64,000 bases of DNA from an uncultured Acidimicrobiales bacterium (GTDB taxonomy: Bacteria > Actinomycetota > Acidimicrobiia > Acidimicrobiales > SZUA-35). How positions within the stretch are numbered: the stretch's first letter is position 1; every line of letters begins with the position of its first letter. The translations under genes were made by a program, and so were the position numbers. The stretch is taken from contig CAKZXA010000076.1 of the NCBI GenBank assembly GCA_937922045.1, positions 1-64,000 on the forward strand. Direction: 5' to 3'. Shown piece by piece: positions 1 through 64,000 of this stretch. Under the pieces are notes generated by a model that worked only from the letters and a program-made list of their open reading frames with translations, ran no database searches and was not told where the DNA came from.

Positions 1-1442
1 TCTTCAGTCGTGGCGGTCCCACCGGCGAATCGCTCGTTCCAAACGCGTAAGATCTGAAAGAAGGTTTCGTCACCGACCCGTCGACGCAAGGCGTGAAGCG
101 TCAGGCCTCCTCGCTGGTAGATGTGGATCCCGAAGAGATCACCTGATGGGTCCTGCACCTTTGCCTCAAGTACTGGGCCAAAATTCATGATCATCTGCCG
201 AACCCAGTTTTCCCAGGTGAAGTCGGGTTCTGTGTGCTCCTGCCAGAGCGCTTCGGCATAGGTTGCGAATCCCTCGTTCAACCAAATGTCGCCCCATTCC
301 TCGATGCTCACGCTGTTCCCGAACCATTGATGAGCCGCCTCATGGACAATGATCATTTCCGCAAACCTGCCGAAACCAATCACGTCCGCCCCGAAGATCG
401 AAAGCGTCTGCGTCTCCAGAGCGCCTCCGAAACTGTCCGCGACGAGAGCTGCTCCGTAGACATCAAACGGGTACGGCCCGAAGGTTGACTCCAAGAATTC
501 GAGAATCTCCTTCTGTCGAGCAAAGACGGGTTCGCCGACCGACACGAGGTCCTTGTCGATCACGTTGCGAACCGGAACCCCGGTAGCGGTTCGTCCGTCG
601 TCGAGGATCTCGAAGTTTCCGATCAGAATCGTCGTCAGGTAGCTGGCTTGCGGATGCGGCTGATCGTAGACCCACGTCGTGGTCTCGCCATTGGTAGTCT
701 TCGATTCCAGCGTGCCGCTGGCCGCCGCCACATCGTCGCTTGGCACTGTCAATCGATAGGTAAAGGCAGCCTTGTCCGATGGGTGATCATTCACCGGGTG
801 GAATGTGGGAGCCGACAGTGGCTCACCGGCGACATAGGCGTAGCCCTCTCGGGTGTGCCAACCCGACGGGATCGGCACCTCAACCCCGCCACCCTCCACC
901 TCGCTCGGGGTGCCGACGTACTCGATGACCACTGTCAGCTCCTCGCCTGCTGCAATCGGTTCAATCGGTGTGATCGAAAGCTCTGGCACCTCGTGAACGA
1001 AGGCCGCATTCTCTCCATCCACGGTGACGCGCCGAACCTCGAACTCCATCAGGTCGAGATTGAAGCGCTCGAGTGTCTGGGTCGCCGTAGCCGTTACCGT
1101 CGTCGTACCGTCGAGCATGGATGATGCGGGTTGCCAGCTGAGCGCCACGTCATAGTGCGACACGTCGTACCCACCGTTTCCGAAGCTCCCAACGTAGGGG
1201 TCGCCTGCCGTGTCGGAGCCGACGTTGTCCGACTCAGTCTTGTTCGGATTCGATTGTTCGGCTTCAGCGACCGTAGAGGTCGTGTGGGCGTCCTCGGCCG
1301 CCGGATCCTCCGACTGATCGCTCACAGCGCTGGCTCGATCCGGCTCACTCAACCGTGTACATCCGCTTGCGAGAATGGAAACGGCGAAGAGCAAGACCAG
1401 GAGCTGTCGGCGAGATAGGTAGAAACTGTGCAGTGTTCGCAT
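1..1442 (-). CDS. M1-family zinc metallopeptidase lipoprotein (C-terminus cut by window edge)
   Basis: Aminopeptidase-N-like exopeptidase that would remove N-terminal residues outside the membrane. About 480 codons are visible from ATG 1440-1442. The N-terminus has two arginines, a hydrophobic stretch and a lipobox-like end (LASGC), so it is probably a lipoprotein. The substrate-anchoring motif GGALETQT (GAMEN equivalent) is followed by the zinc site HEAAHQWFGN and then NEGFATYAEALW, which supplies the third ligand glutamate. The usual HELxHQWFG is HEAAHQWFG here, still HExxH. A low-complexity acidic segment of about 50 residues separates the lipobox from the first beta domain. The reading frame runs off base 1, so the helical C-terminal domain is not seen. 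It is divergent from the small lipoprotein at 1579. Family assignment is firm; substrate unknown. Confidence 0.93.
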   Translation of the reverse strand, partial: MRTLHSFYLSRRQLLVLLFAVSILASGCTRLSEPDRASAVSDQSEDPAAEDAHTTSTVAEAEQSNPNKTESDNVGSDTAGDPYVGSFGNGGYDVSHYDVALSWQPASSMLDGTTTVTATATQTLERFNLDLMEFEVRRVTVDGENAAFVHEVPELSITPIEPIAAGEELTVVIEYVGTPSEVEGGGVEVPIPSGWHTREGYAYVAGEPLSAPTFHPVNDHPSDKAAFTYRLTVPSDDVAAASGTLESKTTNGETTTWVYDQPHPQASYLTTILIGNFEILDDGRTATGVPVRNVIDKDLVSVGEPVFARQKEILEFLESTFGPYPFDVYGAALVADSFGGALETQTLSIFGADVIGFGRFAEMIIVHEAAHQWFGNSVSIEEWGDIWLNEGFATYAEALWQEHTEPDFTWENWVRQMIMNFGPVLEAKVQDPSGDLFGIHIYQRGGLTLHALRRRVGDETFFQILRVWNERFAGGTATTE

Positions 1443-1578
1443 AACCGGACCGTACAGAAAGGAACCTGTGAGCCAGCTAAGACCCAGAAGCGACGAACAA
1501 CGAGCAATCCAGTACGACAATCCTCGTTGCCAACGTCGCTTAGACACTTCTCAGAGAGTATGGGCTTACATCACGATC

Positions 1579-1872
1579 ATGAACACGAACAGTCATCCCC
1601 CATCGTTGGCCCACCGGCTCCCCACGAGTGATGGCTTTAGCCGCGCAGGACGCCTCGTCACGACATCACTCGGTGCGCTGGTGTTTCTGATTTCGGGCTG
1701 CAGCCCAACCGACGACAAGGCCACAACCACAACCACAACCGCAGCTGCCGTCAGTGCCGTCGTCAGTGCCGACACTACAACGACGGTCACCTCGAGCGAA
1801 TCACCGGCCGCTGATGCCACGTCCGAGCACCTCGGTGGCGCCCGATTCATCGTCACGCTGCCGGTCTCGTGA
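1579..1872 (+). CDS. Small Thr/Ala-rich putative lipoprotein
   Basis: A 97-residue predicted lipoprotein of unknown function. The start ATG at 1579 is preferred over a farther upstream one because the peptide then begins with a short polar stretch, a hydrophobic run (TTSLGALVFLISGC) and a clear lipobox LISGC. After the cysteine there is a low-complexity Thr/Ala/Ser/Val segment (runs of ACA/ACC and GCC codons), and the protein ends about 16 residues later. No folded domain is visible, so it may be a spacer-type lipoprotein or the 5' remnant of a longer exported protein. No strong Shine-Dalgarno is seen. It is divergent from the M1 lipoprotein, and the 1443-1578 interval probably holds both promoters. 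Confidence 0.5.
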   Translation: MNTNSHPPSLAHRLPTSDGFSRAGRLVTTSLGALVFLISGCSPTDDKATTTTTTAAAVSAVVSADTTTTVTSSESPAADATSEHLGGARFIVTLPVS

Positions 1873-1894
1873 CCTAGTCCGGACCTGTCGGCTG

Positions 1895-2011
1895 CTAGAC
1901 GATGTTGCTGACAACCCAGATGATGAACACGACCGACAAAACGATAATGGCGACAGCCGCAAGACCGTCCCGACTCGCTTCTGTAGCGGTCCCCTGAGGC
2001 TCTTCGTTCAT
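1895..2011 (-). CDS. 38-residue single-span membrane peptide downstream of the RdhA-like gene
   Basis: Short peptide with a polar N-terminus (about 16 residues, acidic) and one strong transmembrane segment (LAAVAIIVLSVVFIIWVV). Start ATG 2009-2011 is chosen because GAGGGGAG lies 5-6 bases upstream; an in-frame ATG eight codons earlier has a weaker site. It begins 69 bases after the stop of the reductive-dehalogenase-like gene in the same direction, so co-transcription is likely. Classical respiratory RdhA enzymes are anchored by a separate RdhB. This peptide is much shorter than RdhB and is not recognisably homologous, so a partner role is only a hypothesis. Confidence 0.5.
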   Translation of the reverse strand: MNEEPQGTATEASRDGLAAVAIIVLSVVFIIWVVSNIV

Positions 2012-2080
2012 CTGGTTGCTCCCCTCGCCATGCATCAAATCAACCTCGACCGCAACCCTAGGGCCTCCTCGGGAGGAACG

Positions 2081-4180
2081 CTAACCACGATCGATTCCGA
2101 CTCGAGCCTTCGCTGCGGCCGGTGTCTCGGCCTGTTCACCTCGACGGATCGCCTCCTTGCGCTCAAGCTTGACCGGCACCCACCGGTTGTCGCCGGCGGG
2201 CAGCATGTCGGGTTCGTACAGGGCGATCTTCTGCTTGTCAGCGATGCGACCACCATTCAGATCGAGCTCCCGAGCATTTGTTCCTTTCGACGGCAACGTG
2301 GTCTTGCCGCCGCGCCATTCTAAGTCCCACCACCATTTCTTAAGGGGGTTGATAGAGCCGTTGCCGACTCGATCGTCCAACGTGGCGATGAATCTCCGCG
2401 CGAAAGGAAGTTTGATCGCGGCCCACAGGAAGATCCGCTCAGAGAGTACCCCTTCGATGTTGTAGGGGCACGTCTTCATGCAGCGGCCACAGGCCGAACC
2501 CTTCAGGTTGCCCAACCGGTACTTCGTACATTTCTCAACGTCGGGTTTCCAGGTCTCATAGCCGTTAAACATGATCTTGTCGCCGAACGGTATGGCGCCA
2601 CACGGGCACTCTCGGGCGCACTTCGTGCACTTCTGGCAGAAGTCCTGAAGACCAAAATCAATTTTTCGGTCCGGTGTGATCGGCATGTCGGTTGTGACGA
2701 CGACCGACTTGAACCGCGGACCAACAAACGGGTTGAGAACCAGCTCGCCGATTCGGCTCATCTCGCCGAGGCCAGCCTCGAGCACGAGGGGGATGTGGAG
2801 TACCTCTGAGTCACGGTTGGTATGGCTACGTGCGCTGAAACCAAGCGATCGGAGATGCTCGGCCATGATCCCAGCGATCTGGGCGCCACGCATATAGGCC
2901 CGCATCGACTGGGCTCCGGACACCCAATCGTCGCCGCTCGCGCCTTCCATCGTTTCGTAGCCCTGATCGAGGAGAATCACGACCCCGTAACGATGACGAG
3001 GTTCGATCTCTTCGCCAGCCCCATTGTGCGAGTACCACGCATACTCAGGGACTTCACAGACCCCGACCATGTCGCCGCCAAGGTGATAGGCGAATGCCTT
3101 CAGCGCATCAGCATTGCGATCGGGATCATCGGTTTCCAGCGCGATCGTGGCCGCAACGTCACCATCCTGGTGTGGGACCATGGCAGCGATCTGTTGGATG
3201 TACGACTGTGCCTGCGGTGTCTTGTAGGCGAAGACCTTCACGTCCTTCTGGAACTTCGGCCCAAGGTCGCCATGGGCTGCCCGCGGGAATCCCCCAGCAC
3301 GAACGGGGACTCGTCGCACCTCATCGGGGATGATCAGGGTCGTCGCCTCCGGAACTCGCTTGATTCGTTCCATCGGGTACCGACCCATGTGCAGGGGGCG
3401 GTGGTCGCCGTTAAGCCGACCCAACCCGGCTCTGGTCCCACCCCGACCGAGCATCCAGCCGAGCGATCGTGTTGTGTCGAGTGATTGCTTCAGACCACGT
3501 GGAGCTAGAGGTGCGTCTTGTGCCATCTCGAGGTCTGTGGCCACCACTGAAAGGGCAAACCCGCCCTCTATGTAGGGCGCCCTGAGCACGCCATTCACCG
3601 ACTCGATGAGGCCGCACTCAAGAGCGACACGTTCAAGGTCGAGCTCGGAAGCGGTCGGCGTGTGAGCAACCGCGGCAAACCCGAGCCGGCGGATATAGCC
3701 GGCGGTGATGACGGCGAGCTCAGCGGCTCGCAGGTCGGCGTTTATCTGTCGGGTTCCGTCGATCCAGGCGTCACCCGGCTGATCGGTGCCAACCGACCGG
3801 GAAAACGCGATCAAGGTCACCACCGAGAACCGGTGACGAATAGCCTCACCATCTGTCCATGCGGCCTCTGGGATACGTCCACACCCAACCATGTCGGCAT
3901 CGAGGAAGTAGAGCCCGCTCTTTATATGAGCAGCTCTCTCACCCCGATCTTCTGGGACCGGCGCAAGCTCGGCAACATCGCCCCTGCGCTGCTCATCGAA
4001 CATTTCTACGTACCGCTGGTAGGCGTGCGAAGCCCCCAGCGGTCCTTCGGTGCGGGTTTCGGCTGGGCGGACTCCGTCGACAACCGGCGAAAAGGCCGCC
4101 TGGTCAGCCAACCTGGGCAGGCGTTCAAGAGGATACGGCCCGAGGTGAACTGGGCGCGACGCATGCGAAAACAGCTTCAT
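2081..4180 (-). CDS. Cytosolic cobalamin/Fe-S reductive-dehalogenase-like protein (tandem-repeat type)
   Basis: A 699-residue member of the RdhA superfamily resembling the aerobic NpRdhA/BhbA type, which removes halogen from organohalides using cobalamin and two [4Fe-4S] clusters. The Fe-S module is at about residues 515-574: CQKCTKCARECP, then a lone Cys, then CGRCMKTCPYN. The body is an internal duplication: HLGPYPLERLPR near the start recurs as HMGRYPMERIKR near residue 290, and GLYFLDADMVGCGRIPEAAW matches HLGGDMVGVCEVPEYAW. This agrees with the known vestigial-plus-active B12 domain pair. No twin-arginine signal is present, so it is probably cytoplasmic and non-respiratory. Start ATG 4178-4180 follows GAGGAG by 8 bases; an upstream GTG at 4195 lies at that site and is less likely. 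No cobalamin riboswitch is seen upstream. Substrate unknown. Confidence 0.88.
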   Translation of the reverse strand: MKLFSHASRPVHLGPYPLERLPRLADQAAFSPVVDGVRPAETRTEGPLGASHAYQRYVEMFDEQRRGDVAELAPVPEDRGERAAHIKSGLYFLDADMVGCGRIPEAAWTDGEAIRHRFSVVTLIAFSRSVGTDQPGDAWIDGTRQINADLRAAELAVITAGYIRRLGFAAVAHTPTASELDLERVALECGLIESVNGVLRAPYIEGGFALSVVATDLEMAQDAPLAPRGLKQSLDTTRSLGWMLGRGGTRAGLGRLNGDHRPLHMGRYPMERIKRVPEATTLIIPDEVRRVPVRAGGFPRAAHGDLGPKFQKDVKVFAYKTPQAQSYIQQIAAMVPHQDGDVAATIALETDDPDRNADALKAFAYHLGGDMVGVCEVPEYAWYSHNGAGEEIEPRHRYGVVILLDQGYETMEGASGDDWVSGAQSMRAYMRGAQIAGIMAEHLRSLGFSARSHTNRDSEVLHIPLVLEAGLGEMSRIGELVLNPFVGPRFKSVVVTTDMPITPDRKIDFGLQDFCQKCTKCARECPCGAIPFGDKIMFNGYETWKPDVEKCTKYRLGNLKGSACGRCMKTCPYNIEGVLSERIFLWAAIKLPFARRFIATLDDRVGNGSINPLKKWWWDLEWRGGKTTLPSKGTNARELDLNGGRIADKQKIALYEPDMLPAGDNRWVPVKLERKEAIRRGEQAETPAAAKARVGIDRG

Positions 4181-4331
4181 CGGTTTGCTCCTCACACCTG
4201 GCAGGGATGGAGGTCCCTGTTCATGAAACTATAGACGCCGGTCGATGTCTGCGAGTAGCCAACAGGCCGGAGGCGATTTGGTAGCGGCCTGACGGGCAGG
4301 TTCCGGCCTCTCTGTGGTACACCGGAGAACC

Positions 4332-4475
4332 ATGAGCCGTCCGACGGGCAAGAGCCGTGTTACCAAAAAGCACATTCCGGTCGATGGGGAACGTCGCCGA
4401 CGCAAGCACGGCGATCACTTCCACGATGAGCAGTGGTGCGAAACCCACAAACAGTGGGAGCCAGTTCAGCGGTAG
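4332..4475 (+). CDS. Small basic protein of unknown function
   Basis: A 47-residue highly charged peptide (RRRRKHGDHFHDEQWCETHKQW in its centre to C-terminal half, interrupted here only by notation) with no recognised domain. GGAG lies 4-5 bases before ATG 4332, and the gene is divergent from the RdhA-like gene. Codon third positions are GC-rich, as in neighbouring genes. Its shortness makes the call tentative. Confidence 0.4.
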   Translation: MSRPTGKSRVTKKHIPVDGERRRRKHGDHFHDEQWCETHKQWEPVQR

Positions 4476-4510
4476 ATCTCGACCATTAACGTGGCCGACC
4501 AGGCGAAGCG

Positions 4511-5434
4511 CTACCTAGGCAGCCTTTCGACGACCGCACGCAGATGGTCGGGGCCGATGCCACAGCATCCGCCGATCATCGTTGCGCCAGCGGCTTGCCA
4601 CGCAGGGACGTAGGCGGCGTACTGCTCAGGGGTGACAAGACCCTCGAAGGTCAATTCACCATCGACGATCTCGGCCGCGTGGGCGTAGGCACCAAGCGGC
4701 CCGTTCCAAACCTCCCGGATGGCGGCCAAACCCCTTTCGGTCAGACGTACGTCGGAATGCATCAGGCAGAAGGCGTCAACGGCTCCGTAGGCCTTTGCAA
4801 CCTCCACCGCCTCGGCCAGCGCTCCGCTTTCACGGAGCTGAATCTCAACGCCGAGTTGGTCGGCATCGTGTCCTTCTTCAGGGCCGATGGTGAGACCGAC
4901 CCAGATCGGAAGATCTACGACCGAAACCGCGTCGAGCGTGGCAGTCATCCTTGGAAGGTCGACCATCATTTCCAAACTCAACATCTCAGCGCCAGCGTCA
5001 CGCATGATCGTGGCCTGAATCACCGTGTTGTCATGAAGGGCCTTGAGCGAAGGCCGCTCGCCGGAGAAACTCCAGTTGCTGATACCGCCGCCGACCACGA
5101 CGTGATCTGCGTCATCACCGGCATTGGTCCGAGCTTCGATCGCAAGCTCAACGGCTCGACGGTTATGGGCCTCGAAGTCATCGGCGACACCAGCGTCTTC
5201 CAACACATTCCGACCGGTCGCAAAAGTGTTAGAGACGATCAGGTCTGCGCCAATGGCGACATAGTCGCTGTGCACTTGTCGGACGATGTCCGGATGGCTA
5301 AGAGCGGCGCCGCCGCTCCAGCCGTTGGGCAGTTCCGGCACTCCCCTACGCAGACACTCCGAACCGGTTGCGCCATCGATGACGACCGGGGCTCCAGTTC
5401 GTGCTCGGAGAAGAAGTTCGTCGTAGCGACTCAT
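4511..5434 (-). CDS. Homocysteine S-methyltransferase family protein
   Basis: A 307-residue zinc-dependent (beta/alpha)8 methyltransferase of the homocysteine S-methyltransferase family (MmuM/BHMT-like), which moves a methyl group from S-methylmethionine, betaine or a similar donor to homocysteine to give methionine. The N-terminus has the typical VVIDGATGSECLRRG. Zinc ligands are the Cys in DAFCLMHSD and the C-terminal pair GGCCG. No cobalamin-binding domain follows, so it is not full-length MetH. Start ATG 5432-5434 has GGAG about 7 bases upstream; an ATG four codons earlier lacks this. It is the third gene of a minus-strand run after the acyl-CoA ligase and CitE-like genes, 88 bases downstream. 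The donor cannot be told from sequence. Confidence 0.85.
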   Translation of the reverse strand: MSRYDELLLRARTGAPVVIDGATGSECLRRGVPELPNGWSGGAALSHPDIVRQVHSDYVAIGADLIVSNTFATGRNVLEDAGVADDFEAHNRRAVELAIEARTNAGDDADHVVVGGGISNWSFSGERPSLKALHDNTVIQATIMRDAGAEMLSLEMMVDLPRMTATLDAVSVVDLPIWVGLTIGPEEGHDADQLGVEIQLRESGALAEAVEVAKAYGAVDAFCLMHSDVRLTERGLAAIREVWNGPLGAYAHAAEIVDGELTFEGLVTPEQYAAYVPAWQAAGATMIGGCCGIGPDHLRAVVERLPR

Positions 5435-5522
5435 CGGAGGCTCCATTCATCGGCAGGCTCTTCGATGCTAATGCGAGTGCGCACGCAGGGCCTACTGCGA
5501 TGGCCGTGTCGACGCTGCCGGC

Positions 5523-6371
5523 CTAGGTGGCAACGCGATCAGCGATGGCGAGCACTCGATACATATCGCGCAGCACAGGCTTCTCGATGAGCTTCCCATC
5601 GATGACGACAAGGCCTGTATCGGCTTGCTCAAAGGTCTCGATGATCCGACGCGCCCGGGCGGTCTCCTCGTCGGAGGGCGTGAACACTTCGTTGAGCGAA
5701 GCGATCTGTTTCGGATGGATCGCGCCCTTGCCTGAGAACCCGAGCTCCTTGGCCTGGCGGGCAGCGATCACCATGCCCGCCAAGTCGTTTAGATCGAGGT
5801 AGGGCACATCGATCACGTCTAGACCAGCCGAGGCTGCGGCGTGCACAACCCGTGACCGGGCATAGAGCAGCGGTTCCCATGCGTTGGCACAACGTAGCTC
5901 CGCAGCCATGTCAACGCCGCCGAAGAACAGGGCGGTGATTCGGTCTGAGCAGTGAGCGATCTCGTAGGCTGCTTCCAGTGCTTGGTTCGTCTCAATGATC
6001 ACCTGCAGGCGGGTTTGGTGTCCTCGCTCGGAGAGAAGATCGTCGAGCCAGATGACCTCGTCGGGGGTTCGGACCTTGGGCATCATGAGCACGGGCGGTG
6101 GCGTGTCGGTAGCAAGCACCGCCTGTACGTCGGCCAGGCCAAAAGCCTCGCGAACGCAGTTGATGCGAACCACTCGCTCGACGCCATCGTCAACCTGTGG
6201 TTCAGAGAACAGACCCAGAGCCCGCACCCGGGCGAGATCCTTGTCTTTGGGCGCCACGCCATCTTCCAGCTCCACGCAGACGATGTCGGTTCCTGACGCC
6301 AAGGCCTTCGGGAACATCGCGGGGTCGAGTCCAGGGGCGAAGATAAAGGTGCGGCGAGGGCGGAGCTGCAT
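5523..6371 (-). CDS. CitE-like HpcH/HpaI aldolase/lyase family protein
   Basis: A 282-residue protein of the citrate-lyase-beta/malyl-CoA-lyase superfamily, TIM-barrel enzymes that cleave or hydrolyse acyl-CoA thioesters of beta-hydroxy acids. Family marks include RRTFIFAPGLDP at the start, VCVELEDGVAP (Mg-binding acidic residue region), VVRINCVRE, LMMPKVRTPDE, and GFSGKGAIHPKQI near the C-terminus. Its ATG overlaps the ligase stop by one base (TGATG), implying translational coupling: the ligase may make a CoA thioester used by this lyase. The true substrate (citramalyl-, malyl- or methylmalyl-CoA) is not determined. Confidence 0.87.
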   Translation of the reverse strand: MQLRPRRTFIFAPGLDPAMFPKALASGTDIVCVELEDGVAPKDKDLARVRALGLFSEPQVDDGVERVVRINCVREAFGLADVQAVLATDTPPPVLMMPKVRTPDEVIWLDDLLSERGHQTRLQVIIETNQALEAAYEIAHCSDRITALFFGGVDMAAELRCANAWEPLLYARSRVVHAAASAGLDVIDVPYLDLNDLAGMVIAARQAKELGFSGKGAIHPKQIASLNEVFTPSDEETARARRIIETFEQADTGLVVIDGKLIEKPVLRDMYRVLAIADRVAT

Positions 6372-7999
6372 CAGGAGATCTTCGGAGCATCGGCATCGAC
6401 GAACTGGGTTCGCAGCTCACGTTTGAGTACCTTGCCGGTGGCGTTGCGAGGGAGTGCCTCCACGACGGCCATGTCGTTAGGGATTTTGAACGTTGCCAGG
6501 CGAGTGACGCAGTGCTCGATCATGGTTGCCCGGTCGAGCGTCATGCCTGGCTTGAGCGCAAGTACAGCTAGCCCGACCTCGCCCCACTTCTCGTTCGGCA
6601 CCCCAATGATCGCAGCCTCAGCCACCTCGGGAAGCTGGTAGAGCACGTTTTCCACCTCGGCCGGGTAGACGTTCTCACCACCGGAGATGTACATATCCTT
6701 CCAGCGGTCAACGATGTAGAAGAAGCCTTCATGGTCGACGCGGGCGGCATCACCAGTTTTCAGCCAGCGTCCTTCGAAAGCGTCGGCTGTTGCGTCGGGG
6801 CGATTCCAGTATCCAGGTGTGATGTTCGGCCCGGCCACCCATAGTTCGCCGATCTCGTCAGGACCGCATTCACGGCCATCGTCGTTCACAACGCGGGCCT
6901 CGGTGTGTAGCAACACCTTGCCGGTTGATCCGATCTTGCGAAGGGCGTCGTCTGGGTCGAGAAAGATACAGGCGGGGCTGGTCTCGGTCATGCCAAAGCC
7001 CTGGGTCAGCGAGATGCCGCGCTCCATCCAGCCTTCCATGATGGTCAGAGCGCATGGCGCCCCACCCACTCCGGCGACTCTCAGACGCGAGAGATCCGTC
7101 TCGACGAAATCGGGGTGCTGCATCATGAACTGGTAGGGAGCAGGCACGGCGAAGAAATGAGTGATCCCCTGAGCTGGATCGCCGAGAACCTGCAGTGTGT
7201 CTCCCGGATCGAACGTCTTCATGATCACCACCGTGCCGCCGGCGTGCAAGACAGGGTTCGAGTAGCAATTCAGCCCACCGGTGTGGAACAAGGGCAACAC
7301 GTTCAGATGGACCGTATCGAGACCGATGCCAGCCGGAATGCCGAGGTTGACGGCATTCCAGAAATTCATGCCGTGGGTGATCATCGCCCCCTTTGGGAGC
7401 CCGGTCGTACCCGAGGTGTACATGATGGTTACCAGGTCGTCGTGGGTGAGCTCGGCCTGTCCCCCATCCTGACCGTCGAAAAGGGTCAGCGCCTTCTCAT
7501 AGGAACTCGTGGCAGCGCCACCATCGATGGACAACAGTTTGCCAATTGAGCAACGCCGTTGCAGTTCCTCCGCTGACTCGACAAACGAGGCGTCGTGAAC
7601 CAACAGCATCGGTGAGCTGTCGTTCAGAATGTATTCGAGCTCGGTGACGGTCAACCGCCAGTTGAGCAGCACGCAGATCGCTCCCCGCCGTGCACAGGCG
7701 AACTGGACGTCGAAGAACTCGACCCCGTTGTGAGCCAGTACACCAACCCGGTCTCCGCGCTCGACCCCGATCGAGGCTAGGTAGGCCGCCATGGCGTCGA
7801 TCCGATGATCGAGTTCGGCGTAGGTGAAGCTGCGATCGCTGCCTAGGTCTCGAACCGCCTCCTTGTTTGGTCGCTGGATGCGGTGGTGAGCGATCCAGTC
7901 GTAGGCCGTAACCGACCCGTGACCGACTGGCCTCGATGACGTCATCGACGCAATCTCCTGAGGATCGACGATGAACTCCGGCGATGGTGTTGATGACAT
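6371..7999 (-). CDS. AMP-dependent acyl-CoA synthetase / fatty-acid CoA ligase
   Basis: A 542-residue ANL-superfamily ligase that activates a carboxylic acid with ATP through an acyl-adenylate and transfers it to CoA. It shows the P-loop YTSGTTGLPKGAMITH, the adenine-binding GFGMTETSP, the hinge/core region LKTGDAARVDHEGFFYIVDR, GGENVYPAEVENV, and the C-terminal catalytic lysine motif ATGKVLKREL. Length is normal for class I acyl-CoA synthetases. A GAGAAGG lies about 13 bases before ATG 7997-7999. It heads a unit with the CitE-like and homocysteine methyltransferase genes. The acid is unknown; the N-terminus resembles medium/long-chain ligases. Confidence 0.93.
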   Translation of the reverse strand: MSSTPSPEFIVDPQEIASMTSSRPVGHGSVTAYDWIAHHRIQRPNKEAVRDLGSDRSFTYAELDHRIDAMAAYLASIGVERGDRVGVLAHNGVEFFDVQFACARRGAICVLLNWRLTVTELEYILNDSSPMLLVHDASFVESAEELQRRCSIGKLLSIDGGAATSSYEKALTLFDGQDGGQAELTHDDLVTIMYTSGTTGLPKGAMITHGMNFWNAVNLGIPAGIGLDTVHLNVLPLFHTGGLNCYSNPVLHAGGTVVIMKTFDPGDTLQVLGDPAQGITHFFAVPAPYQFMMQHPDFVETDLSRLRVAGVGGAPCALTIMEGWMERGISLTQGFGMTETSPACIFLDPDDALRKIGSTGKVLLHTEARVVNDDGRECGPDEIGELWVAGPNITPGYWNRPDATADAFEGRWLKTGDAARVDHEGFFYIVDRWKDMYISGGENVYPAEVENVLYQLPEVAEAAIIGVPNEKWGEVGLAVLALKPGMTLDRATMIEHCVTRLATFKIPNDMAVVEALPRNATGKVLKRELRTQFVDADAPKIS

Positions 8000-8336
8000 T
8001 TTTGAACGTACCTTCTCGTTTGGTTGTCGTTGTTATCCGACGATTGGATCACAGCGTGGCAGCGACGGACACAAATGTATGACAACGGCAGCGAACATGC
8101 GAACGCCGCTGCCACCTACCGGCAAGCAGCTCGACAAGAACATCGCCGCGGCGGCGTTTTGGTGCACCAGCATCCCAAACGTTGCTTGGCCTCGACGTTC
8201 CTCGAGTGAGCCCATGATTTCGGGCTGGTTGACGACCCACGCCACGCCCGTCATCGACCAAACGCCCACGGCAAACACGCAATGTGTGGGAGAGTGGACT
8301 CTGGTCGGCATCCAGTCCGGTCAGAGAGAGGCCTCC
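8000..8336. other. Intergenic region with no supported gene
   Basis: This stretch lies between the divergent acyl-CoA ligase (minus) and the Lys-rich small protein (plus). Open frames on both strands lack family resemblance and credible ribosome-binding sites. It probably holds the two divergent promoters; no clear operator or riboswitch was seen. Confidence 0.5.
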
Positions 8337-8459
8337 ATGGCCGGTAAAGACAAGGGTGGGCGGAGCAGCAAGACTCCCGCCTCCAAATCAGCAAAAGAAA
8401 AGCGTCAGGCGAAAAAAGAGAAGAAGGCTGGAAAGTCGGCCGGAGCCCTCGGAACCTAA
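8337..8459 (+). CDS. Small Lys-rich conserved-type protein
   Basis: A 40-residue protein starting MAGKDKGGRSSKTP and continuing with an alternating Lys/Ala/Glu segment (KEKRQAKKEKK), probably one basic helix. Similar tiny Lys-rich proteins are common in actinobacteria and have no assigned function; nucleic-acid binding is plausible only from charge. GAGAGAGG lies 5-6 bases before ATG 8337, and a strong hairpin follows 20 bases after the stop, so this is a well-delimited single-gene unit. Confidence 0.65.
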   Translation: MAGKDKGGRSSKTPASKSAKEKRQAKKEKKAGKSAGALGT

Positions 8460-8479
8460 GCCGGGAATCCGTTCTATGC

Positions 8480-8535
8480 CCGAACCGGCGGTGAACTCCC
8501 GGATAGGGAGCGATCCCGCCGGTTCGGTGTTTGTT
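8480..8535 (+). terminator. Hairpin terminator after the Lys-rich small gene
   Basis: A perfect 12-bp inverted repeat (CCGAACCGGCGG at 8480-8491, CCGCCGGTTCGG at 8516-8527) encloses a smaller CTCCC/GGGAG stem. It is followed by TGTTTGTTG. Confidence 0.7.
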
Positions 8536-8597
8536 GCTAGCTGACCGGATAGTCGGGGATCAGGCGCCTGTTCATCCCTTGGAGGTTGTCGACGCTG

Positions 8598-8638
8598 CTT
8601 CCATAGATCGTCCTCGACTTCCATAGATCGTCCTCGAC
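8598..8638. repeat. Two-copy 20-bp tandem repeat
   Basis: CTTCCATAGATCGTCCTCGA occurs twice back to back (8598-8617 and 8618-8637). It lies between the terminator and the PPOX-family gene and outside any gene, so it is a recent slippage-type duplication or a paired binding site. Confidence 0.8.
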
Positions 8639-8762
8639 GCCAGCATGCATCGGATTCGGGTAAGACGACTGTGGTAGGTTCGGGGCACGTTGGCCAATCA
8701 CAACATCGCTACCCATCACCTGGGGCTTGTCTCCGAGGCTCCAGCGGGCGTGTCCTAGCGTC

Positions 8763-9191
8763 ATGAAGCTCGACCGCCTTGAGGCGCGTGCACGACTAAC
8801 CGCCCACGACCATGGGGTGCTGTGCACAGTGCACGCCGAACGAGGCGTCGATGCTGTGCCCGTCGTTTTCGCGATCCACGACGACCACGTTGGTATCCCC
8901 GTCGACCTGGTCAAGCCAAAGGCATCGTTGCGGCTGCAGCGTGAACGGAACCTCGAGGCCGACCCTCGGGCAACGCTTTTGGTGGAGCACTGGGATCGCG
9001 ACGACTGGTCACGTCTGTGGTGGGTCAGGGTCGAGCTGCGCTGGGAACCTAACGGCGACGTGGCATCGGCCTTGGCCGAACTTCTGGCCGAACGCTACCC
9101 CCAGTACGCGGCCAAGCCTTTCGCTCGTGTATTGGTGTTCGACATACTCGGTTTGACAGGCTGGACCGCCACAGACCTCAACGGAACCTAG
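8763..9191 (+). CDS. F420/FMN-dependent pyridoxamine-phosphate-oxidase-like protein
   Basis: A 142-residue split-barrel protein of the PPOX/FDOR superfamily, resembling the actinobacterial Rv0121-type subfamily (TIGR03668-like), which binds F420 or FMN. Support comes from the opening LEARARLTAHDHGVLCTVHAERGVDAVPVVF, quoted here only as an indication, the core KPKASLRLQRERNLEADPRA (flavin-phosphate region), and VEHWDRDDWSRLWWVRV. The start is ATG 8763, just after an in-frame TTG-initiated extension that lacks conservation. Its stop overlaps that of the convergent DsbA-like gene by 4 bases. The substrate is unknown. Confidence 0.82.
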   Translation: MKLDRLEARARLTAHDHGVLCTVHAERGVDAVPVVFAIHDDHVGIPVDLVKPKASLRLQRERNLEADPRATLLVEHWDRDDWSRLWWVRVELRWEPNGDVASALAELLAERYPQYAAKPFARVLVFDILGLTGWTATDLNGT

Positions 9192-9958
9192 GACTTGAGC
9201 TTGCCTGCGTCCTTGGCGTCGCCCTTGACCTTGAAGCCATCCTCCTCCATAGCAATGACCTTTCCTCGGTTGATGCTCACCCAATCGCGTGCCTCCATGT
9301 ACGGCTTGAACGCTTTGCCGATCAGGCGCTGGTCTTCGTTGGTCTTTGGCCGTTGGAGTTCATAGAGATTGGGAAACTCAAGCCAGCCGCAGACGACATC
9401 CCACAGGCGAAGCGCTGCGGCACCGCTCGGCGGGTCGATCAGCACGGGGCCAAAGATGGTCTGTTCGTGCCCGCCATCGACGCCGGGGAAGAACAAGGTG
9501 GGCACGCCGAACCCGTCGGCGGCCACCACCTTGTCGTGGTCGGCCTTCACCTCATCGTTTGTGGTCTCGTCACCAATCGCTTCATCGACCAGGCCAGGAT
9601 CAAGGCCGATCTGTTCCATCAGAAGACGAGCAACCTCAGGTTCATGAATTTTCATCCCATCGACGTGCAACGCACGGCCGGTCACGGCATACCAATCGTC
9701 AAGATGCTTCGGGTCGATACGGCCAAGCAAGGCGCCGATACGCAGGATCGACCAGCCGTAGCTCCACTCCCGCTCCCACGGATGACGCTTGCCCTCAACT
9801 CGATTTACCTCTTCGAGCGAGAAGAACTTCCAATTCACCGTGAGCGCCAGCTGGTCTCGTACATCGCGCATCCATAGCGAGGTCTGATAGGCCCACGGGC
9901 AAAGCACATCGAAGTGAAAATCAACGGTAGTCGGTCGTGGGGGCGAGCTCAGTTCCAT
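9188..9958 (-). CDS. DsbA-family thioredoxin-fold protein (mycothiol-dependent isomerase/reductase-like)
   Basis: A 256-residue DsbA/HCCA-isomerase-like protein. The thioredoxin fold starts with VDFHFDVLCPWAYQ: a single cysteine, CPWA instead of CxxC. It has the helical insertion (residues about 60-150) and the cis-proline segment GFGVPTLFF. Actinobacterial members with this single-Cys motif are annotated as mycothiol-dependent nitroreductases or isomerases, so a thiol-conjugating role is more likely than disulfide formation. A Lys/Asp-rich C-terminal tail follows. No signal peptide is present, so it is cytoplasmic. It is convergent with the PPOX-like gene. Confidence 0.82.
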   Translation of the reverse strand: MELSSPPRPTTVDFHFDVLCPWAYQTSLWMRDVRDQLALTVNWKFFSLEEVNRVEGKRHPWEREWSYGWSILRIGALLGRIDPKHLDDWYAVTGRALHVDGMKIHEPEVARLLMEQIGLDPGLVDEAIGDETTNDEVKADHDKVVAADGFGVPTLFFPGVDGGHEQTIFGPVLIDPPSGAAALRLWDVVCGWLEFPNLYELQRPKTNEDQRLIGKAFKPYMEARDWVSINRGKVIAMEEDGFKVKGDAKDAGKLKS

Positions 9959-10082
9959 GCGGCCATGCTACGCGCACGCTGCCGGTTCGGCCAAAGGCTG
10001 AAGTCGACGTGATGTTGGCACCCGGCTAGGGTCCGACGGATCCCATATTGCCTACCCAACCCGTCACTCCGGAGATCCTGCA

Positions 10083-10157
10083 ATGACACCCATCGACCTT
10101 GAGATCTTCGAGTTGGCCGCCTATCCAGTCGCTGGCGCCAGCAAGGGCAGCTCATGA
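10083..10157 (+). CDS. Possible 24-codon leader ORF coupled to the MFS gene
   Basis: ATG at 10083 preceded by GGAG (about 8 bases) opens a 24-residue ORF whose TGA overlaps the ATG of the MFS transporter (ATGA). The peptide has no recognised motif. It could be a leader ensuring translational coupling, or chance. Confidence 0.3.
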   Translation: MTPIDLEIFELAAYPVAGASKGSS

Positions 10158-11335
10158 CTGGGTCCGTCCGCGCCGCTTTGGGGCTGGCGCTCGTGCCCTT
10201 TGTCGGCCTTGGTCTCGCCCGGTTCGCCTACGGCCTTCTGCTGCCGCCGATGCGGGACGATCTCGACTGGAGTTACGGAGCCGCCGGCGGCGCCACCACC
10301 GCCAACGCTGTTGGCTACCTGGCCGGGGCGATGCTCGCACCTCTAGCGATGCGCTTCTTCGGAGACCGCCGCGCCGTGATTGGCAGCATCTGGGCAACCG
10401 CAGCCATGCTCGCCATCAACGGCCTGACCGGCAACTACGAAATCATTCTGCTCGCTCGCTTCGGGGCGGGTTTGACCAGCGGCATAGCCTTCGTCATCGG
10501 AGGTGTCATGGCTGCGGGGCTCTCCCGCAGGGGGGCGCCTGAGGCGCTTACCTGGTATCCGGCGGGGGCTGGTGCGGGTATCGCGGTATCGGCAATCGGC
10601 ATTCCGGTCCTCATCGAACCGGCGTCGCGCTGGCCAATCGGCTGGTACGTGCTTGCGGCGATGACGATTGGATGCGCTGTCGCGCTCAGCTTCCTGTTGC
10701 CAGCCTCGACAGACGCCGGAAGCGTCGCTGCGCCACAAGCAAGCAACGAAGACGGTCACGAAGGGTCGCCATCGCTCTGGCGAACCGAGGCCGCCTACGG
10801 CCTGTTTGGCCTCGGCTACATCGCCTACATCACCTTTGTCGTCGCCTACCTTCGGGACGGTGGCGCATCATCACAGATGATCATCGGCTTCTGGTTTCTG
10901 CTCGGTATGGCCGCCGTGGTGTCGACTCAGATTTGGCCGAGACTGCTGCGATCTCGTGCCGGCCATAGCGGGCTGGCTGGAACCTTGGCTGGATGCGCAC
11001 TCGCCGTCCTCCTCATCGCCCTGTCACGGCATTGGGCGAGCGCCGCAGTGTCGGCGGCGCTGTTCGGTAGTTGCTTGCTAGCCGTTGTCAGTGCGGTCAC
11101 CGGCATTGCCCGAGACCTGGTTCCCGAACACTCCTGGCCGGCCGCAATTGCGCGCCTAACCGTGATCTTCGGCATCGGCCAAACCCTGGGACCGATCCTG
11201 GCTGGCTTTCTCGGCGACACCGCCGCAGGGCTCCGGCTCGGCCTCGTGTTCTCCGCTCTCTTACTCGTTGCTGGCACGATCGTTGCCGCCACCGGGCGAC
11301 GGGTGGTCGACACCGTGCAGCCCTCGACGCGATAA
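10154..11335 (+). CDS. Major facilitator superfamily transporter, YbfB/YjiJ-like
   Basis: A 393-residue polytopic inner-membrane protein with about 12 hydrophobic segments, in the YbfB/YjiJ (DUF1228) branch of the MFS, usually annotated as sugar or aromatic-acid exporters without proven substrate. The first helix carries LVPFVGLGLARFAYGLLLPPMRDDLDW, shown only to mark the family signature of ARFAYG and PPM. A GAMLAPLAMRFFGDRRAV loop (motif A-like) follows, with a charged central loop near residue 195-210. The ATG overlaps a short upstream ORF. The stop lies in a small tandem repeat. Substrate unknown. Confidence 0.87.
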   Translation: MTGSVRAALGLALVPFVGLGLARFAYGLLLPPMRDDLDWSYGAAGGATTANAVGYLAGAMLAPLAMRFFGDRRAVIGSIWATAAMLAINGLTGNYEIILLARFGAGLTSGIAFVIGGVMAAGLSRRGAPEALTWYPAGAGAGIAVSAIGIPVLIEPASRWPIGWYVLAAMTIGCAVALSFLLPASTDAGSVAAPQASNEDGHEGSPSLWRTEAAYGLFGLGYIAYITFVVAYLRDGGASSQMIIGFWFLLGMAAVVSTQIWPRLLRSRAGHSGLAGTLAGCALAVLLIALSRHWASAAVSAALFGSCLLAVVSAVTGIARDLVPEHSWPAAIARLTVIFGIGQTLGPILAGFLGDTAAGLRLGLVFSALLLVAGTIVAATGRRVVDTVQPSTR

Positions 11336-11365
11336 CTCGGACGCGATAACTCGACGCGATAATGA
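11326..11365. repeat. Three-copy 13-14 bp tandem repeat carrying stop codons
   Basis: GACGCGATAACTCG (11326), GACGCGATAACTC (11340) and GACGCGATAATGA (11353) are tandem. The MFS stop TAA is in the first copy, and each copy repeats GATAA. Likely slippage at the gene end. Confidence 0.75.
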
Positions 11366-11370
11366 GGCGT

Positions 11371-12339
11371 TTAATCCACGACGAGTATGACTTTGCCAAA
11401 GGTGCTGTCACTCGCGATCAAGGCGTGCGCTCTGTCTGCCTCGGCTATCGGAATGACCTCCTCTACGATCGGCTTGATCGACCCGTTTTCCAGGAGCGGC
11501 CACACACGTTCAAAGAGTGCATCCATGATCTCGGCTTTGGCCGCGATCGGGCGGGCCCGCAAGGTAGAACCGATGATCCGAAGGCGTCGCATGAGCAGAG
11601 GAGCGAGCCCAATCGAAGCTCCTGCACCTCCCATTAACCCGATCAAGACGAGACGCCCGTCGACATTCAGACTCTTCACGTTGTCTTCAAGGTAGGCGCC
11701 GCCGACCGGATCGAGAATTACGTCGATTCCGCGGCCGTCAGTCCAGCCCGGTACGAGCTCAGCGAAGCTGCTGGTGTGGCGATTCGAACCACCCTGGGCA
11801 CCGAGCGCGAGACATCGATCGATCTTCTCGTCGCTTCCTGCGGTGACGAAACACGGGTTGTCGAAGGCAACACATAGCTGGATACCGGCAGTCCCCACTC
11901 CGCTCGCTCCAGCATGAAGGAGCACCGTCTCACCGGGGGCGAGTTTGGCCTCCATCATCAGGTTCAGGTATGCGGTAGCGAAGACCTCAGGGATGGCAGC
12001 GGCTTCGGTGAACGAGAATCCTGCTGGCACGGGCAGGGCTTGGACAGCTGGAACAACGACCTCTTCTGCATATCCCCCACCAGCCAGGAGAGCGCAAACC
12101 TCATCGCCTGGCTTGAAGCGGTCGACGTTCGGGCCAACCTCATCGACGACTCCCGAGCACTCAAGGCCCAAGATCGAGCTAGCGCCTGGTGGGGGTGGAT
12201 AACCGCCACTGCGCTGAGAGAGATCAGCCCGGTTGATCGCAGTCGCCTTGGTTCGAATGCGAAGTTCGCCGTCGCCTAGGGCTGGGCTAGGAGCGTCGGT
12301 CCAAACGAGACGGTCACCGTCGACGTGAATAGCTTTCAT
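11371..12339 (-). CDS. NAD(P)H:quinone oxidoreductase, PIG3/zeta-crystallin-like MDR
   Basis: A 322-residue zinc-free medium-chain dehydrogenase/reductase resembling TP53I3/PIG3 quinone reductases, which reduce quinones or enones with NADPH. Evidence: a GroES-like N-domain (TKATAINRADLSQRSGGYPP, lacking the catalytic zinc ligands), LGLECSGVVDEVG, the nucleotide-binding loop HAGASGVGTAGIQL, and the substrate-side segment LDPVGGAYLEDN. Start ATG 12337-12339 (MKAIHVDG) has AGGA about 9 bases upstream; a longer ORF begins 42 codons earlier without conservation. It stands alone, convergent with the MFS gene. Confidence 0.9.
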   Translation of the reverse strand: MKAIHVDGDRLVWTDAPSPALGDGELRIRTKATAINRADLSQRSGGYPPPPGASSILGLECSGVVDEVGPNVDRFKPGDEVCALLAGGGYAEEVVVPAVQALPVPAGFSFTEAAAIPEVFATAYLNLMMEAKLAPGETVLLHAGASGVGTAGIQLCVAFDNPCFVTAGSDEKIDRCLALGAQGGSNRHTSSFAELVPGWTDGRGIDVILDPVGGAYLEDNVKSLNVDGRLVLIGLMGGAGASIGLAPLLMRRLRIIGSTLRARPIAAKAEIMDALFERVWPLLENGSIKPIVEEVIPIAEADRAHALIASDSTFGKVILVVD

Positions 12340-12485
12340 GAAATCGAATCCTGTCGTTGCTGAAGGACGTGGAGTACGGATGAGCCACAGCCGGGAAGCG
12401 AACCGAAGGCTCTCGAACAGTTCGTCCGCACAAGGCGCTGGGGGCCGACTCAGACGGTACAGCAATTGCGCGATAGTGGTCGAAA

Positions 12486-13100
12486 TTAGTTCGGGGAGAA
12501 TCCGAGGTTGGCACGGAACCTATTCTTGATGTGGACGGCATCGCGAGGCGGCAGAGCCCTCGGCGGACTGTCGGTTGCGATCTTCAGCACGTACAGGCGA
12601 GGTCCCGCTTGAGCACAGGCGCCGTCGCTAGCGAGAAAGGTCTCGAGTTCGGTCAGCGTCTGAAACACCGCTGTAGACGCAAAGCCGCTGGCGGCAGCAA
12701 CCGCTGCCAGGTCGACACCGCGTTTCGTATGGCTGATCTGCATTCCGGTCTCGCCATAGTGCTCGTTATCGAGGATGAACAGATCGAGGCCGAGCGGAGC
12801 AGCGACCGCGATCGTCGCTAGCGATCCCATGGCCATCAGCTGTTCGCCGTCTCCGGTGATCACCATCACCCGCCGATCGGGCTGGGCCAGTGCCAACCCG
12901 AGTCCGACCAACGCCGCTCCCCCCATAGCTCCCCACAAGTAGTAGTTGCGGTCGTCATCACCGGCGGCATACACGTCATAGCTGGGTGAGCCCAGACCAG
13001 TGACAATCAAGCCGTCTCGCCGAGTGGCTACGAGACGGACGACGGCGGCTCGGCGGTCCATCGACTCACGTTGTGGCCTTTCGTTGCTGGTCTTCACCAT
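12486..13100 (-). CDS. Sulfopyruvate/phosphonopyruvate decarboxylase-like, beta (ThDP-binding) subunit
   Basis: A 204-residue protein equivalent to the C-terminal thiamine-diphosphate domain of ComE/phosphonopyruvate decarboxylases. The ThDP motif GDGEQLMAMGS...LDNEHYGETG is intact (GDG with N/E 25-30 residues later). It pairs with the N-terminal-domain subunit encoded just upstream; the two overlap by 7 bases (ATGGTGA). In methanogens ComDE makes sulfoacetaldehyde for coenzyme M; in some marine bacteria related pairs act in sulfolactate or sulfonate breakdown. No sulfonate importer or Xsc gene is in view, so the substrate, sulfo- or phosphono-pyruvate, is open. Confidence 0.8.
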   Translation of the reverse strand: MVKTSNERPQRESMDRRAAVVRLVATRRDGLIVTGLGSPSYDVYAAGDDDRNYYLWGAMGGAALVGLGLALAQPDRRVMVITGDGEQLMAMGSLATIAVAAPLGLDLFILDNEHYGETGMQISHTKRGVDLAAVAAASGFASTAVFQTLTELETFLASDGACAQAGPRLYVLKIATDSPPRALPPRDAVHIKNRFRANLGFSPN

Positions 13101-13621
13101 GTCTTCTTACCCAACAACTTCTGGCCTATGAGCACGGCCACCTGTTGATCAGCCTCGTATGCCATGAGGGCGCCCTGCGCCGCGGCGGCTGAGATATCGG
13201 CTTCGGTGTCGGGTCGAACGACCTGGACACCAATGGCTTTCAAGGATGCTTCAGTGGCCTGTCCCATCGGAACCTGCCAGGGGTTGAACTCACCCCACTC
13301 CCCCCTCATCGTCACCAGCATGAGCAAGGGGGTTCGGGTCTGCACGGGCAGCGACAACATGTTGATGCAGTTGCCAACACCGGAGGACTGCATCAGCAGC
13401 ACCGATCGCATGCCTCCAAGCCAAGCCCCGGTGGCGATGGCGACACCTTCCTCTTCAGTGGTGAGCATGGTGGTGGTGACGGTTGGGTCACCGATCGCTG
13501 CTTCGATGAGTGTCGAGTGGCCTGCATCGGGTACGTAGCTGACATGCCGGACCCCAGCGCTCTTCAAACGCTCGTATACCTCGTGCGGCCATCGGTCGTT
13601 TGGATCGATCGTTTCGCTCAC
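13094..13621 (-). CDS. Sulfopyruvate/phosphonopyruvate decarboxylase-like, alpha subunit
   Basis: About 175 residues matching the pyrimidine-binding half of ThDP decarboxylases (ComD-like): VYERLKSAGVRHVSYVPDAG, LTTEEEGVAIATGAWLGG (the conserved catalytic-type Glu of the PYR domain), and VGNCINMLSLPVQTRTPLL. The other half is the downstream gene, so the active site would form at the subunit interface. The start is uncertain: GTG 13619-13621 gives the family's usual N-terminus, while an in-frame TTG 17 codons upstream (13672) is also open. The ribosome-binding site for the GTG is crowded (AGGCGG immediately before). First gene of a two-gene operon. Confidence 0.8.
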   Translation of the reverse strand: MSETIDPNDRWPHEVYERLKSAGVRHVSYVPDAGHSTLIEAAIGDPTVTTTMLTTEEEGVAIATGAWLGGMRSVLLMQSSGVGNCINMLSLPVQTRTPLLMLVTMRGEWGEFNPWQVPMGQATEASLKAIGVQVVRPDTEADISAAAAQGALMAYEADQQVAVLIGQKLLGKKTW

Positions 13622-13799
13622 CCGCCTAACACTAACTATTGGAGCGCCACCGATGCACTGCCAACTTCGCAATCAGTCGTCAGCCGGCCGCGATCGGGGC
13701 CTGGGTTCGTTGTTCCGTACCGAGCGACGGCGGCTCGATCTGCGGATCAGCAGACCTCCGTGACTTAAGCCCAAGCCCGATTGCGTCGATTCAATCCTA

Positions 13800-15758
13800 G
13801 TGATACGACAGCTTCGAACCGGAGACCATGAGATCTCCGATGCCGACGGCCGAGATCCGGATGTGTTGGCCGAACTGGAAGTACAAATTCGCCGTACAAC
13901 CGGTTTCGCGTCGATGACTGTCATACCGACCGCCTTAAGCCTCGGCGCCATCCTCTGGAGCCGCACCAGCTCCGTCGGGCTCGCCGTTTGGGTCGCGCTC
14001 GTCGCAATAAACGCCGTTCACTGGATCCATGTGTTGCGCTTGCCGGACAAGCAGACCTGGATGCGTAAGGCTAAGCCGATTCACGCCTGTGGAGGAGCCT
14101 TCTGGGGTTTGCTTCCGCTCCTGGCCATGCCAGAGGACCCATCGTGGCAGCTGTTCGTCGCCGCCTTCATGCTTGGAGTCCAAGCCTCGAATATCGTCTT
14201 CTCATCCCAGCTGCGGCATATGTTCTACCGATTCCATGCCCCGCTGGTTATCCTCTCGGTCGTCGGCTTTCTCCTGTATGGCACCGGAGCTGGCCGTTGG
14301 GGCGCCGTTCTGCTGTTGTATTCAGCGCTTTTTGCCGCCGGATTGTCGGAGATCAACCGTTCGGCACAGCTGTCGGTTGCCGTTCTGGCTGTACGTAGCG
14401 CGTCATTGACAACAGGGTTGGAACAGGAACGAGAAGCGCTCAGCAATGCAAACCGGCAGCTAGCCAATCTCGCTCGAACCGATCCGTTGACCGGGCTGAC
14501 CAACCGGTTGGGCTTCAACGACCTGCTGTCCGAAGCGGTCGACGGCACGAGGTCCACCGACGATTCCGTCGCCACGGTGGCATACATCGACCTCGACGGG
14601 TTCAAGCGGGTCAACGACTCTCTCGGTCATAGAGTCGGCGATCTACTCCTCATTGCCGTAGCAAATCGGCTATCCGCGACCTTGGTCGAGGGAGAGATTC
14701 TCTCTCGACTCGGAGGCGATGAAATGGTGGTTCTCAGCGCCTCCCCAAACACTGAAAGCCATCTCGAGGAGTTGGGCGCCAGGCTGCGGGAGGCATTCGC
14801 GGAACCCTTCTCGGTCGAGGGTCGAACGATCGAGCTCGGCGCCAGTATCGGGGTGGCGGCCGCCACTAGTTCTATGGAACCCGAAGACTTGCTCCGCTTC
14901 GCCGACACGGCCCTCTACCACGGAAAGTCTCAGCCTGGGACGGTCGTTGAAATTTTCGGCACCGAGATGCTCGAAGAGCTACGTCGGCGCGATGAGTTGG
15001 AGACAGAGCTAGAGGCCGCCCTACCGTTGAAGGAACTAGCGACCTGGCTTCAGCCGATCATCGACATAGAGACCGGCAAGGTTGTCTCAGCCGAAGCGCT
15101 CGTTCGTTGGAACCATCGCGACGGCGTCCGAACTGCGGCGGCTTTCATCGAGGCTGCAGCCAACCGGGGGCTGCTTGGCCAGATCAGCCAACAGGTGCTG
15201 GCCGACGTGGTCGACTATCGGATCGGCCTAGCCACCGGAGGGGCCGCACCACTAAGCGTCGCCGTTAACGTCGCCCCTCACTACTTGGAGATGTTGCTCG
15301 CTCCCTTCCAGGGGCCTCAAGCCTTGGCCGGCGTAACCATCGAGCTGACTGAGGAATCGGTGTTCTCCCGGGTCTCTGCGATAAACGATCTGATCGCAAA
15401 GGCCCACGATCTCGGGGCCGCCGTGGTGCTCGACGATTTCGGAACGGGGTATTCCACCCTGGCGATAGCGATGGAACTAGACGTCGACGGTTACAAGATC
15501 GATCAGGGATTCGTTCGCAGGCTTCCAACCGATCGCTCAGCGGCCGCCGTCGTTACCTCTATCGTCAAGCTGGCCGAAGCCCAGAATCGCACCGTTGTTG
15601 CTGAAGGAGTCGAGTCGACGGGACAAGCAACACTGCTCGCTTCGCTGGGAGTCAGACTCGTACAGGGCTATCTGTATTCACCGGCTGTTCCGTTCACCAG
15701 CTTCGAACCATGGCTCAAAGACAGTCACCACTTCGCTGCAGCCGACCGGAGCAGTTAG
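13800..15758 (+). CDS. Membrane-bound GGDEF-EAL cyclic-di-GMP enzyme
   Basis: A 652-residue signalling protein. Residues about 35-200 contain six or so hydrophobic helices (membrane sensor), followed by a short coiled linker, a GGDEF domain (about 225-395) with RLGGDE intact, and an EAL domain (about 405-640) with EALVRW, the ELTEES glutamate, DDFGTGYSTL, KIDQGFV and AEGVES all present. So the residues for both synthesis and hydrolysis of c-di-GMP are conserved. The inhibitory I-site RxxD is replaced (EGEI), suggesting no product feedback at the GGDEF. Start GTG 13800 lacks a clear Shine-Dalgarno, so it may be leaderless or start slightly downstream. Divergent from the ComDE-like pair. Confidence 0.92.
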   Translation: MIRQLRTGDHEISDADGRDPDVLAELEVQIRRTTGFASMTVIPTALSLGAILWSRTSSVGLAVWVALVAINAVHWIHVLRLPDKQTWMRKAKPIHACGGAFWGLLPLLAMPEDPSWQLFVAAFMLGVQASNIVFSSQLRHMFYRFHAPLVILSVVGFLLYGTGAGRWGAVLLLYSALFAAGLSEINRSAQLSVAVLAVRSASLTTGLEQEREALSNANRQLANLARTDPLTGLTNRLGFNDLLSEAVDGTRSTDDSVATVAYIDLDGFKRVNDSLGHRVGDLLLIAVANRLSATLVEGEILSRLGGDEMVVLSASPNTESHLEELGARLREAFAEPFSVEGRTIELGASIGVAAATSSMEPEDLLRFADTALYHGKSQPGTVVEIFGTEMLEELRRRDELETELEAALPLKELATWLQPIIDIETGKVVSAEALVRWNHRDGVRTAAAFIEAAANRGLLGQISQQVLADVVDYRIGLATGGAAPLSVAVNVAPHYLEMLLAPFQGPQALAGVTIELTEESVFSRVSAINDLIAKAHDLGAAVVLDDFGTGYSTLAIAMELDVDGYKIDQGFVRRLPTDRSAAAVVTSIVKLAEAQNRTVVAEGVESTGQATLLASLGVRLVQGYLYSPAVPFTSFEPWLKDSHHFAAADRSS

Positions 15759-15836
15759 AAGAACGTGTCGGGCGGATTCGGCTCGACGATAACTCACCGG
15801 TAACATGCGTAACACGAAACCGAGGAGCGCGTATCA

Positions 15837-17150
15837 ATGTCGGATGCAACCATGGACCCATCTGTTGCCGAGGCCTTTAGCCGGGGACCCGAGCAGGAAA
15901 TGGCTGAGCTCGGCGTAGATGTCGCTCCGGCCTCCGATCTCTCCATCGAAGAGATCAACCCGCTGAACGCGCATTTGTTCCGCGACAACCGTTGGCAAGA
16001 CTACTTCGCTCGTCTTCGAGCTGAGGACCCGGTCCACTTCAACGAGCTCGAAACGGCAGGCCGGTACTGGTCGCTCACCAAATACGAAGACGTCCGGGCG
16101 GTCGATGGGGACTGGAAGACCTTCTCCTCAGCGCCGGGGATCACCCTCGGGCCAAGGGTCACCGATCAACCCGCTGATGGTCCACAGATCACTTCATTCA
16201 TCGCCATGGACCCACCGAAACAGACCGAGCAGCGCAACACCGTGCGCTCGGTGGCGGCGCCGGGAAACCTTCGCCACATGGAAACGGTGATCCGCGAGCG
16301 GACGGTCGACATTCTCGATTCGCTTCCCGAGGGCGAAACGTTCGACTGGGTCGACACGGTCTCCGTTGAGCTGACCACCATGATGCTCGCCACCCTGTTC
16401 GATTTCCCTTTCGAAGATCGACGCAAACTGACCCGATGGTCTGACATTGTCTTCGCCATTCCTCAGCCGGGTGGCGTCGTCGAGTCGATTCAGCAAAAGC
16501 GCGATGAGATGATGGAATGCGTTCGCTATTTCGAAGGGCTCTGGGAAGACCGCCTGACGAATCCAGGTAACGACCTAGTCACCATGTTGGTTCACGGCGA
16601 AGCCACCAAGGAAATGCCCACGGTCGCCCACCTTGGCAATTTGTTGCTCCTGATTGTTGGCGGCAATGACACGACCCGCAACACGATGTCGGGCAGTGTC
16701 TATGGCCTCAACAAGTTCCCTGAGCAGTACGACAAGTTGATCGCGGATCCGTCGCTCGTGGCTGGCATGGTCCCGGAGATCATTCGCTGGCAGACACCGC
16801 TCTCCTACATGCGACGCACCGCGAACCACGACACCGAGATCGGAGGCAAGCAGATCCTCAAGAATGATCAGATTCTCATGTGGTACGTCTCGGCCAACCG
16901 CGATGAGGATGTCTTCGAGAACGCCAACGTGATCGATATTGAACGCGCCAACGCTGATCGGCACCTATCGTTCGGCTACGGCGTGCACTTCTGCATGGGA
17001 AGCCGTCTGGCCGAACTTCAGCTTCGGATCCTGTGGGAGGAACTGCTTGGCCGGTTCGAGCGAGTCGAGGTGCAGGATGAACCCGAGCGCACGTTCTCCT
17101 CGTTCGTTAAAGGCTACGTCACCCTGCCCGTACAGATCAAGCGCAGGTAG
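15837..17150 (+). CDS. Cytochrome P450
   Basis: A 437-residue soluble actinobacterial P450 that would insert one oxygen atom into an organic substrate using electrons from a ferredoxin (not encoded nearby). The I-helix oxygen-binding motif is VGGNDTTRNTM, the K-helix ExxR is EIIRW, and the heme loop is FGYGVHFCMGSRLAELQ with the axial Cys. The sequence style resembles the CYP124/125/142 and linalool-hydroxylase group acting on lipid, terpene or sterol chains; substrate not determined. GAGGAG lies 10-11 bases before ATG 15837. Single gene, convergent with the racemase/DUF1611 operon. Confidence 0.93.
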   Translation: MSDATMDPSVAEAFSRGPEQEMAELGVDVAPASDLSIEEINPLNAHLFRDNRWQDYFARLRAEDPVHFNELETAGRYWSLTKYEDVRAVDGDWKTFSSAPGITLGPRVTDQPADGPQITSFIAMDPPKQTEQRNTVRSVAAPGNLRHMETVIRERTVDILDSLPEGETFDWVDTVSVELTTMMLATLFDFPFEDRRKLTRWSDIVFAIPQPGGVVESIQQKRDEMMECVRYFEGLWEDRLTNPGNDLVTMLVHGEATKEMPTVAHLGNLLLLIVGGNDTTRNTMSGSVYGLNKFPEQYDKLIADPSLVAGMVPEIIRWQTPLSYMRRTANHDTEIGGKQILKNDQILMWYVSANRDEDVFENANVIDIERANADRHLSFGYGVHFCMGSRLAELQLRILWEELLGRFERVEVQDEPERTFSSFVKGYVTLPVQIKRR

Positions 17151-17160
17151 ACACTGCCGC

Positions 17161-17185
17161 GGTCCTCGGACCAGGAGGCTCCTGG
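17161..17185. terminator. Compact double hairpin between convergent genes
   Basis: GGTCCTCGGACC (17161-17172) overlaps CCAGGAGGCTCCTGG (17171-17185), two alternative stems directly between the P450 and racemase stops. There is no T-run. It is probably a bidirectional intrinsic-type terminator. Confidence 0.5.
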
Positions 17186-18244
17186 CTACACCACTGACGT
17201 GAAGTGTTTGGCCACGAACGGTGACGTCATAGATCGTAAAAGCGCTGAATAGCCCGGCTCGAACCTGATCTCGTCGCCCGGCTTCATGCGGTGGGAAGTG
17301 GCGGCGACAAGATGATCGCTACTGGCGGCAAGGATCTCAACACAGCCGTGGACTTGCAGGTCGGCAGGGTCGATGTCTTGACGGCCAAGAGCAAGTATTG
17401 TCTGCCAGATTTCGCCTCGGTCCTCGGCTTGGAGGCTCTCGCCAAACGCGTTCTGGTTCACCGCGCCCCACGGTTTCGTGGGTTTGCGCTGGGATTCGAT
17501 GACCTCGGCCACGATGGTGATCGCGTCGGTATGAAGTCCTGCGATCGGCCGCCGTCGCAGCGGTTCCCGGCCGAGAAGTATCGATTCACCGAGGCGGAGG
17601 TTGTTGATCCGACCGACGCTGGTGGCCCCGAGAGCCCAGTCGAGATTGGCTGAGTTCCCGCCGGACACGATGCCTATGTCGATGCCGAAGGTAGCCTCCA
17701 CCGTCTCGACTATGGCTGACAGTTCGCCCATGTTTTCATCGCTAGGGGCAGCACCGCTCCGACAGGCAAGATTTGCGCCGATCCCACTCAAGCGAAGATT
17801 CTGAAGTGCCAACACGTGCTGAACGGCCTCGTTCAATGCTGCGGGCATCAGGCCTTCGCGCAGATCGCCGAGTTCCACCATGAGCATGACATCATGGGTT
17901 CGCCCCAACGCCTGGGCCGCCGACGATAGAGCCGAGAGTACATCGACCTCGGTGTTGACGCTCATCACGTCGGCAGTGACGATGCGTTGGACCTGGCTCA
18001 ACATCGGCGACCGAAGCAGCAATGCTGGCGTGTCGATGCCCAGGCTCCTGATCCGTTCGATGTTTTCGATGCGAGAATCCCCGAGACGGCTCGCGACATC
18101 AAGAGCGTTGGCAACTTCAGGGGCACCGAGCATGGCCTTGGTGACGGCTGTGACCGAAATTCCACGCCGCTCACAACGCTCTACCAGTACTTGAGCGTTC
18201 GCCCTGATCTTCCCACAATCGATCTCGATTCGAAGCTCGCTCAA
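17186..18244 (-). CDS. Fold-III PLP amino-acid racemase (alanine/ornithine racemase-like)
   Basis: A 352-residue PLP enzyme with the alanine-racemase-type TIM barrel. The PLP lysine is in ISVTAVTKAMLG near residue 35, SRIENIERIRSLG and VELGDLREGL follow the barrel, and IVSGGNSANLDW is the phosphate-binding Gly loop. It resembles the ornithine-racemase branch (Orr) more than biosynthetic Alr. Its ATG overlaps the stop of the DUF1611 gene by 4 bases (18241-18244), so the two are translationally coupled. DUF1611 members have been linked to D-amino-acid/D-glutamate catabolism in marine bacteria, so this pair may handle D-amino acids; this is inference. Confidence 0.82.
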   Translation of the reverse strand: MSELRIEIDCGKIRANAQVLVERCERRGISVTAVTKAMLGAPEVANALDVASRLGDSRIENIERIRSLGIDTPALLLRSPMLSQVQRIVTADVMSVNTEVDVLSALSSAAQALGRTHDVMLMVELGDLREGLMPAALNEAVQHVLALQNLRLSGIGANLACRSGAAPSDENMGELSAIVETVEATFGIDIGIVSGGNSANLDWALGATSVGRINNLRLGESILLGREPLRRRPIAGLHTDAITIVAEVIESQRKPTKPWGAVNQNAFGESLQAEDRGEIWQTILALGRQDIDPADLQVHGCVEILAASSDHLVAATSHRMKPGDEIRFEPGYSALLRSMTSPFVAKHFTSVV

Positions 18245-19362
18245 AGTAGAGCGATCGCTGGCTTCTGTTCGAGTTCGGGGAAGGCGGTGAAAACCATATC
18301 GAGAAGCCGACGGGTTGGTCGCGTGAGAGCGTCGGTCACCGGCAGACCAAGTTCGACCTCGTAGGCGATGATCGCAGCCTCTACTTCGACATCGGTCATG
18401 TCCTCGTGGTTCAGCGTGACCCCGATCACCTTGGTATCTGCGAATGTCTCGATGAGGTTGATCTCGCTTGCTGCTGTCGGCATCGGGAACGCCGGAAAGT
18501 CGCTAATCGTCTTTCGGGCTGGCGCGTGCTGAAGGATCACAGCTGCCGGGCGGCTTCCACGTAGAACGGCGGTCGAGCTGAGGTAGGTGGGATGGCTAAG
18601 TGCCCCTTGTCCCTCGACGATGATCACGTCAGGACTGCCAACCGCGGCGGCTTCGAGCACGGCGGCCTCCAGTTCACCGGTGACAAACTGTGCGGGGATA
18701 GCGTCGAGCGCAACCCCGAAACGGGCGCCCTGGATGAGACTGGTCTGACCTGTTCCGACGAGGACAGCGTTGACCCCGTGCTCGTTCAGAGCCCTGGTGA
18801 GGATCGTGGCTGTCGTGCGTTTGCCGATTGCCCCATCCGTTCCGAGCACCGCTATTCGGGGACACGGTTCGTCGAGAATCCGACCGCTAAACATGTGGAG
18901 GTCGATCTTGCCTCGGGGTCGGCGTATGTCGGAAATCTCAACCGAGTTGATGACGGCTGCCGCCGCAAACTCGGGGTCATCGTTCAGAAACTCGTGGAGA
19001 CCGTTGACAATACTCAACCCCCTGCTCATGGCGTCGAGGAGGACGTTGCGTTCCCCCTTTGACAGCAGTCCGCTCGTCGGCGCTACGCCGACGATGAACA
19101 GATCAGGCGCGTTGCCGGGGAGGGCCATGGCCTCATCAAGGTTTCCGCAGATCGGGATACCGTTCGGCTCACCGTCGAGCACCTGGCCGGCGTCTTGGCC
19201 TGCTAGCCAGCTGTCGACCACCGAGACAATCTCATAGCGTTCGCTATGACGGACCAAACCGTTCGCGGTCTTGCCATCGATAGCTCCGAAGTTCGCCTCG
19301 CAGTAGACAATCGCCTTCGGTAAGGGAATCGCTCCCGCAGCGTAAGGCCTGGAATCGGACAT
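18241..19362 (-). CDS. DUF1611 P-loop protein (DgcN-like)
   Basis: A 373-residue DUF1611 protein. It has an N-terminal Rossmann-like domain (KAIVYCEANFGAIDGKTANG) and a C-terminal P-loop domain with Walker A VLGTDGAIGKRTTA and an IIVEGQGALSHP segment. Family members include proteins reported as D-glutamate N-acetyltransferases (DgcN) in marine bacteria; many others are annotated only as NAD-dependent epimerase-like. ATG 19360-19362 follows GAGGAG by 6 bases; an in-frame codon 12 bases upstream is less favourable. First gene of a two-gene operon with the PLP racemase. Reaction here is not proven; a D-amino-acid role fits the partner. Confidence 0.82.
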   Translation of the reverse strand: MSDSRPYAAGAIPLPKAIVYCEANFGAIDGKTANGLVRHSERYEIVSVVDSWLAGQDAGQVLDGEPNGIPICGNLDEAMALPGNAPDLFIVGVAPTSGLLSKGERNVLLDAMSRGLSIVNGLHEFLNDDPEFAAAAVINSVEISDIRRPRGKIDLHMFSGRILDEPCPRIAVLGTDGAIGKRTTATILTRALNEHGVNAVLVGTGQTSLIQGARFGVALDAIPAQFVTGELEAAVLEAAAVGSPDVIIVEGQGALSHPTYLSSTAVLRGSRPAAVILQHAPARKTISDFPAFPMPTAASEINLIETFADTKVIGVTLNHEDMTDVEVEAAIIAYEVELGLPVTDALTRPTRRLLDMVFTAFPELEQKPAIALL

Positions 19363-19400
19363 ATTTCTCCTCAAGTCGGCTCAGAGGAGGCTAAAGGGAA

Positions 19401-19602
19401 TTGTCCGGCCAGAAAGAGCGGCCCGAATGTCAAACGAGAGGTCCCCACCAAGGGTGGAACGTACGACCAACTCTACGAGCACCGAGCCCACAACGTCGCA
19501 GCGCGCTGGTATGCGGGGCTCGACGCCTCGGCTCCTGTCGGGTGGCTAGCCGCTGCCTACCGTCGAAGGCGGCTGTCGACTCCGTATAAGGCCGGCCAGT
19601 GA
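19401..19602 (+). pseudogene. Probable small frameshifted gene
   Basis: GAGGAGG (19384-19390) precedes a TTG at 19401 that opens MSGQKERPE. About 10 codons later the good coding frame is the +1 frame, which reads VKREVPTKGGTYDQLYEHRA and continues coherently to TGA 19600-19602 (ending STPYKAGQ). The second frame has no start of its own. This looks like one short gene broken by a one-base indel, or a remnant. It overlaps the 3' end of the opposite membrane-protein gene. No family recognised. Confidence 0.35.
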
Positions 19603-19950
19603 CCTGCGATGGCTCCAGAAGTGGCCGAGAAGCGCCACGGTGGCGACGATCGCGATCGGTTCGTGACCAAGTCTCTGATCGCCTGTCGTAGCCCAGAAAA
19701 CCAGCCCCGTCGCGACCACCGTTGCCATCGCAGCGGTGATGAATCCATCGATTGCTCCGTCGCGACCACCCCGTCCGAGTAGCGATCTGAAGACCTTCCA
19801 GTTGTTTCTGGCATGCGCAATCAGCACGGCGGTGAAGACAAGTGACACCAAACTGTGGAGCAGCATCCCAGCCTCATGGGTAATCCATGCGCCGGTCAGA
19901 GTTACCAGGAGTGCTAGGTCGGTGAGGCGGCGCCGGCTACGTTTGTTCAT
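19546..19950 (-). CDS. Small cytochrome-b561/DUF4405-like membrane protein
   Basis: A 134-residue protein with four hydrophobic segments and histidines placed like DUF4405/b561-type heme proteins (THEAGMLLHSLVSL, LIAHARNNWKVF, LGHFWSHRRS). It likely sits in the cytoplasmic membrane, perhaps binding heme or sensing redox. It overlaps the TetR stop by 4 bases, so the regulator and membrane protein form one operon. The exact function is unknown. Confidence 0.68.
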   Translation of the reverse strand: MNKRSRRRLTDLALLVTLTGAWITHEAGMLLHSLVSLVFTAVLIAHARNNWKVFRSLLGRGGRDGAIDGFITAAMATVVATGLVFWATTGDQRLGHEPIAIVATVALLGHFWSHRRSLAGLIRSRQPPSTVGSG

Positions 19951-20534
19951 CGTCCAGCCCCCGTCGGCTTCAGGAGTCTCAGCAATCCGTCGGCAACGCT
20001 GGTGGCCAGGCTCGCATCCTCGATTGGCCGCGAGATCAGCATCGAACCTTCGAGGGCAGCCAGGAAGGTCTGGGCTGTGACCGAGGTGTCGACATCGGCA
20101 CGGAACTCACCACTATCTATACCTCGCATGATTTCAGCACTCAGCCAGCGATGTTGCTCTGCAAAGAACTCTCGCACCTCTCGGCGGGCCTCATCAGAAA
20201 CGTCGGGCCATTCGGCGGCTATGGCTCCGCACAAGCAAAGCAGTCCGGCGGCCGCAGTCTGATCGAAGAGGTTCGCATAGGCGGCGACGCGGTCGTGCAC
20301 GGTGGCTTCGTCGATGGCGGCCACCTGCGCAACAAACGCTTCTCGGTACCTGACTGCAACACCGGTGACCAGGTCGGCCTTGGTCGGAAAGTGGTGGTGG
20401 ATCGATGGCGAGCTGATGCCGAGCCTCTTCGCCAGGTCCCCGTAACTGAAGCTGGCTATACCGACCTGCTGGATCATCCGACACGCGGCCTCGAGAGTCT
20501 CCTCTTTTACCGGGCGTCCTGTAGGTCGTGCCAT
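19947..20534 (-). CDS. TetR-family transcriptional regulator
   Basis: A 195-residue one-domain regulator. The N-terminal HTH is FSYGDLAKRLGISSPSIHHHFPTKADLV (family signature in residues about 28-55, quoted to locate it). The ligand domain carries a CxC pair (LLCLCGAIAAEW), which may make it thiol- or electrophile-sensitive. A palindrome (20542-20559) lies directly upstream of the ATG and is a likely autoregulatory operator. It heads the operon with the DUF4405-like gene. Ligand unknown. Confidence 0.9.
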   Translation of the reverse strand: MARPTGRPVKEETLEAACRMIQQVGIASFSYGDLAKRLGISSPSIHHHFPTKADLVTGVAVRYREAFVAQVAAIDEATVHDRVAAYANLFDQTAAAGLLCLCGAIAAEWPDVSDEARREVREFFAEQHRWLSAEIMRGIDSGEFRADVDTSVTAQTFLAALEGSMLISRPIEDASLATSVADGLLRLLKPTGAGR

Positions 20535-20541
20535 CAGCTCA

Positions 20542-20559
20542 GTCTAGTAGAAGCTAGAC
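20542..20559. promoter_or_regulatory. Palindromic operator upstream of TetR gene
   Basis: GTCTAG-TAGAAG-CTAGAC: perfect 6-bp arms, 8 bases before the TetR start codon. The size and spacing suit TetR dimers. Confidence 0.55.
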
Positions 20560-20584
20560 AGTCCGGAGATTTCGGCTGAGGGGT

Positions 20585-20911
20585 CTACGCCTTCTTCACC
20601 TTGTTGGCGATGATCAAAATGCTGCGCCCATCGATCTTGCCCTCGATCGGATGATCACCTGGAACGAGCCGGATCGACTTGACCTTGGTGCCGATCTTGA
20701 CCCCTCCAGATTTGCCGTCGAGCTTCAAGTCTTTGATCACAACGACATCATCGCCGGGCGACAGGACATTGCCGTTGGCGTCTCGCACCTCGCCGACACC
20801 GTCATCGAGCTCAGCGATCCATTCGTGGCCGCAGGTGCCGCACTCGTAACCGTCCTCAGCGATGAGGGGGTCGGCCATCGTGCAGATAGGGCAACTCGGA
20901 GATTCGGTCAC
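20585..20911 (-). CDS. yjdM: YjdM (PhnA) zinc-ribbon protein
   Basis: A 108-residue protein with an N-terminal zinc ribbon (CPICTMADPLIAEDGYECGTCG spans the four Cys, two CxxC pairs) and the typical C-terminal beta domain (DVVVIKDLKLDGKSG, VKSIRLVPGDHPIEGK). This is the alkylphosphonate-utilisation-annotated PhnA/YjdM family; its real role is unknown and it is not the phosphonoacetate hydrolase also called PhnA. Monocistronic between the TetR and molybdoenzyme genes. Confidence 0.9.
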   Translation of the reverse strand: MTESPSCPICTMADPLIAEDGYECGTCGHEWIAELDDGVGEVRDANGNVLSPGDDVVVIKDLKLDGKSGGVKIGTKVKSIRLVPGDHPIEGKIDGRSILIIANKVKKA

Positions 20912-20963
20912 TGCTCTTGTCTAGCACCTAGCGATCACAGAACCGCTCGCACCGTCGGAGACC

Positions 20964-21998
20964 TCAGCTCAGCGGAAGGGGCGACTGCTCCCAAGGTTTT
21001 CGGTCATCAAACGCCACCGAGGTAACCCATTTGATCCACATCGGAGCTCGTTGTCCCGGTGCGATAAGTCGCACAGGCGCCCCGTGGCGCGAGCGGAGCG
21101 GCTCCCCGCCATAGCCAACGGCCAAGTACAAGGCATCCATCTCATGGTGGGCGAAAAGCCGGGAGTATCCCGTCGATGACTCCACACGAACGCTCGATCC
21201 CTCGACCTGCGGAAGCAGAGCCGAAAGCGCCACACAATCCCACGACTGTTCGCTGTACCAGCCGCCGGTGCAGTCAATCGTCGCAACCACCGGTTCGGAC
21301 TGCGACCACAGCTGGTCGATGCTGAGGGGCTGGCCCGCGATCGTGAACCGCCAGCTGGCCGCCGTCGTGTCTTCAGGAGCCGAGTCGTTGATCCATATCG
21401 TGCTCGGCATATTGGCTGGATCGAATGAACCCACCTGATGAGAGCCAGTGAATCGACGGCTTCTCCCGTCGAGGCCGAAGAGGCGGGTAGCACCCTCTTG
21501 AGCGAGAAATGCGCCGCTAGCTAGTGCGGTGATCACCCCGGTTTGCAGAAGCAGCCGACGGTCTAGGTCAGCCGCCTTGGGTCGTACCGGTCGAGTCGCT
21601 ACGTGCCACACCAGCAACACCAGCAGGACGAAGGCGAAGAGTTGATGTGTCCAAAGAGCCGACCACGCCCCTACGCCGTTCCAAATGCCGGTGGCATGGA
21701 GCATCCCAAGACCGATAGTCACGAGCACGAGACCACCAAACACCAAGGAGATCCAGCGGGTGCCTCGCCGCCGTCGCATACCTGTCGCCACCGACCCCCG
21801 CACCTTCGCTGGCGTCACGACGAGTAGTACAAGACCAGACACTCGGTGGGCGAGCACAGCCGACCCGCTCCAACGGTCGCCGAGCCACCACGAGGCCAGG
21901 CCCGAAACCAGGGCTAGAAGAATCGAGAGTTCGAGCACCATGTTGGTCTGGCGGGCCGTGAGGGTCACAACCCGAGATCGATGCCTCTGCTCATCCAT
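20964..21998 (-). CDS. Membrane-anchored sulfite-oxidase-type molybdopterin oxidoreductase
   Basis: A 344-residue fusion. Residues about 15-165 hold four or five hydrophobic helices with spaced histidines (cytochrome-b561-like electron conduit). The rest is an oxidoreductase molybdopterin domain of the sulfite-oxidase/YedY type on the outer face. The Mo-coordinating Cys is in VATIDCTGGWYSEQSW, followed by RVESSTGYSRLF and GAPVRLIAPGQRAPMWIKWV (cofactor loop). The domain order resembles putative periplasmic sulfoxide or sulfite enzymes of actinobacteria in which heme and Mo modules are in one chain. No twin-arginine signal is visible; the membrane helices give the topology. Substrate unknown. 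Confidence 0.85.
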   Translation of the reverse strand: MDEQRHRSRVVTLTARQTNMVLELSILLALVSGLASWWLGDRWSGSAVLAHRVSGLVLLVVTPAKVRGSVATGMRRRRGTRWISLVFGGLVLVTIGLGMLHATGIWNGVGAWSALWTHQLFAFVLLVLLVWHVATRPVRPKAADLDRRLLLQTGVITALASGAFLAQEGATRLFGLDGRSRRFTGSHQVGSFDPANMPSTIWINDSAPEDTTAASWRFTIAGQPLSIDQLWSQSEPVVATIDCTGGWYSEQSWDCVALSALLPQVEGSSVRVESSTGYSRLFAHHEMDALYLAVGYGGEPLRSRHGAPVRLIAPGQRAPMWIKWVTSVAFDDRKPWEQSPLPLS

Positions 21999-22229
21999 AT
22001 ATCCCCCATTGTGACTCTTCCTGGCCAGCCGACCGAGCGACCAACCGGGCGGTTGCTACCGCCATCTTACGTCAGATGCCAAACTCTCGACCGTCGCGTC
22101 AGCGCCCCGAATTCGACACCGACAGCCGCTCCGGACAAGGCCAAAACCCGACGATCCTGTCGGGCGGATGTGGAGGCTGACTCACACCCTGCACGATGGA
22201 AAGGCCGCAGTTGGCCCTAGTCTTCCGGA

Positions 22230-23249
22230 ATGCGTACACGGCTAGCCCAAGCAGCAACACGAGCGGCCCGGTCGACGTTCGGTTTCGGTGCGGCGAAGCT
22301 TGCTTCCAACGATTGGTTGATGGGGCTTGTCTATGACCTCACGAACGAGACCAACTTCGCCGGGCTCTCCGAGCATGAAGAAATGCTCAGCGACAGGGTG
22401 CGTGTCAACGCCTACCGAGACGGCATCCACCGAAACGTGCACGAGGGTGACGTTGTGCTCGACCTCGGTACCGGCACAGGGTTGCTCGCATTCATGGCGG
22501 TCAAGGCGGGAGCATCGAAGGTCTACGCCGTCGAACACTCCGACTTCATCGACGTGGCACGCGCCATCGCCGAGCACAACAACATCACGAACATCGAGTT
22601 TGTGCAGGCCAACAGCCGCGAGTTCACCCCACCGGAGAAAATTGATGTTGTGCTGCACGAACAGATGGGCGACGAGCTGTTCAACGAGAACATGTTGGAG
22701 AACTTGCTCGATCTCCGAGACCGCGTACTCCGATCGGGAGGCCGCATCCTTCCCTCACACTTTCAGCTGTTCGTTGAGCCAGTCTCGTTTCACGAAGAGA
22801 TGCGGGTACGCCGATTCTGGAATATCGACCTACCCGATGGCATCGATCTCAGCGCCATGGAAAGCTCGCCGGCCGCAGCTCGGTTCGATACGGGCCGCAC
22901 CGACCAGCTGTGGATCCGTCCAGGCTCGGTTGCCGCCACGATGGGAACGCCCGAGCCCATACTCGACGTTGATCTGAACACGCTCGAATCTGTCGCTGCC
23001 CTACCGCTCGATCACGTGGTCGAACGAACCGCTAGCACTGAACAGATCATCGACGGACTAGGCGTTTGGTTCACCGTCTCGTTCGACGAGGAGACCAGTA
23101 TGACCACCTCGCCCCTCGCCCCCGTGACCAGTTGGGGCAATCGCATGTTCCGAGTTGACAAAGCGGTCAATGCTGGAGAGACGCGGCGCTGGCACGTTAA
23201 CCTCGGCGACCTGGTTGAGCCGTCAACGTGGAGCATGGAGCAGCTCTAG
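22230..23249 (+). CDS. PRMT-like class I SAM-dependent methyltransferase
   Basis: A 339-residue protein with the layout of protein arginine methyltransferases. The SAM site is VLDLGTGTGLLAFMAVKAG (motif I), then YAVEHS and FVQANSREF. The double-E loop is LHEQMGDELFNENM, with both glutamates in the spacing of PRMT SEWMGYxLxYE. A beta-barrel-like C-terminal half follows, with SWGNRMF at the position of the PRMT THW loop. Bacterial PRMT-fold enzymes are uncommon and their substrates mostly unknown, so arginine methylation is a hypothesis. The N-terminal 40 residues are basic/aromatic. Start ATG 22230; the ribosome-binding site is weak. Confidence 0.8.
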   Translation: MRTRLAQAATRAARSTFGFGAAKLASNDWLMGLVYDLTNETNFAGLSEHEEMLSDRVRVNAYRDGIHRNVHEGDVVLDLGTGTGLLAFMAVKAGASKVYAVEHSDFIDVARAIAEHNNITNIEFVQANSREFTPPEKIDVVLHEQMGDELFNENMLENLLDLRDRVLRSGGRILPSHFQLFVEPVSFHEEMRVRRFWNIDLPDGIDLSAMESSPAAARFDTGRTDQLWIRPGSVAATMGTPEPILDVDLNTLESVAALPLDHVVERTASTEQIIDGLGVWFTVSFDEETSMTTSPLAPVTSWGNRMFRVDKAVNAGETRRWHVNLGDLVEPSTWSMEQL

Positions 23250-23372
23250 CGAGATCTTGGGACCAGGCGATGTAAAACTTTCCTCCGTCTCTTGTCCCCC
23301 GGAACCCGTCCCGGTGCGTGTTACCTGTACCCGTGCCGGAATCCGTCCGGCGGCCAACTCAGGAAGCCACCT

Positions 23373-25022
23373 GTGAGCAGACATCTATTCCGAACCCTGT
23401 GCAGCTTGTTTGCGCTCGTTGCCGTCATCAGCCTGATCCCTTCAATCGACGCTTCAGCGCAGACGCAGAACGCTCCAAACACCCCGTTTGCGCCCACCAA
23501 TCTCCGGCTGGACCCGTCCTATGACACCGTGCTGCTCTGGGATCAAGAACGCAACCCACCGCACTACGTACTCCAGTGGAACATCTACCTCGACGGCGAA
23601 CTCCAAACATCACTACGCACCAGGCGCTACAACATGCCTGTAAACGGCCGCCAAGGCACCTACACCATCGAAGCCGAAACCCGCAGCGGCGTCACCAGCC
23701 CCCTCAGCACCGGCTTCACCGTCGGCGACCCGATCTCACCAACCACCACCACAACAGCACCAACAACGACAACTGCGCCGTCGACGACGAGTACAACAGC
23801 GCAACCGACGACAACCACAACGGCAGGTCCAACCACAACGACGACCAGGCCGCCGAACCCTGACGGTTTGACATGGGGATACGATGCCACTCCTCCAGAT
23901 CCGAATCGAGTACGCCCGGCTCTGAACACGCTGACGACCGATCCGATCTACGGAACCGAGATTCGTCGCCGGACCGACGACGGCACAACAAGGTTTGATC
24001 GCAACACCTACAGCCGCCGCCAGGCTGAAAACGCCGATGGCAGCCTCTACATGACCTACCACGGCAATGCCACCTACCGGGTGTACAGCCGAGCCACAAA
24101 TGAGCTCGTGAGCGAAACGGCGATCGACCCCAACGGTGAACCCCAATGGCACCCGACCAACCCGGTGTTGATTCGCCACATCGAAGGCGGCAACTCCTAC
24201 GTGGGCGACCTTCGTCTGTATGAGACCGATGTGGTTACTGGCAACACAACGGTCATCGCCGATCTCACCAGCCGTATTCAGGCCGCAATGCCCAGCGCTG
24301 ATTATATGAAGGATCGATCTGAGGGTTCCCCCAGCGTCGACGGAAACCGCTATGCCTGGATGGTCTACGACGGCACCGAAGCACCGATCGGTTTGGTTAC
24401 CTATGACCTAGGCACAGACACCGTGCTCGGGCTCGCTGTTGGTCTCAACCAGGGCATCGGGGCTCTTGACCATGTAAGCATGTCGCCAACGGGGTCCTAT
24501 GTGGTTGCCAGCTATGGGAGCGGTAGTCGGGTGTACGACGCCGATCTAACCAACGAACGGGTCGTCAACTTCAAGACCGACCACAGCGACATCGCCCTCG
24601 ACGCCGATGGCAACGATGCCTACGTCTACATCGATTTCAGCAGCGGGCCCGACGCTGGCTACCTGGTTTCGGTCAATCTCGACACGCTCGACCGCACACG
24701 CATCTTCCGGATCTACGGTGGCGCTAACACCTCGGTCCACATCTCCGGCAAGGGCTACGGCAAGCCTGGATGGGTGCTCGTCTCGACCTACAGCTGCAAG
24801 AACGCTGGGGCCTGGACGTGCGACAAGGTGTTTGCGGCCGAGATTGCTGAGAACGGTCGGGTGTTGAACCTGGCCCACACCTACAACTGTGGCCAGAGCT
24901 ACTGGACCGAGCCTCACGCCGTCGTCAATCGAGATTTCACTCGGGCCTACTTCAACACCGACAGCGGCTCGTGCGGCATCGACGCCGAAGTCATGGAAAT
25001 CACCATCCCCGCCTTCGACTAA
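23373..25022 (+). CDS. Secreted protein: Fn3-like domain, Thr-rich linker, beta-propeller-like domain
   Basis: A 549-residue exported protein. GTG 23373 is chosen because AGGAAG lies 7 bases upstream and the peptide then begins with a signal peptide (residues 1-30, cleavage after IDASA). Residues about 35-120 form a fibronectin-III-like beta domain (FAPTNLRLDPSYDTVLLWD). A Thr/Ala-rich linker of about 35 residues follows, then a domain of about 370 residues with repeating SPxxxYVVASYxxGSRVYD-type blades, suggesting a beta-propeller. Four or more cysteines near the C-terminus may form disulfides. No catalytic motif is recognised; carbohydrate binding or surface adhesion is possible. Alone in its unit, closed by a long palindrome. 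Confidence 0.8.
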   Translation: MSRHLFRTLCSLFALVAVISLIPSIDASAQTQNAPNTPFAPTNLRLDPSYDTVLLWDQERNPPHYVLQWNIYLDGELQTSLRTRRYNMPVNGRQGTYTIEAETRSGVTSPLSTGFTVGDPISPTTTTTAPTTTTAPSTTSTTAQPTTTTTAGPTTTTTRPPNPDGLTWGYDATPPDPNRVRPALNTLTTDPIYGTEIRRRTDDGTTRFDRNTYSRRQAENADGSLYMTYHGNATYRVYSRATNELVSETAIDPNGEPQWHPTNPVLIRHIEGGNSYVGDLRLYETDVVTGNTTVIADLTSRIQAAMPSADYMKDRSEGSPSVDGNRYAWMVYDGTEAPIGLVTYDLGTDTVLGLAVGLNQGIGALDHVSMSPTGSYVVASYGSGSRVYDADLTNERVVNFKTDHSDIALDADGNDAYVYIDFSSGPDAGYLVSVNLDTLDRTRIFRIYGGANTSVHISGKGYGKPGWVLVSTYSCKNAGAWTCDKVFAAEIAENGRVLNLAHTYNCGQSYWTEPHAVVNRDFTRAYFNTDSGSCGIDAEVMEITIPAFD

Positions 25023-25030
25023 GCGCTCAC

Positions 25031-25060
25031 TGCCGAGTTCGACCATGGTCGAACTCGGCA
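25031..25060. terminator. 30-bp perfect palindrome between convergent genes
   Basis: TGCCGAGTTCGACC-AT-GGTCGAACTCGGCA starts 9 bases after the secreted-protein stop. It has a perfect stem and no T-run; a bidirectional terminator is most likely. Confidence 0.65.
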
Positions 25061-25128
25061 TCAGGCGGAGGCGTGACTCGACATCACGGCTTCATGATCG
25101 AGAACAACATCAGACAGCAAATGAGGAA

Positions 25129-27567
25129 CTAACCGACTCGTGGCCGATCGTGATTCGGGTCGAACATCGGCTCGGAACGAACCGTCGCGGCCGAAGGCTT
25201 GCCGATGATCTCCAGGGTGAGCCTTGTTCCCACCTCGGCGTAGGGCGGATCGACGTAGCCCATTGCGACGTTCGTCCCAATCGTATGGCCGTAGGCGCCA
25301 CTCGTGACGACACCGACAAGCTCGTCACCGTCGAATATCGGATCGCCGGTATGGGCAGCAGCTTCATCGTTGCTCACCTCGAGCGCAACGAACACCCGCC
25401 GGTGACCTGCCTCGGCTTGGGCTGCAATGGCGTCGCGGCCACGGAACGGCTTGTCCATGTTGACGAACCTGTCGACGCCGGCTTCCAGCACCGTGAACTC
25501 GGTGTGCAGGTCGCTCTTCCATGCCCGATAGTTCTTCTCGATGCGCATTGACTCGGTGGCCAGGAGTCCAAAGTCGACGATGCCGAGATCGGCCCCGGCG
25601 GCGTGAATGGCCTCATACACCGGCACCGAGGCTTCCATTGGTAGGTGAAGCTCCCACCCGAGTTCGCCGGTGAAGCTCAGCCGCAGAGCGGTGATGGCCC
25701 ATCCGGCTATCTCGATCTGGCGTGTCGCCAGCCAAGGGAACGACGCATTGTCGAGTGGATGGTCGGTGATCGCCGCGAGCACGTCGCGGGCGTTGGGGCC
25801 TGCGATCATCAGCGCATTGTGATCGTGGGTCAGGTTTGTGATCGTCACGCCAGCAGGAGGACTGGCATCGGTCAAAACATCAAGGTCGTGCCACTCGGCG
25901 GAAGCCGCGCTAAGAAGCCAGAAACTGTCTTCGCCCAGCCGCGTCATCGTGAACTCGGAGAGGAAACGACCCTGCTCGTCGCTGACATATGCCAGCGAGG
26001 TGCGACCCACGGGCGGAAGCCGACCGGCCGTTAGAGTGTCGAACCAGGCTACGGCACCCTCGCCTTCGACATGAAAGCGGGTGAAACCACTTATCTCGGC
26101 AACGCCAACATTGGTCCGAACAGAGCGAGCTTCGAACCCAACCTGGTCGTGGTAGGTCGAGAATCGGAAGGCTGGCACGTGTTCGAAATCGTTGTCTGAG
26201 GGATGGAAGTAGAGCGTGCGTTCCCATCCGTTGATCGATCCGAACTCTGCGCCTTTGGCTTTGAAAACGTCGTAGAGCGGGGTCGTCTTCGCCTGGCGTC
26301 CAGCGGGTCTGTGCTCATCGGGATGGTCGAACACGAACTCTCGCCGGTATTCCTCCACAGCCTTTGCCGAGGCATAGGCTTCGTCCGCGAACTGGGTAAA
26401 GCGTCGCGGGTCGAGTACCCAGGTGTCCCATTCGGATTGGCCGTCGACGATGATCTCCGCCAGCACCTTGCCAAGACCGCCACCTTCGCCAATGCCGGCC
26501 CGCAGGCCGAGCATGCAGTACGCATTACGGCGACCGGGCAGTCTGCCCACGAGGGGAACGCCGTCGCCGGAGTAGGTGATTGGGCCGTTCACCACAGAAG
26601 AAATGCCAGCGGTCTGCAGCACTGGCAGGCGTTCAATGATCCGCATCATGTTGTCTTCGAGCCGATCGAGGTCTGGCGGTTCGAGCTTGTTGGCGAAGTC
26701 GACGGGGATGTGTTCGCGACCCCAGGTCTTGCAGCCTTGTTCATAGATGCCAACCAACAGACCATGATGTTCTTGGCGGCTGTAGAAATCGTCGCCAGGG
26801 TCACGGATCAGGGGTACTCGTCGACCGAGTTCTTGGAGCTCGGGTAGTTCTTCGGTGAGGAAGAACTGGTGCTCCATCGACGAAACAGCCGATTCAAGCC
26901 CATAGAAGTTGCCGACCTGGTGGACCCGATAACCGGCGGCGTTCACGATGCTCTCGCATTCGATATCCCCCCGATTGGTGTGCACGATCCAACCGTCGTC
27001 GGTTTGGGTGAGGCCGATCACATCGGTGAACTTGAAGGCCTCGCCACCATTCTTGCGGCCCGCATGAACCAGGCCGTTGACGAGACCGGTCGGGTCGATG
27101 TCACCGTCGACCGGATCCCAGAGGCCACAGGTCAGACCGGTGGTGTCAAGCAGCGGATGGGCCTCGGCCATCTCCGAGGGGCTTAACACCTGGAAGTCGA
27201 CGCCCATACCCTTGGCCATACCGACGAAGTGGGCGTAGCCATCGAAGTCTTGTTGGCTGTAGCCAAGTCGGATGCCACCGTCATCCCGACGGTAGGTGAT
27301 CGGCCGATCCGGGTCGGCGGCGAGCCTGGTGTAGAGCTCGACCGAGTACTTCTTGAGGCCAACCATCGTTTGGACGGCGCCAAACTGGGTGACCTGTCCG
27401 GCTGCATGCCAGGTGGAACCCGAGGCAAACTCGTCGCGTTCGAGCAGCACCACGTCTCGCCAGCCGTGGGTTGTTAGGTGATAGAAGGTGCTCGCACCTC
27501 CGACACCTGCCCCAATGACGACAACTCGCGCTCGAGCTGGAAGTTTGCCGGGACCAGAGATTGCCAT
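25129..27567 (-). CDS. FAD-dependent dimethylglycine/sarcosine dehydrogenase family protein
   Basis: An 812-residue two-part enzyme that would oxidatively demethylate an N-methyl amino acid and pass the one-carbon unit to tetrahydrofolate. The N-terminal DAO domain has RVVVIGAGVGGASTFYHL (FAD) and GSTWHAAGQ, whose His is the covalent-flavin residue in dimethylglycine dehydrogenase. The FAO middle segment follows (residues about 370-430), then a GcvT-like folate domain (about 430-810: AGPNARDVLAAI, LSFTGELGWELH, SGAYGHTIGTNVAMGY). Length fits the family. It is divergent from a LysR gene with a shared operator, so it is probably regulated by it. Substrate (dimethylglycine, sarcosine or a relative) is not resolved. 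Confidence 0.92.
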   Translation of the reverse strand: MAISGPGKLPARARVVVIGAGVGGASTFYHLTTHGWRDVVLLERDEFASGSTWHAAGQVTQFGAVQTMVGLKKYSVELYTRLAADPDRPITYRRDDGGIRLGYSQQDFDGYAHFVGMAKGMGVDFQVLSPSEMAEAHPLLDTTGLTCGLWDPVDGDIDPTGLVNGLVHAGRKNGGEAFKFTDVIGLTQTDDGWIVHTNRGDIECESIVNAAGYRVHQVGNFYGLESAVSSMEHQFFLTEELPELQELGRRVPLIRDPGDDFYSRQEHHGLLVGIYEQGCKTWGREHIPVDFANKLEPPDLDRLEDNMMRIIERLPVLQTAGISSVVNGPITYSGDGVPLVGRLPGRRNAYCMLGLRAGIGEGGGLGKVLAEIIVDGQSEWDTWVLDPRRFTQFADEAYASAKAVEEYRREFVFDHPDEHRPAGRQAKTTPLYDVFKAKGAEFGSINGWERTLYFHPSDNDFEHVPAFRFSTYHDQVGFEARSVRTNVGVAEISGFTRFHVEGEGAVAWFDTLTAGRLPPVGRTSLAYVSDEQGRFLSEFTMTRLGEDSFWLLSAASAEWHDLDVLTDASPPAGVTITNLTHDHNALMIAGPNARDVLAAITDHPLDNASFPWLATRQIEIAGWAITALRLSFTGELGWELHLPMEASVPVYEAIHAAGADLGIVDFGLLATESMRIEKNYRAWKSDLHTEFTVLEAGVDRFVNMDKPFRGRDAIAAQAEAGHRRVFVALEVSNDEAAAHTGDPIFDGDELVGVVTSGAYGHTIGTNVAMGYVDPPYAEVGTRLTLEIIGKPSAATVRSEPMFDPNHDRPRVG

Positions 27568-27624
27568 GGTCCTTACTGTGGTCTGCTCCGAGATTCACGA
27601 CAACCGCTAATCCAGAACCCGACA

Positions 27625-27648
27625 CATAACCCAGGGTTATGCATAACC
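27625..27648. promoter_or_regulatory. LysR-type operator with three half-sites
   Basis: CATAACC-cag-GGTTATG-CATAACC: two overlapping palindromes sharing the middle half-site. The first contains the classical T-N11-A LTTR box (ATAACCCAGGGTTAT). It lies 7 bases before the LysR ATG and about 60 bases before the divergent dehydrogenase start. Confidence 0.7.
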
Positions 27649-27655
27649 TGAACAC

Positions 27656-28573
27656 ATGCGTCCTCTACTTCGACGAGTACCACAGCTGCACCGTCTCGCA
27701 ATCTTTGAGGCGGTTGCCTCATCCGGTGGGTTCACCGCTGCAGCCCGAGATCTCGAAATCAGCCAACCCGCCGTGTCGAGGCACATGACCGCCCTCTCCC
27801 GAGAGCTGGGGGTCACCTTGTTTGAACGTTCTGGTCGATCGTTTGTGCTCACGGCCCACGGTCGGGTTCTCGCTGAGGCATTGGGCACCGCCTTCACGAC
27901 GGTGGAACGGGCACTCGATCAGATGGCCGAAGCCAGAGACGCCTTCGTGTTCGCCGTGCAACCAGCGATGGCGACATCGTGGGTTGTGCCTCTGCTCGAA
28001 CAGCTCGAAGCCGCGGCACAAACCGACATTCGACTCCGCATCTTCGACCGGGCATCGGAGCTGGACGCTAGCGACTGGGATCTCGCCATCGTGCCAGGGC
28101 GCGGCGAGTGGCCGAGCTGGGAGGTGACGCGGCTCTTTCCCGAAGCTGTCCAGCCATTGGCGGCACCGAATCTAGCGGTCGAACGCGGCCTAGGCTCCAG
28201 CAGCCACGCCAGCGAACTCATCGGAGCAAACCTTCTACATATCGACGACGTCGAACGACCGTCGATGACCTGGCAGCAATGGTTTACCGAAGCCGGCCTC
28301 GACGTTGCGTTGCCTGCACCCCGGGTCTTCTACAACGCCTATCCGACCGTTGTGCAAGAGGCGCTGGCCGGCAACGGTGTGGTACTGGGTTGGCGACACC
28401 TGCTGAGCGACCTTGTTGAGCGCGGCCTCTTGGTGCCGGTTGGCCCATGCGTCGAACGAGCCGATAGTGGGCATCATCTGTGCTGGCGAAAGACGCGTGG
28501 CGACGATCGACACCGGGCGATCCGAACGCTTCTCCAACACGAGATCGGCGCTTCATCAGCCTGGGCCGCCTAG
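27656..28573 (+). CDS. LysR-family transcriptional regulator
   Basis: A 305-residue LTTR with the winged HTH at residues about 10-68 (HRLAIFEAVASSGGFTAAAR, QPAVSRHMTALSRELG) and a periplasmic-binding-type effector domain afterwards. Its N-terminal style resembles the GcvA/DsdC group that controls amino-acid catabolism. The gene is divergent from the dimethylglycine-dehydrogenase-like gene across an 88-base interval with an LTTR operator, so it probably controls that gene and itself. Effector unknown. Confidence 0.9.
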   Translation: MRPLLRRVPQLHRLAIFEAVASSGGFTAAARDLEISQPAVSRHMTALSRELGVTLFERSGRSFVLTAHGRVLAEALGTAFTTVERALDQMAEARDAFVFAVQPAMATSWVVPLLEQLEAAAQTDIRLRIFDRASELDASDWDLAIVPGRGEWPSWEVTRLFPEAVQPLAAPNLAVERGLGSSSHASELIGANLLHIDDVERPSMTWQQWFTEAGLDVALPAPRVFYNAYPTVVQEALAGNGVVLGWRHLLSDLVERGLLVPVGPCVERADSGHHLCWRKTRGDDRHRAIRTLLQHEIGASSAWAA

Positions 28574-28616
28574 GGCCGGCGATTCCGCGCCGCCAGATCG
28601 CTACGATGCAACGCCT

Positions 28617-29237
28617 ATGTCACAGGCCGGCGTGTTTAGCCCGATCGTCAACGATCTAAGCCTTCGTGGATACTCCGTTTCCGAGGGTTTGTTGACCAAG
28701 ACGCACGTCGCTGCCCTCGCGAAGCTGGCGCTTACTCGACACGAAGAAGGTGGTACGGCACAGGCCCGAACCGGCAAGGCCCGGTCCGAGAATGAGTCGC
28801 TACGCGGCGATTCCATCGCATGGCTCGACGCAGACTCTCGCGAGGCTCCGGTCATCGACTGCCTCGCAATGTTTGACGCTCTGCGTCTCACCCTCAACGA
28901 GCAGTTGTACATGAACCTCCACGACGTCGAGAGCCACCTTGCGATCTATCCTCCAGGAGCGGTCTACGGCAAGCATCTCGACCAATTCGCGACCGGCCCT
29001 CAACGTCGTCAGCTGAGCCTGGTGCTCTATCTTAATGAGGGCTGGGTGAGCGCCAATGGCGGCGCGCTCCGCCTCTACCTCGATGAATCGGCAAGCGATC
29101 AGATCGACATCTACCCCACCAGCGGACGCCTCGTCCTCTTTGTGTCCTCGCGATTCTGGCATGAGGTCTTGCCGTCGAACCGACAGCGCCTGAGCCTCAC
29201 CGGGTGGTTCCGAAATCGCAGCCTCTTCGGGCCCTGA
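28617..29237 (+). CDS. 2OG-Fe(II) oxygenase, SM-20/prolyl-hydroxylase-like
   Basis: A 206-residue double-stranded beta-helix oxygenase. Iron ligands are the HxD of YGKHLDQF and the distal His of FWHEVLPSNRQRLSL, whose Arg would bind 2-oxoglutarate. Similar bacterial proteins are SM-20-like or PiuC-like prolyl/asparaginyl hydroxylases. ATG 28617 is chosen; a much longer open frame upstream overlaps the LysR gene and lacks conservation. It follows the LysR stop by 43 bases in the same direction and may be co-transcribed. Confidence 0.85.
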   Translation: MSQAGVFSPIVNDLSLRGYSVSEGLLTKTHVAALAKLALTRHEEGGTAQARTGKARSENESLRGDSIAWLDADSREAPVIDCLAMFDALRLTLNEQLYMNLHDVESHLAIYPPGAVYGKHLDQFATGPQRRQLSLVLYLNEGWVSANGGALRLYLDESASDQIDIYPTSGRLVLFVSSRFWHEVLPSNRQRLSLTGWFRNRSLFGP

Positions 29238-29271
29238 TCAGCGACCGCTCCGCCACGATCACCGTAGGCGC

Positions 29272-29895
29272 CTAGCTGTCGTCAGGCAAGGGCGCCAGAT
29301 AGCGGTAGCCGTGTACTTCGTCACGATCAGGACCGAGATCGAAAGACATGAAGTCCCAGCCGTCCTTGTGAAGCTCAAGGGTCGCCCCAGGACCTACATC
29401 AGAGGTGACACCTGGAGCTTCATGTGTCCACCGACGGGCTCGGAAGCCAATTCCCTTGACCCGACAACGGGCGACCAGCCTGTCGTCGACCGAGAGGTAG
29501 ACAAGGCCATGGGGCCGCAACTCTTTCGGCATTGACGAAATCGGCAACCATTCACTGTCTGGTCCTTGAACGTGGAACCGGAGATTGCCTTCAGGAACCT
29601 CGTAGGCCAGGTCTTTGTCGCCGAACAGATCGGGCGGCTCATCGGTGTCTGCTTTAGGCAGTCTGGTCGACGGTCTTGGCGTTGAAGCTTTGGCCGACGA
29701 GGAGCGGGAGCCCGACCTCGTTGACTGGCCAGGTGCCTTGGCTCGAGATGCTCGCTTCTTCGGTTCCGGTTTGGGCGGAGGTTCTGGCGCCGGCGGCTTG
29801 GGCTGCATGTCATGGGGCAGCAGCATGCAGTCGGTACAGGTAGCCCAAGGTTGGGGCATCCCATGCTCACAAACGAAATCTGCGTCAACCTTCAA
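29272..29895 (-). CDS. Unknown protein with N-terminal Cys/His motif and Pro/Lys-rich linker
   Basis: About 207 residues in three parts: a short zinc-knuckle-like N-terminus (CEHGMPQPWATCTDC), a 60-residue basic Pro/Lys/Ser/Arg linker, and a folded C-terminal domain (residues about 90-207) with a conserved-looking core DGLVARCRVKGIGF-type strand set. The N-terminal motif is common in actinobacterial proteins with a C-terminal nucleic-acid or effector domain; no function is assigned. The start is uncertain: TTG at 29895 has GAGG 7 bases upstream, and another TTG at 29907 is possible; both lie in a short tandem repeat. Confidence 0.6.
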   Translation of the reverse strand: MKVDADFVCEHGMPQPWATCTDCMLLPHDMQPKPPAPEPPPKPEPKKRASRAKAPGQSTRSGSRSSSAKASTPRPSTRLPKADTDEPPDLFGDKDLAYEVPEGNLRFHVQGPDSEWLPISSMPKELRPHGLVYLSVDDRLVARCRVKGIGFRARRWTHEAPGVTSDVGPGATLELHKDGWDFMSFDLGPDRDEVHGYRYLAPLPDDS

Positions 29896-29922
29896 CGTAT
29901 GCCTCAACCTTCAACGCATGCC
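29885..29922. repeat. Two-copy 19-bp tandem repeat over a start region
   Basis: TCAACCTTCAACGTATGCC and TCAACCTTCAACGCATGCC are adjacent (29885-29903, 29904-29922; one mismatch). They supply alternative TTG starts and ribosome-binding sites for the minus-strand gene. Confidence 0.75.
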
Positions 29923-30043
29923 TCTTCTCTCTTGAAGGCTCGCCACGACATCCACGTCCACTGGATGCAGCCGGTAGAAACCCTAGCCGATTACGTCCCA
30001 TCGGCCGGAAGTTCCCGTGATCGCGTTCCGCCAGCCCAAAAAG

Positions 30044-30922
30044 TCAGCCGAGGTCAGCTTCGCGAGCTTGCTGTGAAAAGAACGAAGCACCGGTCGGAAC
30101 TTCCGGGAAGTCCATCTCATAGCCCGAGCACCGCACCCGATTCGTGCGAACCCCCCGCACGACCTCCCCCTGGTACTGGCTCGGGATGTGGTTCACCTGC
30201 AGCGGCTTCGAATCTTCGGCCCTGTACTCGCTGATGAAAAGCGTGCGTGGCCGGTCGGAGTTGTTCGGCGCTGAACCGTGTAGCAGGCGCGTGTGCATCA
30301 GGCACGCCGAACCGGCCGACCCGAACACCGGCACCGCTTTGGCCGCGTGCTCCTGTTCGACCGAGACGCTCACAGCCCCGGTGTAGACACCATCGTGCCA
30401 ATGATCAAACAGGGCAGATCGATGAGTCCCTGGAACCACGTTGAGCGGCCCATTCTCTAAGGTGACATCATCAAGAAAGAAGAGGGCGGCGATGAGGTCC
30501 TCGTTGGTGTGAGGTTGGAACATGAAGTCCTGGTGGTATTTCACCTCGGTCGAGGAGCCAGGCTGTTTCGCATTGATCTTGGCGTTGTTGAACGCCACAT
30601 TTGGGCCGATGAGCTGGGCGACGGCGTCGAGTGCGGCGTTGTTTCGCATCGCCTCAAGGTAGGCAGCTGATACTTCGATCGGCGACGACACCCTGCGAAG
30701 CGCAGGGCGCTCCGCACAGTGGTCAGGAGCCAGATCAAAACGCGGCCTGCCATCCAGCGTTTCACCATAGGGAACCGTGTGCTGGCGACTCTCCTCAAGC
30801 CAGCGATCAAAGTCCGAACGTAGCGCCGAGAGTTGTGCAGCGGTCAGAGCGTTCTCGATGAAGATGAATCCATTCGTCCAGTACGAATCGACCTCTTCCC
30901 GAGACAGTATTTCCGATGTCAT
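30044..30922 (-). CDS. Phytanoyl-CoA dioxygenase (PhyH) family oxygenase
   Basis: A 292-residue Fe(II)/2OG oxygenase. HxD is in KYHQDFMFQPHTNED, the distal His in TRLLHGSAPNNSDRPR with the 2OG-binding Arg, and the family phrase DDVTLENGPLNVVPGTHR is present. PhyH relatives hydroxylate lipids, alkaloid or antibiotic intermediates, or osmolytes such as ectoine. It follows the NTF2-like gene by 29 bases in the same direction, so the two form an operon; NTF2-like proteins often act on the same small molecule. Substrate unknown. Confidence 0.9.
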   Translation of the reverse strand: MTSEILSREEVDSYWTNGFIFIENALTAAQLSALRSDFDRWLEESRQHTVPYGETLDGRPRFDLAPDHCAERPALRRVSSPIEVSAAYLEAMRNNAALDAVAQLIGPNVAFNNAKINAKQPGSSTEVKYHQDFMFQPHTNEDLIAALFFLDDVTLENGPLNVVPGTHRSALFDHWHDGVYTGAVSVSVEQEHAAKAVPVFGSAGSACLMHTRLLHGSAPNNSDRPRTLFISEYRAEDSKPLQVNHIPSQYQGEVVRGVRTNRVRCSGYEMDFPEVPTGASFFSQQAREADLG

Positions 30923-30951
30923 CCGAGCATGGTAGAGCTATCGAACGGTGG

Positions 30952-31470
30952 TCAGGACATCGCTCCGAAGTTCACATAGGGCTCCATCGTGGTGTCGGCG
31001 GGCCAGCTGCATTCCTCCACGAGAACGCGGCATGCAGCTTCTGGGTTGGCCGCGCGCCATTCGTGAATCTCACTGATCCTAAGTCCATCCTCGGTCTCGA
31101 CCGCCTGAACCACAAACGCCACCGGAACGGTCATCATGTTGAATGGGACAAAGACAAGGCGCCCCTTGACCACAAAGAAGAGACACAACGCATCACCATC
31201 GGGGTGGAGCGCCAAATGCATGTCGTGACGCTCGACCCTTGCCGTGCGTTGCATTCGGGCGAGCTGGTTGCGAACAGCGGCGACAGGTACAGAGCGTTCC
31301 TCACCCGACTTTGTCCGCCACAACGGAGCGTGGGCGGTCAGTGTGCAATCAGGCGTCGTGAACGAACTGAGGTCTCCGCTCTTCAGGTCGATCTTGCCGT
31401 CGTAGTACCCAAGGTGGGTAGCCCAAGCTTCGACAAGTTCAATAATAGGATTGTCGTTTGACGTCGGCAT
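30952..31470 (-). CDS. NTF2/SnoaL-like protein
   Basis: A 172-residue cone-shaped alpha+beta protein of the NTF2-like superfamily, judged from the pattern IELVEAWATHLGYYDGKIDL, a central beta-hairpin (ALCLFFVVKGRLVFVPF) and the EIHEW strand. Members are isomerases, hydrolases or binding proteins; active-site residues cannot be assigned. It heads an operon with the PhyH gene and lies downstream of an independent terminator (31572-31617). Confidence 0.7.
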   Translation of the reverse strand: MPTSNDNPIIELVEAWATHLGYYDGKIDLKSGDLSSFTTPDCTLTAHAPLWRTKSGEERSVPVAAVRNQLARMQRTARVERHDMHLALHPDGDALCLFFVVKGRLVFVPFNMMTVPVAFVVQAVETEDGLRISEIHEWRAANPEAACRVLVEECSWPADTTMEPYVNFGAMS

Positions 31471-31571
31471 GTCGAGAACCTCTGGTTGGGTGGCCGAAAA
31501 GGGCCCGCTGGACTCTCACCAACCTAGGGCCAAGCTGGCCGCCTGCGATTCGTTACAAGCCCAGTCCTAGC

Positions 31572-31617
31572 CGAAAAAGAGTTGAACCTCGGTTCCCTTG
31601 CGGGTTCCGAGGTTCAA
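31572..31617 (-). terminator. Minus-strand intrinsic terminator with no recognised gene upstream
   Basis: Read on the minus strand: a TTGAACCTCGG/CCGAGGTTCAA stem of 11 bp, an AA/AA internal loop, a CCC-GCAA-GGG cap (GNRA tetraloop), then CTCTTTTT. It stops a transcript coming from 31618-31860 before the NTF2-like gene. Confidence 0.75.
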
Positions 31618-31856
31618 AGTGGTCTTTGTCCAAGTGATTCACTAGCAGTTCTGCAAGCAGGTGACCGCAGCTGTCCACGTCACTTCACGAGAGGTTTCCC
31701 ACCGTTCGTTGACATCGAGTGGATTATTACGTCCATTCGATTGGCTAAGACACTTCTAACACTACGTAGACTTTCGCCCTCCCACCAGAGCCGTTCGGCC
31801 TATTTCCTCCGAGGCCACCGGCCCAGAGTTGGTGCGGATAGATCCGGTCGGCCACA
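31618..31856 (-). other. Possible untranslated RNA or tiny-peptide locus ending at the terminator
   Basis: No standard gene is present. On the minus strand one frame is open from about 31745 to TAG at 31652-31654 and ends VTWTAAVTCLQNC, with two cysteines near the end, but it has no ATG and only an internal GTG. Another frame has an 18-codon ATG ORF without a ribosome-binding site. The strong terminator at its end argues for a real transcript: small RNA, leader, or Cys-ended peptide. Confidence 0.3.
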
Positions 31857-32342
31857 ATGCACCCCATGAACGACACCTCCTCTGCAGCACTCCCAACTCG
31901 AGGCTCGGCCACCGTTGAGGTCGCCGGCTCGGCAGACGACGTCTATGCCTACCTCACCGATCTCGATCGGCTACCGACGCTGAGCCCCGAAAACCAACGC
32001 TGCGAATTCCTGAACGACGCTACGGCCGTCGAAGTTGGCGTGCGATTCCGCGGCTACAACAAATCTGGCGACTACGAGTGGCACGCCGATTGTGAGGTCA
32101 CCACCGCCGATCCGGCTAAGGCGTTCGCCTATGTCGTGCCGCCCGAATTCGAACACGCCACCACGTGGGCCTACGACATCGAGGCGACCGGCGCCAACAG
32201 CTGCAGAGTGACCGAGTCTTTCGACGCGCCCATGCTCGCTTTGCCCGATGTCTACCCGGGCACCATCGAGGGGCGCTGCGAAAACCTTGAGAAGGCGTGC
32301 CGCATCACTATGGAGAACCTGAAAGCCGCCTTCAGCGACTGA
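31857..32342 (+). CDS. SRPBCC-family lipid/ligand-binding protein
   Basis: A 161-residue helix-grip (START/Bet v1-like) protein: GSATVEVAGSADDVYAYLTD opening, LSPENQRCEFL, a central beta-sheet, and a long C-terminal helix (NLEKACRITMENLKAAF). Such proteins bind hydrophobic ligands or act as polyketide aromatases/cyclases; no specific activity is assigned. Two ATGs (31857 and 31866) are possible and neither has a strong Shine-Dalgarno. Confidence 0.8.
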   Translation: MHPMNDTSSAALPTRGSATVEVAGSADDVYAYLTDLDRLPTLSPENQRCEFLNDATAVEVGVRFRGYNKSGDYEWHADCEVTTADPAKAFAYVVPPEFEHATTWAYDIEATGANSCRVTESFDAPMLALPDVYPGTIEGRCENLEKACRITMENLKAAFSD

Positions 32343-32413
32343 CGTATCCGACCAGCGCCGTACGACCCGTTTCACAAAGCCCTGTCGCCTAGGCTCGCGA
32401 GGTGATGGTTCGG

Positions 32414-32848
32414 ATGTCAGCCAAGATTACACCTGGCGTGGCGATCGCTCTCGGCGCGTTCCTCAATGTCATTGGATTTCTGTGGTGGGAAGGCCCCGGG
32501 TCGACCGAGAGCCTGGGCGAGTACGTCGTTGTGGCAGGCAACCTTGTCCGGCGCGATGCCCTGGTCACAATCATGTCCTCTATTCCCGGCTATACGCTCT
32601 TCTTCGGAGGGATAGCCGTTCTGTTGCGAAGGCGCCGGCACATCTCGCGACTGCTGGGCTATCTAGGCTCGGCGATAATTGTCGTTGCCGCCGTTGCGGC
32701 TGTCCTGGACGTGGTTCGGGTCATCGTGACACTGATCGCCACCGGCACCCAAGACCTCGACTCACCAACGTTCGCCATCACCGCTCCCGCCTGGCTGACC
32801 GACACCTGGCGCTCTGGTCCTTCGATGCCGACCGACCAGAGGGCCTGA
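32414..32848 (+). CDS. Three-helix membrane protein of unknown function
   Basis: A 144-residue protein with hydrophobic segments at about residues 6-24, 50-70 and 78-105 and a basic RRRR turn after the second. No family recognised. ATG 32414 has GAGG 11 bases upstream; ATG 32405 is also possible. The C-terminal 25 residues run into an out-of-frame, degenerate second copy of the same gene, so the original C-terminus may have been lost. Confidence 0.6.
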   Translation: MSAKITPGVAIALGAFLNVIGFLWWEGPGSTESLGEYVVVAGNLVRRDALVTIMSSIPGYTLFFGGIAVLLRRRRHISRLLGYLGSAIIVVAAVAAVLDVVRVIVTLIATGTQDLDSPTFAITAPAWLTDTWRSGPSMPTDQRA

Positions 32849-33090
32849 ACGAATACGTGGCGATGGAAGGACCTATCGTCCGGCGCGATGCCTTTATCAC
32901 CATCCTCCTGACCATCCCCGGCTACCTGCTCCTCTTTGGAGGGATAGCCGTTCTCCTACGAAGGAGACGGTCGCCGTCACGGCTCTCGGCCAACGTCACG
33001 CGGGCAATCCTTGTAGTCGCTGGCGCTACCGCAGTTCTAGACGTGTTGTGGGTCGCCGTGACACTGGTCGGCACCGGAGGAATCGCCGGT
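32812..33090 (+). pseudogene. Degenerate tandem copy of the three-helix membrane protein gene
   Basis: In a different frame from the preceding gene, this segment reads EYVAMEGPIVRRDAFIT, then IPGYLLLFGGIAVLLRRRR and AVLDVLWVAVTLVGTGG. These match the first copy's EYVVVAGNLVRRDALVT, IPGYTLFFGGIAVLLRRRR and AVLDVVRVIVTLIATGT. The first helix and start are missing, and the frame runs on into the antisense of the PhyH gene with no proper stop. It is therefore a truncated paralogue. Confidence 0.75.
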
Positions 33091-33162
33091 CGAAGTCGCG
33101 CCCTAGGCTTGTCGGCGACCTCGGCCACTGCATCCGTGTACGGGTCTGGGTCCTGGTCCGAG

Positions 33163-34074
33163 CTAGAGTTCGCCAGCGGTCTCAACGCCGGGCCTGGCAA
33201 AGTCTGCAAGTGGGTCGTCGGTCGCTCCATAGCCGTTCCAGGGAGCAAACCCGAGGAGTCGCTTCATGTCGCCGTCGAGACCCTCGAATACCTCGGGACG
33301 GGTTGCATAGGTCATGTTGGTGAGCGCTCGAACCACCGGGCCGCAGAAAAAGGTGGTGAGCCCGAGCCGTGGGCCGGTCGATGTGTTGATCCCCGAACCG
33401 TGCCACATGCGGCCGTCCCAAACGATGGCCGAACCAGCCGTTCCTTCGGGCTGCACCTCGTCGCTTCTCGGCTCCCCGGTTGGTTGCACGCCACTCAGAT
33501 GGCTGCCGGGAACCACACGGGTTGCGCCATTCTCCACGGTGAAATCCGAAATCATCCACATGAAGTTGAGCACCATCGGCGGCGAAATCGCCGTTGTTGA
33601 AGGCGCTGGTTCACCGAAGGGACCGCCACCCCGCACCAGATCGCCTTGGCGGTTATGTCGCTCGCCCGGCATTCTTGGCTGGGGCATCCACCACTGGTCG
33701 GTGTGAAGTGGCATGGCCTTGTTGTCGGGGAAGGTGATGTGGGCGTCGATGGCCGAAAGTTGGTGGTCGGCACCGAGCACATGAGCAGCTAGGGCCCGAG
33801 CCACCGGGTGCAGCGCGAGCTGGTGGAACAACGTTCCCTTGTTATGCAGCAGGTAGACCCATTGGTTGACATCGTCGCCCTCAGCATCGGCCGGGAACCG
33901 GTAGTCGAGGGCCGCAGCTCGTTCCCCTGCCGCCTGGTCGGACAAGCGCTGACGAATTGCAGCAACCAGGTCTTCGTCAAGCAGGTCTTTCGCTAGGCAG
34001 TATCCCCAGGTATCGAGATCCGCCCGCAGGGTGGCGAGGTCGGTCGTTGGTTGCGGAAGAGATTGCCCAATCAT
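33163..34074 (-). CDS. Phytanoyl-CoA dioxygenase (PhyH) family oxygenase
   Basis: A 303-residue Fe(II)/2OG oxygenase, only distantly similar to the one at 30044. HxD is in AMPLHTDQWWMPQ, the distal His in RMWHGSGINTSTGPRLGL with the 2OG Arg, and VENGATRVVPGSHLSG is the family signature. The start is ATG 34072-34074 (MIGQSLPQP); 27 codons of open frame upstream lack conservation. It lies 49 bases downstream of the trimethylamine-dehydrogenase-like gene in the same direction, so the two could act on one N-methylated or lipid substrate (inference). Confidence 0.88.
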   Translation of the reverse strand: MIGQSLPQPTTDLATLRADLDTWGYCLAKDLLDEDLVAAIRQRLSDQAAGERAAALDYRFPADAEGDDVNQWVYLLHNKGTLFHQLALHPVARALAAHVLGADHQLSAIDAHITFPDNKAMPLHTDQWWMPQPRMPGERHNRQGDLVRGGGPFGEPAPSTTAISPPMVLNFMWMISDFTVENGATRVVPGSHLSGVQPTGEPRSDEVQPEGTAGSAIVWDGRMWHGSGINTSTGPRLGLTTFFCGPVVRALTNMTYATRPEVFEGLDGDMKRLLGFAPWNGYGATDDPLADFARPGVETAGEL

Positions 34075-34123
34075 GTCAAAAAGGTAGGCGCAGCTCGTAG
34101 ATCTGTCGACCGCGCCAGAGCCT

Positions 34124-36187
34124 TCAGAGAAGCTGGCAGAGCCTGCGAGCCTCATAGATGGCGGTGGCGATTCCGCGGCTGGCTACCGCATCACCAATCC
34201 GGTGCAGAACAAATCCGTCACCCAGGATTGGCTGCGGAACGCTGCCGAGAAGCGCCTCGATATCGACGACTCCCTTGTTGCTCGATATCTCTCGAAGACC
34301 TGTATAGGGCTGATCGTTTGGCACCACGCCGTGCTCGAAGACAACAACGTCGACGCTTCGATCGATTTCCTTGCGCGTGTGCACGTTGCGGAGCGTTGCC
34401 CGGAGCGCGCCGTCGGCTCGGACCACTCGGATGAGCTGGTGGTCCGGCGTCATCACAACCCCGCTTTCATACAACATCTCGAGGTAGGCGGGACCTGTGG
34501 TGGCAGCGAGATCTTGAGCGACCAACCGGTCTGGAGTCACCAGTTCGATCTCAGAGACCCCTCGTCCCGACAGGAATTCGGCAACCGAGGGAGCGTGCTC
34601 TCCACCATGGTCGTCATAGAGCAACACGCTGCCCGCAACCGCAGCATTCCCACTCAACACATCCCACGTGCTGACCACGAGCTCGTCACCGGAATCGAGG
34701 AAGCTTGGATCGGGAAAGCCTCCGGTGGCCGCGATCACGATGTCGGGCTCTTCTCGGGCGACATCGGCCTCGTCGACCGGCGAGTTCAGACGAACATCGA
34801 CGCCGAGGTGGCCAAGCTCCTGTTCAAGCCAGCCGATGATGCCGAGCAGCTCAGCCTGACGTTCGCTAGCCCGAGCTGCCAACACAACCTGTCCACCCAC
34901 CCGGTCTTGGGCTTCGAACAAAACCACACGGTGGCCTCGCTCGGCCAACACCCGCGCCGCCTCGAGACCAGCAGGGCCAGCACCGATCACGACCGCCTTC
35001 TTCGGGGCGCCCGATGCCTTCGCCACGAGCTGGGGAATGAGGGTCTCGCGACCGGAAGCGGGGTTCTGAATACACACCGACTCCAAACCCTGATGAAGCC
35101 GGTTGATACAGAACGACGCACCGACGCAGACACGAATTCGTTCCTCGTCTCCCCGTTCGAGCTTGGCCACGATGTGAGGGTCGGCGATGTGGGCTCGGGT
35201 CATGCCAGCAAGGTCGATGAGGCCAGCCGAGATCGCATGCCGAGCGGAGGCGACATCGGTGATGCGGGTGGCGTGGAGCACAGGAAGGTCGATGACCTCC
35301 TTGATCGAGGCGGCGAGAGAAACAAACGGCATGAGCGGGGTGCCCGACGGTGGGATCGCTTTCGACAGACCCTCCTCGGTAGCGAGCGACGAACTCGCGA
35401 TGTTGATGAAGTCGAGCAGGCCGGAGCTTGCAAGTCGTTGTGCTATGTCCGCACTTTCGTCCCTGCTGAGTCCACCGATCTGGTCTTCATCACCGATCAT
35501 CCTGATACCGACGGCGATGTCGGTACCGATAGCGTGACGAATCGATTCGAGAACCTCGATGGTGAACCGCAACCGGTTCTCGATCGAGCCTCCATACTCG
35601 TCGGTTCGACGGTTGGCCAGAGGCGTCCAGAACTGATCGATGAGGTGGCTCGTGGCGCAAAGCTCGATGCCATCGAGCCCACCAGCGCGGGCCCGCACAG
35701 CAGCCGTACCAAAGTCGGCGACCACGCGGCGGATATCAGATTTCTCCATCTCCTTCGGCCAACCACGATGCATCGGTTCCCGAATAGGCGACGGTGCAAT
35801 AGTGGGAAGCCAACTGCCGTCGTTGGACACGTTGCGTCGGCCCATGTGGGTGATCTGGCACATCACGGCGGCACCATGGCGATGAATGCGATCGGTCATC
35901 TCCGACAGAGGGTCGATGATGGCATCAGAGCCGAAGTACATCTGGCCCCACAGGGATGCGGAGTCGGGCGAGACGTTGCTCGAACCGCCGATCATCGTCA
36001 GACCAATGCCGCCCTTGGCCTTTTCCTCGTGGTACGCCATGTAGCGCTCGTTCGGTGTGCCATCGGTGTTGTAGCCCGGGGCGTGGCTACTGGAGAAGAT
36101 GCGGTTCTTCAGCCGCACACGGCCAAGTTCGAACGGTTGGAGCAGCGGGTCGCTGGGCGGGATCGAGTCTTCGGGCTCCATACTCAT
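34124..36187 (-). CDS. Trimethylamine-dehydrogenase/2,4-dienoyl-CoA-reductase-like flavoprotein
   Basis: A 687-residue protein of the TMADH/DgcA/FadH type: an N-terminal FMN TIM barrel (residues about 15-345; SHAPGYNTDG, HMGRRNV, RTDEYGGSIENRLRF), an Fe-S segment, and a C-terminal FAD/NAD(P) domain (AVVIGAGPAGLEAARVLAERG). Substrates in the family are methylated amines, betaines or enoyl-CoAs. The Fe-S region is C354-x5-C360-x11-C372: the position of the second of four cysteines in TMADH (CxxCxxC) is Ala357 here. ATG 36185-36187 follows GGAGG by 7 bases. The demethylase-like context (dimethylglycine dehydrogenase at 25-27 kb) suggests a methylated-amine substrate, not proven. Confidence 0.88.
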   Translation of the reverse strand: MSMEPEDSIPPSDPLLQPFELGRVRLKNRIFSSSHAPGYNTDGTPNERYMAYHEEKAKGGIGLTMIGGSSNVSPDSASLWGQMYFGSDAIIDPLSEMTDRIHRHGAAVMCQITHMGRRNVSNDGSWLPTIAPSPIREPMHRGWPKEMEKSDIRRVVADFGTAAVRARAGGLDGIELCATSHLIDQFWTPLANRRTDEYGGSIENRLRFTIEVLESIRHAIGTDIAVGIRMIGDEDQIGGLSRDESADIAQRLASSGLLDFINIASSSLATEEGLSKAIPPSGTPLMPFVSLAASIKEVIDLPVLHATRITDVASARHAISAGLIDLAGMTRAHIADPHIVAKLERGDEERIRVCVGASFCINRLHQGLESVCIQNPASGRETLIPQLVAKASGAPKKAVVIGAGPAGLEAARVLAERGHRVVLFEAQDRVGGQVVLAARASERQAELLGIIGWLEQELGHLGVDVRLNSPVDEADVAREEPDIVIAATGGFPDPSFLDSGDELVVSTWDVLSGNAAVAGSVLLYDDHGGEHAPSVAEFLSGRGVSEIELVTPDRLVAQDLAATTGPAYLEMLYESGVVMTPDHQLIRVVRADGALRATLRNVHTRKEIDRSVDVVVFEHGVVPNDQPYTGLREISSNKGVVDIEALLGSVPQPILGDGFVLHRIGDAVASRGIATAIYEARRLCQLL

Positions 36188-36299
36188 GCCACGACCTCCG
36201 TCGACATCTCGCTCATACGACGCCCAACATAATCCAACGGGTCGGCGTCAACCCCATCGTCCAACGGCGCTTCTCGACTCGGCGAACAGGGCGTTACAC

Positions 36300-36317
36300 C
36301 AGGCGTCGTGACGCCTG
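36300..36317. terminator. Hairpin after recQ
   Basis: CAGGCGTC-GT-GACGCCTG, a perfect 8-bp stem ending 1 base beyond the recQ stop on the minus strand. It lacks a T-run; possible terminator. Confidence 0.4.
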
Positions 36318-36318
36318 A

Positions 36319-38442
36319 TCAGCGGGTTTGAAGAACGAACGGCAAGACTGGGCCCGTCGCCGAGTCTTGGAGCAGGAACGAGGCGACGGTGAGCGTCCAC
36401 CGGCTGTCGGCGGTGTCGTCGATCAAGAGCACGGGCATAGAGCGCACTGGGTCGGCGGGCAGCTGGGCGGTGTCGACCGACAGCAGGCCCCACACGTTTG
36501 CGAGCTGGAACGCACTGTTCGACTGCTCACTTTGCCAGCCAGCGTTCGGGTCTCGAACGAGTGCATGGTGCACGGGGAGCTTGCCCAGCCGTCCAATCTC
36601 GTCGGCTATGGCCGAAATGAGGTCACCGTTTCGGCGTGACGGCATCACACAGATCCAACCAGGCCGCTGCTCCCAATCCCACCGCTTCAAGATGCCCGCA
36701 ATGCCAGCGATCAGTTCGGAAGAGACCTCGTCGATGCTTCCCTCGAGCAATGATGCAACGTGTGGCCCCCAGCCGCCATCGCCGAGGCGGCTCAACGCTC
36801 GCCCCTGGCGAGCTTGGCGTTCAGGCTTGATCTTGCCCTTAGGCTCGTCCAATCCTGGAGCCCACTGTCGCCGCGGTTCAACGCCTACGTCGATGCCGCG
36901 CAGGTGATCGCGTGCCTCGCCAGCTCCGCTCGACACCTCGGCGGTCCACCGAGGTTCCTCTCCCGCCGAGACGACACAACGGTCGCATCGCCCGCAATCG
37001 GAGGCCTCGGGATCATCGAGTAAATCTCGCAGATACCGCAACCGGCATCCTTGGTGGCTGGAGTATCCTCGCATCTGGTTGGCCTCGTCAGATCGGAGCG
37101 TGCGCAGCCGATCGGCCAGCTCACCGTCGTAGGTCCACTCGCTAGGCGTTCGGAGATAGCCACCTTTCACTCGGGCAACCGCCCCCTGCACATCGAGGAT
37201 GCTGAGAAGTGTGCTCAGCCTCGACCGGCCCATGTTCACCGCAGCTTCGAGCCGCGGGATCGACGTCGCTCTCGACGTGTCGAGCTGCATCAGAACCCGT
37301 TCGCAAACTTCCCGGCTGGGCATGGAGACCGATTCGAACCAGGCCCAAATTCGTTCGTCCTCTTTGGGCCGAGGCATCGCGATGACCTCAGCCCGCTCGA
37401 TACCACGGCCAGCACGGCCAATCTGCTGGTAGTAGGCGACAGGCGTCGGCGGCAGGCCGAGATGAATACAGAAAGCCATATCCGATTTGTCGAACCCCAT
37501 GCCGAGCGCGCTGGTGGCTACAAGCGCCTTCAGCTCATTGTTGCGAAGCCGATCTTCGAGGCGTTCGCGTTCTTCAGGACTCGTCGAACCCGAGTAGGCG
37601 GCGACGTTGTGCCCTCGTTCGCTCAACCACTCGGCAGTTGTGACAGCTTGGTCAACGGTTAGCGCATAGATGATGCCCGAGCCGTCCATATCGCCGAGAT
37701 TGTCGGCCACCCAGGCAAGCCGTTCGGCGTCATCATCAAGTTCGATGACCGAACAGTGCAACGATGCCCGATCGAGGCTGGTTCGCAACACGACGGCGTC
37801 GGGGCCCAGCTGACTGGCCACGTCATCGGTGACACGCTGATTTGCGGTGGCGGTCGTGGCCAGGATCGGTGCCCAGGCCGGCAGTTCGCCAATGACTTTC
37901 CGTAGACGCAGATAGTCGGGGCGGAAGTCGTGGCCCCAATCGCTGATGCAATGAGCCTCGTCGCAAACAAGAGCGAACGGTCTCGACAACATCATTGAAA
38001 ACACGCGCTCTCGGAACCCCGGGTTAGCTAAACGTTCGGGTGCAATCAGCAAGAGATCGATTTCGTCGGCGAGCAGGGCTTCTTCGATCTCGCCCCAGTC
38101 GTCGGTGTTAGCCGAATTGATCGTTTCAGCTCGAAGGTCAAGCTTCTCCGCTGCTGCCACCTGATCTCGCATAAGGGCCAGAAGCGGCGAGATGACGATG
38201 CTGGGGCCCCAACCGCGATCGCGGAGCATCTTGGTCGCCGAGAAGTAGACGGCCGACTTCCCGAAGCCAGTACGGGCCACAAGGAGTGTGCGCTTGCGGC
38301 CCGAGACAACAGCGGTTACCGCTTCGAGCTGCTCGGGGCGAGGCTGTGCTTCTGGCCCGGCGAGCAGTTGCACGTGAGCAGTAAGCTCTGCTGCGACTTC
38401 TTCGGGTGTCGGGCGTGGTGGCTCGATTAGTTCAACAGTCAT
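36319..38442 (-). CDS. recQ: RecQ-family DNA helicase with C-terminal phosphoribosyltransferase-like domain
   Basis: A 707-residue 3'-5' SF2 helicase for DNA repair and recombination. Motif I is VARTGFGKSAVYF, motif II CDEAHCISDWGHDFRPDYLRL (marked by DEAH), motif III ATTATANQRV, and motif VI QIGRAGRG. The RQC zinc site is the Cys near GCRLRYLRDLL with CGRCDRC. No HRDC domain is seen. Instead, residues about 530-705 form an actinobacterial extension ending in VLLIDDTADSRWTLTVASFLL, which resembles the PRPP-loop of phosphoribosyltransferases. This layout is known in actinobacterial RecQ-like proteins; the extra domain's role is unknown. Confidence 0.92.
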   Translation of the reverse strand: MTVELIEPPRPTPEEVAAELTAHVQLLAGPEAQPRPEQLEAVTAVVSGRKRTLLVARTGFGKSAVYFSATKMLRDRGWGPSIVISPLLALMRDQVAAAEKLDLRAETINSANTDDWGEIEEALLADEIDLLLIAPERLANPGFRERVFSMMLSRPFALVCDEAHCISDWGHDFRPDYLRLRKVIGELPAWAPILATTATANQRVTDDVASQLGPDAVVLRTSLDRASLHCSVIELDDDAERLAWVADNLGDMDGSGIIYALTVDQAVTTAEWLSERGHNVAAYSGSTSPEERERLEDRLRNNELKALVATSALGMGFDKSDMAFCIHLGLPPTPVAYYQQIGRAGRGIERAEVIAMPRPKEDERIWAWFESVSMPSREVCERVLMQLDTSRATSIPRLEAAVNMGRSRLSTLLSILDVQGAVARVKGGYLRTPSEWTYDGELADRLRTLRSDEANQMRGYSSHQGCRLRYLRDLLDDPEASDCGRCDRCVVSAGEEPRWTAEVSSGAGEARDHLRGIDVGVEPRRQWAPGLDEPKGKIKPERQARQGRALSRLGDGGWGPHVASLLEGSIDEVSSELIAGIAGILKRWDWEQRPGWICVMPSRRNGDLISAIADEIGRLGKLPVHHALVRDPNAGWQSEQSNSAFQLANVWGLLSVDTAQLPADPVRSMPVLLIDDTADSRWTLTVASFLLQDSATGPVLPFVLQTR

Positions 38443-38577
38443 CCTGAAGACACCCTAGGAACCCATGCCGACAATCACCGAGGTTTGCGAATCTTCACCT
38501 TGGCGACCTCCTGGGCCGAATCAGCCACGAGAGCCGAAGTTCTCGAACAGCTGATTCGGTAGCCGGAAGCAACGTAA

Positions 38578-38712
38578 GGCCGGCGCTACTTACTCCTCTG
38601 GGAAGAGGAAGGGGGTTACGAAGTCAATTGCTGCGTCCATCCCAAGATCGGGATACGCATCGACTGGCTCGTCACCGAACCGAGGGAGCAAAGCGTCGCG
38701 TTCTACCTCTGA
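38578..38712 (+). pseudogene. Start-less coding remnant
   Basis: Between TAA 38575-38577 and TGA 38710-38712 the frame reads YLLLWEEEGGYEVNCCVHPK and on to EPREQSVAFYL. Codon choice is typical of genes, but there is no initiator; two stops lie just upstream in frame. It is the tail of a lost gene; family not recognised. Confidence 0.4.
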
Positions 38713-38752
38713 TTGGAAGCTCGATCGTGACCGCTTCTGTGAACAAGCCTGA

Positions 38753-38780
38753 GGGCCGACCCCGTTGGGCCGGCCCTTTC
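38753..38780 (+). terminator. GC-rich terminator hairpin
   Basis: GGGCCGACCC-CGTT-GGGCCGGCCC (one mismatch) followed by TTTCG. It lies upstream of the IS110 region. Confidence 0.6.
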
Positions 38781-38889
38781 GCTACGACTCGTTGATCTGC
38801 TTATTACTCATCAACCGAGTCAGGGCTGTCGACGCCGGCGTTGTCGGCATCCGGAAACGTTGACTCCGGCGTATCAACCGGGACTGTGA

Positions 38890-39130
38890 GGGTGGGGTAG
38901 TGGCCAAGCCATGTGTGCTGGGCTATTGCTGGTTGCGGTGGTCGTGACTCAAACTGGGACTGGCGTATTGCCTTCGTAGGACTTGTCCGACCACCGTTGC
39001 CAACACCGGCACAAGCTGGAGTGAGTGGCCTGATCAGGAGCATGACCACTGGTGATTCGGTGTGTCCCATCACAGTCTTGCCTATCTCCAACCCGGGCCG
39101 GTATCTGTCCAGCCCGACAAGGAGAACCCT
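38890..39130 (+). ncRNA. Candidate IS110 bridge-RNA leader
   Basis: The non-coding segment before the IS110 transposase contains nested stems: AGTGG-CCTGATCAGG-AGCATGA-CCACT (39023-39050 area) and GTGAT...ATCAC just after it. IS110-family elements are known to encode a structured bridge RNA in a non-coding end, which guides insertion. Position and structure fit; end points are guesses. Confidence 0.3.
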
Positions 39131-40189
39131 ATGGAAATGCTTGCAGACCAAGTTGATGTTGTCATCGGCGTCGACACCCATAAAGACACCCACACGGCGG
39201 CGATCGTCGAAGCGGCTACCGGTGCCAGCACTGAACATCGAACCGTGGCCACCAACCCACATGGGTACGCAGAGTTGATCGCAATGGCTGGCCAGCACGG
39301 CTCACGGCGGGCCTGGGCGATCGAGGGCGCCGGGAGTTACGGGGCAGGTCTGGTCCGCTACCTCGCCGCGAGCGGAGAACGAATCATTGAAGTCGATCGT
39401 CCGGGACGTCCAACCCGTCGTAATGGAGCCAAATCAGACAAGCTCGATGCAGTCCGAGCCGGACGTGAGGTGCTTGCCCGCAACCACCTGGCTCAGCCGC
39501 GGGCACAACAGGAACGGGCGGCATTGTCGGTTCTTCTTGCGGTCCGAAGCTCAGCGGTGGACAGTTCGAAGGTCGCTCAACAACAACTTCACGCCCTGAT
39601 AATCGCTGCACCAGATGAACTCCGCAGCCGCTTCCAGGGACTGTCTAGGACCAGAATGCTCGTTAAGGCTTCTCATTTGCGCATCAATTCGCGCTGGGAC
39701 ATCGAGACAAGTACTTACGCCGTGGCCATGCGCGAGGTCGCAAAGCGAGCGCTCACGCTTCGTGACACCGCAGCCGAACACGAACGCTCAATCCTCGGGC
39801 TCATCAAGTCGTGGCGCCCAGATCTCCTCGATGTCCAAGGAGTCGGCCCCATCGTCGCCGCTATCGTGCTCTGCGCCTGGTCGCATCCGGGGCGTTGCCG
39901 GAACGAGGCAGCGTTCGCAAGCCTCGCCGGAGCCGCACCGATTCCGGCATCGTCGGGCATGACTACACGCCACCGCCTCAACCGGTCCGGTGATCGACAG
40001 CTAAACCGTGCGCTGCACGTCGTCGCCCTTTCACGGTTGCGATATGACCCAGCGACACAAGAGTACGCCGAACGCCGCCAAGCAGAAGGCAAAACCAACC
40101 GAGAAATCAAGCGGTGCCTGAAACGCTATATCGCCCGGCAGCTCTTCCGACAGCTTGAAACACCACAAACCCGACTTGACAGACCATAG
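39131..40189 (+). CDS. IS110-family transposase (DEDD recombinase)
   Basis: A 352-residue IS110 transposase. The N-terminal DEDD RuvC-like domain has VVIGVDTHKDTH, WAIEGAGSYGAGL and AKSDKLDAV (acidic residues D, E, D, D). The C-terminal Transposase_20 domain has LLDVQGVGPIVAAIV and the serine region PASSGMTTRHRLNRSGDRQL. ATG 39131 follows GGAG by 6 bases. The ORF is full length, so the element may be active. As expected for IS110, no terminal inverted repeats are evident, so the exact ends are not called. It sits next to gene debris on both sides. Confidence 0.93.
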   Translation: MEMLADQVDVVIGVDTHKDTHTAAIVEAATGASTEHRTVATNPHGYAELIAMAGQHGSRRAWAIEGAGSYGAGLVRYLAASGERIIEVDRPGRPTRRNGAKSDKLDAVRAGREVLARNHLAQPRAQQERAALSVLLAVRSSAVDSSKVAQQQLHALIIAAPDELRSRFQGLSRTRMLVKASHLRINSRWDIETSTYAVAMREVAKRALTLRDTAAEHERSILGLIKSWRPDLLDVQGVGPIVAAIVLCAWSHPGRCRNEAAFASLAGAAPIPASSGMTTRHRLNRSGDRQLNRALHVVALSRLRYDPATQEYAERRQAEGKTNREIKRCLKRYIARQLFRQLETPQTRLDRP

Positions 40190-40250
40190 GAGCGTCCTGC
40201 TGAGCTGGCACCAATCGTGCAGGAGCAGGGGGGGACATTGTCTGACCCGT

Positions 40251-40340
40251 TCAGAACAGCTTGCGGTGCTCGAACTCGGCTCGATCAATCTCGCCGCGGG
40301 CGAAACGATCCTCCAACGTTTGCAAGGCTCGTTTTGATGA
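40251..40340 (-). pseudogene. Orphan SHOCT-domain tail
   Basis: On the minus strand the frame reads RALQTLEDRFARGEIDRAEF and ends EHRKLF at TGA 40251-40253. This is the SHOCT oligomerisation motif normally at the C-terminus of membrane or secreted proteins. Its N-terminal part is missing: the sequence upstream is the HxlR fragment on the other strand. A broken gene. Confidence 0.7.
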
Positions 40341-40494
40341 ACTGTTCGAGAGGATGAGCCCGGTGACCCTAACGACGCTGACGCGCCAGCTTCGAGAACT
40401 CGAGCGCGACGGCCTTGTGACGAGAACTCAGTTCAACGAGATACCACCACGGGTCGAATATGACATCACCGACACAGCGCAAAGCCAGCGTTGA
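40324..40494 (+). pseudogene. HxlR-family regulator fragment
   Basis: The frame reads ARFDELFERMSPVTLTTLTR, then QLRELERDGLVTRTQ and PPRVEYDITD. This is the wing and dimer part of an HxlR winged-helix regulator. The N-terminal helix is absent and replaced by the antisense SHOCT tail; the end (TAQSQR) is short. Non-functional remnant. Confidence 0.75.
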
Positions 40495-40551
40495 TCGTCG
40501 ACCGAGCATTCTGGCTTGCCATACCGGCTCGGATCTGAGAGCCTGACGATT

Positions 40552-41673
40552 GTGATCACCCAAACGCTCGACATCTCCGCTGACGATTTCGCTGCCGGCA
40601 CCGGCTGGGACATCAAGCCTGAAGGCGCGTGTAAAGGCGACGTTTGTGTTCCGCTACCCGATGGCTACTCGGCAACTCACGCAGCAGATCGGCTCGGAAT
40701 GGCGGTCGTCAGAGACGACGCTTCCGGCCTGTCGGCCCTGGGCCCTGAGTCGCTTAGCGGACGAGCGCTCGTAACCGCTCAAGCCCCAGACGTCGTCCTT
40801 CCAGATCTCGACGGAAATGACTTCCACTTGTCTTCGCTGCGGGGTAAGAAAGTTGTTGTCGTAGCCTGGGCGCCCTATTGAGGCTGTCGCTACGACCTGC
40901 CAGGTTGGCAGGCACTGAGCGAAGAACTCGCACCCCTCGGCGTTGAGATCGTTACGGTCTCCCTTGAACTGAGCGACCCCGATGTTTCGCGCCCATTCAT
41001 CGAGGCGGCGAAACCGACACACCCGTCATTGCTGGATCCCAAGCACCAGCTTGATGCTCTCTTTGGCGTCGTCAATATTCCGAACATCATCTGGATCGAC
41101 GAGGCGGGCATGATCGTACGTCCGCCAGAACCAGGATGGCCACCCGGCGATGACTACCCGGACTGGCTTCGTGGGTTCGTCGATGACCGCGCCGCAGCTG
41201 CCGAGCGCAAGGCTGCGGAAATCGAAAACGACAACCCCGAACTCGCGGCTCGTATACGAGGTGGCCAGGACCGCAGTTCTTATCCTGACGCCATTCGTGA
41301 TTGGGCGCAGAAGGGCGCCGAGAGTGAGTTTGCGATGACGCCAGACCAGGTCTTGGATGCGTCGACAGACCGCGGCGTCGGCAAGAGCGAAGGGGCCGCT
41401 CACTTCGAACTGGCCAACCATCTCTGGACCATCGGCGATCGCGAAAGCGCGATCATGCACTTCAACGAAGCACACCGGTTGCAGCCCGACAACTGGACCT
41501 ACAAGCGCCAGGCGTGGTCGCTCGTTGGCAATGAGAACGCTGGTGGGGGCGAGCTAGGCCGATTCAATCAGGGCCCACTTCCCGGCGCCGAAGCGGATTG
41601 GCCATTTGACGGAAACTTCACCGCCGAGACATCCCGAACTCCAGCAGGCGACTACTACCCGAAAACGATGTAG
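40552..41673 (+). CDS. Putative selenocysteine-containing redoxin (in-frame TGA as Sec110) with TPR-like tail
   Basis: One reading frame from GTG 40552 to TAG 41671-41673 is interrupted only by TGA 40879-40881. Before it: MITQTLDISADDF, GACKGDVCVPLPDG, then APDVVLPDLDGNDFHLSSL and VVVAWAPY. After it: GCRYDLPGWQALSEELAPLG, VVNIPNIIWIDEAG, and a TPR-like helix pair (AAHFELANHLWTIGDRESAI). Upstream and downstream halves form one thioredoxin/AhpC-like domain, and the TGA falls exactly at the nucleophile position (xGC), where redoxins have Cys. A SECIS-like hairpin follows (40882-40922). So the product is probably a 373-residue selenoprotein, possibly a peroxidase or thiol reductase. The alternative is a Cys-to-stop mutation; nearby debris makes that worth excluding. 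The selA/B/C/D genes are not in the window. Confidence 0.72.
40882..40922 (+). promoter_or_regulatory. Candidate bacterial SECIS element
   Basis: Immediately after the in-frame TGA: lower stem TCGCT (40887-40891)/AGCGA (40918-40922), internal loop, upper stem CCTGCC/GGCAGG (40896-40901/40907-40912), and a 5-nt apical loop AGGTT. The loop GG is 22-23 nt past the TGA, within the known 16-37 nt range. The AGGU loop is like that of E. coli fdhF. Confidence 0.7.
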
Positions 41674-41723
41674 TCAGCACCATGCAGCCAACCACGGTAG
41701 AGAGCGTTGCTTTGGCCAGCTTG

Positions 41724-42284
41724 CTAGACCGATGCTCGGGGCTCTCGCCGCCTCGCGGTTAGCCATCGCTCAAAGCCGTCGAGCTGGCGGGCGAGCTGCT
41801 CCCGGTCGACGGGTCGGCTCATGTGCTGGGCCCCGATCAACATCGCCACCGCTATATGGGCAAGGTCGCTCGCCTCGTCGTTACCGATACCGAGCGCCGC
41901 GATCGATTCGGTGACTACCTGGATCCGTTCAGCGTCGACTCGACTCTGAACCGCAGCCGCGTAGTCGTCGGTTCGGGCCAGAGCACGTATAGCGCTCTCG
42001 GCCTCGTGGTGCAGGCCGACGACAAGGGGCTTAAGCCGATTGAGACGCTCAATCGGGTCGGCGATGTCGCGAGCATCCTCGACCGCAGGCTTGGCGTACT
42101 TGCTCTCCCAATCCACCAGAAACGCACGCATGAAATCAGGGCCACTCTCGAAGTGGTGGTAGAAGGACCCCTTCGTCACATCGAGCGCAGCACAGAGGTT
42201 AGCGATTGTCACACCGGTCACACCGTGGTCGGCGAGAAGGGCGAGGGCGACACGAAAGTATTCGTCCTTGGTTCTGGCTTCCAT
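41724..42284 (-). CDS. TetR-family regulator divergent from the Pfa operon
   Basis: A 186-residue TetR protein with HTH GVTIANLCAALDVTKGSFYHHFE (residues about 25-47; KGSFYHHF is diagnostic) and an all-helical ligand domain. ATG 42282-42284 has GGAGG 6 bases upstream. It is divergent from pfaD across 107 bases that carry two palindromes, one over the presumed pfa promoter. It is the obvious candidate regulator of the lipid-synthase operon. The inducer may be an acyl-CoA or lipid, as for many TetR proteins near fatty-acid genes (inference). Confidence 0.88.
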   Translation of the reverse strand: MEARTKDEYFRVALALLADHGVTGVTIANLCAALDVTKGSFYHHFESGPDFMRAFLVDWESKYAKPAVEDARDIADPIERLNRLKPLVVGLHHEAESAIRALARTDDYAAAVQSRVDAERIQVVTESIAALGIGNDEASDLAHIAVAMLIGAQHMSRPVDREQLARQLDGFERWLTARRREPRASV

Positions 42285-42332
42285 GATGAACCTCCGAACG
42301 GCACGTCGACAGATCTCCACGGTACCGCTTGC

Positions 42333-42352
42333 TTGGTCGACCCGCCGACCAA
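42333..42352. promoter_or_regulatory. Palindrome 1 in TetR-pfaD interval
   Basis: TTGGTCG-ACCCGC-CGACCAA: perfect 7-bp arms, centred about 60 bases from the TetR start. Candidate TetR operator. Confidence 0.5.
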
Positions 42353-42355
42353 CCA

Positions 42356-42391
42356 TTGGTGGTGTGCCATACTTTAAGGTATGGTGCGCCG
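42356..42391 (+). promoter_or_regulatory. Putative leaderless pfaD promoter with overlapping palindrome
   Basis: TTGGTG (42356-42361), an 18-nt spacer, and TATGGT (42380-42385) would place transcription start at or next to ATG 42392, which has no Shine-Dalgarno. CCATAC-TTTAAG-GTATGG (42367-42384) covers the -10 and could be a repressor site. Confidence 0.4.
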
Positions 42392-44011
42392 ATGGACATA
42401 GCGGTGAAGCACGAATCAGCCATCGCTGGGTGGGCCGCCACCGCCGCGCCTGCGTTCGGGGCAACCGAGATCCTCGGTGCGATCCAGCGAGTTCGCGAAG
42501 CCACCGCCGTCGTGACCGACCCCGCGACCGGCCGGGCCGGGATCGCTATCGACGGCACCCTCACTGCCGCACATCAGGCGGGGGCCTGGCCCGTAACCGC
42601 CGTTCTACCGCCGTTGTATCCCGAATGGCTTGGCGACCGCGGCTTCACAGAGATCCACGGAACCCGGTTTCCCTACGTCACCGGGGCGATGGCCAATGGC
42701 ATCGCTACCACCCATCTCGTCATCGAAACGGCTCGAGCTGGGTGTTTGGGATTCTTCGGTGCTGGCGGTCTGGCCTTCGAACGCGTGCGACATGCGGTCG
42801 ATGAGTTGGTCAGCGCCCTCGGCGAAACCGCTCCATGGGGATGCAACCTCATCCACTCACCGAACGAACCAGCGCTGGAAGCGGCGGTAGCGAACCTCTA
42901 CCTCGAACGCGGTGTTCGCCGGGTTTCCGCCGCGGCCTACATGGCTCTGACCCCCGCAATCGTTCGCTACGCCTACAGCGGCGTGCACCTCGACGGCCAC
43001 GGTGTCGTCCAACGACCAAACATGGTGTTGGCCAAGATCTCCCGTCCAGAGGTGGCCGCCCACTTCATGAACCCGGCCCCCGAGTCGCTGCTGGCACGTC
43101 TGGTCGCAACCGGCGAACTCACAGTCGCCGAGGCCCAGCTGGCCGCAACCCTCCCGGTAGCGGAGGATTTTGTCGTCGAAAGCGACAGTGGCGGCCATAC
43201 CGACAACCGCCCCCTGGGCCCCTTGTTCTCCGCCATCCAGTTCGTTCGCGACGATGTTTGCGCCAGGCGCGGCTACCACCGTCCGATCCGGCTTGGGGCG
43301 GCCGGAGGCATCGGTACGCCACAAGCCGTGGCTTCGGCATTCGCCCTCGGCGCATCCTTCGTTTTGACCGGCACCATCAACGAGTCCTGCGTCGAATCTG
43401 GGCTGTCATCAGAGGGCAAGGAGATGCTGGCTCAGGCTGGGCTCGCCGACATCGCAATGGCGCCTGCAGCCGACATGTTCGAACTCGGCGTCGATCTTCA
43501 GGTGTTGCAGCGCGGCACCATGTTCGCCCCCCGAGCCAAACAGCTCTACCGGCTCTACCGCGCCTATCCCTCGCTGGAGGCCATACCGGCCGACGAAGTC
43601 AGTGAACTCGAAACGAAAACGCTTGGGATGACCCTCGACGAGTGTTGGGCCTCGACCCGTACCTTCTGGATGGATCGCGACCCTGACGAGGTGGTCAAAG
43701 CGGAAGCCGATCCCCGCCACAAGATGGCCCTCACCTTCCGCAGTTACCTTGGACAGTCGAGCCGCTGGGCTATCGATGGACAATCCGACCGCCGCCTCGA
43801 CTATCAGATCTGGTGCGGACCAGCAATGGGGGCGTTCAATGCCTGGACCGAAGGATCGTTCCTTGCCGAACCCGCAAACCGCACCGTCTCACAGATCGCC
43901 AAAAACATGCTCGAAGGCGCGGCTGTCTTGACCCGCGCTCAGCAGCTCCGAAGCTACGGCGTAGCGATTCCCGCCGCGGCCTTCAACTACCGACCCCGCC
44001 CCCTCGACTGA
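42392..44011 (+). CDS. pfaD: PfaD-like trans-acting enoyl reductase
   Basis: A 539-residue FMN-dependent enoyl reductase of the PUFA-synthase PfaD type (nitronate-monooxygenase/FabK-like TIM barrel). Signature stretches are PYVTGAMANGIATTHLV, AGCLGFFGAGGL, ESDSGGHTDNRPLGPL (flavin region), RLGAAGGIGTPQAVASA and GASFVLTGTINESCVESGLS. In PUFA synthases it reduces trans-enoyl-ACP during chain growth. It is the first gene of the operon; pfaA starts 13 bases after it. ATG 42392 is chosen because the upstream in-frame extension lies over the promoter-like element. Family certain; product of the pathway unknown. Confidence 0.92.
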   Translation: MDIAVKHESAIAGWAATAAPAFGATEILGAIQRVREATAVVTDPATGRAGIAIDGTLTAAHQAGAWPVTAVLPPLYPEWLGDRGFTEIHGTRFPYVTGAMANGIATTHLVIETARAGCLGFFGAGGLAFERVRHAVDELVSALGETAPWGCNLIHSPNEPALEAAVANLYLERGVRRVSAAAYMALTPAIVRYAYSGVHLDGHGVVQRPNMVLAKISRPEVAAHFMNPAPESLLARLVATGELTVAEAQLAATLPVAEDFVVESDSGGHTDNRPLGPLFSAIQFVRDDVCARRGYHRPIRLGAAGGIGTPQAVASAFALGASFVLTGTINESCVESGLSSEGKEMLAQAGLADIAMAPAADMFELGVDLQVLQRGTMFAPRAKQLYRLYRAYPSLEAIPADEVSELETKTLGMTLDECWASTRTFWMDRDPDEVVKAEADPRHKMALTFRSYLGQSSRWAIDGQSDRRLDYQIWCGPAMGAFNAWTEGSFLAEPANRTVSQIAKNMLEGAAVLTRAQQLRSYGVAIPAAAFNYRPRPLD

Positions 44012-44024
44012 TTCGGCTCATCTC

Positions 44025-47000
44025 TTGCACCACAACCACGACTCCAAGCGCCCACCGATCGCCGTCGTTGGCGTGTCGGCCCTGTTTCCTGGATCTGTCG
44101 ATTCGACAGGATTTTGGGACGACATTCTTCGCGGCACCGATCGCATGAGCGCGGTACCGGCCAGCCATTGGTTGATCGATGACCACTACGATCCGGACAT
44201 GCTGGCGCCGGACAAGACCTACGGGCGTCGTGGTGGCTTTCTCGACCCAATCGACCTTGACCTCATGAAGTTCGGCATCCCTCCGGTGGCGGTTCCGACC
44301 ACCGACACAGCCCAGCTGCTCGCCCTCATCGTGGCCCAACGAGTACTCGACGACGCGGTCACCGGGCAGTTCACCGAGCTCGACCGCACTCGAGCCTCGG
44401 TGATCCTCGGCGTCACCTCGGGCCAGGAACTTCTCGGTGCGATGGCCAGCAGAATGAATCGACCGATGTGGCTGCAAGGTATGCGGCGCGCCGGTGTGCC
44501 CGAAGACGTCGCCCTCGAAGCATGTGAACAGATCGCCGACCTACACCCAGCGTGGCAGGAGAGCACGTTTCCTGGGCTCCTCGGGAATGTGGTGGCGGGG
44601 CGTATCGCCAATCGCCTCGACCTCGGAGGTACCAACTGTGTGACCGACGCGGCATGCGCCTCATCGTTCTCAGCGTTGTCGATGGGGGTCAATGAGCTTT
44701 ACCTCGGCGACAGCGATCTCGTCATCGCTGGCGGCGTCGACACGATGAACGACATCTTCATGTACATGTGCTTTTCAAAGACACCAGCATTGTCGCCGTC
44801 CGAAGACATCCGCCCCTTCTCCGACAAGGCCGACGGCACGATGCTCGGCGAAGGCATCGGGATGGTTGCGCTCAAGAGACTCGAAGACGCCGAGCGAGAC
44901 GGCAACCACATCTACTGCATCGTCAATGCCGTCGGTGCCAGCTCCGATGGCCGCTCAAAGAGCGTCTACGCACCGGTCTCTGAGGGCCAAGCGCGAGCGC
45001 TCACGAACACGTATGCGAAGGCCGGCTATCAGCCCGACACGGTCGAACTGGTCGAGGCTCATGGCACCGGCACCGTGGCCGGCGATGCCGCAGAGTTCGG
45101 TGGTCTTGAATTGGCCTTCGACCGTTCCGGCCGCGTCGATCGCCAATGGTGCTCCCTCGGTTCGGTGAAGAGCCAGATCGGACACACAAAGGCAGCGGCC
45201 GGCGCCGCTGGTCTCGTCAAGGTCATTATGGCCCTGCACCATAAGGTGCTGCCGCAAACAGCAAAGATCGACCAACCAAATCCGAAGCTCGATCTCGAGG
45301 CCTCTCCCTTTCACCTCAACACCATGACGCGGCCATGGGTGCGAGGATCAAACCACGAGCGCCGGGGCTCGGTGAGTTCGTTCGGTTTCGGCGGCTCCAA
45401 CTTCCACGTCGCCATGTCGGAGTATGTCGGTTCTGGTGTCCGCGCCCCTCGTCTTCGCACGACCGACGCTGAGCTCGTCGTGCTCCAGGGCACCGACGGC
45501 AGCGACATCATGGCCCAGGCCCGTGAACATCTGGCGGCCTGCTCAGCCGGCGGATACCTCGCGTGGCTCGCCCACTCGACCCAGGCGGCGTATGACCCGA
45601 GCGCCAACGCTCGGCTCGCCCTCGTCGCTGTTGACGCTACGGATCTTGAGACCAAGCTCGGTGCCGCCATCGACCGCATCGCCGCCGACCCAGCAGCCGC
45701 CTTCTCAACCCCAACAAGGGTGCACTACGGCCTGGGCGCCCACCGTGGTGATGTCGCCTTCGTCTTCCCTGGGCAGGGCAGTCAGTACCTGCATATGGGG
45801 TCTGGTCTCGCCACCCATTTCGATCAGGCCATCAAGCCGTGGAATGTAGCCGCTGACCTCGACGGGGACGGCGACACGTTGCAGGGCGTGGTGTTCCCGG
45901 TTCCACGTTTCGAGGAGAACGCCGCTGAACAGCAGGCCGAGAGGCTGACGGCCACCCGCTGGGCCCAACCCGCCATTGGGGCGACAAGCCTCAGCTACCT
46001 ACGCATGCTGCGACAGATCGGGCTTGAGGCCGCACACGTCGGTGGCCATAGTTTCGGTGAGATCACCGCTCTACATGCCGCTGGTGTTTTCTCTGAGGTC
46101 GACATGCTGCGCGTGGCGCGGCGGCGCGGGGAGCTGATGGCTGAGGCCGCACAGACCCCCGGATCGATGACGGCTGTGGCTGCAACCATCGACGAGGTGC
46201 GGACCCTCGTTCAACAATCGGGGATCGACGTTGTCGTGGCCAACCACAACCACCACGGCCAGGTGGTTCTCTCCGGACCAACGACAGCGATCGACGAGGT
46301 CGAAGGCGTGCTCGGTTCCGCCGGGCTAACGTTCAAGCGTCTGCCGGTGGCGACAGCCTTCCACTCCCCTGTCGTCAGCGCGGCGAGTGGAGCCTTCACC
46401 CGATCACTCGACTCGATCAGCGTCGAACCGGCCACGATCCCGGTCTACGCCAACGAGACGGCCGCCGTCTACCCGATCGGCGGCGCGGAGGTCCGCAATC
46501 AGCTCGGTCGTCAACTCGCCAACCCTGTCCGCTTCGTTGAAATGATTCAAGCAATGCACGACAACGGTGCCCGCACCTTTGTTGAGGTCGGCCCAGGATC
46601 GACCCTCACCGGTCTCGTCGACCGCATCCTCGACGAAAGCGACTACAGCGCCATTGCTCTCGACAAGAAGAAGGCATCCGGCTTGGGCGCCTTCCTCGGG
46701 GGTCTGGCCCAGCTTGCAGCCCGCGGTGTCGCCATGGACCTCGGTTCGCTCTGGAAGGAATACGCCGACGTCGAGAACCCAGCCGAAGTCGTCGCTCCGA
46801 AGCTCACTATTGCCATCAACGGGGCCAATCATGGCAAGCCGTACCCACCTGCAGACCTCGGCGAGCTCGTCGGCCCAAACGTCACCGCTCCAAAGACCAT
46901 CGCTAGCCACGATCCACCGACTCCCCCAGCACCTGCCCCCACCCCTGTCACACCTCAACCTGTTCCTGAACCTGTTCCTGCCCCGCTCGCCGTAGCGGCC

Positions 47001-49304
47001 CCAACAACTGATCGGACCCAACCCATGGTCACGAGCCAAACCTCTGTCCCTGTACCCGCCGCCGTCCATGCCAACGGTGCTGCCCCGAGCACCGGGGTTC
47101 TCGCTGCCTACCAGTCGGTACAAGAACACACCGCTGAGGCCCACGCCGAGTATCTCCGCTCCACTGCCCTGGCCCACACCGCCTTCATGACCGCTGCCCA
47201 GCAAGGCCTCGCGGTTCTTGGCCAGCTTGCAGGTGGCTCCGGCGCGGCACCCCCCACCGTTCCCGCACCACCGCCCCTCGCCCCCGTAATCTCTCCTGCA
47301 CCTCCACCAACACCTGCACCAACACCTCCCCCGGCTCCGGTCCACGTTCCAGTTCCCCCTCCACGTCCCTCGGCTCCGGTTGCGGCATCCGCCCCGGCGC
47401 CGACGGTCGCTGCCGCCCCGGCGCCTCTCACACCCACACCTGTACCCGCACCTGTCATCTCTGCACCAGCGCCTTTACCGATCGCCACTCCGGCGCCTAG
47501 CGGACAAGCGTTGACCTCCGACGAACTTATGGCGCTGCTGTTGTCGGTGGTTGCCGACAAGACCGGGTATCCATCGGAGATGTTGACGATGGAGATGGAA
47601 CTCGAAGGTGACCTCGGTATCGACTCCATCAAGCGGGTCGAGATCCTTAGCGCCATGCAGGACGAGGTCCCGACGTTACCCGAGGTCGATACGTCTGTGA
47701 TGGCAGAGCTGATAACGCTCGGCCAGATCGTCGACTACATGTTCGGCCAAATCAAGGGAGGTGACACGCCCCCTTTTGATGGTGGGGCAACCGCCCCCGC
47801 TGCCATCATGTCTACTGCCGTCACGCCCGCTCCGCTCGGCCGGTTCCGACTCCGCTCTGTGGCGGCGCACGCAAGCGGCGAACCGCTGCCGGGCCTCCGA
47901 GGTTCAACCATCGCCGTCGTCGACGACGGTACCGGCATAGCTCCAGCCCTCGCCACCTTGCTCGTGGCCGCAGGCATCTCCGCCACCGTGGCCGAAACGG
48001 TCGACAACTCGGTCGATGGGGCCATCTTCCTCGGAGGCCTCCGGCCAATCGCAACAGTCGACGACGCGTTGGCGGTGAACCGTCAGGCCTTCGTCATCGC
48101 TCGGTCACTAGCAACGGGTCCTAAACCGGCGCGCCTACTCGTCACCGTGTCCGATCTCGGAGGCGACTTCGGCATCGGTAAACCCAACCACCTTCATGCC
48201 TGGAGTGCTGGGCTCACAGCACTCATCCGAACCGCAGCGATCGAGTGGCCAGATGCCAGCCTGCGGGCCATTGACATCGACCATGCCGATAGCGACGCTG
48301 GCGCCATCGCCGCGGCGATCGCTGAAGAGTTGCTCACCGGGGGCACCGAGCTCGAGATCGGTCTCGCGGCCGACGGCAGGCGGACGACGCTGCAAAGCGA
48401 ACCAGCGGCCGTCTCGGTGGGATCGTGCCCACTAGGCGCCTCCGACGTCGTGGTCGTGTCGGGAGGTGGCCGAGGTGTCACCGCCGCCACAATGATCGAA
48501 CTGGCCCGGGCATCGGGCGCAACCTTCGTACTGCTCGGACGGTCAGCGCTGGCCGACGAGCCTCCATCTTGCGCAACCGCCACCAACGATGCCGAGCTCA
48601 AGAAGGTCTTGCTCGCGGAGGCAACCGCCTCAGACACACCCATCACGCCGCCAGAGTTGGCTCGCCGATCCTCACAGATCCTGGCGGCCCGGGAGGTTCG
48701 CCAAACGCTGGCCGCCATCGAGGAAACCGGTGGACGGGCGCACTACGTCCCCGTCGACATCACCGATCGCGAGGCTGTCGCGACGACGTTGGACTCGGTG
48801 CGAGCGGAACGAGGACCGATCACCGCTGTCGTCCACGGCGCTGGCGTGCTCGCCGACAAGCTGATCGCCGACAAGTCTGACGCCGCCTTCGCCTCCGTTT
48901 TCGACACAAAGGTTCTCGGCCTTCGAGTGCTACTCGACACGACTCGCCACGATTCGTTGAAGGTGCTGTGCCTGTTCTCATCGGTCGCAGCCCGCACGGG
49001 GAACCGAGGCCAGGTCGACTACGCAATGGCCAACGAAATCTTGAACAAGGTCGCAGTCGCAGAGCACGTTCGCCGAGGGTCGGGTTGTGTCGTCAAATCA
49101 TTCGGGTGGGGGCCCTGGGATGGCGGCATGGTCAGCCCCTCGCTCAAGGCTCACTTCGAGGCGATGGGCACAACGCTCATCCCTCTCGATGCTGGATCTC
49201 GCATGCTGGTCGACGAGCTCTCAAGCCCGCAGACCGATGAGGTCGAACTCGTTATCGGTGGCGGCGTGCTCCCAGCCAGCATCGTGACTTCCGGGCATTC
49301 GTGA
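44025..49304 (+). CDS. pfaA: PfaA-like PUFA/polyketide synthase subunit: KS-AT-ACP-KR
   Basis: A 1759-residue type I iterative synthase subunit. KS (about 10-450): Cys211 in DAACASSF, His in VEAHGTGTVAGD and GSVKSQIGHTKAAAG. AT (about 575-880): FVFPGQGSQYLHMG and GGHSFGE with Ser676. A Pro/Ala linker follows (about 960-1160). A single ACP (about 1165-1245) has DLGIDSIKRVEIL with Ser1201 as the phosphopantetheine site. KR (about 1270-1755): VVSGGGRGVT, Ser1653 and Tyr1666 (VDYAMAN). Known PUFA synthases carry four to nine tandem ACPs; one is unusual. The KR ends the protein, and no DH follows. The start is TTG 44025, 13 bases after pfaD. Confidence 0.94.
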   Translation: MHHNHDSKRPPIAVVGVSALFPGSVDSTGFWDDILRGTDRMSAVPASHWLIDDHYDPDMLAPDKTYGRRGGFLDPIDLDLMKFGIPPVAVPTTDTAQLLALIVAQRVLDDAVTGQFTELDRTRASVILGVTSGQELLGAMASRMNRPMWLQGMRRAGVPEDVALEACEQIADLHPAWQESTFPGLLGNVVAGRIANRLDLGGTNCVTDAACASSFSALSMGVNELYLGDSDLVIAGGVDTMNDIFMYMCFSKTPALSPSEDIRPFSDKADGTMLGEGIGMVALKRLEDAERDGNHIYCIVNAVGASSDGRSKSVYAPVSEGQARALTNTYAKAGYQPDTVELVEAHGTGTVAGDAAEFGGLELAFDRSGRVDRQWCSLGSVKSQIGHTKAAAGAAGLVKVIMALHHKVLPQTAKIDQPNPKLDLEASPFHLNTMTRPWVRGSNHERRGSVSSFGFGGSNFHVAMSEYVGSGVRAPRLRTTDAELVVLQGTDGSDIMAQAREHLAACSAGGYLAWLAHSTQAAYDPSANARLALVAVDATDLETKLGAAIDRIAADPAAAFSTPTRVHYGLGAHRGDVAFVFPGQGSQYLHMGSGLATHFDQAIKPWNVAADLDGDGDTLQGVVFPVPRFEENAAEQQAERLTATRWAQPAIGATSLSYLRMLRQIGLEAAHVGGHSFGEITALHAAGVFSEVDMLRVARRRGELMAEAAQTPGSMTAVAATIDEVRTLVQQSGIDVVVANHNHHGQVVLSGPTTAIDEVEGVLGSAGLTFKRLPVATAFHSPVVSAASGAFTRSLDSISVEPATIPVYANETAAVYPIGGAEVRNQLGRQLANPVRFVEMIQAMHDNGARTFVEVGPGSTLTGLVDRILDESDYSAIALDKKKASGLGAFLGGLAQLAARGVAMDLGSLWKEYADVENPAEVVAPKLTIAINGANHGKPYPPADLGELVGPNVTAPKTIASHDPPTPPAPAPTPVTPQPVPEPVPAPLAVAAPTTDRTQPMVTSQTSVPVPAAVHANGAAPSTGVLAAYQSVQEHTAEAHAEYLRSTALAHTAFMTAAQQGLAVLGQLAGGSGAAPPTVPAPPPLAPVISPAPPPTPAPTPPPAPVHVPVPPPRPSAPVAASAPAPTVAAAPAPLTPTPVPAPVISAPAPLPIATPAPSGQALTSDELMALLLSVVADKTGYPSEMLTMEMELEGDLGIDSIKRVEILSAMQDEVPTLPEVDTSVMAELITLGQIVDYMFGQIKGGDTPPFDGGATAPAAIMSTAVTPAPLGRFRLRSVAAHASGEPLPGLRGSTIAVVDDGTGIAPALATLLVAAGISATVAETVDNSVDGAIFLGGLRPIATVDDALAVNRQAFVIARSLATGPKPARLLVTVSDLGGDFGIGKPNHLHAWSAGLTALIRTAAIEWPDASLRAIDIDHADSDAGAIAAAIAEELLTGGTELEIGLAADGRRTTLQSEPAAVSVGSCPLGASDVVVVSGGGRGVTAATMIELARASGATFVLLGRSALADEPPSCATATNDAELKKVLLAEATASDTPITPPELARRSSQILAAREVRQTLAAIEETGGRAHYVPVDITDREAVATTLDSVRAERGPITAVVHGAGVLADKLIADKSDAAFASVFDTKVLGLRVLLDTTRHDSLKVLCLFSSVAARTGNRGQVDYAMANEILNKVAVAEHVRRGSGCVVKSFGWGPWDGGMVSPSLKAHFEAMGTTLIPLDAGSRMLVDELSSPQTDEVELVIGGGVLPASIVTSGHS

Positions 49305-49317
49305 CGAGGGCTTATCC

Positions 49318-52300
49318 GTGACATCGTTTCCCCCAATCGCCATCGTTGGCCGAGCCTGCCTCCTACCGGGAGCTTCGAATCCCGACGAACTTTGGCAGGC
49401 GGTCGTCGAGGGCCGCGACCTTGTGACTCGCGTTCCGCACGATCGATGGGGCATCGCGCCCAACGACGTTCTGTGCGAAGGCCCGGCCGACAGCGCCGAC
49501 CGCACATGGTCCGATCGCGGCGGCTACGTGCAGGGATTCGAATCACTCTTCGATCCGGAGGGTTTCGCCATTAGCGCCGAGGAGATCCGATCCCTCGACC
49601 CGGTCTTCCAATGGACGTTCCATACCGCCAGAGCAGCTCTCCAAGACGCTGGCCATGCCGACGCCGATCCGCAACGCTTCGGCGCTGTGCTCGGCAACCT
49701 GTCGTTTCCGTCGGCCGGTATGGCTGCCTTCGTCGAAGCGACAACGATCGCCCGTGTTGCCGGCTATGGTCCTGACGCGCTGGCCGCCGCCAACGTCGCA
49801 CCGGCCGATCCCCGCAACCGCTTTACCTCCGGGCTGCCCGCACTTCTTCTGGAGCGTGCCCTTGGGCTCGGCGGCGGCGCTTACGCGCTCGATGCTGCCT
49901 GTGCCAGCAGCTTGTACGCCATCAAGCTCGCCTGCGACCGCCTTCACGATGGCGACGCCGACCTCATGCTCGCAGGCGCCGTCAACTGCGCCGATGATCT
50001 CTGCATCCATCTCGGCTTCTCAGCCCTGACCGCGATGAGCCGCACCGGCCAATCGCGCCCATTTCACGCCGACGCCGATGGCCTCGTCCCGGCAGAGGGC
50101 TGCGCCTTCGTGGCCCTGCGACGCCTCGATGACGCCATGCGGGACGGTGATGTCATCCACGGAGTCATCCGCAGCGTAGGACTCTCGAACGACGGGCGAG
50201 GGCGCGGGATGCTCGTACCGTCGAGCGACGGCCAGGTACGGGCCATGAGCGCCGCTCTCCGCATCGCTCGGCTCGAGGCGGTCGACGTTTCCCTGCTCGA
50301 GTGCCATGCAACCGGCACCGTGGTCGGAGACGCTACCGAGATTCGTTCGTCGGCATCTGTCTATGAAGGCTGCGAGGGCCTGCCGATTGGCTCCCTGAAG
50401 TCAAATACCGGTCACCTCATCACCGCGGCCGGTGTTGCTGGTCTCATCAAGGTGATCGAGGCGATGCGGCACGAAGTCCGGCCGCCGACTATTCATGCCG
50501 ACGAGCCCATCGCCGATCTTGAGGCCTCGCCATTCCGCCTCCTGACGCAGGCTGAACCCTGGGATCGAAGCACCATCCGCGACGGCGTGCTTCGGGCTGG
50601 CGTGTCGGCCTTCGGCTTCGGCGGCAACAACGCTCACCTGCTTGTGGAAGAACCAACGCCGGTCGGCTCACCGGCAGCGCCACCGCCGGTACCACCGCCG
50701 ATGCCAGGCTTGGGGGTGCCGATCGCGATCGTCGGTATCGGCGTAACTGCGGCATCAGCGGTCGGACGCCAGGCCTTTACTGAAACGCTTCTGACCAACG
50801 TTTCGTGCCTCGATGAGAACGGCGTGGGAACGATGCCACCGGTCTCGCTCGACCTCGCCGTGCAGAAGTTCCCGCCCAACGATCTCGACAAGACGCTGGT
50901 CCAGCAACTCGCCATGTTGCAGGTCACCCACGAGGCGGTCGCTGATACCCCGACCCTCCGTCCGGCGTCGACCGGCGTTTACGTTGGTATGGGGACCGAT
51001 GCTGAGGCCGCTCGCTTCGGTGTTCGCTGGCGCTTGGCGACTCGCGGCATTGCCTGGGGCCAATCCGGCGAGTGGATCGCCGATGCTCGTGACCATGTGG
51101 GCCCTGTGCTCGATGCACCGGCGGTGCTCGGCACGATGCCGAATATCGTGGCCAATCGTCTGAACAGCCAGTTCGACTTTGCCGGACCGAGTTTCACGGT
51201 GAGTTCAGAAGAACACAGTGGGCTCGATGCGTTCCGTATAGCGACAAGAGCGCTCAAGGCACGTGAACTCGATGCCGCCATTGTTGGTGCTGTCGACCTG
51301 TCGTGCGAGCCCATTCACCGGGCGGCGGCAGCAAGCTGTCTCCATGATGATCGCCAAACTCCCGGTGACGCGGCTGTAGCGATCGTCCTCAAACGGCTCG
51401 ATGACGCCGAACGAGACGGTGACACCATCTACGCGCTTGTTCCCGGCGGCCGCCATGACGAGCATGGGGTTCGCCAAGACGACCGCCCCGACCTGACGCT
51501 CGGACTCAGCGCCACGGCCACGAGTATTGTCAAACAGTTTGGCCACGCCCATGCCGCCAGCGGACTGGTCCATACAGCGGCCGCTGCGATCCTTCTGCAC
51601 CATCGCACCGGACTGGGGAACGTACCGTTGCTCGCCTCGAATCCAGCGAGTGGTAGCGGACTCCCCGATGGTGCCGGCCCCCGTACCATCGCTGTCGAAG
51701 TCGACGCGATGGAAGGCGTCGCCGCCCGGTCACTACTGCTGGTCGAGGCGAGTAGACACCCCGGGCCAGGCCGCACGAACGCACCCCGTCTCCACATCTT
51801 TTCCGGAGCGGATGATGCTGCCGTGCTCAGGAGCCTCGATGCAGGCGACGAGACCAACATTGGACCTGCCCGGCTGGTGATCGTTGCCGACGGGGATGAC
51901 CAATTGCGCCAGCGAACCGCTCGGGCGCGACGCCACATCGAGGACGGCCACCCTCCGGGGGAGGGAGTACGGTTCCAACGACAACCTCTCGAAGGCGAGC
52001 TGGCTTTCGTGTTCACAGCAGCCGGTGCCGCCTACGCCGGCATGGGCGCTCAACTCCTGCGAGCGATTCCGGAGTGCGCTGACGTCGTCGCTGAATCATT
52101 CCCGCTTGGAGAAACCGCCTCGTGGGTATACGGCGATCCTCACTATGAGCCAACACCGAGCGACTTCCTTTGGGGCACATCATTGTTGAGCTCCGCGCAC
52201 ACACATCTCACCCGTCAGATACTCGCTCTGAAGCCGACCGCAGCCATCGGGTATTCGTCGGGCGAGAGCAACAGTCTCTTCGCTTTCGGCATCTGGTCTG

Positions 52301-55300
52301 ATCGCGCCGCCATGCGATCCGAGATCGTTGCCAGTGGAATGATGGATCGGGAACTGGGCATCGATTTCACCGCCGTGGCCCGAGCATGGGGTGAACTATC
52401 AGCCAGCTGGGCGATGTGGAACGTCCTTGCCCCGATCGACGATGTGAGGGGAGCCATCGCCGACGAAGATCGGGTGCACCTCGCCATCATCAACACGCCC
52501 AACGACTCGATCATCGGCGGCGAGAGCGAAGCCTGTGAACGAGTGATCGAGTCGCTCGGTCGGCGCCGATGCCGTCTCGTGTCGTACAACCTTGCCTGCC
52601 ACGTACCCGAGGTTCGCCACGGCTTCCATCAACCCTGGCTCGACGTTCACACCCGCACCGTCACCCCAATGCCCGGCATTCGGCACTACTCCAACGGCAC
52701 GAACGGTGCCTACAACGTAAGCACAAGGGCCTGCGCCGAAGCCATCACCCACCAGGCGGAAAACACCGTCAACTTCCCGGCTACGATCGAAGCCGCCTAT
52801 GCCGACGGTGTCCGCATCTTCGTCGAACACGGCCCAGCTGGGGCCTGCACGAACTTCATCGCTGAGATCCTCGGGGATCGTGACCACCTGGCTATCCAGC
52901 TCGACCGACGCGACAAGAACCTCGAACAGATCTTCGAGGTGGCTGCGGCTCTGGTCGCGGCTGGGGTTGAGGTAGACCACCAGGCTCTGAGCGCCCGGCT
53001 GACCAGAGCGCGCCCAACCGAGCGCACCCCCGCTGAGCTCACCACGAACCGCTCCCGAACGTTCGCCGCACATCCAGAACCCGCGACCCTTCCGCCTCGT
53101 AACGATCAGATTGCGAGTCCCTGCACCGTGCCGTCGACAGATACACCTCCGACAGACACGCCGCGTCAGCGAATGGCCCCGGCACCATGGCTACCTCCGG
53201 TTGGAACAGCCGAAACCGGTGCTCCGTTGGCACAAGTGCTAAACGCTCATTCCTCTGACGCCAACCCAGATCACCTGGCCCAACAAATCCATGCGAATTT
53301 CATGGAGATGGTGGCGCTCCACGACGGCTTCATCCAGCAACGAGCAGTCCTCCATAACCAGTTCCTCGACGGGCAGTTCGCTGAAGCTCACGCCTTGTCG
53401 GCTACCGAGTCGGCCACTATCCCTGCACCGCCTCCGGACGAGCAGGCCGCCGGAGAACCAAACGCTGGCCCTGGCAACGTCCACTGGGACAAGCGACAGT
53501 TGGAGATCCACTCCTCCGGTACCATCTCGGAGCTGTTCGGCCCGCTTTTCGAGCCCCAGGACGGACGGGTCATTCAGTGTCGTATGCCGGAGCCGCCGTT
53601 GCTCCTCGCTGATCGCGTCGTCGGCATCGACGCCACCCCAGGCGTGTTGGGCACCGGCACCATCTGGACCGAAACCGACGTCGTCGCCGATGCCTGGTAT
53701 CTCAACGACGGCTACATGCCGACGGGCTTCATGATCGAATCGGGCCAGGCCGACCTGATGCTGATTAGCTACATGGGCATCGATCTGATCAGCGGCGACG
53801 ACCGGGCCTACCGCCTGCTCGGCTGCACGCTCACCTACCACGGCGATCTGCCCACCGCAGGCGACACCCTCGAGTACGAGATCCGGATCACCGGCCACGC
53901 GAAACACGGTGATGTTCGGTTGTTCTTCTTCGAGTACGACTGCCTCGTCGATGGCCAACCCCGTCTCACCGTTCGAGACGCCCAGGCCGGTTTCTTCAAC
54001 CGCCAGGAACTCGCCGACGCTCTCGGCGTCTTGTGGACACCCGAGGCAGCCGCGGGCGAGCTCGATCCGGATGCGCGGGTCGATCCCCCGGCAATTCCGA
54101 GCACCAAGTCCGCCTTCTCCGAGACCGAAGTGATCGCCTTCAGCGAAGGTCGTATCGTCGACTGCTTCGGGCCAGCCTTCGCGTGGGCTCATACCCACAC
54201 CCGCACACCCAAGATCCAGTCTGGCGACCAGCTGTTCATCGATGAGATAACGACCTTCGACCCGACAGGCGGGCCGTGGGGGCGCGGCTTCATGCGATGT
54301 GAGACCAGCATCGCCGATGACGCCTGGTTCTTTGATGGACACTTCAAGAACGACCCGTGCATGCCCGGCAACTTCATGGTGGAGGCCTGTATCGAAGCAC
54401 TGTCCTTCTACCTCGCGGCCATGGGCTTCACCATGAAGCTCGACGGGTGGCGCTTCCAGCCGCTGCCTGGGCAACCGTTCGAACTCAAATGTCGCGGGGA
54501 GATCAACCCTCGAACCGACCGTGTCGTGTACGAAGTCAATGTCGAGGAGGTCTGGAACGGCCCGCACCCGACGGTGATCGCCGATGTCGTTGGGTTCGTC
54601 GACGGCCACGCTGCCTTCCACGCCCACCGGATTGGCGTGGAGCTCACACCAAGCTGGCCGCTAACCTCGATGGCTGAACTCTACGAGGGCGTCGTTGAGC
54701 CGGTGAATGTTGCCACCGACAGCGAAGGCTTCGCTTTCGATTGGAAGGCAATGATCTCCTGTGCTTGGGGGCGACCTTCGGAAGCCTTCGGCTCGATGTA
54801 TTCGATGTTCGACGGCACCCGCCGGTCGCCCCGACTTCCCGGACCGCCCTATCACTTCATTAGCCGGGTCACGCAGATCGAGGGTGACCTCGATGTCTGC
54901 ACCGCCGGCATGAAGATCGTCTGCGAGTACGACATCCCTGACGACGCCTGGTACTTCGATGAGAACGGGGCGGAGACGATGCCGTTCGCCGTGTTACTTG
55001 AGGCTGCGCTCCAGCCATGTGGCTGGGTGGCCTCGGCCGTCGGGTCGGCAACGGCGATCGATGACGACATGCTGTTCCGCAATCTCGACGGCACCGGCAC
55101 CGTCACCGGCGAGCTCACCCGCACCGACGGCACCCTGACTACCCAGGTCGAACTCACCGGTGTCTCTCGCGCCGGGGGCATGGTCATCGAGGAGTTCGCC
55201 GTTGAGTGTTTTCTCGGCGACCGGTCGGTCTACACGATGACGACGGTCTTCGGCTTCTTCCCGCCGGAGGCGTTCGACAACCAGGTCGGCCTGCCCGTAC

Positions 55301-57606
55301 CCGACGAACATCGCATGCCGCTGGAATTGGCGGCGCCACCGATGGTCAACCTCACCGATCGCCCAGACATGTTCTTCGCCGGGTCGGCCTGCCTCGCCGA
55401 GCCGATGTTGTTGATGATCGATAGGGCCACCCACGTGCGATCGGCAGGCCGGGCCGGCCTCGGCCTCGTGCGCGGCGAGAAGGACGTGGATGTCACCGAG
55501 TGGTTCTTCAAGGCTCACTTCTTCCAAGACCCGGTGCAGCCCGGTTCGCTCGGGGTGGAGGCACTCCTGCAGTTGCTGCAGTTCTTCATGCTCGACACCG
55601 ACATGGACCGCGGCCTCGACAACCCCTACTTCGAGCCACTCATGATCGACGCCCCCCTCACATGGAAATACCGCGGGCAGGTCACGCCAAAGAACGCTCT
55701 CATCACGAGTGTGATGGAGATCATCGAGGTCGGGAGTGACGAACGCGGGGCTTTCGTCATCGGCACTGGCTCGCTCTGGTGCGACGGCATCCGTATTTAT
55801 GAAGTGCAGAACATGGGCATGCGGATCGTCAGCAGCACCGGCTCGCCCTCGACCGCCACAGAAATCGGCCTACCAGCGGCGCGGGCTGCGATGCACGAGT
55901 ACTGGACCGAGCGCCGCGGCACGCCTGAGACCTGGCTCGGCGACGATCTTCTCGATGGCATGCTCGATCGCTATGTGGGACGGATCATCACCGAACGTCC
56001 TGACACGCTTCAGCGATTGCAGGGACGACCGGCGATCTTCCTGGCTAACCATCAGGTTCAGATCGAATCGCTTCTCATCTCCAACCTGTTACCAGCGCTG
56101 ACCGGTGTCGCCATGACCACGGTCGCGCATGCCAAACATGAGCGCCGCTGGATCGGTGAGATGATCCGGTCGCTCGAGGCCTATCCAGGCGCGCTCACCG
56201 TCGACCAAATCGCCTACTTCGATCAGAACGACCCTGGCTCCATGTTCGAGCTAATCGACGGTCTACGACGCAGGTTGCAGGCGGGCCGACACTCGTTCTT
56301 CGTCCACACCGACGGCACACGTTCTCAGAGTTGCCGCCAAGCTACCGCACGATGCAGTTCGGTCTTCCTCGACATGGCGCTCGAGTTAGATCTGCCGATC
56401 GTGCCGGTTCGTTTCACCGGTGGACTCCCCGTCAAACCAATCTCCGGCAAGGCTGAATTCCCCCACGGACACGCCGCCCAGGACTACTGGATTGGCGAGC
56501 CCATCGAAGCCGACCTACTCCGGTCCATGCCGCTTCGAGACCGCGTCGAACACGTGGTTTCAGCGATCAACCTGCTCAGCGGCTCCAACCGCGTCGAACG
56601 GCCCAACGCTCCTGATCCAGCCTTCGCCGCGAGGGTCGCCGACTCCCAATGGCGGACAAACGTCAACGAGGTCTATGCGGCGGCGTGGCACATACTCACC
56701 GATCGCATAGCGCCGAGCGCAGAGACCGAACGACTTCGACGCTATGCCGCATCGAGGAACGAGACCGATGCGGCCTCGCTCGGGCCTTGGCTTCGCGAGG
56801 TAGCCGACCTGTTCCTGGGAACGCCTCGTAGTCTCATCGTGGTCAACCAAAACACCCACCCGCATCTCGCCGATCACGCAGTCAATGGAACCCCTGTCGT
56901 GCCCGTGGCCTACGCCATCGAATGGCTGGCCCGTGCCGCCCAGGAAGCCATCGGCGCAGACCAGGCGGTCGAACTACGCGATATACGGGTACTCAGCGGC
57001 GTTGTCGTCGACGGCTTCGGCGACGGTTCCGACCTTGAACTGCGAATCGAGACCCCGCCCGAACAGAGCCAAGCGCTTCGCCTCGACCTCGTTGATCGTA
57101 CCGGGCGGCGGCGCTACAGCTGTCGCGCGGTGCCCCTCGACAAGCGCCACGCTGCGGCGCCGACGATCCTCGGAGGACCAGCCAGCGAGCTGGCTTCGAT
57201 CTACCAGCCGGGTGGCGTCCTGTTTCATGGGCCAGCGTTCCAGGTGCTCCACGATGTTCGCTTGCACCGTGGCGCCGGTCTCACCGCATCGGTAGACGGT
57301 GTCATCGACCGCGAATGGCCGCAAGAAACCTGGGTGACAGATCCTGGCTTGATAGACGGCGCTCTACAGCTGGCTCTGTTGTGGAGCGAGGAGGTTATCG
57401 GCGGACCTTCGTTACCGACCTCGATCTCGGTCGTCCGCATCTTCGATCGGCCACGCCCTGGGGCGCTCAACGCCACCCTCGTGGGTCGAGGCGCCACCAC
57501 ATCAAAGGCCAGATCCGACATTGTCATGAGCGACTCTGACGGTACTGTCATAGCCGTTCTGGAAGGTGTGGAGACCCACGTGCTGCCTCAGCCCCATGGC
57601 ACCTGA
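49318..57606 (+). CDS. Giant Pfa-like synthase: KS-CLF-AT-four hotdog (DH)-acyltransferase-PKS DH
   Basis: A 2762-residue fusion of PfaB/PfaC-type modules. KS (1-445): Cys195 in LDAACASSLY, with ECHATGTVVGD and SNTGHLITAAG. CLF (about 465-840): KS fold lacking the active Cys (TVSSEEHSGLDAF, residues 627-637). AT (about 893-1240): GYSSGE with Ser980. Four FabA-like hotdogs (1424-2190); the second (His1675, GHFKNDPCMPG) and fourth (His2067, AHFFQDPVQPGSLG) keep the active His. PlsC-like acyltransferase (about 2200-2420): ANHQVQIES, His2245, a Glu in the NHx4D position, and HTDGTRSQS. C-terminal PKS-type DH (2510-2755): HAVNGTPVVP with His2520, and LIDGALQ with Asp2680. GTG 49318 follows GAGGG. 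The layout resembles myxobacterial Pfa3 with an added DH. Confidence 0.93.
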   Translation: MTSFPPIAIVGRACLLPGASNPDELWQAVVEGRDLVTRVPHDRWGIAPNDVLCEGPADSADRTWSDRGGYVQGFESLFDPEGFAISAEEIRSLDPVFQWTFHTARAALQDAGHADADPQRFGAVLGNLSFPSAGMAAFVEATTIARVAGYGPDALAAANVAPADPRNRFTSGLPALLLERALGLGGGAYALDAACASSLYAIKLACDRLHDGDADLMLAGAVNCADDLCIHLGFSALTAMSRTGQSRPFHADADGLVPAEGCAFVALRRLDDAMRDGDVIHGVIRSVGLSNDGRGRGMLVPSSDGQVRAMSAALRIARLEAVDVSLLECHATGTVVGDATEIRSSASVYEGCEGLPIGSLKSNTGHLITAAGVAGLIKVIEAMRHEVRPPTIHADEPIADLEASPFRLLTQAEPWDRSTIRDGVLRAGVSAFGFGGNNAHLLVEEPTPVGSPAAPPPVPPPMPGLGVPIAIVGIGVTAASAVGRQAFTETLLTNVSCLDENGVGTMPPVSLDLAVQKFPPNDLDKTLVQQLAMLQVTHEAVADTPTLRPASTGVYVGMGTDAEAARFGVRWRLATRGIAWGQSGEWIADARDHVGPVLDAPAVLGTMPNIVANRLNSQFDFAGPSFTVSSEEHSGLDAFRIATRALKARELDAAIVGAVDLSCEPIHRAAAASCLHDDRQTPGDAAVAIVLKRLDDAERDGDTIYALVPGGRHDEHGVRQDDRPDLTLGLSATATSIVKQFGHAHAASGLVHTAAAAILLHHRTGLGNVPLLASNPASGSGLPDGAGPRTIAVEVDAMEGVAARSLLLVEASRHPGPGRTNAPRLHIFSGADDAAVLRSLDAGDETNIGPARLVIVADGDDQLRQRTARARRHIEDGHPPGEGVRFQRQPLEGELAFVFTAAGAAYAGMGAQLLRAIPECADVVAESFPLGETASWVYGDPHYEPTPSDFLWGTSLLSSAHTHLTRQILALKPTAAIGYSSGESNSLFAFGIWSDRAAMRSEIVASGMMDRELGIDFTAVARAWGELSASWAMWNVLAPIDDVRGAIADEDRVHLAIINTPNDSIIGGESEACERVIESLGRRRCRLVSYNLACHVPEVRHGFHQPWLDVHTRTVTPMPGIRHYSNGTNGAYNVSTRACAEAITHQAENTVNFPATIEAAYADGVRIFVEHGPAGACTNFIAEILGDRDHLAIQLDRRDKNLEQIFEVAAALVAAGVEVDHQALSARLTRARPTERTPAELTTNRSRTFAAHPEPATLPPRNDQIASPCTVPSTDTPPTDTPRQRMAPAPWLPPVGTAETGAPLAQVLNAHSSDANPDHLAQQIHANFMEMVALHDGFIQQRAVLHNQFLDGQFAEAHALSATESATIPAPPPDEQAAGEPNAGPGNVHWDKRQLEIHSSGTISELFGPLFEPQDGRVIQCRMPEPPLLLADRVVGIDATPGVLGTGTIWTETDVVADAWYLNDGYMPTGFMIESGQADLMLISYMGIDLISGDDRAYRLLGCTLTYHGDLPTAGDTLEYEIRITGHAKHGDVRLFFFEYDCLVDGQPRLTVRDAQAGFFNRQELADALGVLWTPEAAAGELDPDARVDPPAIPSTKSAFSETEVIAFSEGRIVDCFGPAFAWAHTHTRTPKIQSGDQLFIDEITTFDPTGGPWGRGFMRCETSIADDAWFFDGHFKNDPCMPGNFMVEACIEALSFYLAAMGFTMKLDGWRFQPLPGQPFELKCRGEINPRTDRVVYEVNVEEVWNGPHPTVIADVVGFVDGHAAFHAHRIGVELTPSWPLTSMAELYEGVVEPVNVATDSEGFAFDWKAMISCAWGRPSEAFGSMYSMFDGTRRSPRLPGPPYHFISRVTQIEGDLDVCTAGMKIVCEYDIPDDAWYFDENGAETMPFAVLLEAALQPCGWVASAVGSATAIDDDMLFRNLDGTGTVTGELTRTDGTLTTQVELTGVSRAGGMVIEEFAVECFLGDRSVYTMTTVFGFFPPEAFDNQVGLPVPDEHRMPLELAAPPMVNLTDRPDMFFAGSACLAEPMLLMIDRATHVRSAGRAGLGLVRGEKDVDVTEWFFKAHFFQDPVQPGSLGVEALLQLLQFFMLDTDMDRGLDNPYFEPLMIDAPLTWKYRGQVTPKNALITSVMEIIEVGSDERGAFVIGTGSLWCDGIRIYEVQNMGMRIVSSTGSPSTATEIGLPAARAAMHEYWTERRGTPETWLGDDLLDGMLDRYVGRIITERPDTLQRLQGRPAIFLANHQVQIESLLISNLLPALTGVAMTTVAHAKHERRWIGEMIRSLEAYPGALTVDQIAYFDQNDPGSMFELIDGLRRRLQAGRHSFFVHTDGTRSQSCRQATARCSSVFLDMALELDLPIVPVRFTGGLPVKPISGKAEFPHGHAAQDYWIGEPIEADLLRSMPLRDRVEHVVSAINLLSGSNRVERPNAPDPAFAARVADSQWRTNVNEVYAAAWHILTDRIAPSAETERLRRYAASRNETDAASLGPWLREVADLFLGTPRSLIVVNQNTHPHLADHAVNGTPVVPVAYAIEWLARAAQEAIGADQAVELRDIRVLSGVVVDGFGDGSDLELRIETPPEQSQALRLDLVDRTGRRRYSCRAVPLDKRHAAAPTILGGPASELASIYQPGGVLFHGPAFQVLHDVRLHRGAGLTASVDGVIDREWPQETWVTDPGLIDGALQLALLWSEEVIGGPSLPTSISVVRIFDRPRPGALNATLVGRGATTSKARSDIVMSDSDGTVIAVLEGVETHVLPQPHGT

Positions 57607-58384
57607 GACACAACAGATTCTTCTCGACGATGAGTCGCTCCATGTCTGGACGGCGAACGTCGGCCAGGAAGCGCCCCCACCGGACAGCGAGGCGCTTGCT
57701 CTACTATCGGCTGACGAGCTCGCCCGGACTCGACGATTTCGCCGCCCCGAGGATCGGCTTCTTTTCAGCCAAGCCCACATCGCCGTCCGCCAAACGCTGT
57801 CTCGTTACGCCCCGATACCTCCGCAGGATTGGCGTTTCGAAGCTGGCGAGTACGGACGACCCGAGGTCGCCAACCTCGACGCACCCGAAGGACTTCGCTT
57901 CAACCTCTCACACACCCCGGGCATGCTGGCGATCGTCGTCAATCGGTCGTTCGATGCTGGTGTCGACACCGAGGGTATTGGGCGCGTTGGCGACCTCGCG
58001 GCGATGGCGCGAACGAGCTTCTCGGATGCTGAGCAGGTTGCACTCCTGGCCCTCCCTTCGGCGGAACAGCTGCGCCGTTTCACCCAGACATGGACGCTGA
58101 AAGAATCGTTCATAAAGGCCATGGGAACCGGCCTCACGACACCATTGCGGTCGTTCAGTTTCGACCTGTCGACACCGGGATCGATCGGCTTCGATTGTGC
58201 ACCCGCTCTTGATAGCAACCCATCGGCGTGGTCGTTCAGCCTCAACCAAACCTTGAGCGACCACGTGCTCGCAACGGCAAGTCGGCTCGGACCCGAGAAG
58301 GCGCCGACCATTGAGTACTTCTCGCTGCCCAGCCTCGTGGACTCAGGGGCGGTTCGCTCCGAAGACCAGCGTCGAACAGGCTGA
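57596..58384 (+). CDS. pfaE: Sfp-type 4'-phosphopantetheinyl transferase (PfaE-like)
   Basis: A 262-residue transferase that would move phosphopantetheine from CoA to Ser1201 of the PfaA-like ACP. Motifs: LRFNLSHTPGMLAIVV (P1/P2 region), GVDTEG (Mg-binding Asp/Glu), and FTQTWTLKESFIKAMGTGL (WxxKES). ATG 57596 overlaps the preceding stop by 11 bases, so it is translationally coupled to the synthase. This completes the pfa set. Its last 14 codons overlap, antisense, the tail of a thiolase remnant, so its 3' end was probably formed at a recombination junction. Confidence 0.9.
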   Translation: MAPETQQILLDDESLHVWTANVGQEAPPPDSEALALLSADELARTRRFRRPEDRLLFSQAHIAVRQTLSRYAPIPPQDWRFEAGEYGRPEVANLDAPEGLRFNLSHTPGMLAIVVNRSFDAGVDTEGIGRVGDLAAMARTSFSDAEQVALLALPSAEQLRRFTQTWTLKESFIKAMGTGLTTPLRSFSFDLSTPGSIGFDCAPALDSNPSAWSFSLNQTLSDHVLATASRLGPEKAPTIEYFSLPSLVDSGAVRSEDQRRTG

Positions 58385-58516
58385 CCAGAAGCCGCCCCAT
58401 CCATGACAGACCGCTATCTCAACGTCGTCAACCTGCGCCGGAGCCTCACCCCGCACCTGGCGGATCGACTCCAGCATGCAAAGCATGCCGTAGGCGCCGG
58501 TGTGGGCGTAGCTCAC
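58343..58516 (-). pseudogene. Truncated thiolase C-terminus
   Basis: From GTG 58514-58516 on the minus strand: SYAHTGAYGMLCMLESIRQV, then QVDDVEIAVCHGWGGFWSAC, ending FGANRP at TGA 58343-58345. This is the last quarter of an acetyl-CoA acetyltransferase/SCP-x-type thiolase (HTGAYGM, GGFWSA). The catalytic N-terminal region is absent; upstream is the acyl-CoA dehydrogenase stop. It overlaps the pfaE end by 42 bases. Confidence 0.8.
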
Positions 58517-58521
58517 CCTTG

Positions 58522-59865
58522 CTAGGAGTTGACCGCTAGCTCGTCGAGGTAGTCGCCATAGCGGGCCAAGGCGGCGTCACGCCGGGTTGGTATGTGGTCG
58601 ATCGATGGGTCTGAGGCCCGGTAGCGCTTGAGTACCTGACGGGCCACGGTGACTTTATGCACCTCGTCTGGTCCGTCATAGATCCGGGCCGCCCTGGCCG
58701 CGCGGTACATGGCTTCCAGCGGCAGGTCGGTGGTGTAGCCGAGAGATCCATGGATCTGTATTGCACGGTCGATCACGTCGTGGAGTACCTTGGCCCCCCA
58801 GAATTTGATGACGGCGATCTCCAGCCTTGCATCACTGTAGGTCCCGCCCGCCTCGTGCAACTTGTCCATCTTCCAGGCCGCTTGCAGGGTGAGAAGGCGG
58901 GCAGCCTCCCGATCGGCGTATGACTGGGCGATCCAGTCTTGGATCATCTGCTTGTCGGCCAGAATCGAACCCTTGGTGTACCGGGTTAGCGCCCGCTCGC
59001 AGAGCAGATCAAAGGCACGACTTGACTGACCGAGCCAGCGCATCGCGTGGTGAATCCGGCCAGGCCCGAGCCGCTTTTGAGCCAGGGCGAAACCCTGCCC
59101 GATGCCTGCTTCGCCGCCGACGACGTTATCGAACGGCACGCGCACCTCGTCGTAGATGATCTCGGCGTGGCCACCAGGCTCGCCGGTCTTGTGATCGGGC
59201 TCACCCATCGTTGGGATGTCACGCAGGATATTGACACCTGGGGTGGAGGTTGGAACCACAATCATCGAAAAGGCGCTGTACGGCGATGCCTCCTCGTCAA
59301 GGTTGGTCTTGACCATCACGATCAGGATGTCGGAAACCGACGCGTTCGATGAGAACCACTTGTGGCCACTTATAACCCACTCGTCGCCGTCACGCACCGC
59401 CTGGGTGGTGAGCAGCGTTGGATCGGCGCCCGCTCCCGGTTCGGTCATGGAGAAACAGGATCGGATCTCCTGAGCCAGGAGTGGCTCCATCCACTTCTTC
59501 TTCTGTTCTTCGGTGCCGCCGAGCGAAAGCAGTTCGGCATTGCCCGAGTCTGGCGCATTGTTGCCAAAGATCCGCGGCGCCAGCGGCGACTGACCCAGGA
59601 TCTCGTGCATCAACCCCAGCTTGACCTGACCGAAGCCGCCCCCTCCAAGTTCCGGCGGTAGGTGCGAGGCCCACAGCCCTTGGTCCTTGACCTGTTGTTT
59701 GAGCGGCTCGGTGATCGTGGCGTAGACGGCCCGACCCTCCTCACTACGAAACTCAGAGGCCAGCGTTTCCAGAGGGAAGACCTCCTCCTTGACGAAGTCG
59801 CGCATCCACGCCAACTTGGCCTCGAATTCAGGTTCTGTCTCAAAATCCCATGCCACTGTTTTCAC
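58522..59865 (-). CDS. Acyl-CoA dehydrogenase family protein (ACAD10/11-like)
   Basis: A 447-residue FAD enzyme that introduces a trans-2 double bond into an acyl-CoA. Evidence: LPPELGGGGFGQVKLGLMHE, RSCFSMTEPGAGADPTLL (flavin), GHKWFSSNASVSDILIVM, RIHHAMRWLGQSSRAF, AIQIHGSLGYTTDLPLE and YDGPDEVHKV. The last region is where the ACAD catalytic Glu/Asp lies. The start is set at GTG 59863-59865 (MKTVAWDF); an in-frame TTG at 59898 is weaker. It heads a minus-strand unit that once continued into a thiolase, now only a remnant, so it was likely a beta-oxidation operon. Confidence 0.9.
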   Translation of the reverse strand: MKTVAWDFETEPEFEAKLAWMRDFVKEEVFPLETLASEFRSEEGRAVYATITEPLKQQVKDQGLWASHLPPELGGGGFGQVKLGLMHEILGQSPLAPRIFGNNAPDSGNAELLSLGGTEEQKKKWMEPLLAQEIRSCFSMTEPGAGADPTLLTTQAVRDGDEWVISGHKWFSSNASVSDILIVMVKTNLDEEASPYSAFSMIVVPTSTPGVNILRDIPTMGEPDHKTGEPGGHAEIIYDEVRVPFDNVVGGEAGIGQGFALAQKRLGPGRIHHAMRWLGQSSRAFDLLCERALTRYTKGSILADKQMIQDWIAQSYADREAARLLTLQAAWKMDKLHEAGGTYSDARLEIAVIKFWGAKVLHDVIDRAIQIHGSLGYTTDLPLEAMYRAARAARIYDGPDEVHKVTVARQVLKRYRASDPSIDHIPTRRDAALARYGDYLDELAVNS

Positions 59866-59933
59866 ACTCTCAGGTTGCGTTCCAGGTCGTGTCCCCAACC
59901 TAGTCGTGAGTTTCAGCTGAAGAAATTTGGCAC

Positions 59934-59963
59934 CTGTATTTCAAACGACTGTATTTCAAACGA
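59934..59963. repeat. Two-copy 15-bp tandem repeat
   Basis: CTGTATTTCAAACGA occurs twice in tandem (59934-59948, 59949-59963). It lies between the acyl-CoA dehydrogenase and FAD-oxidoreductase genes, near their divergent promoters. Confidence 0.8.
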
Positions 59964-60037
59964 CGCTCCAGCGAGAATCGCTTTCAGTGACGACCGTTAA
60001 GGTACGCCGCAAGATCCGGCTCGCGTTAGTATCAAGC

Positions 60038-61285
60038 ATGGCTCAACATGCGGGACCGATCTGTGTCATTGGCGCAGGCATCATCGGCACCTCGGCCGCC
60101 TTCCACCTGGTCGAATCCGGAGCGCGCGACGTCGTCGTAGTAGACGCCGGGCAGCCGCTTTCCGGTACAACCCCGGCCGGTGCTGGCTTCGTGGCACGCT
60201 TCGGCGCCGATCACAACCGTCGCCTTGGGCCGTGCACGGTCCCGCTACAAGACTACGGTCTCGCCTTCTATCGCCGTCTGCACGAGTCTGGAGCAGATCT
60301 CGAATTCGCCGACAACGGAAACCTGGTGCTCGCCCGCACATCAACCATGCTTGACACCATGACCGAAGGGATCCTGAGGCATCCCGACGTCGCTTCTGGC
60401 ACACGCCTGCTCGACGCTGATGGTGTTGCAGAAGTAACGCTTGGAGCAGTTGATCCAGCAGTGGTCGCCGGTGGCATTTACATGCCGGAAGGCATTCAGG
60501 TCACCACCGAGCTAGCGCAGCACGAACTCATCACCCGTCTCGAAAGTGCGGGGGTGCAGTTCCATTGGGAAACCCCGGCGACAGGGGTGCGCATCGTCGA
60601 TGGGGCTGTTAGCGCCATCGAAACGAATGAGGGCACGATCGAGGCGTCGACCATCGTGTTGGCGGCCGGGGCCTGGACACAATCGCTGCTGGCGTCGGTC
60701 GATCGCCGCCTCCCGCTCATCCCCATGGTTGCGACTCGCTTCGTATCCGAACCGGCAGGCCTTTCGCCCCTCATGCCTACGGTTCAGTGCCTCGAACTCA
60801 ATCTGTGGCTGCGGGAGCTGCACGGTGCTTTCTCCTGGGGTGGCAGCTTCTCCTACCGGCTCCTGTCGGCGCTGATCGAAGACGGACTCGAGTTCGGGTA
60901 CGGGCGCCCCGTGTCTTCTGTGTTGCTCGATGCGCAGGATGAACATCGGGAACAGATCGCTGAAGTCTTCCCTGCCCTCTCGGGGCTTTCCGCCAGCGAA
61001 ACCATCCAAGGCATACCGGTCTACACCGTCGACGGTGGGCTTTACCTTGGCCCGGTGCCCGGCATCGACGGTCTCTGGGCCCTCGCAGGCGATAGTGAGT
61101 CGGGCATCACTCATGGCCCGGGCATGGGCAAGCTCGTTGCTCAACTCATCATGAACGAGCAACCCTTCGCCGACCCCACGCCCTTTCGACTCGACCGCGT
61201 GGATCCTGCCTCCTACCCGGACGAGGCGTCTATGGTTGCCGCAATGGCCGAAGACCGCATCGCTAAGGTCGCCAATCTCAGCTGA
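60038..61285 (+). CDS. FAD-dependent DAO-family oxidoreductase
   Basis: A 415-residue glycine-oxidase/sarcosine-oxidase-like flavoprotein. The FAD motif is ICVIGAGIIGTSAAFHLVESG, followed by TPAGAGFVARFGADH, IVLAAGAWTQSLLASV (dinucleotide-contact strand) and AGDSESGITHGPGMGKLVAQLI (C-terminal FAD loop). Such enzymes oxidise amino or N-methylamino acids. ATG 60038 is chosen because the extra upstream frame overlaps the tandem repeat. It stands alone, divergent from the acyl-CoA dehydrogenase gene. Substrate unknown. Confidence 0.88.
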   Translation: MAQHAGPICVIGAGIIGTSAAFHLVESGARDVVVVDAGQPLSGTTPAGAGFVARFGADHNRRLGPCTVPLQDYGLAFYRRLHESGADLEFADNGNLVLARTSTMLDTMTEGILRHPDVASGTRLLDADGVAEVTLGAVDPAVVAGGIYMPEGIQVTTELAQHELITRLESAGVQFHWETPATGVRIVDGAVSAIETNEGTIEASTIVLAAGAWTQSLLASVDRRLPLIPMVATRFVSEPAGLSPLMPTVQCLELNLWLRELHGAFSWGGSFSYRLLSALIEDGLEFGYGRPVSSVLLDAQDEHREQIAEVFPALSGLSASETIQGIPVYTVDGGLYLGPVPGIDGLWALAGDSESGITHGPGMGKLVAQLIMNEQPFADPTPFRLDRVDPASYPDEASMVAAMAEDRIAKVANLS

Positions 61286-61443
61286 AGCACAACCCCTCAT
61301 CGATTGTCTTGGTCGGGGGTCCGCACCCGGTAGGCTCCGTGCTGGTCGAGAACAGAACTAAAATGCAGACCCGCTGCCTGCGAAACGGACCAAGGGACAC
61401 AACTCCCTACGCAACCTTCAACAATTTCAGGAGATCAGCCGTC

Positions 61444-61764
61444 GTGGCCGCTAAAAAGCTCACCCCACTCCAAGAGACAGAAGCTCGCCGCAAGGCAGCT
61501 GCGGAAGCCAAGAAAAACAAAAAGACGGTCACCCGCTCCGATGAGGAGAAGGCCGCTCGCAAAGAGCGCGTCGAAAAGGCCAAAGATGCCCTCACCCGTT
61601 CAGTCGGGATGAAGGGCGACCACGTCACCACCGGCCGCACAGCGCTCAAAGACTTCCTACGCAATCTCAACGAGCCGAAGCAACCTGATGATGCTCGATT
61701 CGAAGCAATGATCGAAGCCCCGTTCAAGGTCCCGCCCAAGAAGAAGTCGAACGACCGCTTCTAA
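61444..61764 (+). CDS. Lys/Glu-rich coiled protein of unknown function
   Basis: A 106-residue, strongly charged, probably helical protein (ARRKAAAEAKKNKK, DEEKAARKERVEKAKDAL) with a less charged C-terminal half that ends in PFKVPPKKKSNDRF. GTG 61444 is preferred because GGAG lies 11 bases upstream; a longer frame begins at 61309. No family recognised; nucleic-acid binding is possible from charge only. Confidence 0.55.
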   Translation: MAAKKLTPLQETEARRKAAAEAKKNKKTVTRSDEEKAARKERVEKAKDALTRSVGMKGDHVTTGRTALKDFLRNLNEPKQPDDARFEAMIEAPFKVPPKKKSNDRF

Positions 61765-61813
61765 CCGTCAGCGTGCTCCGAATTACCGCTGGAGGCTCAA
61801 CCGTGTGGCTCTA

Positions 61814-61993
61814 CTAGTACTTTGACCGAAATGGAAAGCGCTGTTTGAGTTCGTCCTCATCGAACTTGTTTCGGAGCTCCGGATTCTGTTCGATTTCGAC
61901 GCGAGTCAGCGCAAGCCCGCCAGCCATCACGACACCCACAACGGTGATTGCGAAGACGCCGACGCCGACCATGAAGACGACCATTTCGCTCAT
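61814..61993 (-). CDS. Small single-span membrane protein (operon gene 2)
   Basis: 59 residues: one N-terminal hydrophobic span (MVVFMVGVGVFAITVVGVVM) and a charged cytoplasmic tail (QNPELRNKFDEDELKQRFPF). Its ATG overlaps the stop of the upstream small membrane gene (CCATGA), so the two are co-translated. No function assigned. Confidence 0.65.
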   Translation of the reverse strand: MSEMVVFMVGVGVFAITVVGVVMAGGLALTRVEIEQNPELRNKFDEDELKQRFPFRSKY

Positions 61994-62208
61994 GGTCGGA
62001 CCTGTTGGATTTCGCGGTTGTCTGGAGCGTCGATCTGGGCGAGAAGCAGCGTGCCCAACGAATGGATCGAAGGGACCCAGAGGCCGACGAAAATGCCGGC
62101 TGTAGTCTCGTCCTGCGCGAAGTACAGCCAGACCGAGAACAAGAACGAAGCAAAGCCTGCGATCACGAACGGGAGCTTGTACCGAAGGGCTTGGGGCAGC
62201 GACGACAT
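61990..62208 (-). CDS. Small two-span membrane protein (operon gene 1)
   Basis: 72 residues with two hydrophobic segments (LPFVIAGFASFLFSVWLYFA, IFVGLWVPSIHSLGTLLLA). ATG 62206-62208 (MSSLPQALRYKL) is chosen; the longer upstream frame is not conserved-looking. First gene of a pair of tiny membrane proteins that may form a complex. No function assigned. Confidence 0.65.
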   Translation of the reverse strand: MSSLPQALRYKLPFVIAGFASFLFSVWLYFAQDETTAGIFVGLWVPSIHSLGTLLLAQIDAPDNREIQQVRP

Positions 62209-62340
62209 TGGGATTTCTCCAAAGCTAGAGCGACACCCTTTACTACGTGTCGACCAAGGAAGGAGATGCAGCCACCGTCCAGCACAGGTGTGCCTGGTGG
62301 CATGGTGTCCCAGAAGATCCAACCTCGCTAGAGGCCAGGT

Positions 62341-62763
62341 TCAGCCCGCTAGTGCTATCGCTAGAAGGAGGCCACGCATGCTCCAGGCCGCCGTGCGAAC
62401 CCAATTGGTGCTGATCAATCGCGCCGCGTCTTGAGCGTCGTGTCGTTCAGCTAGTCGACCATGGAGCGGCACTTGGACCAGAACCGTTGATGTGAGTGCC
62501 ACGCCCAGAAGGGCGGCGGAGACCCAGGCGTTCCATGCTGGCATCGCGTCGGGTCGGTCGACAAGAAGGATAAGAGCGCTTACGCCTTCGGCGAGCATTA
62601 GTGGCCCAACAACCCAACTGATTCGTCGTTGGTGCTCTGCGGCTGCCACGGCCGGTGTGGTAGCAGAGTACGTGGCCAGCATCGGATAATGAACCAGCTG
62701 CACCATCCAGATGAGACCAACCATCGCCCAAGTCGCCACGGAACCGACGACTAGTGCGGTCAC
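62341..62763 (-). CDS. Four-helix membrane protein, DUF1772-like
   Basis: A 140-residue membrane protein with four hydrophobic segments. The first contains WMVQLVHYPML, the last a basic start (WVRTAAWSMRGLLLAIALAG). The pattern resembles DUF1772/anthrone-oxygenase-like proteins, though that match is loose. GTG 62761-62763 overlaps the stop of the SDR gene by 4 bases, so it is the last gene of a three-gene operon DUF2071-SDR-membrane protein. Confidence 0.7.
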   Translation of the reverse strand: MTALVVGSVATWAMVGLIWMVQLVHYPMLATYSATTPAVAAAEHQRRISWVVGPLMLAEGVSALILLVDRPDAMPAWNAWVSAALLGVALTSTVLVQVPLHGRLAERHDAQDAARLISTNWVRTAAWSMRGLLLAIALAG

Positions 62764-63467
62764 GACTCACCAAACGCCGTGCTCGGCAAATCGGTAGCAT
62801 CGCCGGCGATGGCATCACAGATCGTGGCGGCAACAGCACTCGGAGTCAGTCCCCGAGGCATCCTCGGAGCATCGCCCTCGATGGCTCGATCGGCAAGTCC
62901 CGTCTCGGTGTGGGGAGGCCGGGCATCGATGACCCGAACCCGGCGACGACGCGCCTCTCGGCTAAGCGCCTCATCAAAGGAGCGGACAGCGGCTTTGGAA
63001 GCGCCATAGGCGGCCATGCCAGGCACATTCTGTTCGGCAATAACGCCCGAGATATTGACAATCACACCACCGTCTCCCAGCGCTCCAAGCGCTGCTTGGC
63101 CCAACGCGATGGGTATGAAGGTGTTCGTCATGAAAAGTTCCTCCATCGTGTCGATCGTCAATTCGTCGATAGGACCGAACGCCACCACGCCGATCGCGTT
63201 GACCACGACGTCGAGTCGCCCCGCATAGGCGATGGCCTCGTCGATCGCGGTCTGGCACAAGTCCGGCTCGCGCAGGTCTAGGGCAACGCGATGGCCAGGC
63301 GCCTCGAGCGCGTTCAAACGGTCCTGACTACGAGCAACGAGGGTGAGGGTCGCCCCTCGACGAGCGAGGTCCCGCGCAATAGCGGAACCGAGGCCGCCGG
63401 TGGCCCCGGCGATAAGTACTGACAGCCCGTCCAACCTCTGATCGGATCCGTTTGGTTGATCGGTCAT
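62760..63467 (-). CDS. Short-chain dehydrogenase/reductase
   Basis: A 235-residue classical SDR. NAD(P)-binding is LIAGATGGLGSAIARDLARRG, the NAxG equivalent is VVNAIGVVAFG, catalytic Ser in VNISGVIAEQ, and YxxxK in AYGASKAAVRSF. ATG 63465-63467 has GGAGA 7 bases upstream and overlaps the DUF2071 stop (ATGA). Middle gene of the operon. Substrate unknown. Confidence 0.92.
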   Translation of the reverse strand: MTDQPNGSDQRLDGLSVLIAGATGGLGSAIARDLARRGATLTLVARSQDRLNALEAPGHRVALDLREPDLCQTAIDEAIAYAGRLDVVVNAIGVVAFGPIDELTIDTMEELFMTNTFIPIALGQAALGALGDGGVIVNISGVIAEQNVPGMAAYGASKAAVRSFDEALSREARRRRVRVIDARPPHTETGLADRAIEGDAPRMPRGLTPSAVAATICDAIAGDATDLPSTAFGES

Positions 63468-64000
63468 CGGGTCTCCTTCTCCGGCACATTCTGGAACCAT
63501 GCGATCTCCACATCGACTCCCGGTGAATAAAGCGCTCGAGGTGGCCCGACCGGGCTCGGAAGACCGGCGGCAGCTATCACGTTCTCGTCGATCTGAATAT
63601 CTTCGACGTGATGCAACGGCCACCTCGGGTGGCGAACCTGACCGTACAGCAAGCTACTGCGGCGCTGTGTGATCAGTGCCCACCGGGCCGTCAGAAAATG
63701 ATCCAAGTCACTCACATCCTCACGAGCTATTGCGTCGCCAACAGTAAAGCTCATGTCGGCCGACGCCGTTGAGCTGCGAGGCCATCGACGCGTCATTTCG
63801 TATCGATGCTGATCGCCGTCGCAACGATGGGTGGCCTGGGCCCAGCAGTATGGGAGAGCAAAGACCGAACGGGCAACAGCAACAATCGCTGAACGAGGTA
63901 CGTCGAGAGAGAAGAACCACACTGCACGTCGGCCCAAGGAGTCAACGACGTAGGTCCTCACGTTGATCTCGATGAAGGTCCCAAGCCACGGGACGGGCGG
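63464..64000 (-). CDS. DUF2071 (YqjF-like) protein (N-terminus cut by window edge)
   Basis: 179 codons are open to the window end. The family phrases PPVPWLGTFIEINVRTYV, GRRAVWFFSLDVPR, FLTARWALITQR and the C-terminal segment LPSPVGPPRALYSPGVDVEI identify DUF2071, an acetoacetate-decarboxylase-like fold without assigned activity. A GTG within the ORF at 63961 is internal to the conserved region, so the true start lies beyond base 64000. First gene of the operon with the SDR and membrane protein. Confidence 0.88.
   Translation of the reverse strand, partial: PPVPWLGTFIEINVRTYVVDSLGRRAVWFFSLDVPRSAIVAVARSVFALPYCWAQATHRCDGDQHRYEMTRRWPRSSTASADMSFTVGDAIAREDVSDLDHFLTARWALITQRRSSLLYGQVRHPRWPLHHVEDIQIDENVIAAAGLPSPVGPPRALYSPGVDVEIAWFQNVPEKETR

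Follow-up and report, generated by a model that had tools for sequence, protein, structure and literature searches.

A truncated catabolic reductive dehalogenase and a probably unrelated, transporter-linked membrane peptide encoded side by side in an uncultured Acidimicrobiales bacterium

Introduction

Respiratory reductive dehalogenase (rdhA) genes have small membrane-anchor proteins, RdhB or PceB, encoded beside them. Tiny single-TM proteins are also found among transporter subunits, those of the KdpF-like kind being encoded together with their transporter. The catabolic class of RdhA is defined, and the mechanism of NpRdhA laid out, in excerpted text of PMC10463259 and PMC7565698. F290 of NpRdhA is there given a part in keeping solvent out and in orienting the substrate (PMC7565698, excerpt), and the pathway of another catabolic enzyme, BhbA, leads to 4-carboxy-2-hydroxymuconate-6-semialdehyde (PMC10463259, excerpt). 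In an excerpt of PMC12472701, two gammaproteobacterial MAGs are the only ones to which that study's RdhA genes are assigned.

Here we analyse a 64,000-nucleotide stretch of DNA (the window) in which an rdhA gene is followed by an open reading frame for a 38-residue membrane peptide. We consider it likely that these are two unrelated genes lying side by side: one for a soluble, truncated catabolic RdhA and one for a transporter-linked membrane peptide displaced from its usual cluster.

Results

The window encodes a truncated catabolic RdhA

The rdhA gene occupies 2081..4180 on the minus strand. Its frame (2081-4195, minus strand) has 704 open codons counted from GTG 4195, and translation likely starts at ATG 4180, giving 699 residues, because this codon aligns with the start of NpRdhA and has GAGGAG 7 nt upstream. 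The protein scored 175.9 bits against TIGR02486, above the curated cut-off of 160.35, and matched NpRdhA (PDB 4ras/6zxu) from residue 5 or 6 through 700 with an E-value of about 1e-195. In a tree it fell within a 33-row actinobacterial clade with an SH-aLRT of 100, and NpRdhA grouped with proteobacterial rows. Judged from its sequence, it is a clear member of the known oxygen-tolerant, vitamin-B12-dependent family that strips halogens from phenols.

Residues 11–231 and 263–513 (704-residue numbering) are copies of each other (hhalign E 1.8e-44, 30% identity; blastp 31% identity). By analogy with NpRdhA as described in part of PMC10463259, the N-terminal copy of the cobalamin-binding domain (3503..4165, minus strand) would be vestigial, and alignment with NpRdhA predicts the functional cobalamin/substrate core in the second copy (2657..3409, minus strand). 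Conservation and the same alignment place the motifs for two [4Fe-4S] clusters, together with R560, at 2468..2638 (minus strand), the cysteines being 520, 523, 526 and 530, and 556, 569, 572 and 576. Among 87 aligned rows, the window protein and NpRdhA counted, each of the eight is kept in 86 or 87, the sole exception being a gap. When the translated N-terminus was inspected by eye, no hydrophobic segment and no twin-Arg motif were visible, as expected for the truncated catabolic class, which has no Tat signal. The protein stops at residue 704, level with the end of NpRdhA and without a C-terminal reductase domain, and Pfam yielded only Fer4-type matches up to E 1; the fused reductase of the self-sufficient enzymes BhbA and JtRdhA is absent. 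The first-pass annotation, which had described an RdhA of NpRdhA/BhbA type with an internal duplication, two Fe-S clusters and no Tat signal, is borne out by these results, and they narrow the class, as far as homology can, to the truncated layout of NpRdhA within a well-supported actinobacterial clade.

Catalytic residues are conserved and one pocket position is clade-specific

Next to NpRdhA, Y434, K496, R560 and S430 of the window protein align with Y426, K488, R552 and S422, the first three being the catalytic residues of the truncated catabolic class. Equivalents of Y426, K488, S422, M423 and F291 are present in the window protein and in 85/85 other sequences, that of R552 in 84 of the 85 (the remaining one has a gap), and F310 and N452 of NpRdhA are also unchanged in the window protein. 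Three pocket positions differ from NpRdhA: F290 is replaced by G302, A419 by G427 and P311 by alanine. Glycine at the F290 position is found in the window protein and in all 32 relatives of at least 70% identity, and phenylalanine in 9/9 sequences of the 60–70% group. Since F290G, together with A419G, is specific to the clade and makes the pocket unlike that of NpRdhA, the substrate may differ.

The substrates are likely ortho-halogenated phenols or 4-hydroxybenzoates. It is possible, and we put it forward tentatively as the less favoured reading, that the enzyme is a catabolic RdhA of altered range, in which glycine at F290 opens the pocket for halogenated phenolics bulkier than 3,5-dihalo-4-hydroxybenzoate. 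The division between glycine and phenylalanine, the role assigned to F290 in the excerpt of PMC7565698 and the finding of PobA in only 11/19 RdhA-positive genomes are consistent with this, but the residues for catalysis and hydroxyl binding are the same as in NpRdhA, and the effect of one residue may be small.

Gene context points to 4-hydroxybenzoate catabolism in some genomes

Loci of related RdhA genes came from a contig scan of the best 80 of 441 relatives. Codon-scored ORFs were clustered for 42 of those 80 loci, picked as actinobacterial by title, and among these 42 no general neighbour of rdhA emerged: the largest clusters covered 8/42 loci, all within one 10-row branch. The gene pobA adjoins rdhA in 3/42 of these loci; this cluster was identified by TIGR02360 scores above cut-off at two loci (L058 and L072) and, at the third, via the same contig of genome G019. 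In the source genome the contig that carries rdhA also carries pobA, about 65 kb away, ligA, meta-cleavage genes and a gene for the beta subunit of a class III extradiol dioxygenase, and cobS is present in the genome. Across genomes, PobA was found in 11/19 RdhA-positive genomes and in 12/129 others (Fisher test, kinship ignored), where the positive score of G107 comes from a 149-residue piece, reported with two stops, at the end of a contig and a fragment in G006 (residues 4–83, 53% identical) was left out. Within family f1 the association was not significant (9/14 versus 9/25, p 0.086, Fisher, kinship ignored). As a hint, this context favours phenols or 4-hydroxybenzoates in halogenated form as substrates, against which stand the small number of loci with adjoining pobA, its distance from rdhA here and the result within f1. 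The upstream neighbour of rdhA encodes a homocysteine S-methyltransferase-family protein (4511..5446, minus strand; PF02574, E 3e-37); none of the ORFs at the 42 loci clusters with it, and nothing ties it to RdhA function.

The peptide belongs to a family linked to a LIV-type ABC transporter

The peptide gene (1895..2011, minus strand) begins 69 bp past the RdhA stop on the same strand, and a Shine-Dalgarno-like stretch, GAGGGGAG (2019..2026, minus strand), ends 7 nt before its ATG. The product has a highest 18-residue hydropathy mean of 3.18, one TM and a tail of about 16 residues, and contains neither Cys nor His; Pfam and NCBIfam gave no match. The first-pass annotation had the position and length of this membrane peptide right. 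It had also placed the two genes in one unit: the shared strand and the 69-bp gap stand, and further support did not appear, a promoter/terminator consensus scan having returned 0 promoter-like sites and one terminator-like site, within rdhA on the opposite strand.

A search that used only the window peptide as its query matched a copy in genome G034 at 47% identity (E 7e-6), which places the peptide in a small family; its later profile matches arise by construction, the window peptide having been included in those models. Weak matches in long frames were treated as chance (most of 21 genomes in one search and 36/42 in another), and two weakly scoring peptides, in G008 (E 0.32) and G022 (E 0.039), were retained on the basis of the motif in a short ORF, a decision made before their surroundings were known.

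Of the 14 genomes found with the binding protein of a LIV-type ABC transporter, 12 have a homologue of the peptide within that transporter's gene cluster, and in 10 it is encoded immediately upstream of the binding protein; in G107 and G347 the peptide gene is inside the cluster at another position. In G100, which is 78% complete and has the binding protein, no peptide was found. The cluster comprises genes for the binding protein, a fused LivH/M/G, LivF and a DUF3556 protein. We defined the transporter set by binding proteins at E 1e-150 or better, so that those of 38–45% identity (in G013, G042, G094 and the second one of G012) were excluded. Peptide and transporter co-occurred across genomes (7/8 versus 1/140, p 2.4e-10, Fisher, kinship ignored). 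In the source genome, the transporter is on contig C62 without a peptide and the one peptide copy found is on C76, outside the transporter cluster; in a congener (G008), the peptide is at the transporter on C14 and rdhA is on C32. Position suggests that the peptide is probably a small accessory subunit of the LIV-type transporter, one that would act in trans in the source genome. Narrow literature searches for small ABC-transporter subunits found nothing, and a broader one returned only work on Clostridioides essential genes; the family is apparently undescribed.

The peptide is probably not a partner of RdhA

RdhA was found in 6/8 peptide/transporter genomes versus 13/140 others (p 4.9e-5, Fisher, kinship ignored, both RdhA clades counted). 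Such an association could mean that peptide, transporter and RdhA work together as a single set, in which the transporter imports an organohalide or another needed compound and the peptide links both. The peptide adjoins rdhA in the source genome, and in G136 cobU, cobT and cobS lie directly upstream of the peptide and transporter, and ORFs resembling these occupy that place in G096 and G217. We nevertheless regard this as improbable: within f1 the link of the peptide with RdhA is not significant (3/5 versus 11/34, p 0.24, kinship ignored), the RdhA of G034, G096 and G136 is from a different clade, about 51% identical to that of the window, two transporter-bearing genomes among the 148 (G012 and G100) are without a catabolic RdhA at the thresholds used, and 13/19 RdhA-positive genomes are without the transporter. 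Slightly more doubtful still is the proposal that the family consists of single-TM LIV-transporter subunits in Acidimicrobiia whose gene moved beside rdhA because the dehalogenase depends on a halogenated aromatic, or some other compound, that the transporter imports; if true, it would tie an uptake system to aerobic reductive dehalogenation.

The first-pass annotation had suggested that the peptide is a new anchor or redox partner. As a dedicated membrane anchor or redox partner it would be a minimal replacement for RdhB, and the same-strand position 69 bp downstream, the similar ribosome-binding stretch ahead of both genes and the excess of RdhA in peptide-bearing genomes (6/8 versus 13/140) are in keeping with this. 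However, in all 82 other distinct RdhA loci that extend 300 bp or more past the gene the peptide was absent (the contig scan for relatives' loci kept the best 80 of 441), so it lacks the conserved adjacency to rdhA that characterises RdhB-type anchors. Such absence is the first of the outcomes that the first-pass annotation had itself named as refuting its proposal. Small hydrophobic ORFs starting within 300 bp of rdhA did occur, on the same strand in 12/99 loci and on the other strand in 6 (loci partly repeated, the window three times), but apart from the window's own they showed no likeness to the peptide and no match by its profile. The homologues sit in the ABC-transporter gene cluster, the peptide consists of a single TM with a tail of about 16 residues and has neither Cys nor His as a ligand for a redox cofactor, and excerpts of PMC7565698 and PMC10463259 describe the purification of NpRdhA and JtRdhA in soluble form. 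We reject this reading as very unlikely; because the relatives' copies go with a nutrient transporter, the peptide is probably not a new partner of RdhA.

Equally hard to sustain is the view that the ORF is a chance reading frame, as its shortness and the empty Pfam and NCBIfam searches might suggest. It looks like a real small membrane protein, and more than a chance ORF because it has homologues in other genomes: these, in other genera and families, share a DG-x-A motif and hold a consistent position at one gene cluster, and the window ORF is preceded by its Shine-Dalgarno-like stretch.

Discussion

We favour two unrelated neighbours. RdhA, with its predicted fold, would be a soluble, cytoplasmic enzyme with cobalamin and two [4Fe-4S] clusters bound in its second half and with a first half, a vestigial copy of the core, filling the dimer interface. 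A low-potential ferredoxin or reductase may deliver electrons via the clusters to cobalt, where the halogen would be taken, with the Tyr434-Lys496 pair as the likely proton source. If 4-hydroxybenzoate is the product, PobA and then a protocatechuate 4,5-dioxygenase could degrade it. The peptide family would normally reside in the LIV-type cluster, in most cases encoded just ahead of the binding protein, and a rearrangement is the simplest account of the copy that stands apart from that cluster, beside rdhA, in the source genome. That the window protein is instead a respiratory RdhA can be dismissed: the RDH family model and two Fe-S clusters are common to respiratory enzymes, but the internal duplication and domain layout contradict it, a Tat signal is not visible by eye, and the match to NpRdhA is far closer than that to PceA (E 6e-195 versus 1e-22).

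With these results the NpRdhA type reaches into an actinobacterial clade that is coherent and has a pocket signature of its own (F290G), with a link to 4-hydroxybenzoate catabolism in some genomes. They offer a route, open to testing, by which little-studied bacteria could turn over halogenated phenolics aerobically. They also remove a tempting but probably wrong story of a new RdhA anchor and bring to light, as a by-product, a small family of peptides whose genes go with those of a transporter.

Among known systems, the peptide resembles the RdhB/PceB anchors of respiratory RdhA in being a small membrane protein encoded beside rdhA, but it has 38 residues, one TM and no family match. Likened by description, KdpF-like subunits share its tiny single-TM form, and its transporter is of the LIV-type ABC kind. 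For the enzyme, the closest relative is NpRdhA of Nitratireductor pacificus pht-3B (PDB 4RAS, 6ZXU), which agrees in full-length match, truncated layout, duplication, two Fe-S clusters and the residues Y426, K488, R552, S422, M423, F291, F310 and N452, whereas the window RdhA differs at F290 (Gly), A419 (Gly) and P311 (Ala) and belongs to an actinobacterial clade. The NpRdhA gene sits with ferredoxin and reductase genes (PMC10463259, in part), of which none was recognised among the few window neighbours scanned. BhbA of Comamonas sp. 7D-2 and JtRdhA, the self-sufficient enzymes, are alike by description in their duplicated core and catabolic role, but they carry a C-terminal phthalate-dioxygenase-reductase domain that the window RdhA is without. 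The pobA-ligAB genes of the source genome presumably lead to 4-carboxy-2-hydroxymuconate-6-semialdehyde, as in the BhbA pathway. T7RdhA and A6RdhA of Acidimicrobiaceae come from the same broad bacterial group, T7RdhA being placed in the PceA branch in part of the paper that describes them (PMC10008544). Finally, the marine Roseobacter debrominase Ros_A3X954, likened by description in an excerpt of PMC13101508, is an RdhA of an aerobic-type marine bacterium and acts on 2,6-dibromophenol.

The peptide downstream of rdhA probably belongs with a transporter

The 38-residue peptide is encoded on the minus strand at 1895–2011, beginning 69 bp after the rdhA stop codon. It has one strongly hydrophobic segment and contains neither Cys nor His. 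Its ATG is preceded by GAGGGGAG, and the peptide looks real. A convergent ORF on the plus strand (1468–1872), which has a Thr-rich stretch and a lipobox-like motif, LISGC, gave no convincing family match in Pfam or NCBIfam.

The first-pass annotation had proposed that the peptide could be a new anchor or redox partner of RdhA. The 104 fetched RdhA-bearing loci were reduced to 87 at 99% identity, of which 83, the window among them, had at least 300 bp downstream. The peptide was found in none of the other 82 distinct loci, anywhere in the fetched stretch (RdhA identity at least 70% in 32, 60–70% in 9, and lower in 41). The proposed partnership was thus not borne out, and copies of the peptide instead go with a LIV-type ABC transporter. 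Among 148 related genomes, this transporter was present in 7 of 8 peptide-positive genomes vs 1 of 140 others (p = 2.4e-10), and RdhA in 6 of 8 vs 13 of 140 (p = 4.9e-5). Inside the window's family the transporter link holds (4/5 vs 0/34), while the RdhA link is not significant (3/5 vs 11/34, p = 0.24). Three of the RdhAs behind the wider link, those of genomes G034, G096 and G136, come from another clade and share about 51% identity with the window's. The congener G008 has the peptide at the transporter on contig C14 and rdhA on contig C32. The peptide looks to belong elsewhere than with RdhA.

As a query against the 148 genomes, the peptide found a clear relative in G034 (47% identity, E = 7e-6) and weaker ones elsewhere. 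A profile of seven copies, run against 248 genomes of the order, strongly matched not only its own members in G136, G096 and G000 (the genome carrying the window) but also new copies in G217 and G193; another new match, in G107, was weaker. Ten copies share a D-G-x-A pattern before the transmembrane segment.

In G008, G012, G034, G096, G136, G193 and G217 the peptide lies not beside RdhA but upstream of the transporter's binding-protein gene, on the same strand; G297, G345 and G376 likewise have it upstream of that gene on the same strand. The binding protein is a Peripla_BP_6 protein (Pfam, G136 and G034 copies), and after its gene come those for a fused LivH/LivM/LivG protein, for LivF and for a protein with DUF3556. 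Pfam supports these assignments for the G136 copies and for the G008 permease; elsewhere the operon genes are look-alike ORFs. With a limit of E = 1e-150, fourteen genomes have the binding protein. The peptide is directly upstream of its gene in 10 of these, within the transporter cluster in 12, and present at all in 13. In G347 a new match (E = 1e-9) lies some 4.5 kb away from the binding-protein gene, behind a gene for an oxidoreductase; in G107 it adjoins a similar oxidoreductase on a contig with LivF-like and DUF3556-like ORFs. The search found no peptide in G100 (78% complete), and G000 has a single copy, away from the transporter.

In the G000 transporter, on contig C62, no peptide lies upstream of the binding-protein gene, and a gene resembling prolyl aminopeptidase, on the opposite strand, stands between that gene and the permease gene. 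A split transporter lacking the peptide is what would be expected after a rearrangement, and the peptide next to rdhA looks like a displaced transporter-linked peptide. Its usual position suggests that it may be an accessory transporter subunit. Open-licence PMC papers yielded no description of the peptide.

Other genes were seen around these clusters. In G136 (L138:3146–5819), cobU, cobT and cobS (Pfam) immediately precede the peptide and operon, and look-alike ORFs stand in the same order in G096 and G217 (L139, L183). Similar-looking FAD-type oxidoreductase ORFs accompany the transporter cluster in G347 (L211:2201–3652), G107 (L185:2816–4270) and G136 (L188:3016–4371), adjoining the peptide in the first two.

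A known type of RdhA from a distinct clade

The rdhA ORF (2081–4195, minus strand) is open for 704 codons; the likelier start is the ATG at 4180, since it lines up with the NpRdhA N-terminus and has GAGGAG upstream. The protein scores above the RDH family-model cut-off and matches the solved NpRdhA end to end (E about 1e-195, vs 1e-22 for PceA). Two features named in the first-pass annotation held up: the internal duplication is real, as the two halves match each other by profile (E = 1.8e-44, 30% identity), and the eight cysteines of two Fe-S clusters are kept in 86 or 87 of the 87 rows of the alignment. Equivalents of NpRdhA Y426, K488, S422, M423 and F291 are found in the window and in 85/85 other sequences, and that of R552 in the window and in 84/85, the remaining one being a gap.

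Catabolic RdhAs, as outlined in PMC10463259, comprise self-sufficient enzymes with a reductase domain (BhbA, JtRdhA) and a clade without it (NpRdhA), and have a vestigial duplication as their hallmark. As far as sequence can show, the window RdhA fits the truncated catabolic definition; of the suggested NpRdhA/BhbA type, it is the NpRdhA kind, with a full-length match and without the reductase domain of BhbA.

In a tree of 87 RdhAs, the protein falls in a 33-row actinobacterial clade (SH-aLRT 100), whereas NpRdhA groups with proteobacterial proteins. Its top identity is 81%, to an Ilumatobacter MAG protein. PMC7565698 counts NpRdhA F290 among the hydrophobic residues that keep solvent out and orient the substrate. 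The window RdhA and 32/32 relatives at 70% identity or more have glycine at this position, 9/9 of the 60–70% group have phenylalanine, and the 44 more distant rows have F (32), M (10) or L (2); glycine here is a signature of the window RdhA's group. Glycine at the A419 position is not a clade mark, since it occurs in the window and 82/85 other rows. Searches of open-licence PMC papers for RdhA in Acidimicrobiia found no description of this RdhA clade.

A second, mostly Acidimicrobiia catabolic clade, ~51% identical to the window's, comprises eight tree rows (L016–L020, L098, L104, L105). RdhAs at ~51% identity occur in all seven transporter-holding f59/g69 genomes, two of which are in the tree. 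G000 itself encodes two further RdhA-like proteins, one of 450 aa (C10:59913–61265; L206:7914–9266) over the TIGR02486 cut-off at 165.8 bits, one of 328 aa (C62:40087–41073; L187:12088–13074) under it at 111.4 bits and ~11 kb from the LIV-type transporter; a third, weak match lies on C42.

Genomic context of rdhA

Between rdhA and a homocysteine S-methyltransferase gene lies an ORF of 53 codons (4314–4475, plus strand) with many His and basic residues and no match in Pfam or NCBIfam. Elsewhere in the window, three genes in a row (42392–57606) make up a fatty acid or polyketide synthase cluster of the Pfa type: they encode a PfaD-family protein, a PfaA-like synthase of 1759 aa that exceeds the TIGR02813 cut-off, and a polyketide-synthase-like protein of 2762 aa carrying a FabA-type domain.

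The neighbourhoods of rdhA are mostly not conserved among 42 loci examined. A 4-hydroxybenzoate 3-monooxygenase (PobA) cluster adjoins rdhA in three (L057, L058, L072); all three exceed the TIGR02360 cut-off, the L057 gene, on a G019 contig, lying 46 bp from the rdhA match. PobA is present in 11/19 RdhA-positive vs 12/129 RdhA-negative genomes among the 148 (p = 4e-6); in the window's family alone, 9/14 vs 9/25 carry it (p = 0.086), so the link is partly due to relatedness.

G000 carries a cobS gene, and a pobA at 69101–70261 on the 93,648-base contig C76 of its 4.88-Mb draft; the window is bases 1–64000 of this contig, and pobA lies about 65 kb from rdhA. This pobA is followed by genes for the alpha subunit of a protocatechuate 4,5-dioxygenase and the beta subunit of a class III extradiol dioxygenase, with 4-hydroxy-2-oxovalerate aldolase and acetaldehyde dehydrogenase nearby, all above curated cut-offs. 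The aerobic bromoxynil route of BhbA, as given in PMC10463259, leads to 4-carboxy-2-hydroxymuconate-6-semialdehyde, and the pobA/dioxygenase gene set of G000 mirrors that route.

Follow-up and report, generated by a model that had tools for sequence, protein, structure and literature searches.

Reading a redoxin frame across TGA 40879-40881

Within the window (the whole 64,000-nucleotide stretch of an uncultured Acidimicrobiales genome that was analyzed here), a redoxin reading frame is interrupted by a single TGA at the position of the expected nucleophile, which raises the question of whether this codon is read as selenocysteine (Sec) and what kind of protein the gene encodes. Translation of positions 40552 to 41673 with the TGA read through yields 373 residues with one internal stop, and the frame ends at a TAG stop codon at 41671 to 41673. 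The TGA at 40879 to 40881 corresponds to residue 110 (U110) in the context WAPY-U-GCRYDLP. The 263 codons 3′ of it are stop-free, for which the chance is ∼3e-4 in random sequence with the GC content of the window (0.615). Homologues support the GTG start at 40552, where their first residues (MI...) align. The features of the locus are as follows.

40552..41673, + strand: complete coding sequence of the predicted WAxxUGC_long selenoprotein (373 amino acids; GTG start, in-frame Sec TGA, TAG stop)
40630..40647, + strand: N-terminal motif C27-x4-C32 (EGACKGDVCVPLP), kept in at least 90% of the homologues
40774..41130, + strand: ResA/TlpA-like redoxin domain, residues about 75 to 193 (Pfam AhpC-TSA at 75 to 189; ResA matches with Foldseek)
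40879..40881, + strand: TGA, predicted to be decoded as Sec (U110) at the catalytic position of the thioredoxin fold (site survey, tRNA anticodons, AlphaFold model)
40885..40887, + strand: TGT codon for Cys112, the second redox residue of U-G-C, invariant in the alignment
40896..40912, + strand: putative SECIS apical hairpin CCUGCCA-GGU-UGGCAGG, overlapping codons L116-P-G-W-Q120 (fold; synonymous-codon constraint)
41482..41517, + strand: C-terminal motif QPDNWTYKRQAW, residues 311 to 322, in a helical TPR-like region (alignment; weak TPR matches)

Orthologues with 76 to 88% identity align with all 373 residues, continuously across the TGA. Compared with ten orthologues, dN/dS was 0.03 to 0.11 on the 5′ side of the TGA (a range that leaves out 2 of the 10 N-part comparisons, which were saturated at synonymous sites) and 0.05 to 0.10 on the 3′ side, and both halves of the gene are thus under strong purifying selection. 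The full-length alignment and the low dN/dS on both sides indicate one gene rather than two ORFs, and a chance fusion of ORFs was rejected on the same grounds. The initial annotation had described a single frame running through the TGA, with equally gene-like codons on both sides and a product of about 40 kDa, and all of this is borne out, the size fitting 373 residues.

The neighboring genes (an IS110 transposase, an HxlR-type regulator fragment, a TetR regulator, and a polyunsaturated fatty acid [PUFA]/polyketide-synthase-like cluster) are of little help for assigning a role to the gene. Directly 5′ of it, positions 39062 to 40494 contain the IS110-family transposase followed by the HxlR regulator fragment, possibly an insertion scar. 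At positions 42329 to 49304, multidomain KS-AT-ACP-KR genes accompany a PfaD-like gene (NMO with a FabD helical insert), a set that looks like a PUFA synthase cluster, here in an actinobacterium.

Selenocysteine machinery and the TGA site in homologues

The components of Sec insertion were located by family searches of the source assembly (4.88 Mb, 128 contigs, 97% complete). A tRNA-Sec gene (67.1 bits) with the anticodon TCA, also called as tRNA-Sec, lies at the extreme start of contig C89, beginning at base 2; selB adjoins selA on contig C103, and selD, scoring above the cutoff and containing one in-frame TGA, is located on contig C14. The four genes selA, selB, selC, and selD, for which the initial annotation had proposed a search, are therefore all present in the same assembly, and tRNA-Sec, SelA, SelB, and SelD together make up the set expected of a bacterium that reads UGA as Sec. 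The TGA of selD (C14:84500-86600) sits in MTRRLTEFSHGAG-U-AAKL (GAG-U-AAKL), which we take to be the known Sec/Cys site of SelD; since selD carries this in-frame TGA, SelD is very likely a selenoprotein itself. The same contig also encodes a Bcp-like peroxiredoxin with an in-frame TGA (KASTPG-TGA-TLEGEG; C14:113078-113386), a probable Sec peroxiredoxin, and the same arrangement was observed in a relative (L117).

We then surveyed the Sec site in 87 aligned loci, which are not all independent, some genomes being represented twice under different locus numbers. The codon was TGA in 78 loci, Cys (TGC or TGT) in 7, and TAG in 1; the remaining outlier, from Rubrobacter marinus, appeared in tblastn to have neither Sec nor Cys, which was ruled out as a frame slip, the TGA being present at the motif in another frame. 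Four of four further stop-free homologues have Cys at this site, so that the pairing of Sec with Cys that is typical of bacterial selenoproteins is found here at the UGA. Neither a genome without sel genes nor homologues without Cys or Sec at residue 110, two of the outcomes that the initial annotation had named as counting against Sec, was encountered.

Among 99 relatives, tRNA-Sec was detected in 44 of the 50 genomes with the TGA form and in 23 of the 49 others (Fisher's exact test, P ∼1e-5, not corrected for relatedness). The six TGA-form genomes in which it was not detected are all draft assemblies, four of them 81 to 87% complete. In Frankia sp. QA3, Cys occupies the Sec site, and the best match of this genome to the tRNA-Sec model is a tRNA-Ser. 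The TAG was found in the homologue of Geodermatophilus sp. TF02-6 (L031:3334), the genome of which contains an RF01852 match (65.3 bits) with the anticodon CTA according to ARAGORN; because of this anticodon, ARAGORN labels the gene, which belongs to the tRNA-Sec family, as tRNA-Pyl. UAG-directed Sec with a CUA tRNA-Sec is described for the Geodermatophilaceae in PMC5330540, which cites Mukai et al. 2016. The AhpC selenoprotein of Blastococcus saxobsidens mentioned there likewise combines a Sec TAG with a CUA tRNA-Sec, a likeness to the Geodermatophilus homologue that lies in codon and anticodon, family membership apart. It is difficult to account for a joint change of codon and anticodon at this residue other than by Sec insertion, and the Geodermatophilus orthologue is a clean, natural codon-swap confirmation for the family.

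These data also bear on two other ways of accounting for the interrupted frame. A nonsense mutation or sequencing error that splits an ordinary redoxin gene would leave a pseudogene with just such a TGA in its frame, but dozens of species from several phyla share the TGA at this site, selection remains purifying on its 3′ side, and the genome has the full Sec machinery; with TGA, Cys, and TAG conserved at one site, we regard the pseudogene as refuted and give it practically no credence. The frame would likewise be open if TGA had been reassigned throughout the genome to Trp or another amino acid. Such a code variant is at odds with the presence of tRNA-Sec, SelA, SelB, and SelD, with the substitution of Cys in homologues, with the TAG and CUA tRNA-Sec in Geodermatophilus, and with the neighboring genes, which are called with table 11 without any TGA readthrough, and we consider it extremely improbable.

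A hairpin under synonymous-codon constraint

Folding of positions 40870 to 40930 predicted the hairpin at 40896 to 40912, the loop of which (GGU, with a G at the apex as expected for a bacterial SECIS element) starts 21 nt past the TGA. Its fold z-score of −1.6 is modest for this single sequence, and an Rfam search of the hairpin region returned no SECIS-like or other family. When 45-nt folding energies were compared with those of synonymous shuffles, mean z-scores were −0.81 for Sec-form genes, −0.54 for Cys-form genes, and −0.39 for a control stretch, so that mean folding energy hardly distinguishes Sec from Cys genes. Because the folding-energy signal is weak, the case for a SECIS element rests on codon constraint.

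Codon choice after the TGA was analyzed in 71 distinct Sec-form genes and 16 Cys-form genes. In the Sec-form genes, 69 of 71 Leu+6 codons are CTG (background, 42%), and 67 of 68 Pro+7 codons are CCC or CCA (49%). At position +8, all 36 Gly codons are GGG or GGT (36%), without a single case of the usual GGC, and 34 of 35 Val codons are GTG (40%); of 70 Gln+10 codons, 69 are CAG (78%). The constrained bases at +6 to +10 coincide with the hairpin stem CUGCC/GGCAG and the loop. In Cys-form genes, Pro+7 is CCG in seven of eight and position +8 is mostly Leu, by which the loop G is lost. The codon pattern points to selection at the RNA level that accompanies Sec and is relaxed in Cys-bearing homologues.

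The hairpin recurs 3′ of the TGA (CCTGCCCGGGTGGCAGG) in a second full-length WAxxUGC_long gene of the same genome (C4:133953-135041, minus strand), which reads WAPY-TGA-GCARDLPGWQ.

Family, fold, and predicted redox function

The 373-residue protein matches NF041054 (WAxxUGC_long, ResA-like WAxxUGC motif-containing protein; NCBIfam, equivalog) with 433.0 bits (435.5 if the start is read as Met; cutoff, 300) over about residues 1 to 371 and model positions 1 to 351 of 354; all 35 aligned homologues hit this model too. The WAxx[U/C]GC motif of the family is found at residues 106 to 112 (WAPY-TGA-GC), and the protein shares the full length and U-G-C motif of the family, from which it differs by ordinary sequence divergence only. 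It is therefore one more member of a described family, and the claim of a probable new selenoprotein in the initial annotation does not hold: NF041054 covers the full-length family with its motif, and published accounts of UGC-containing Prx/TlpA-like selenoproteins date back to 2008. "Prx-like (UGC-containing)" selenoproteins (46 sequences) were described in the 2008 Global Ocean Sampling selenoproteome, where they were more common in nonmarine samples (PMC2398784), and later reviews list a "UGC-containing Prx-like protein" (PMC9312934) and a "UGC-containing TlpA disulfide reductase family protein" (PMC13188914). The proteins in these three sources have an AhpC-TSA/TlpA-like domain with Sec in UGC, as does the protein studied here; they were matched by description and may include shorter UGC relatives. 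In this literature the UGC family appears under such other names, and not as "WAxxUGC."

NF041054 was matched above the cutoff in 13 of 397 sampled genomes of the phylum, nearly all with an internal TGA. An Ilumatobacteraceae metagenome-assembled genome (L026:2244 and 3334) has two tandem WAxxUGC selenoprotein genes ∼1.1 kb apart, and five Frankia loci (L035, L040, L042, L045, and L047) have a second, Cys-form copy ∼2.5 kb downstream. Among cultured relatives, Ilumatobacter nonamiensis (L027) also has the gene. A search of plasmids returned only distant redoxins and stand-alone C-terminal domains; on the Rhodococcus plasmids NZ_CP063236.1 and NZ_CP044283.1, genes annotated as "hypothetical protein" match residues 244 to 338 with 45% identity, without the redoxin part.

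The ResA/TlpA-like domain lies between family-specific N-terminal and helical C-terminal domains. Its best Pfam model is AhpC-TSA (57 bits; AhpC-TSA/Redoxin, residues 75 to 189), and Pfam matches to TPR near the C terminus are weak. In the homologue alignment, W106, G111, and C112 do not vary, and neither do 11 of the 12 positions of QPDNWTYKRQAW; the twelfth, D313, is nearly invariant. In an AlphaFold model based on the 35-sequence alignment (mean pLDDT, 92.7), U110 immediately precedes the helix 111-129, at the classic active-site position of the thioredoxin fold. Together with the Sec machinery, the TGA, Cys, and TAG homologues, and the SECIS-like hairpin, this strongly supports the predicted reading of TGA 40879-40881 as selenocysteine at the redoxin nucleophile, as had been proposed at the outset.

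The best fold matches in the PDB are Bacillus ResA (Foldseek E value, 1e-10; TM-score on the target, 0.7 to 0.8), consistent with a ResA-type thioredoxin fold, and PDB sequence matches are ResA, TlpA, and StoA. The protein shares the fold and redoxin domain of these three but differs from them in having UxC instead of CxxC, Sec for the nucleophilic Cys, and extra N- and C-terminal domains. Since U-G-C has a single spacer residue, it falls outside the CxxC definition of ResA/TlpA, and the NCBIfam ResA score of 54.5 is below the cutoff of 170. The protein is predicted to work like ResA/TlpA yet forms its own family.

Sec often favors peroxidase chemistry, and with AhpC-TSA as the top Pfam model, the protein might instead be a selenium peroxidase of the AhpC/peroxiredoxin type. 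The name Prx-like given to the UGC family in the 2008 survey (PMC2398784) would agree with this. However, the peroxidatic motif PxxxTxxC is absent, the sequence at U110 being VAWAPYUGC; WAPY-U-GC corresponds to the WAxxCxxC site of ResA/TlpA; and the best partial NCBIfam, PDB sequence, and PDB fold matches are mostly thiol-disulfide oxidoreductases. We therefore consider a peroxidase unlikely. Judging from fold and motif, the protein is most likely a cytosolic thiol-disulfide oxidoreductase/reductase built on a ResA/TlpA-like domain.

From the comparative evidence, the ribosome would read TGA 40879-40881 as Sec by means of the cell's own tRNA-Sec(UCA), SelA, SelD, and SelB, with the SECIS hairpin (apical stem-loop 40896-40912) recruiting SelB. 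U110, at the start of the first helix of the thioredoxin fold, would then attack a disulfide or oxidized sulfur substrate, and Cys112, two residues on, would resolve the U110 adduct, giving a selenenylsulfide in U-G-C. A donor would re-reduce the protein, possibly via the conserved N-terminal cysteines C27 and C32, a possible extra redox pair as suggested by their conservation. In our view, it is very probable that the product is a selenoprotein belonging to the known WAxxUGC_long family, with Sec decoded in this way. Much more tentatively, the long UGC family might represent redox enzymes of a separate type, with UxC acting together with C27-x4-C32 and the almost invariant C-terminal QPDNWTYKRQAW domain as an internal relay or partner-binding module on a substrate unlike those of ResA/TlpA, a possible although doubtful extension.

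The annotation of the locus is corrected to one 373-residue selenoprotein in place of two truncated ORFs. The finding also shows that selenocysteine is in use in this actinobacterial lineage (Acidimicrobiales/Ilumatobacteraceae type), the genome encoding two WAxxUGC family members, a SelD that very likely contains Sec itself, and a candidate Sec peroxiredoxin.
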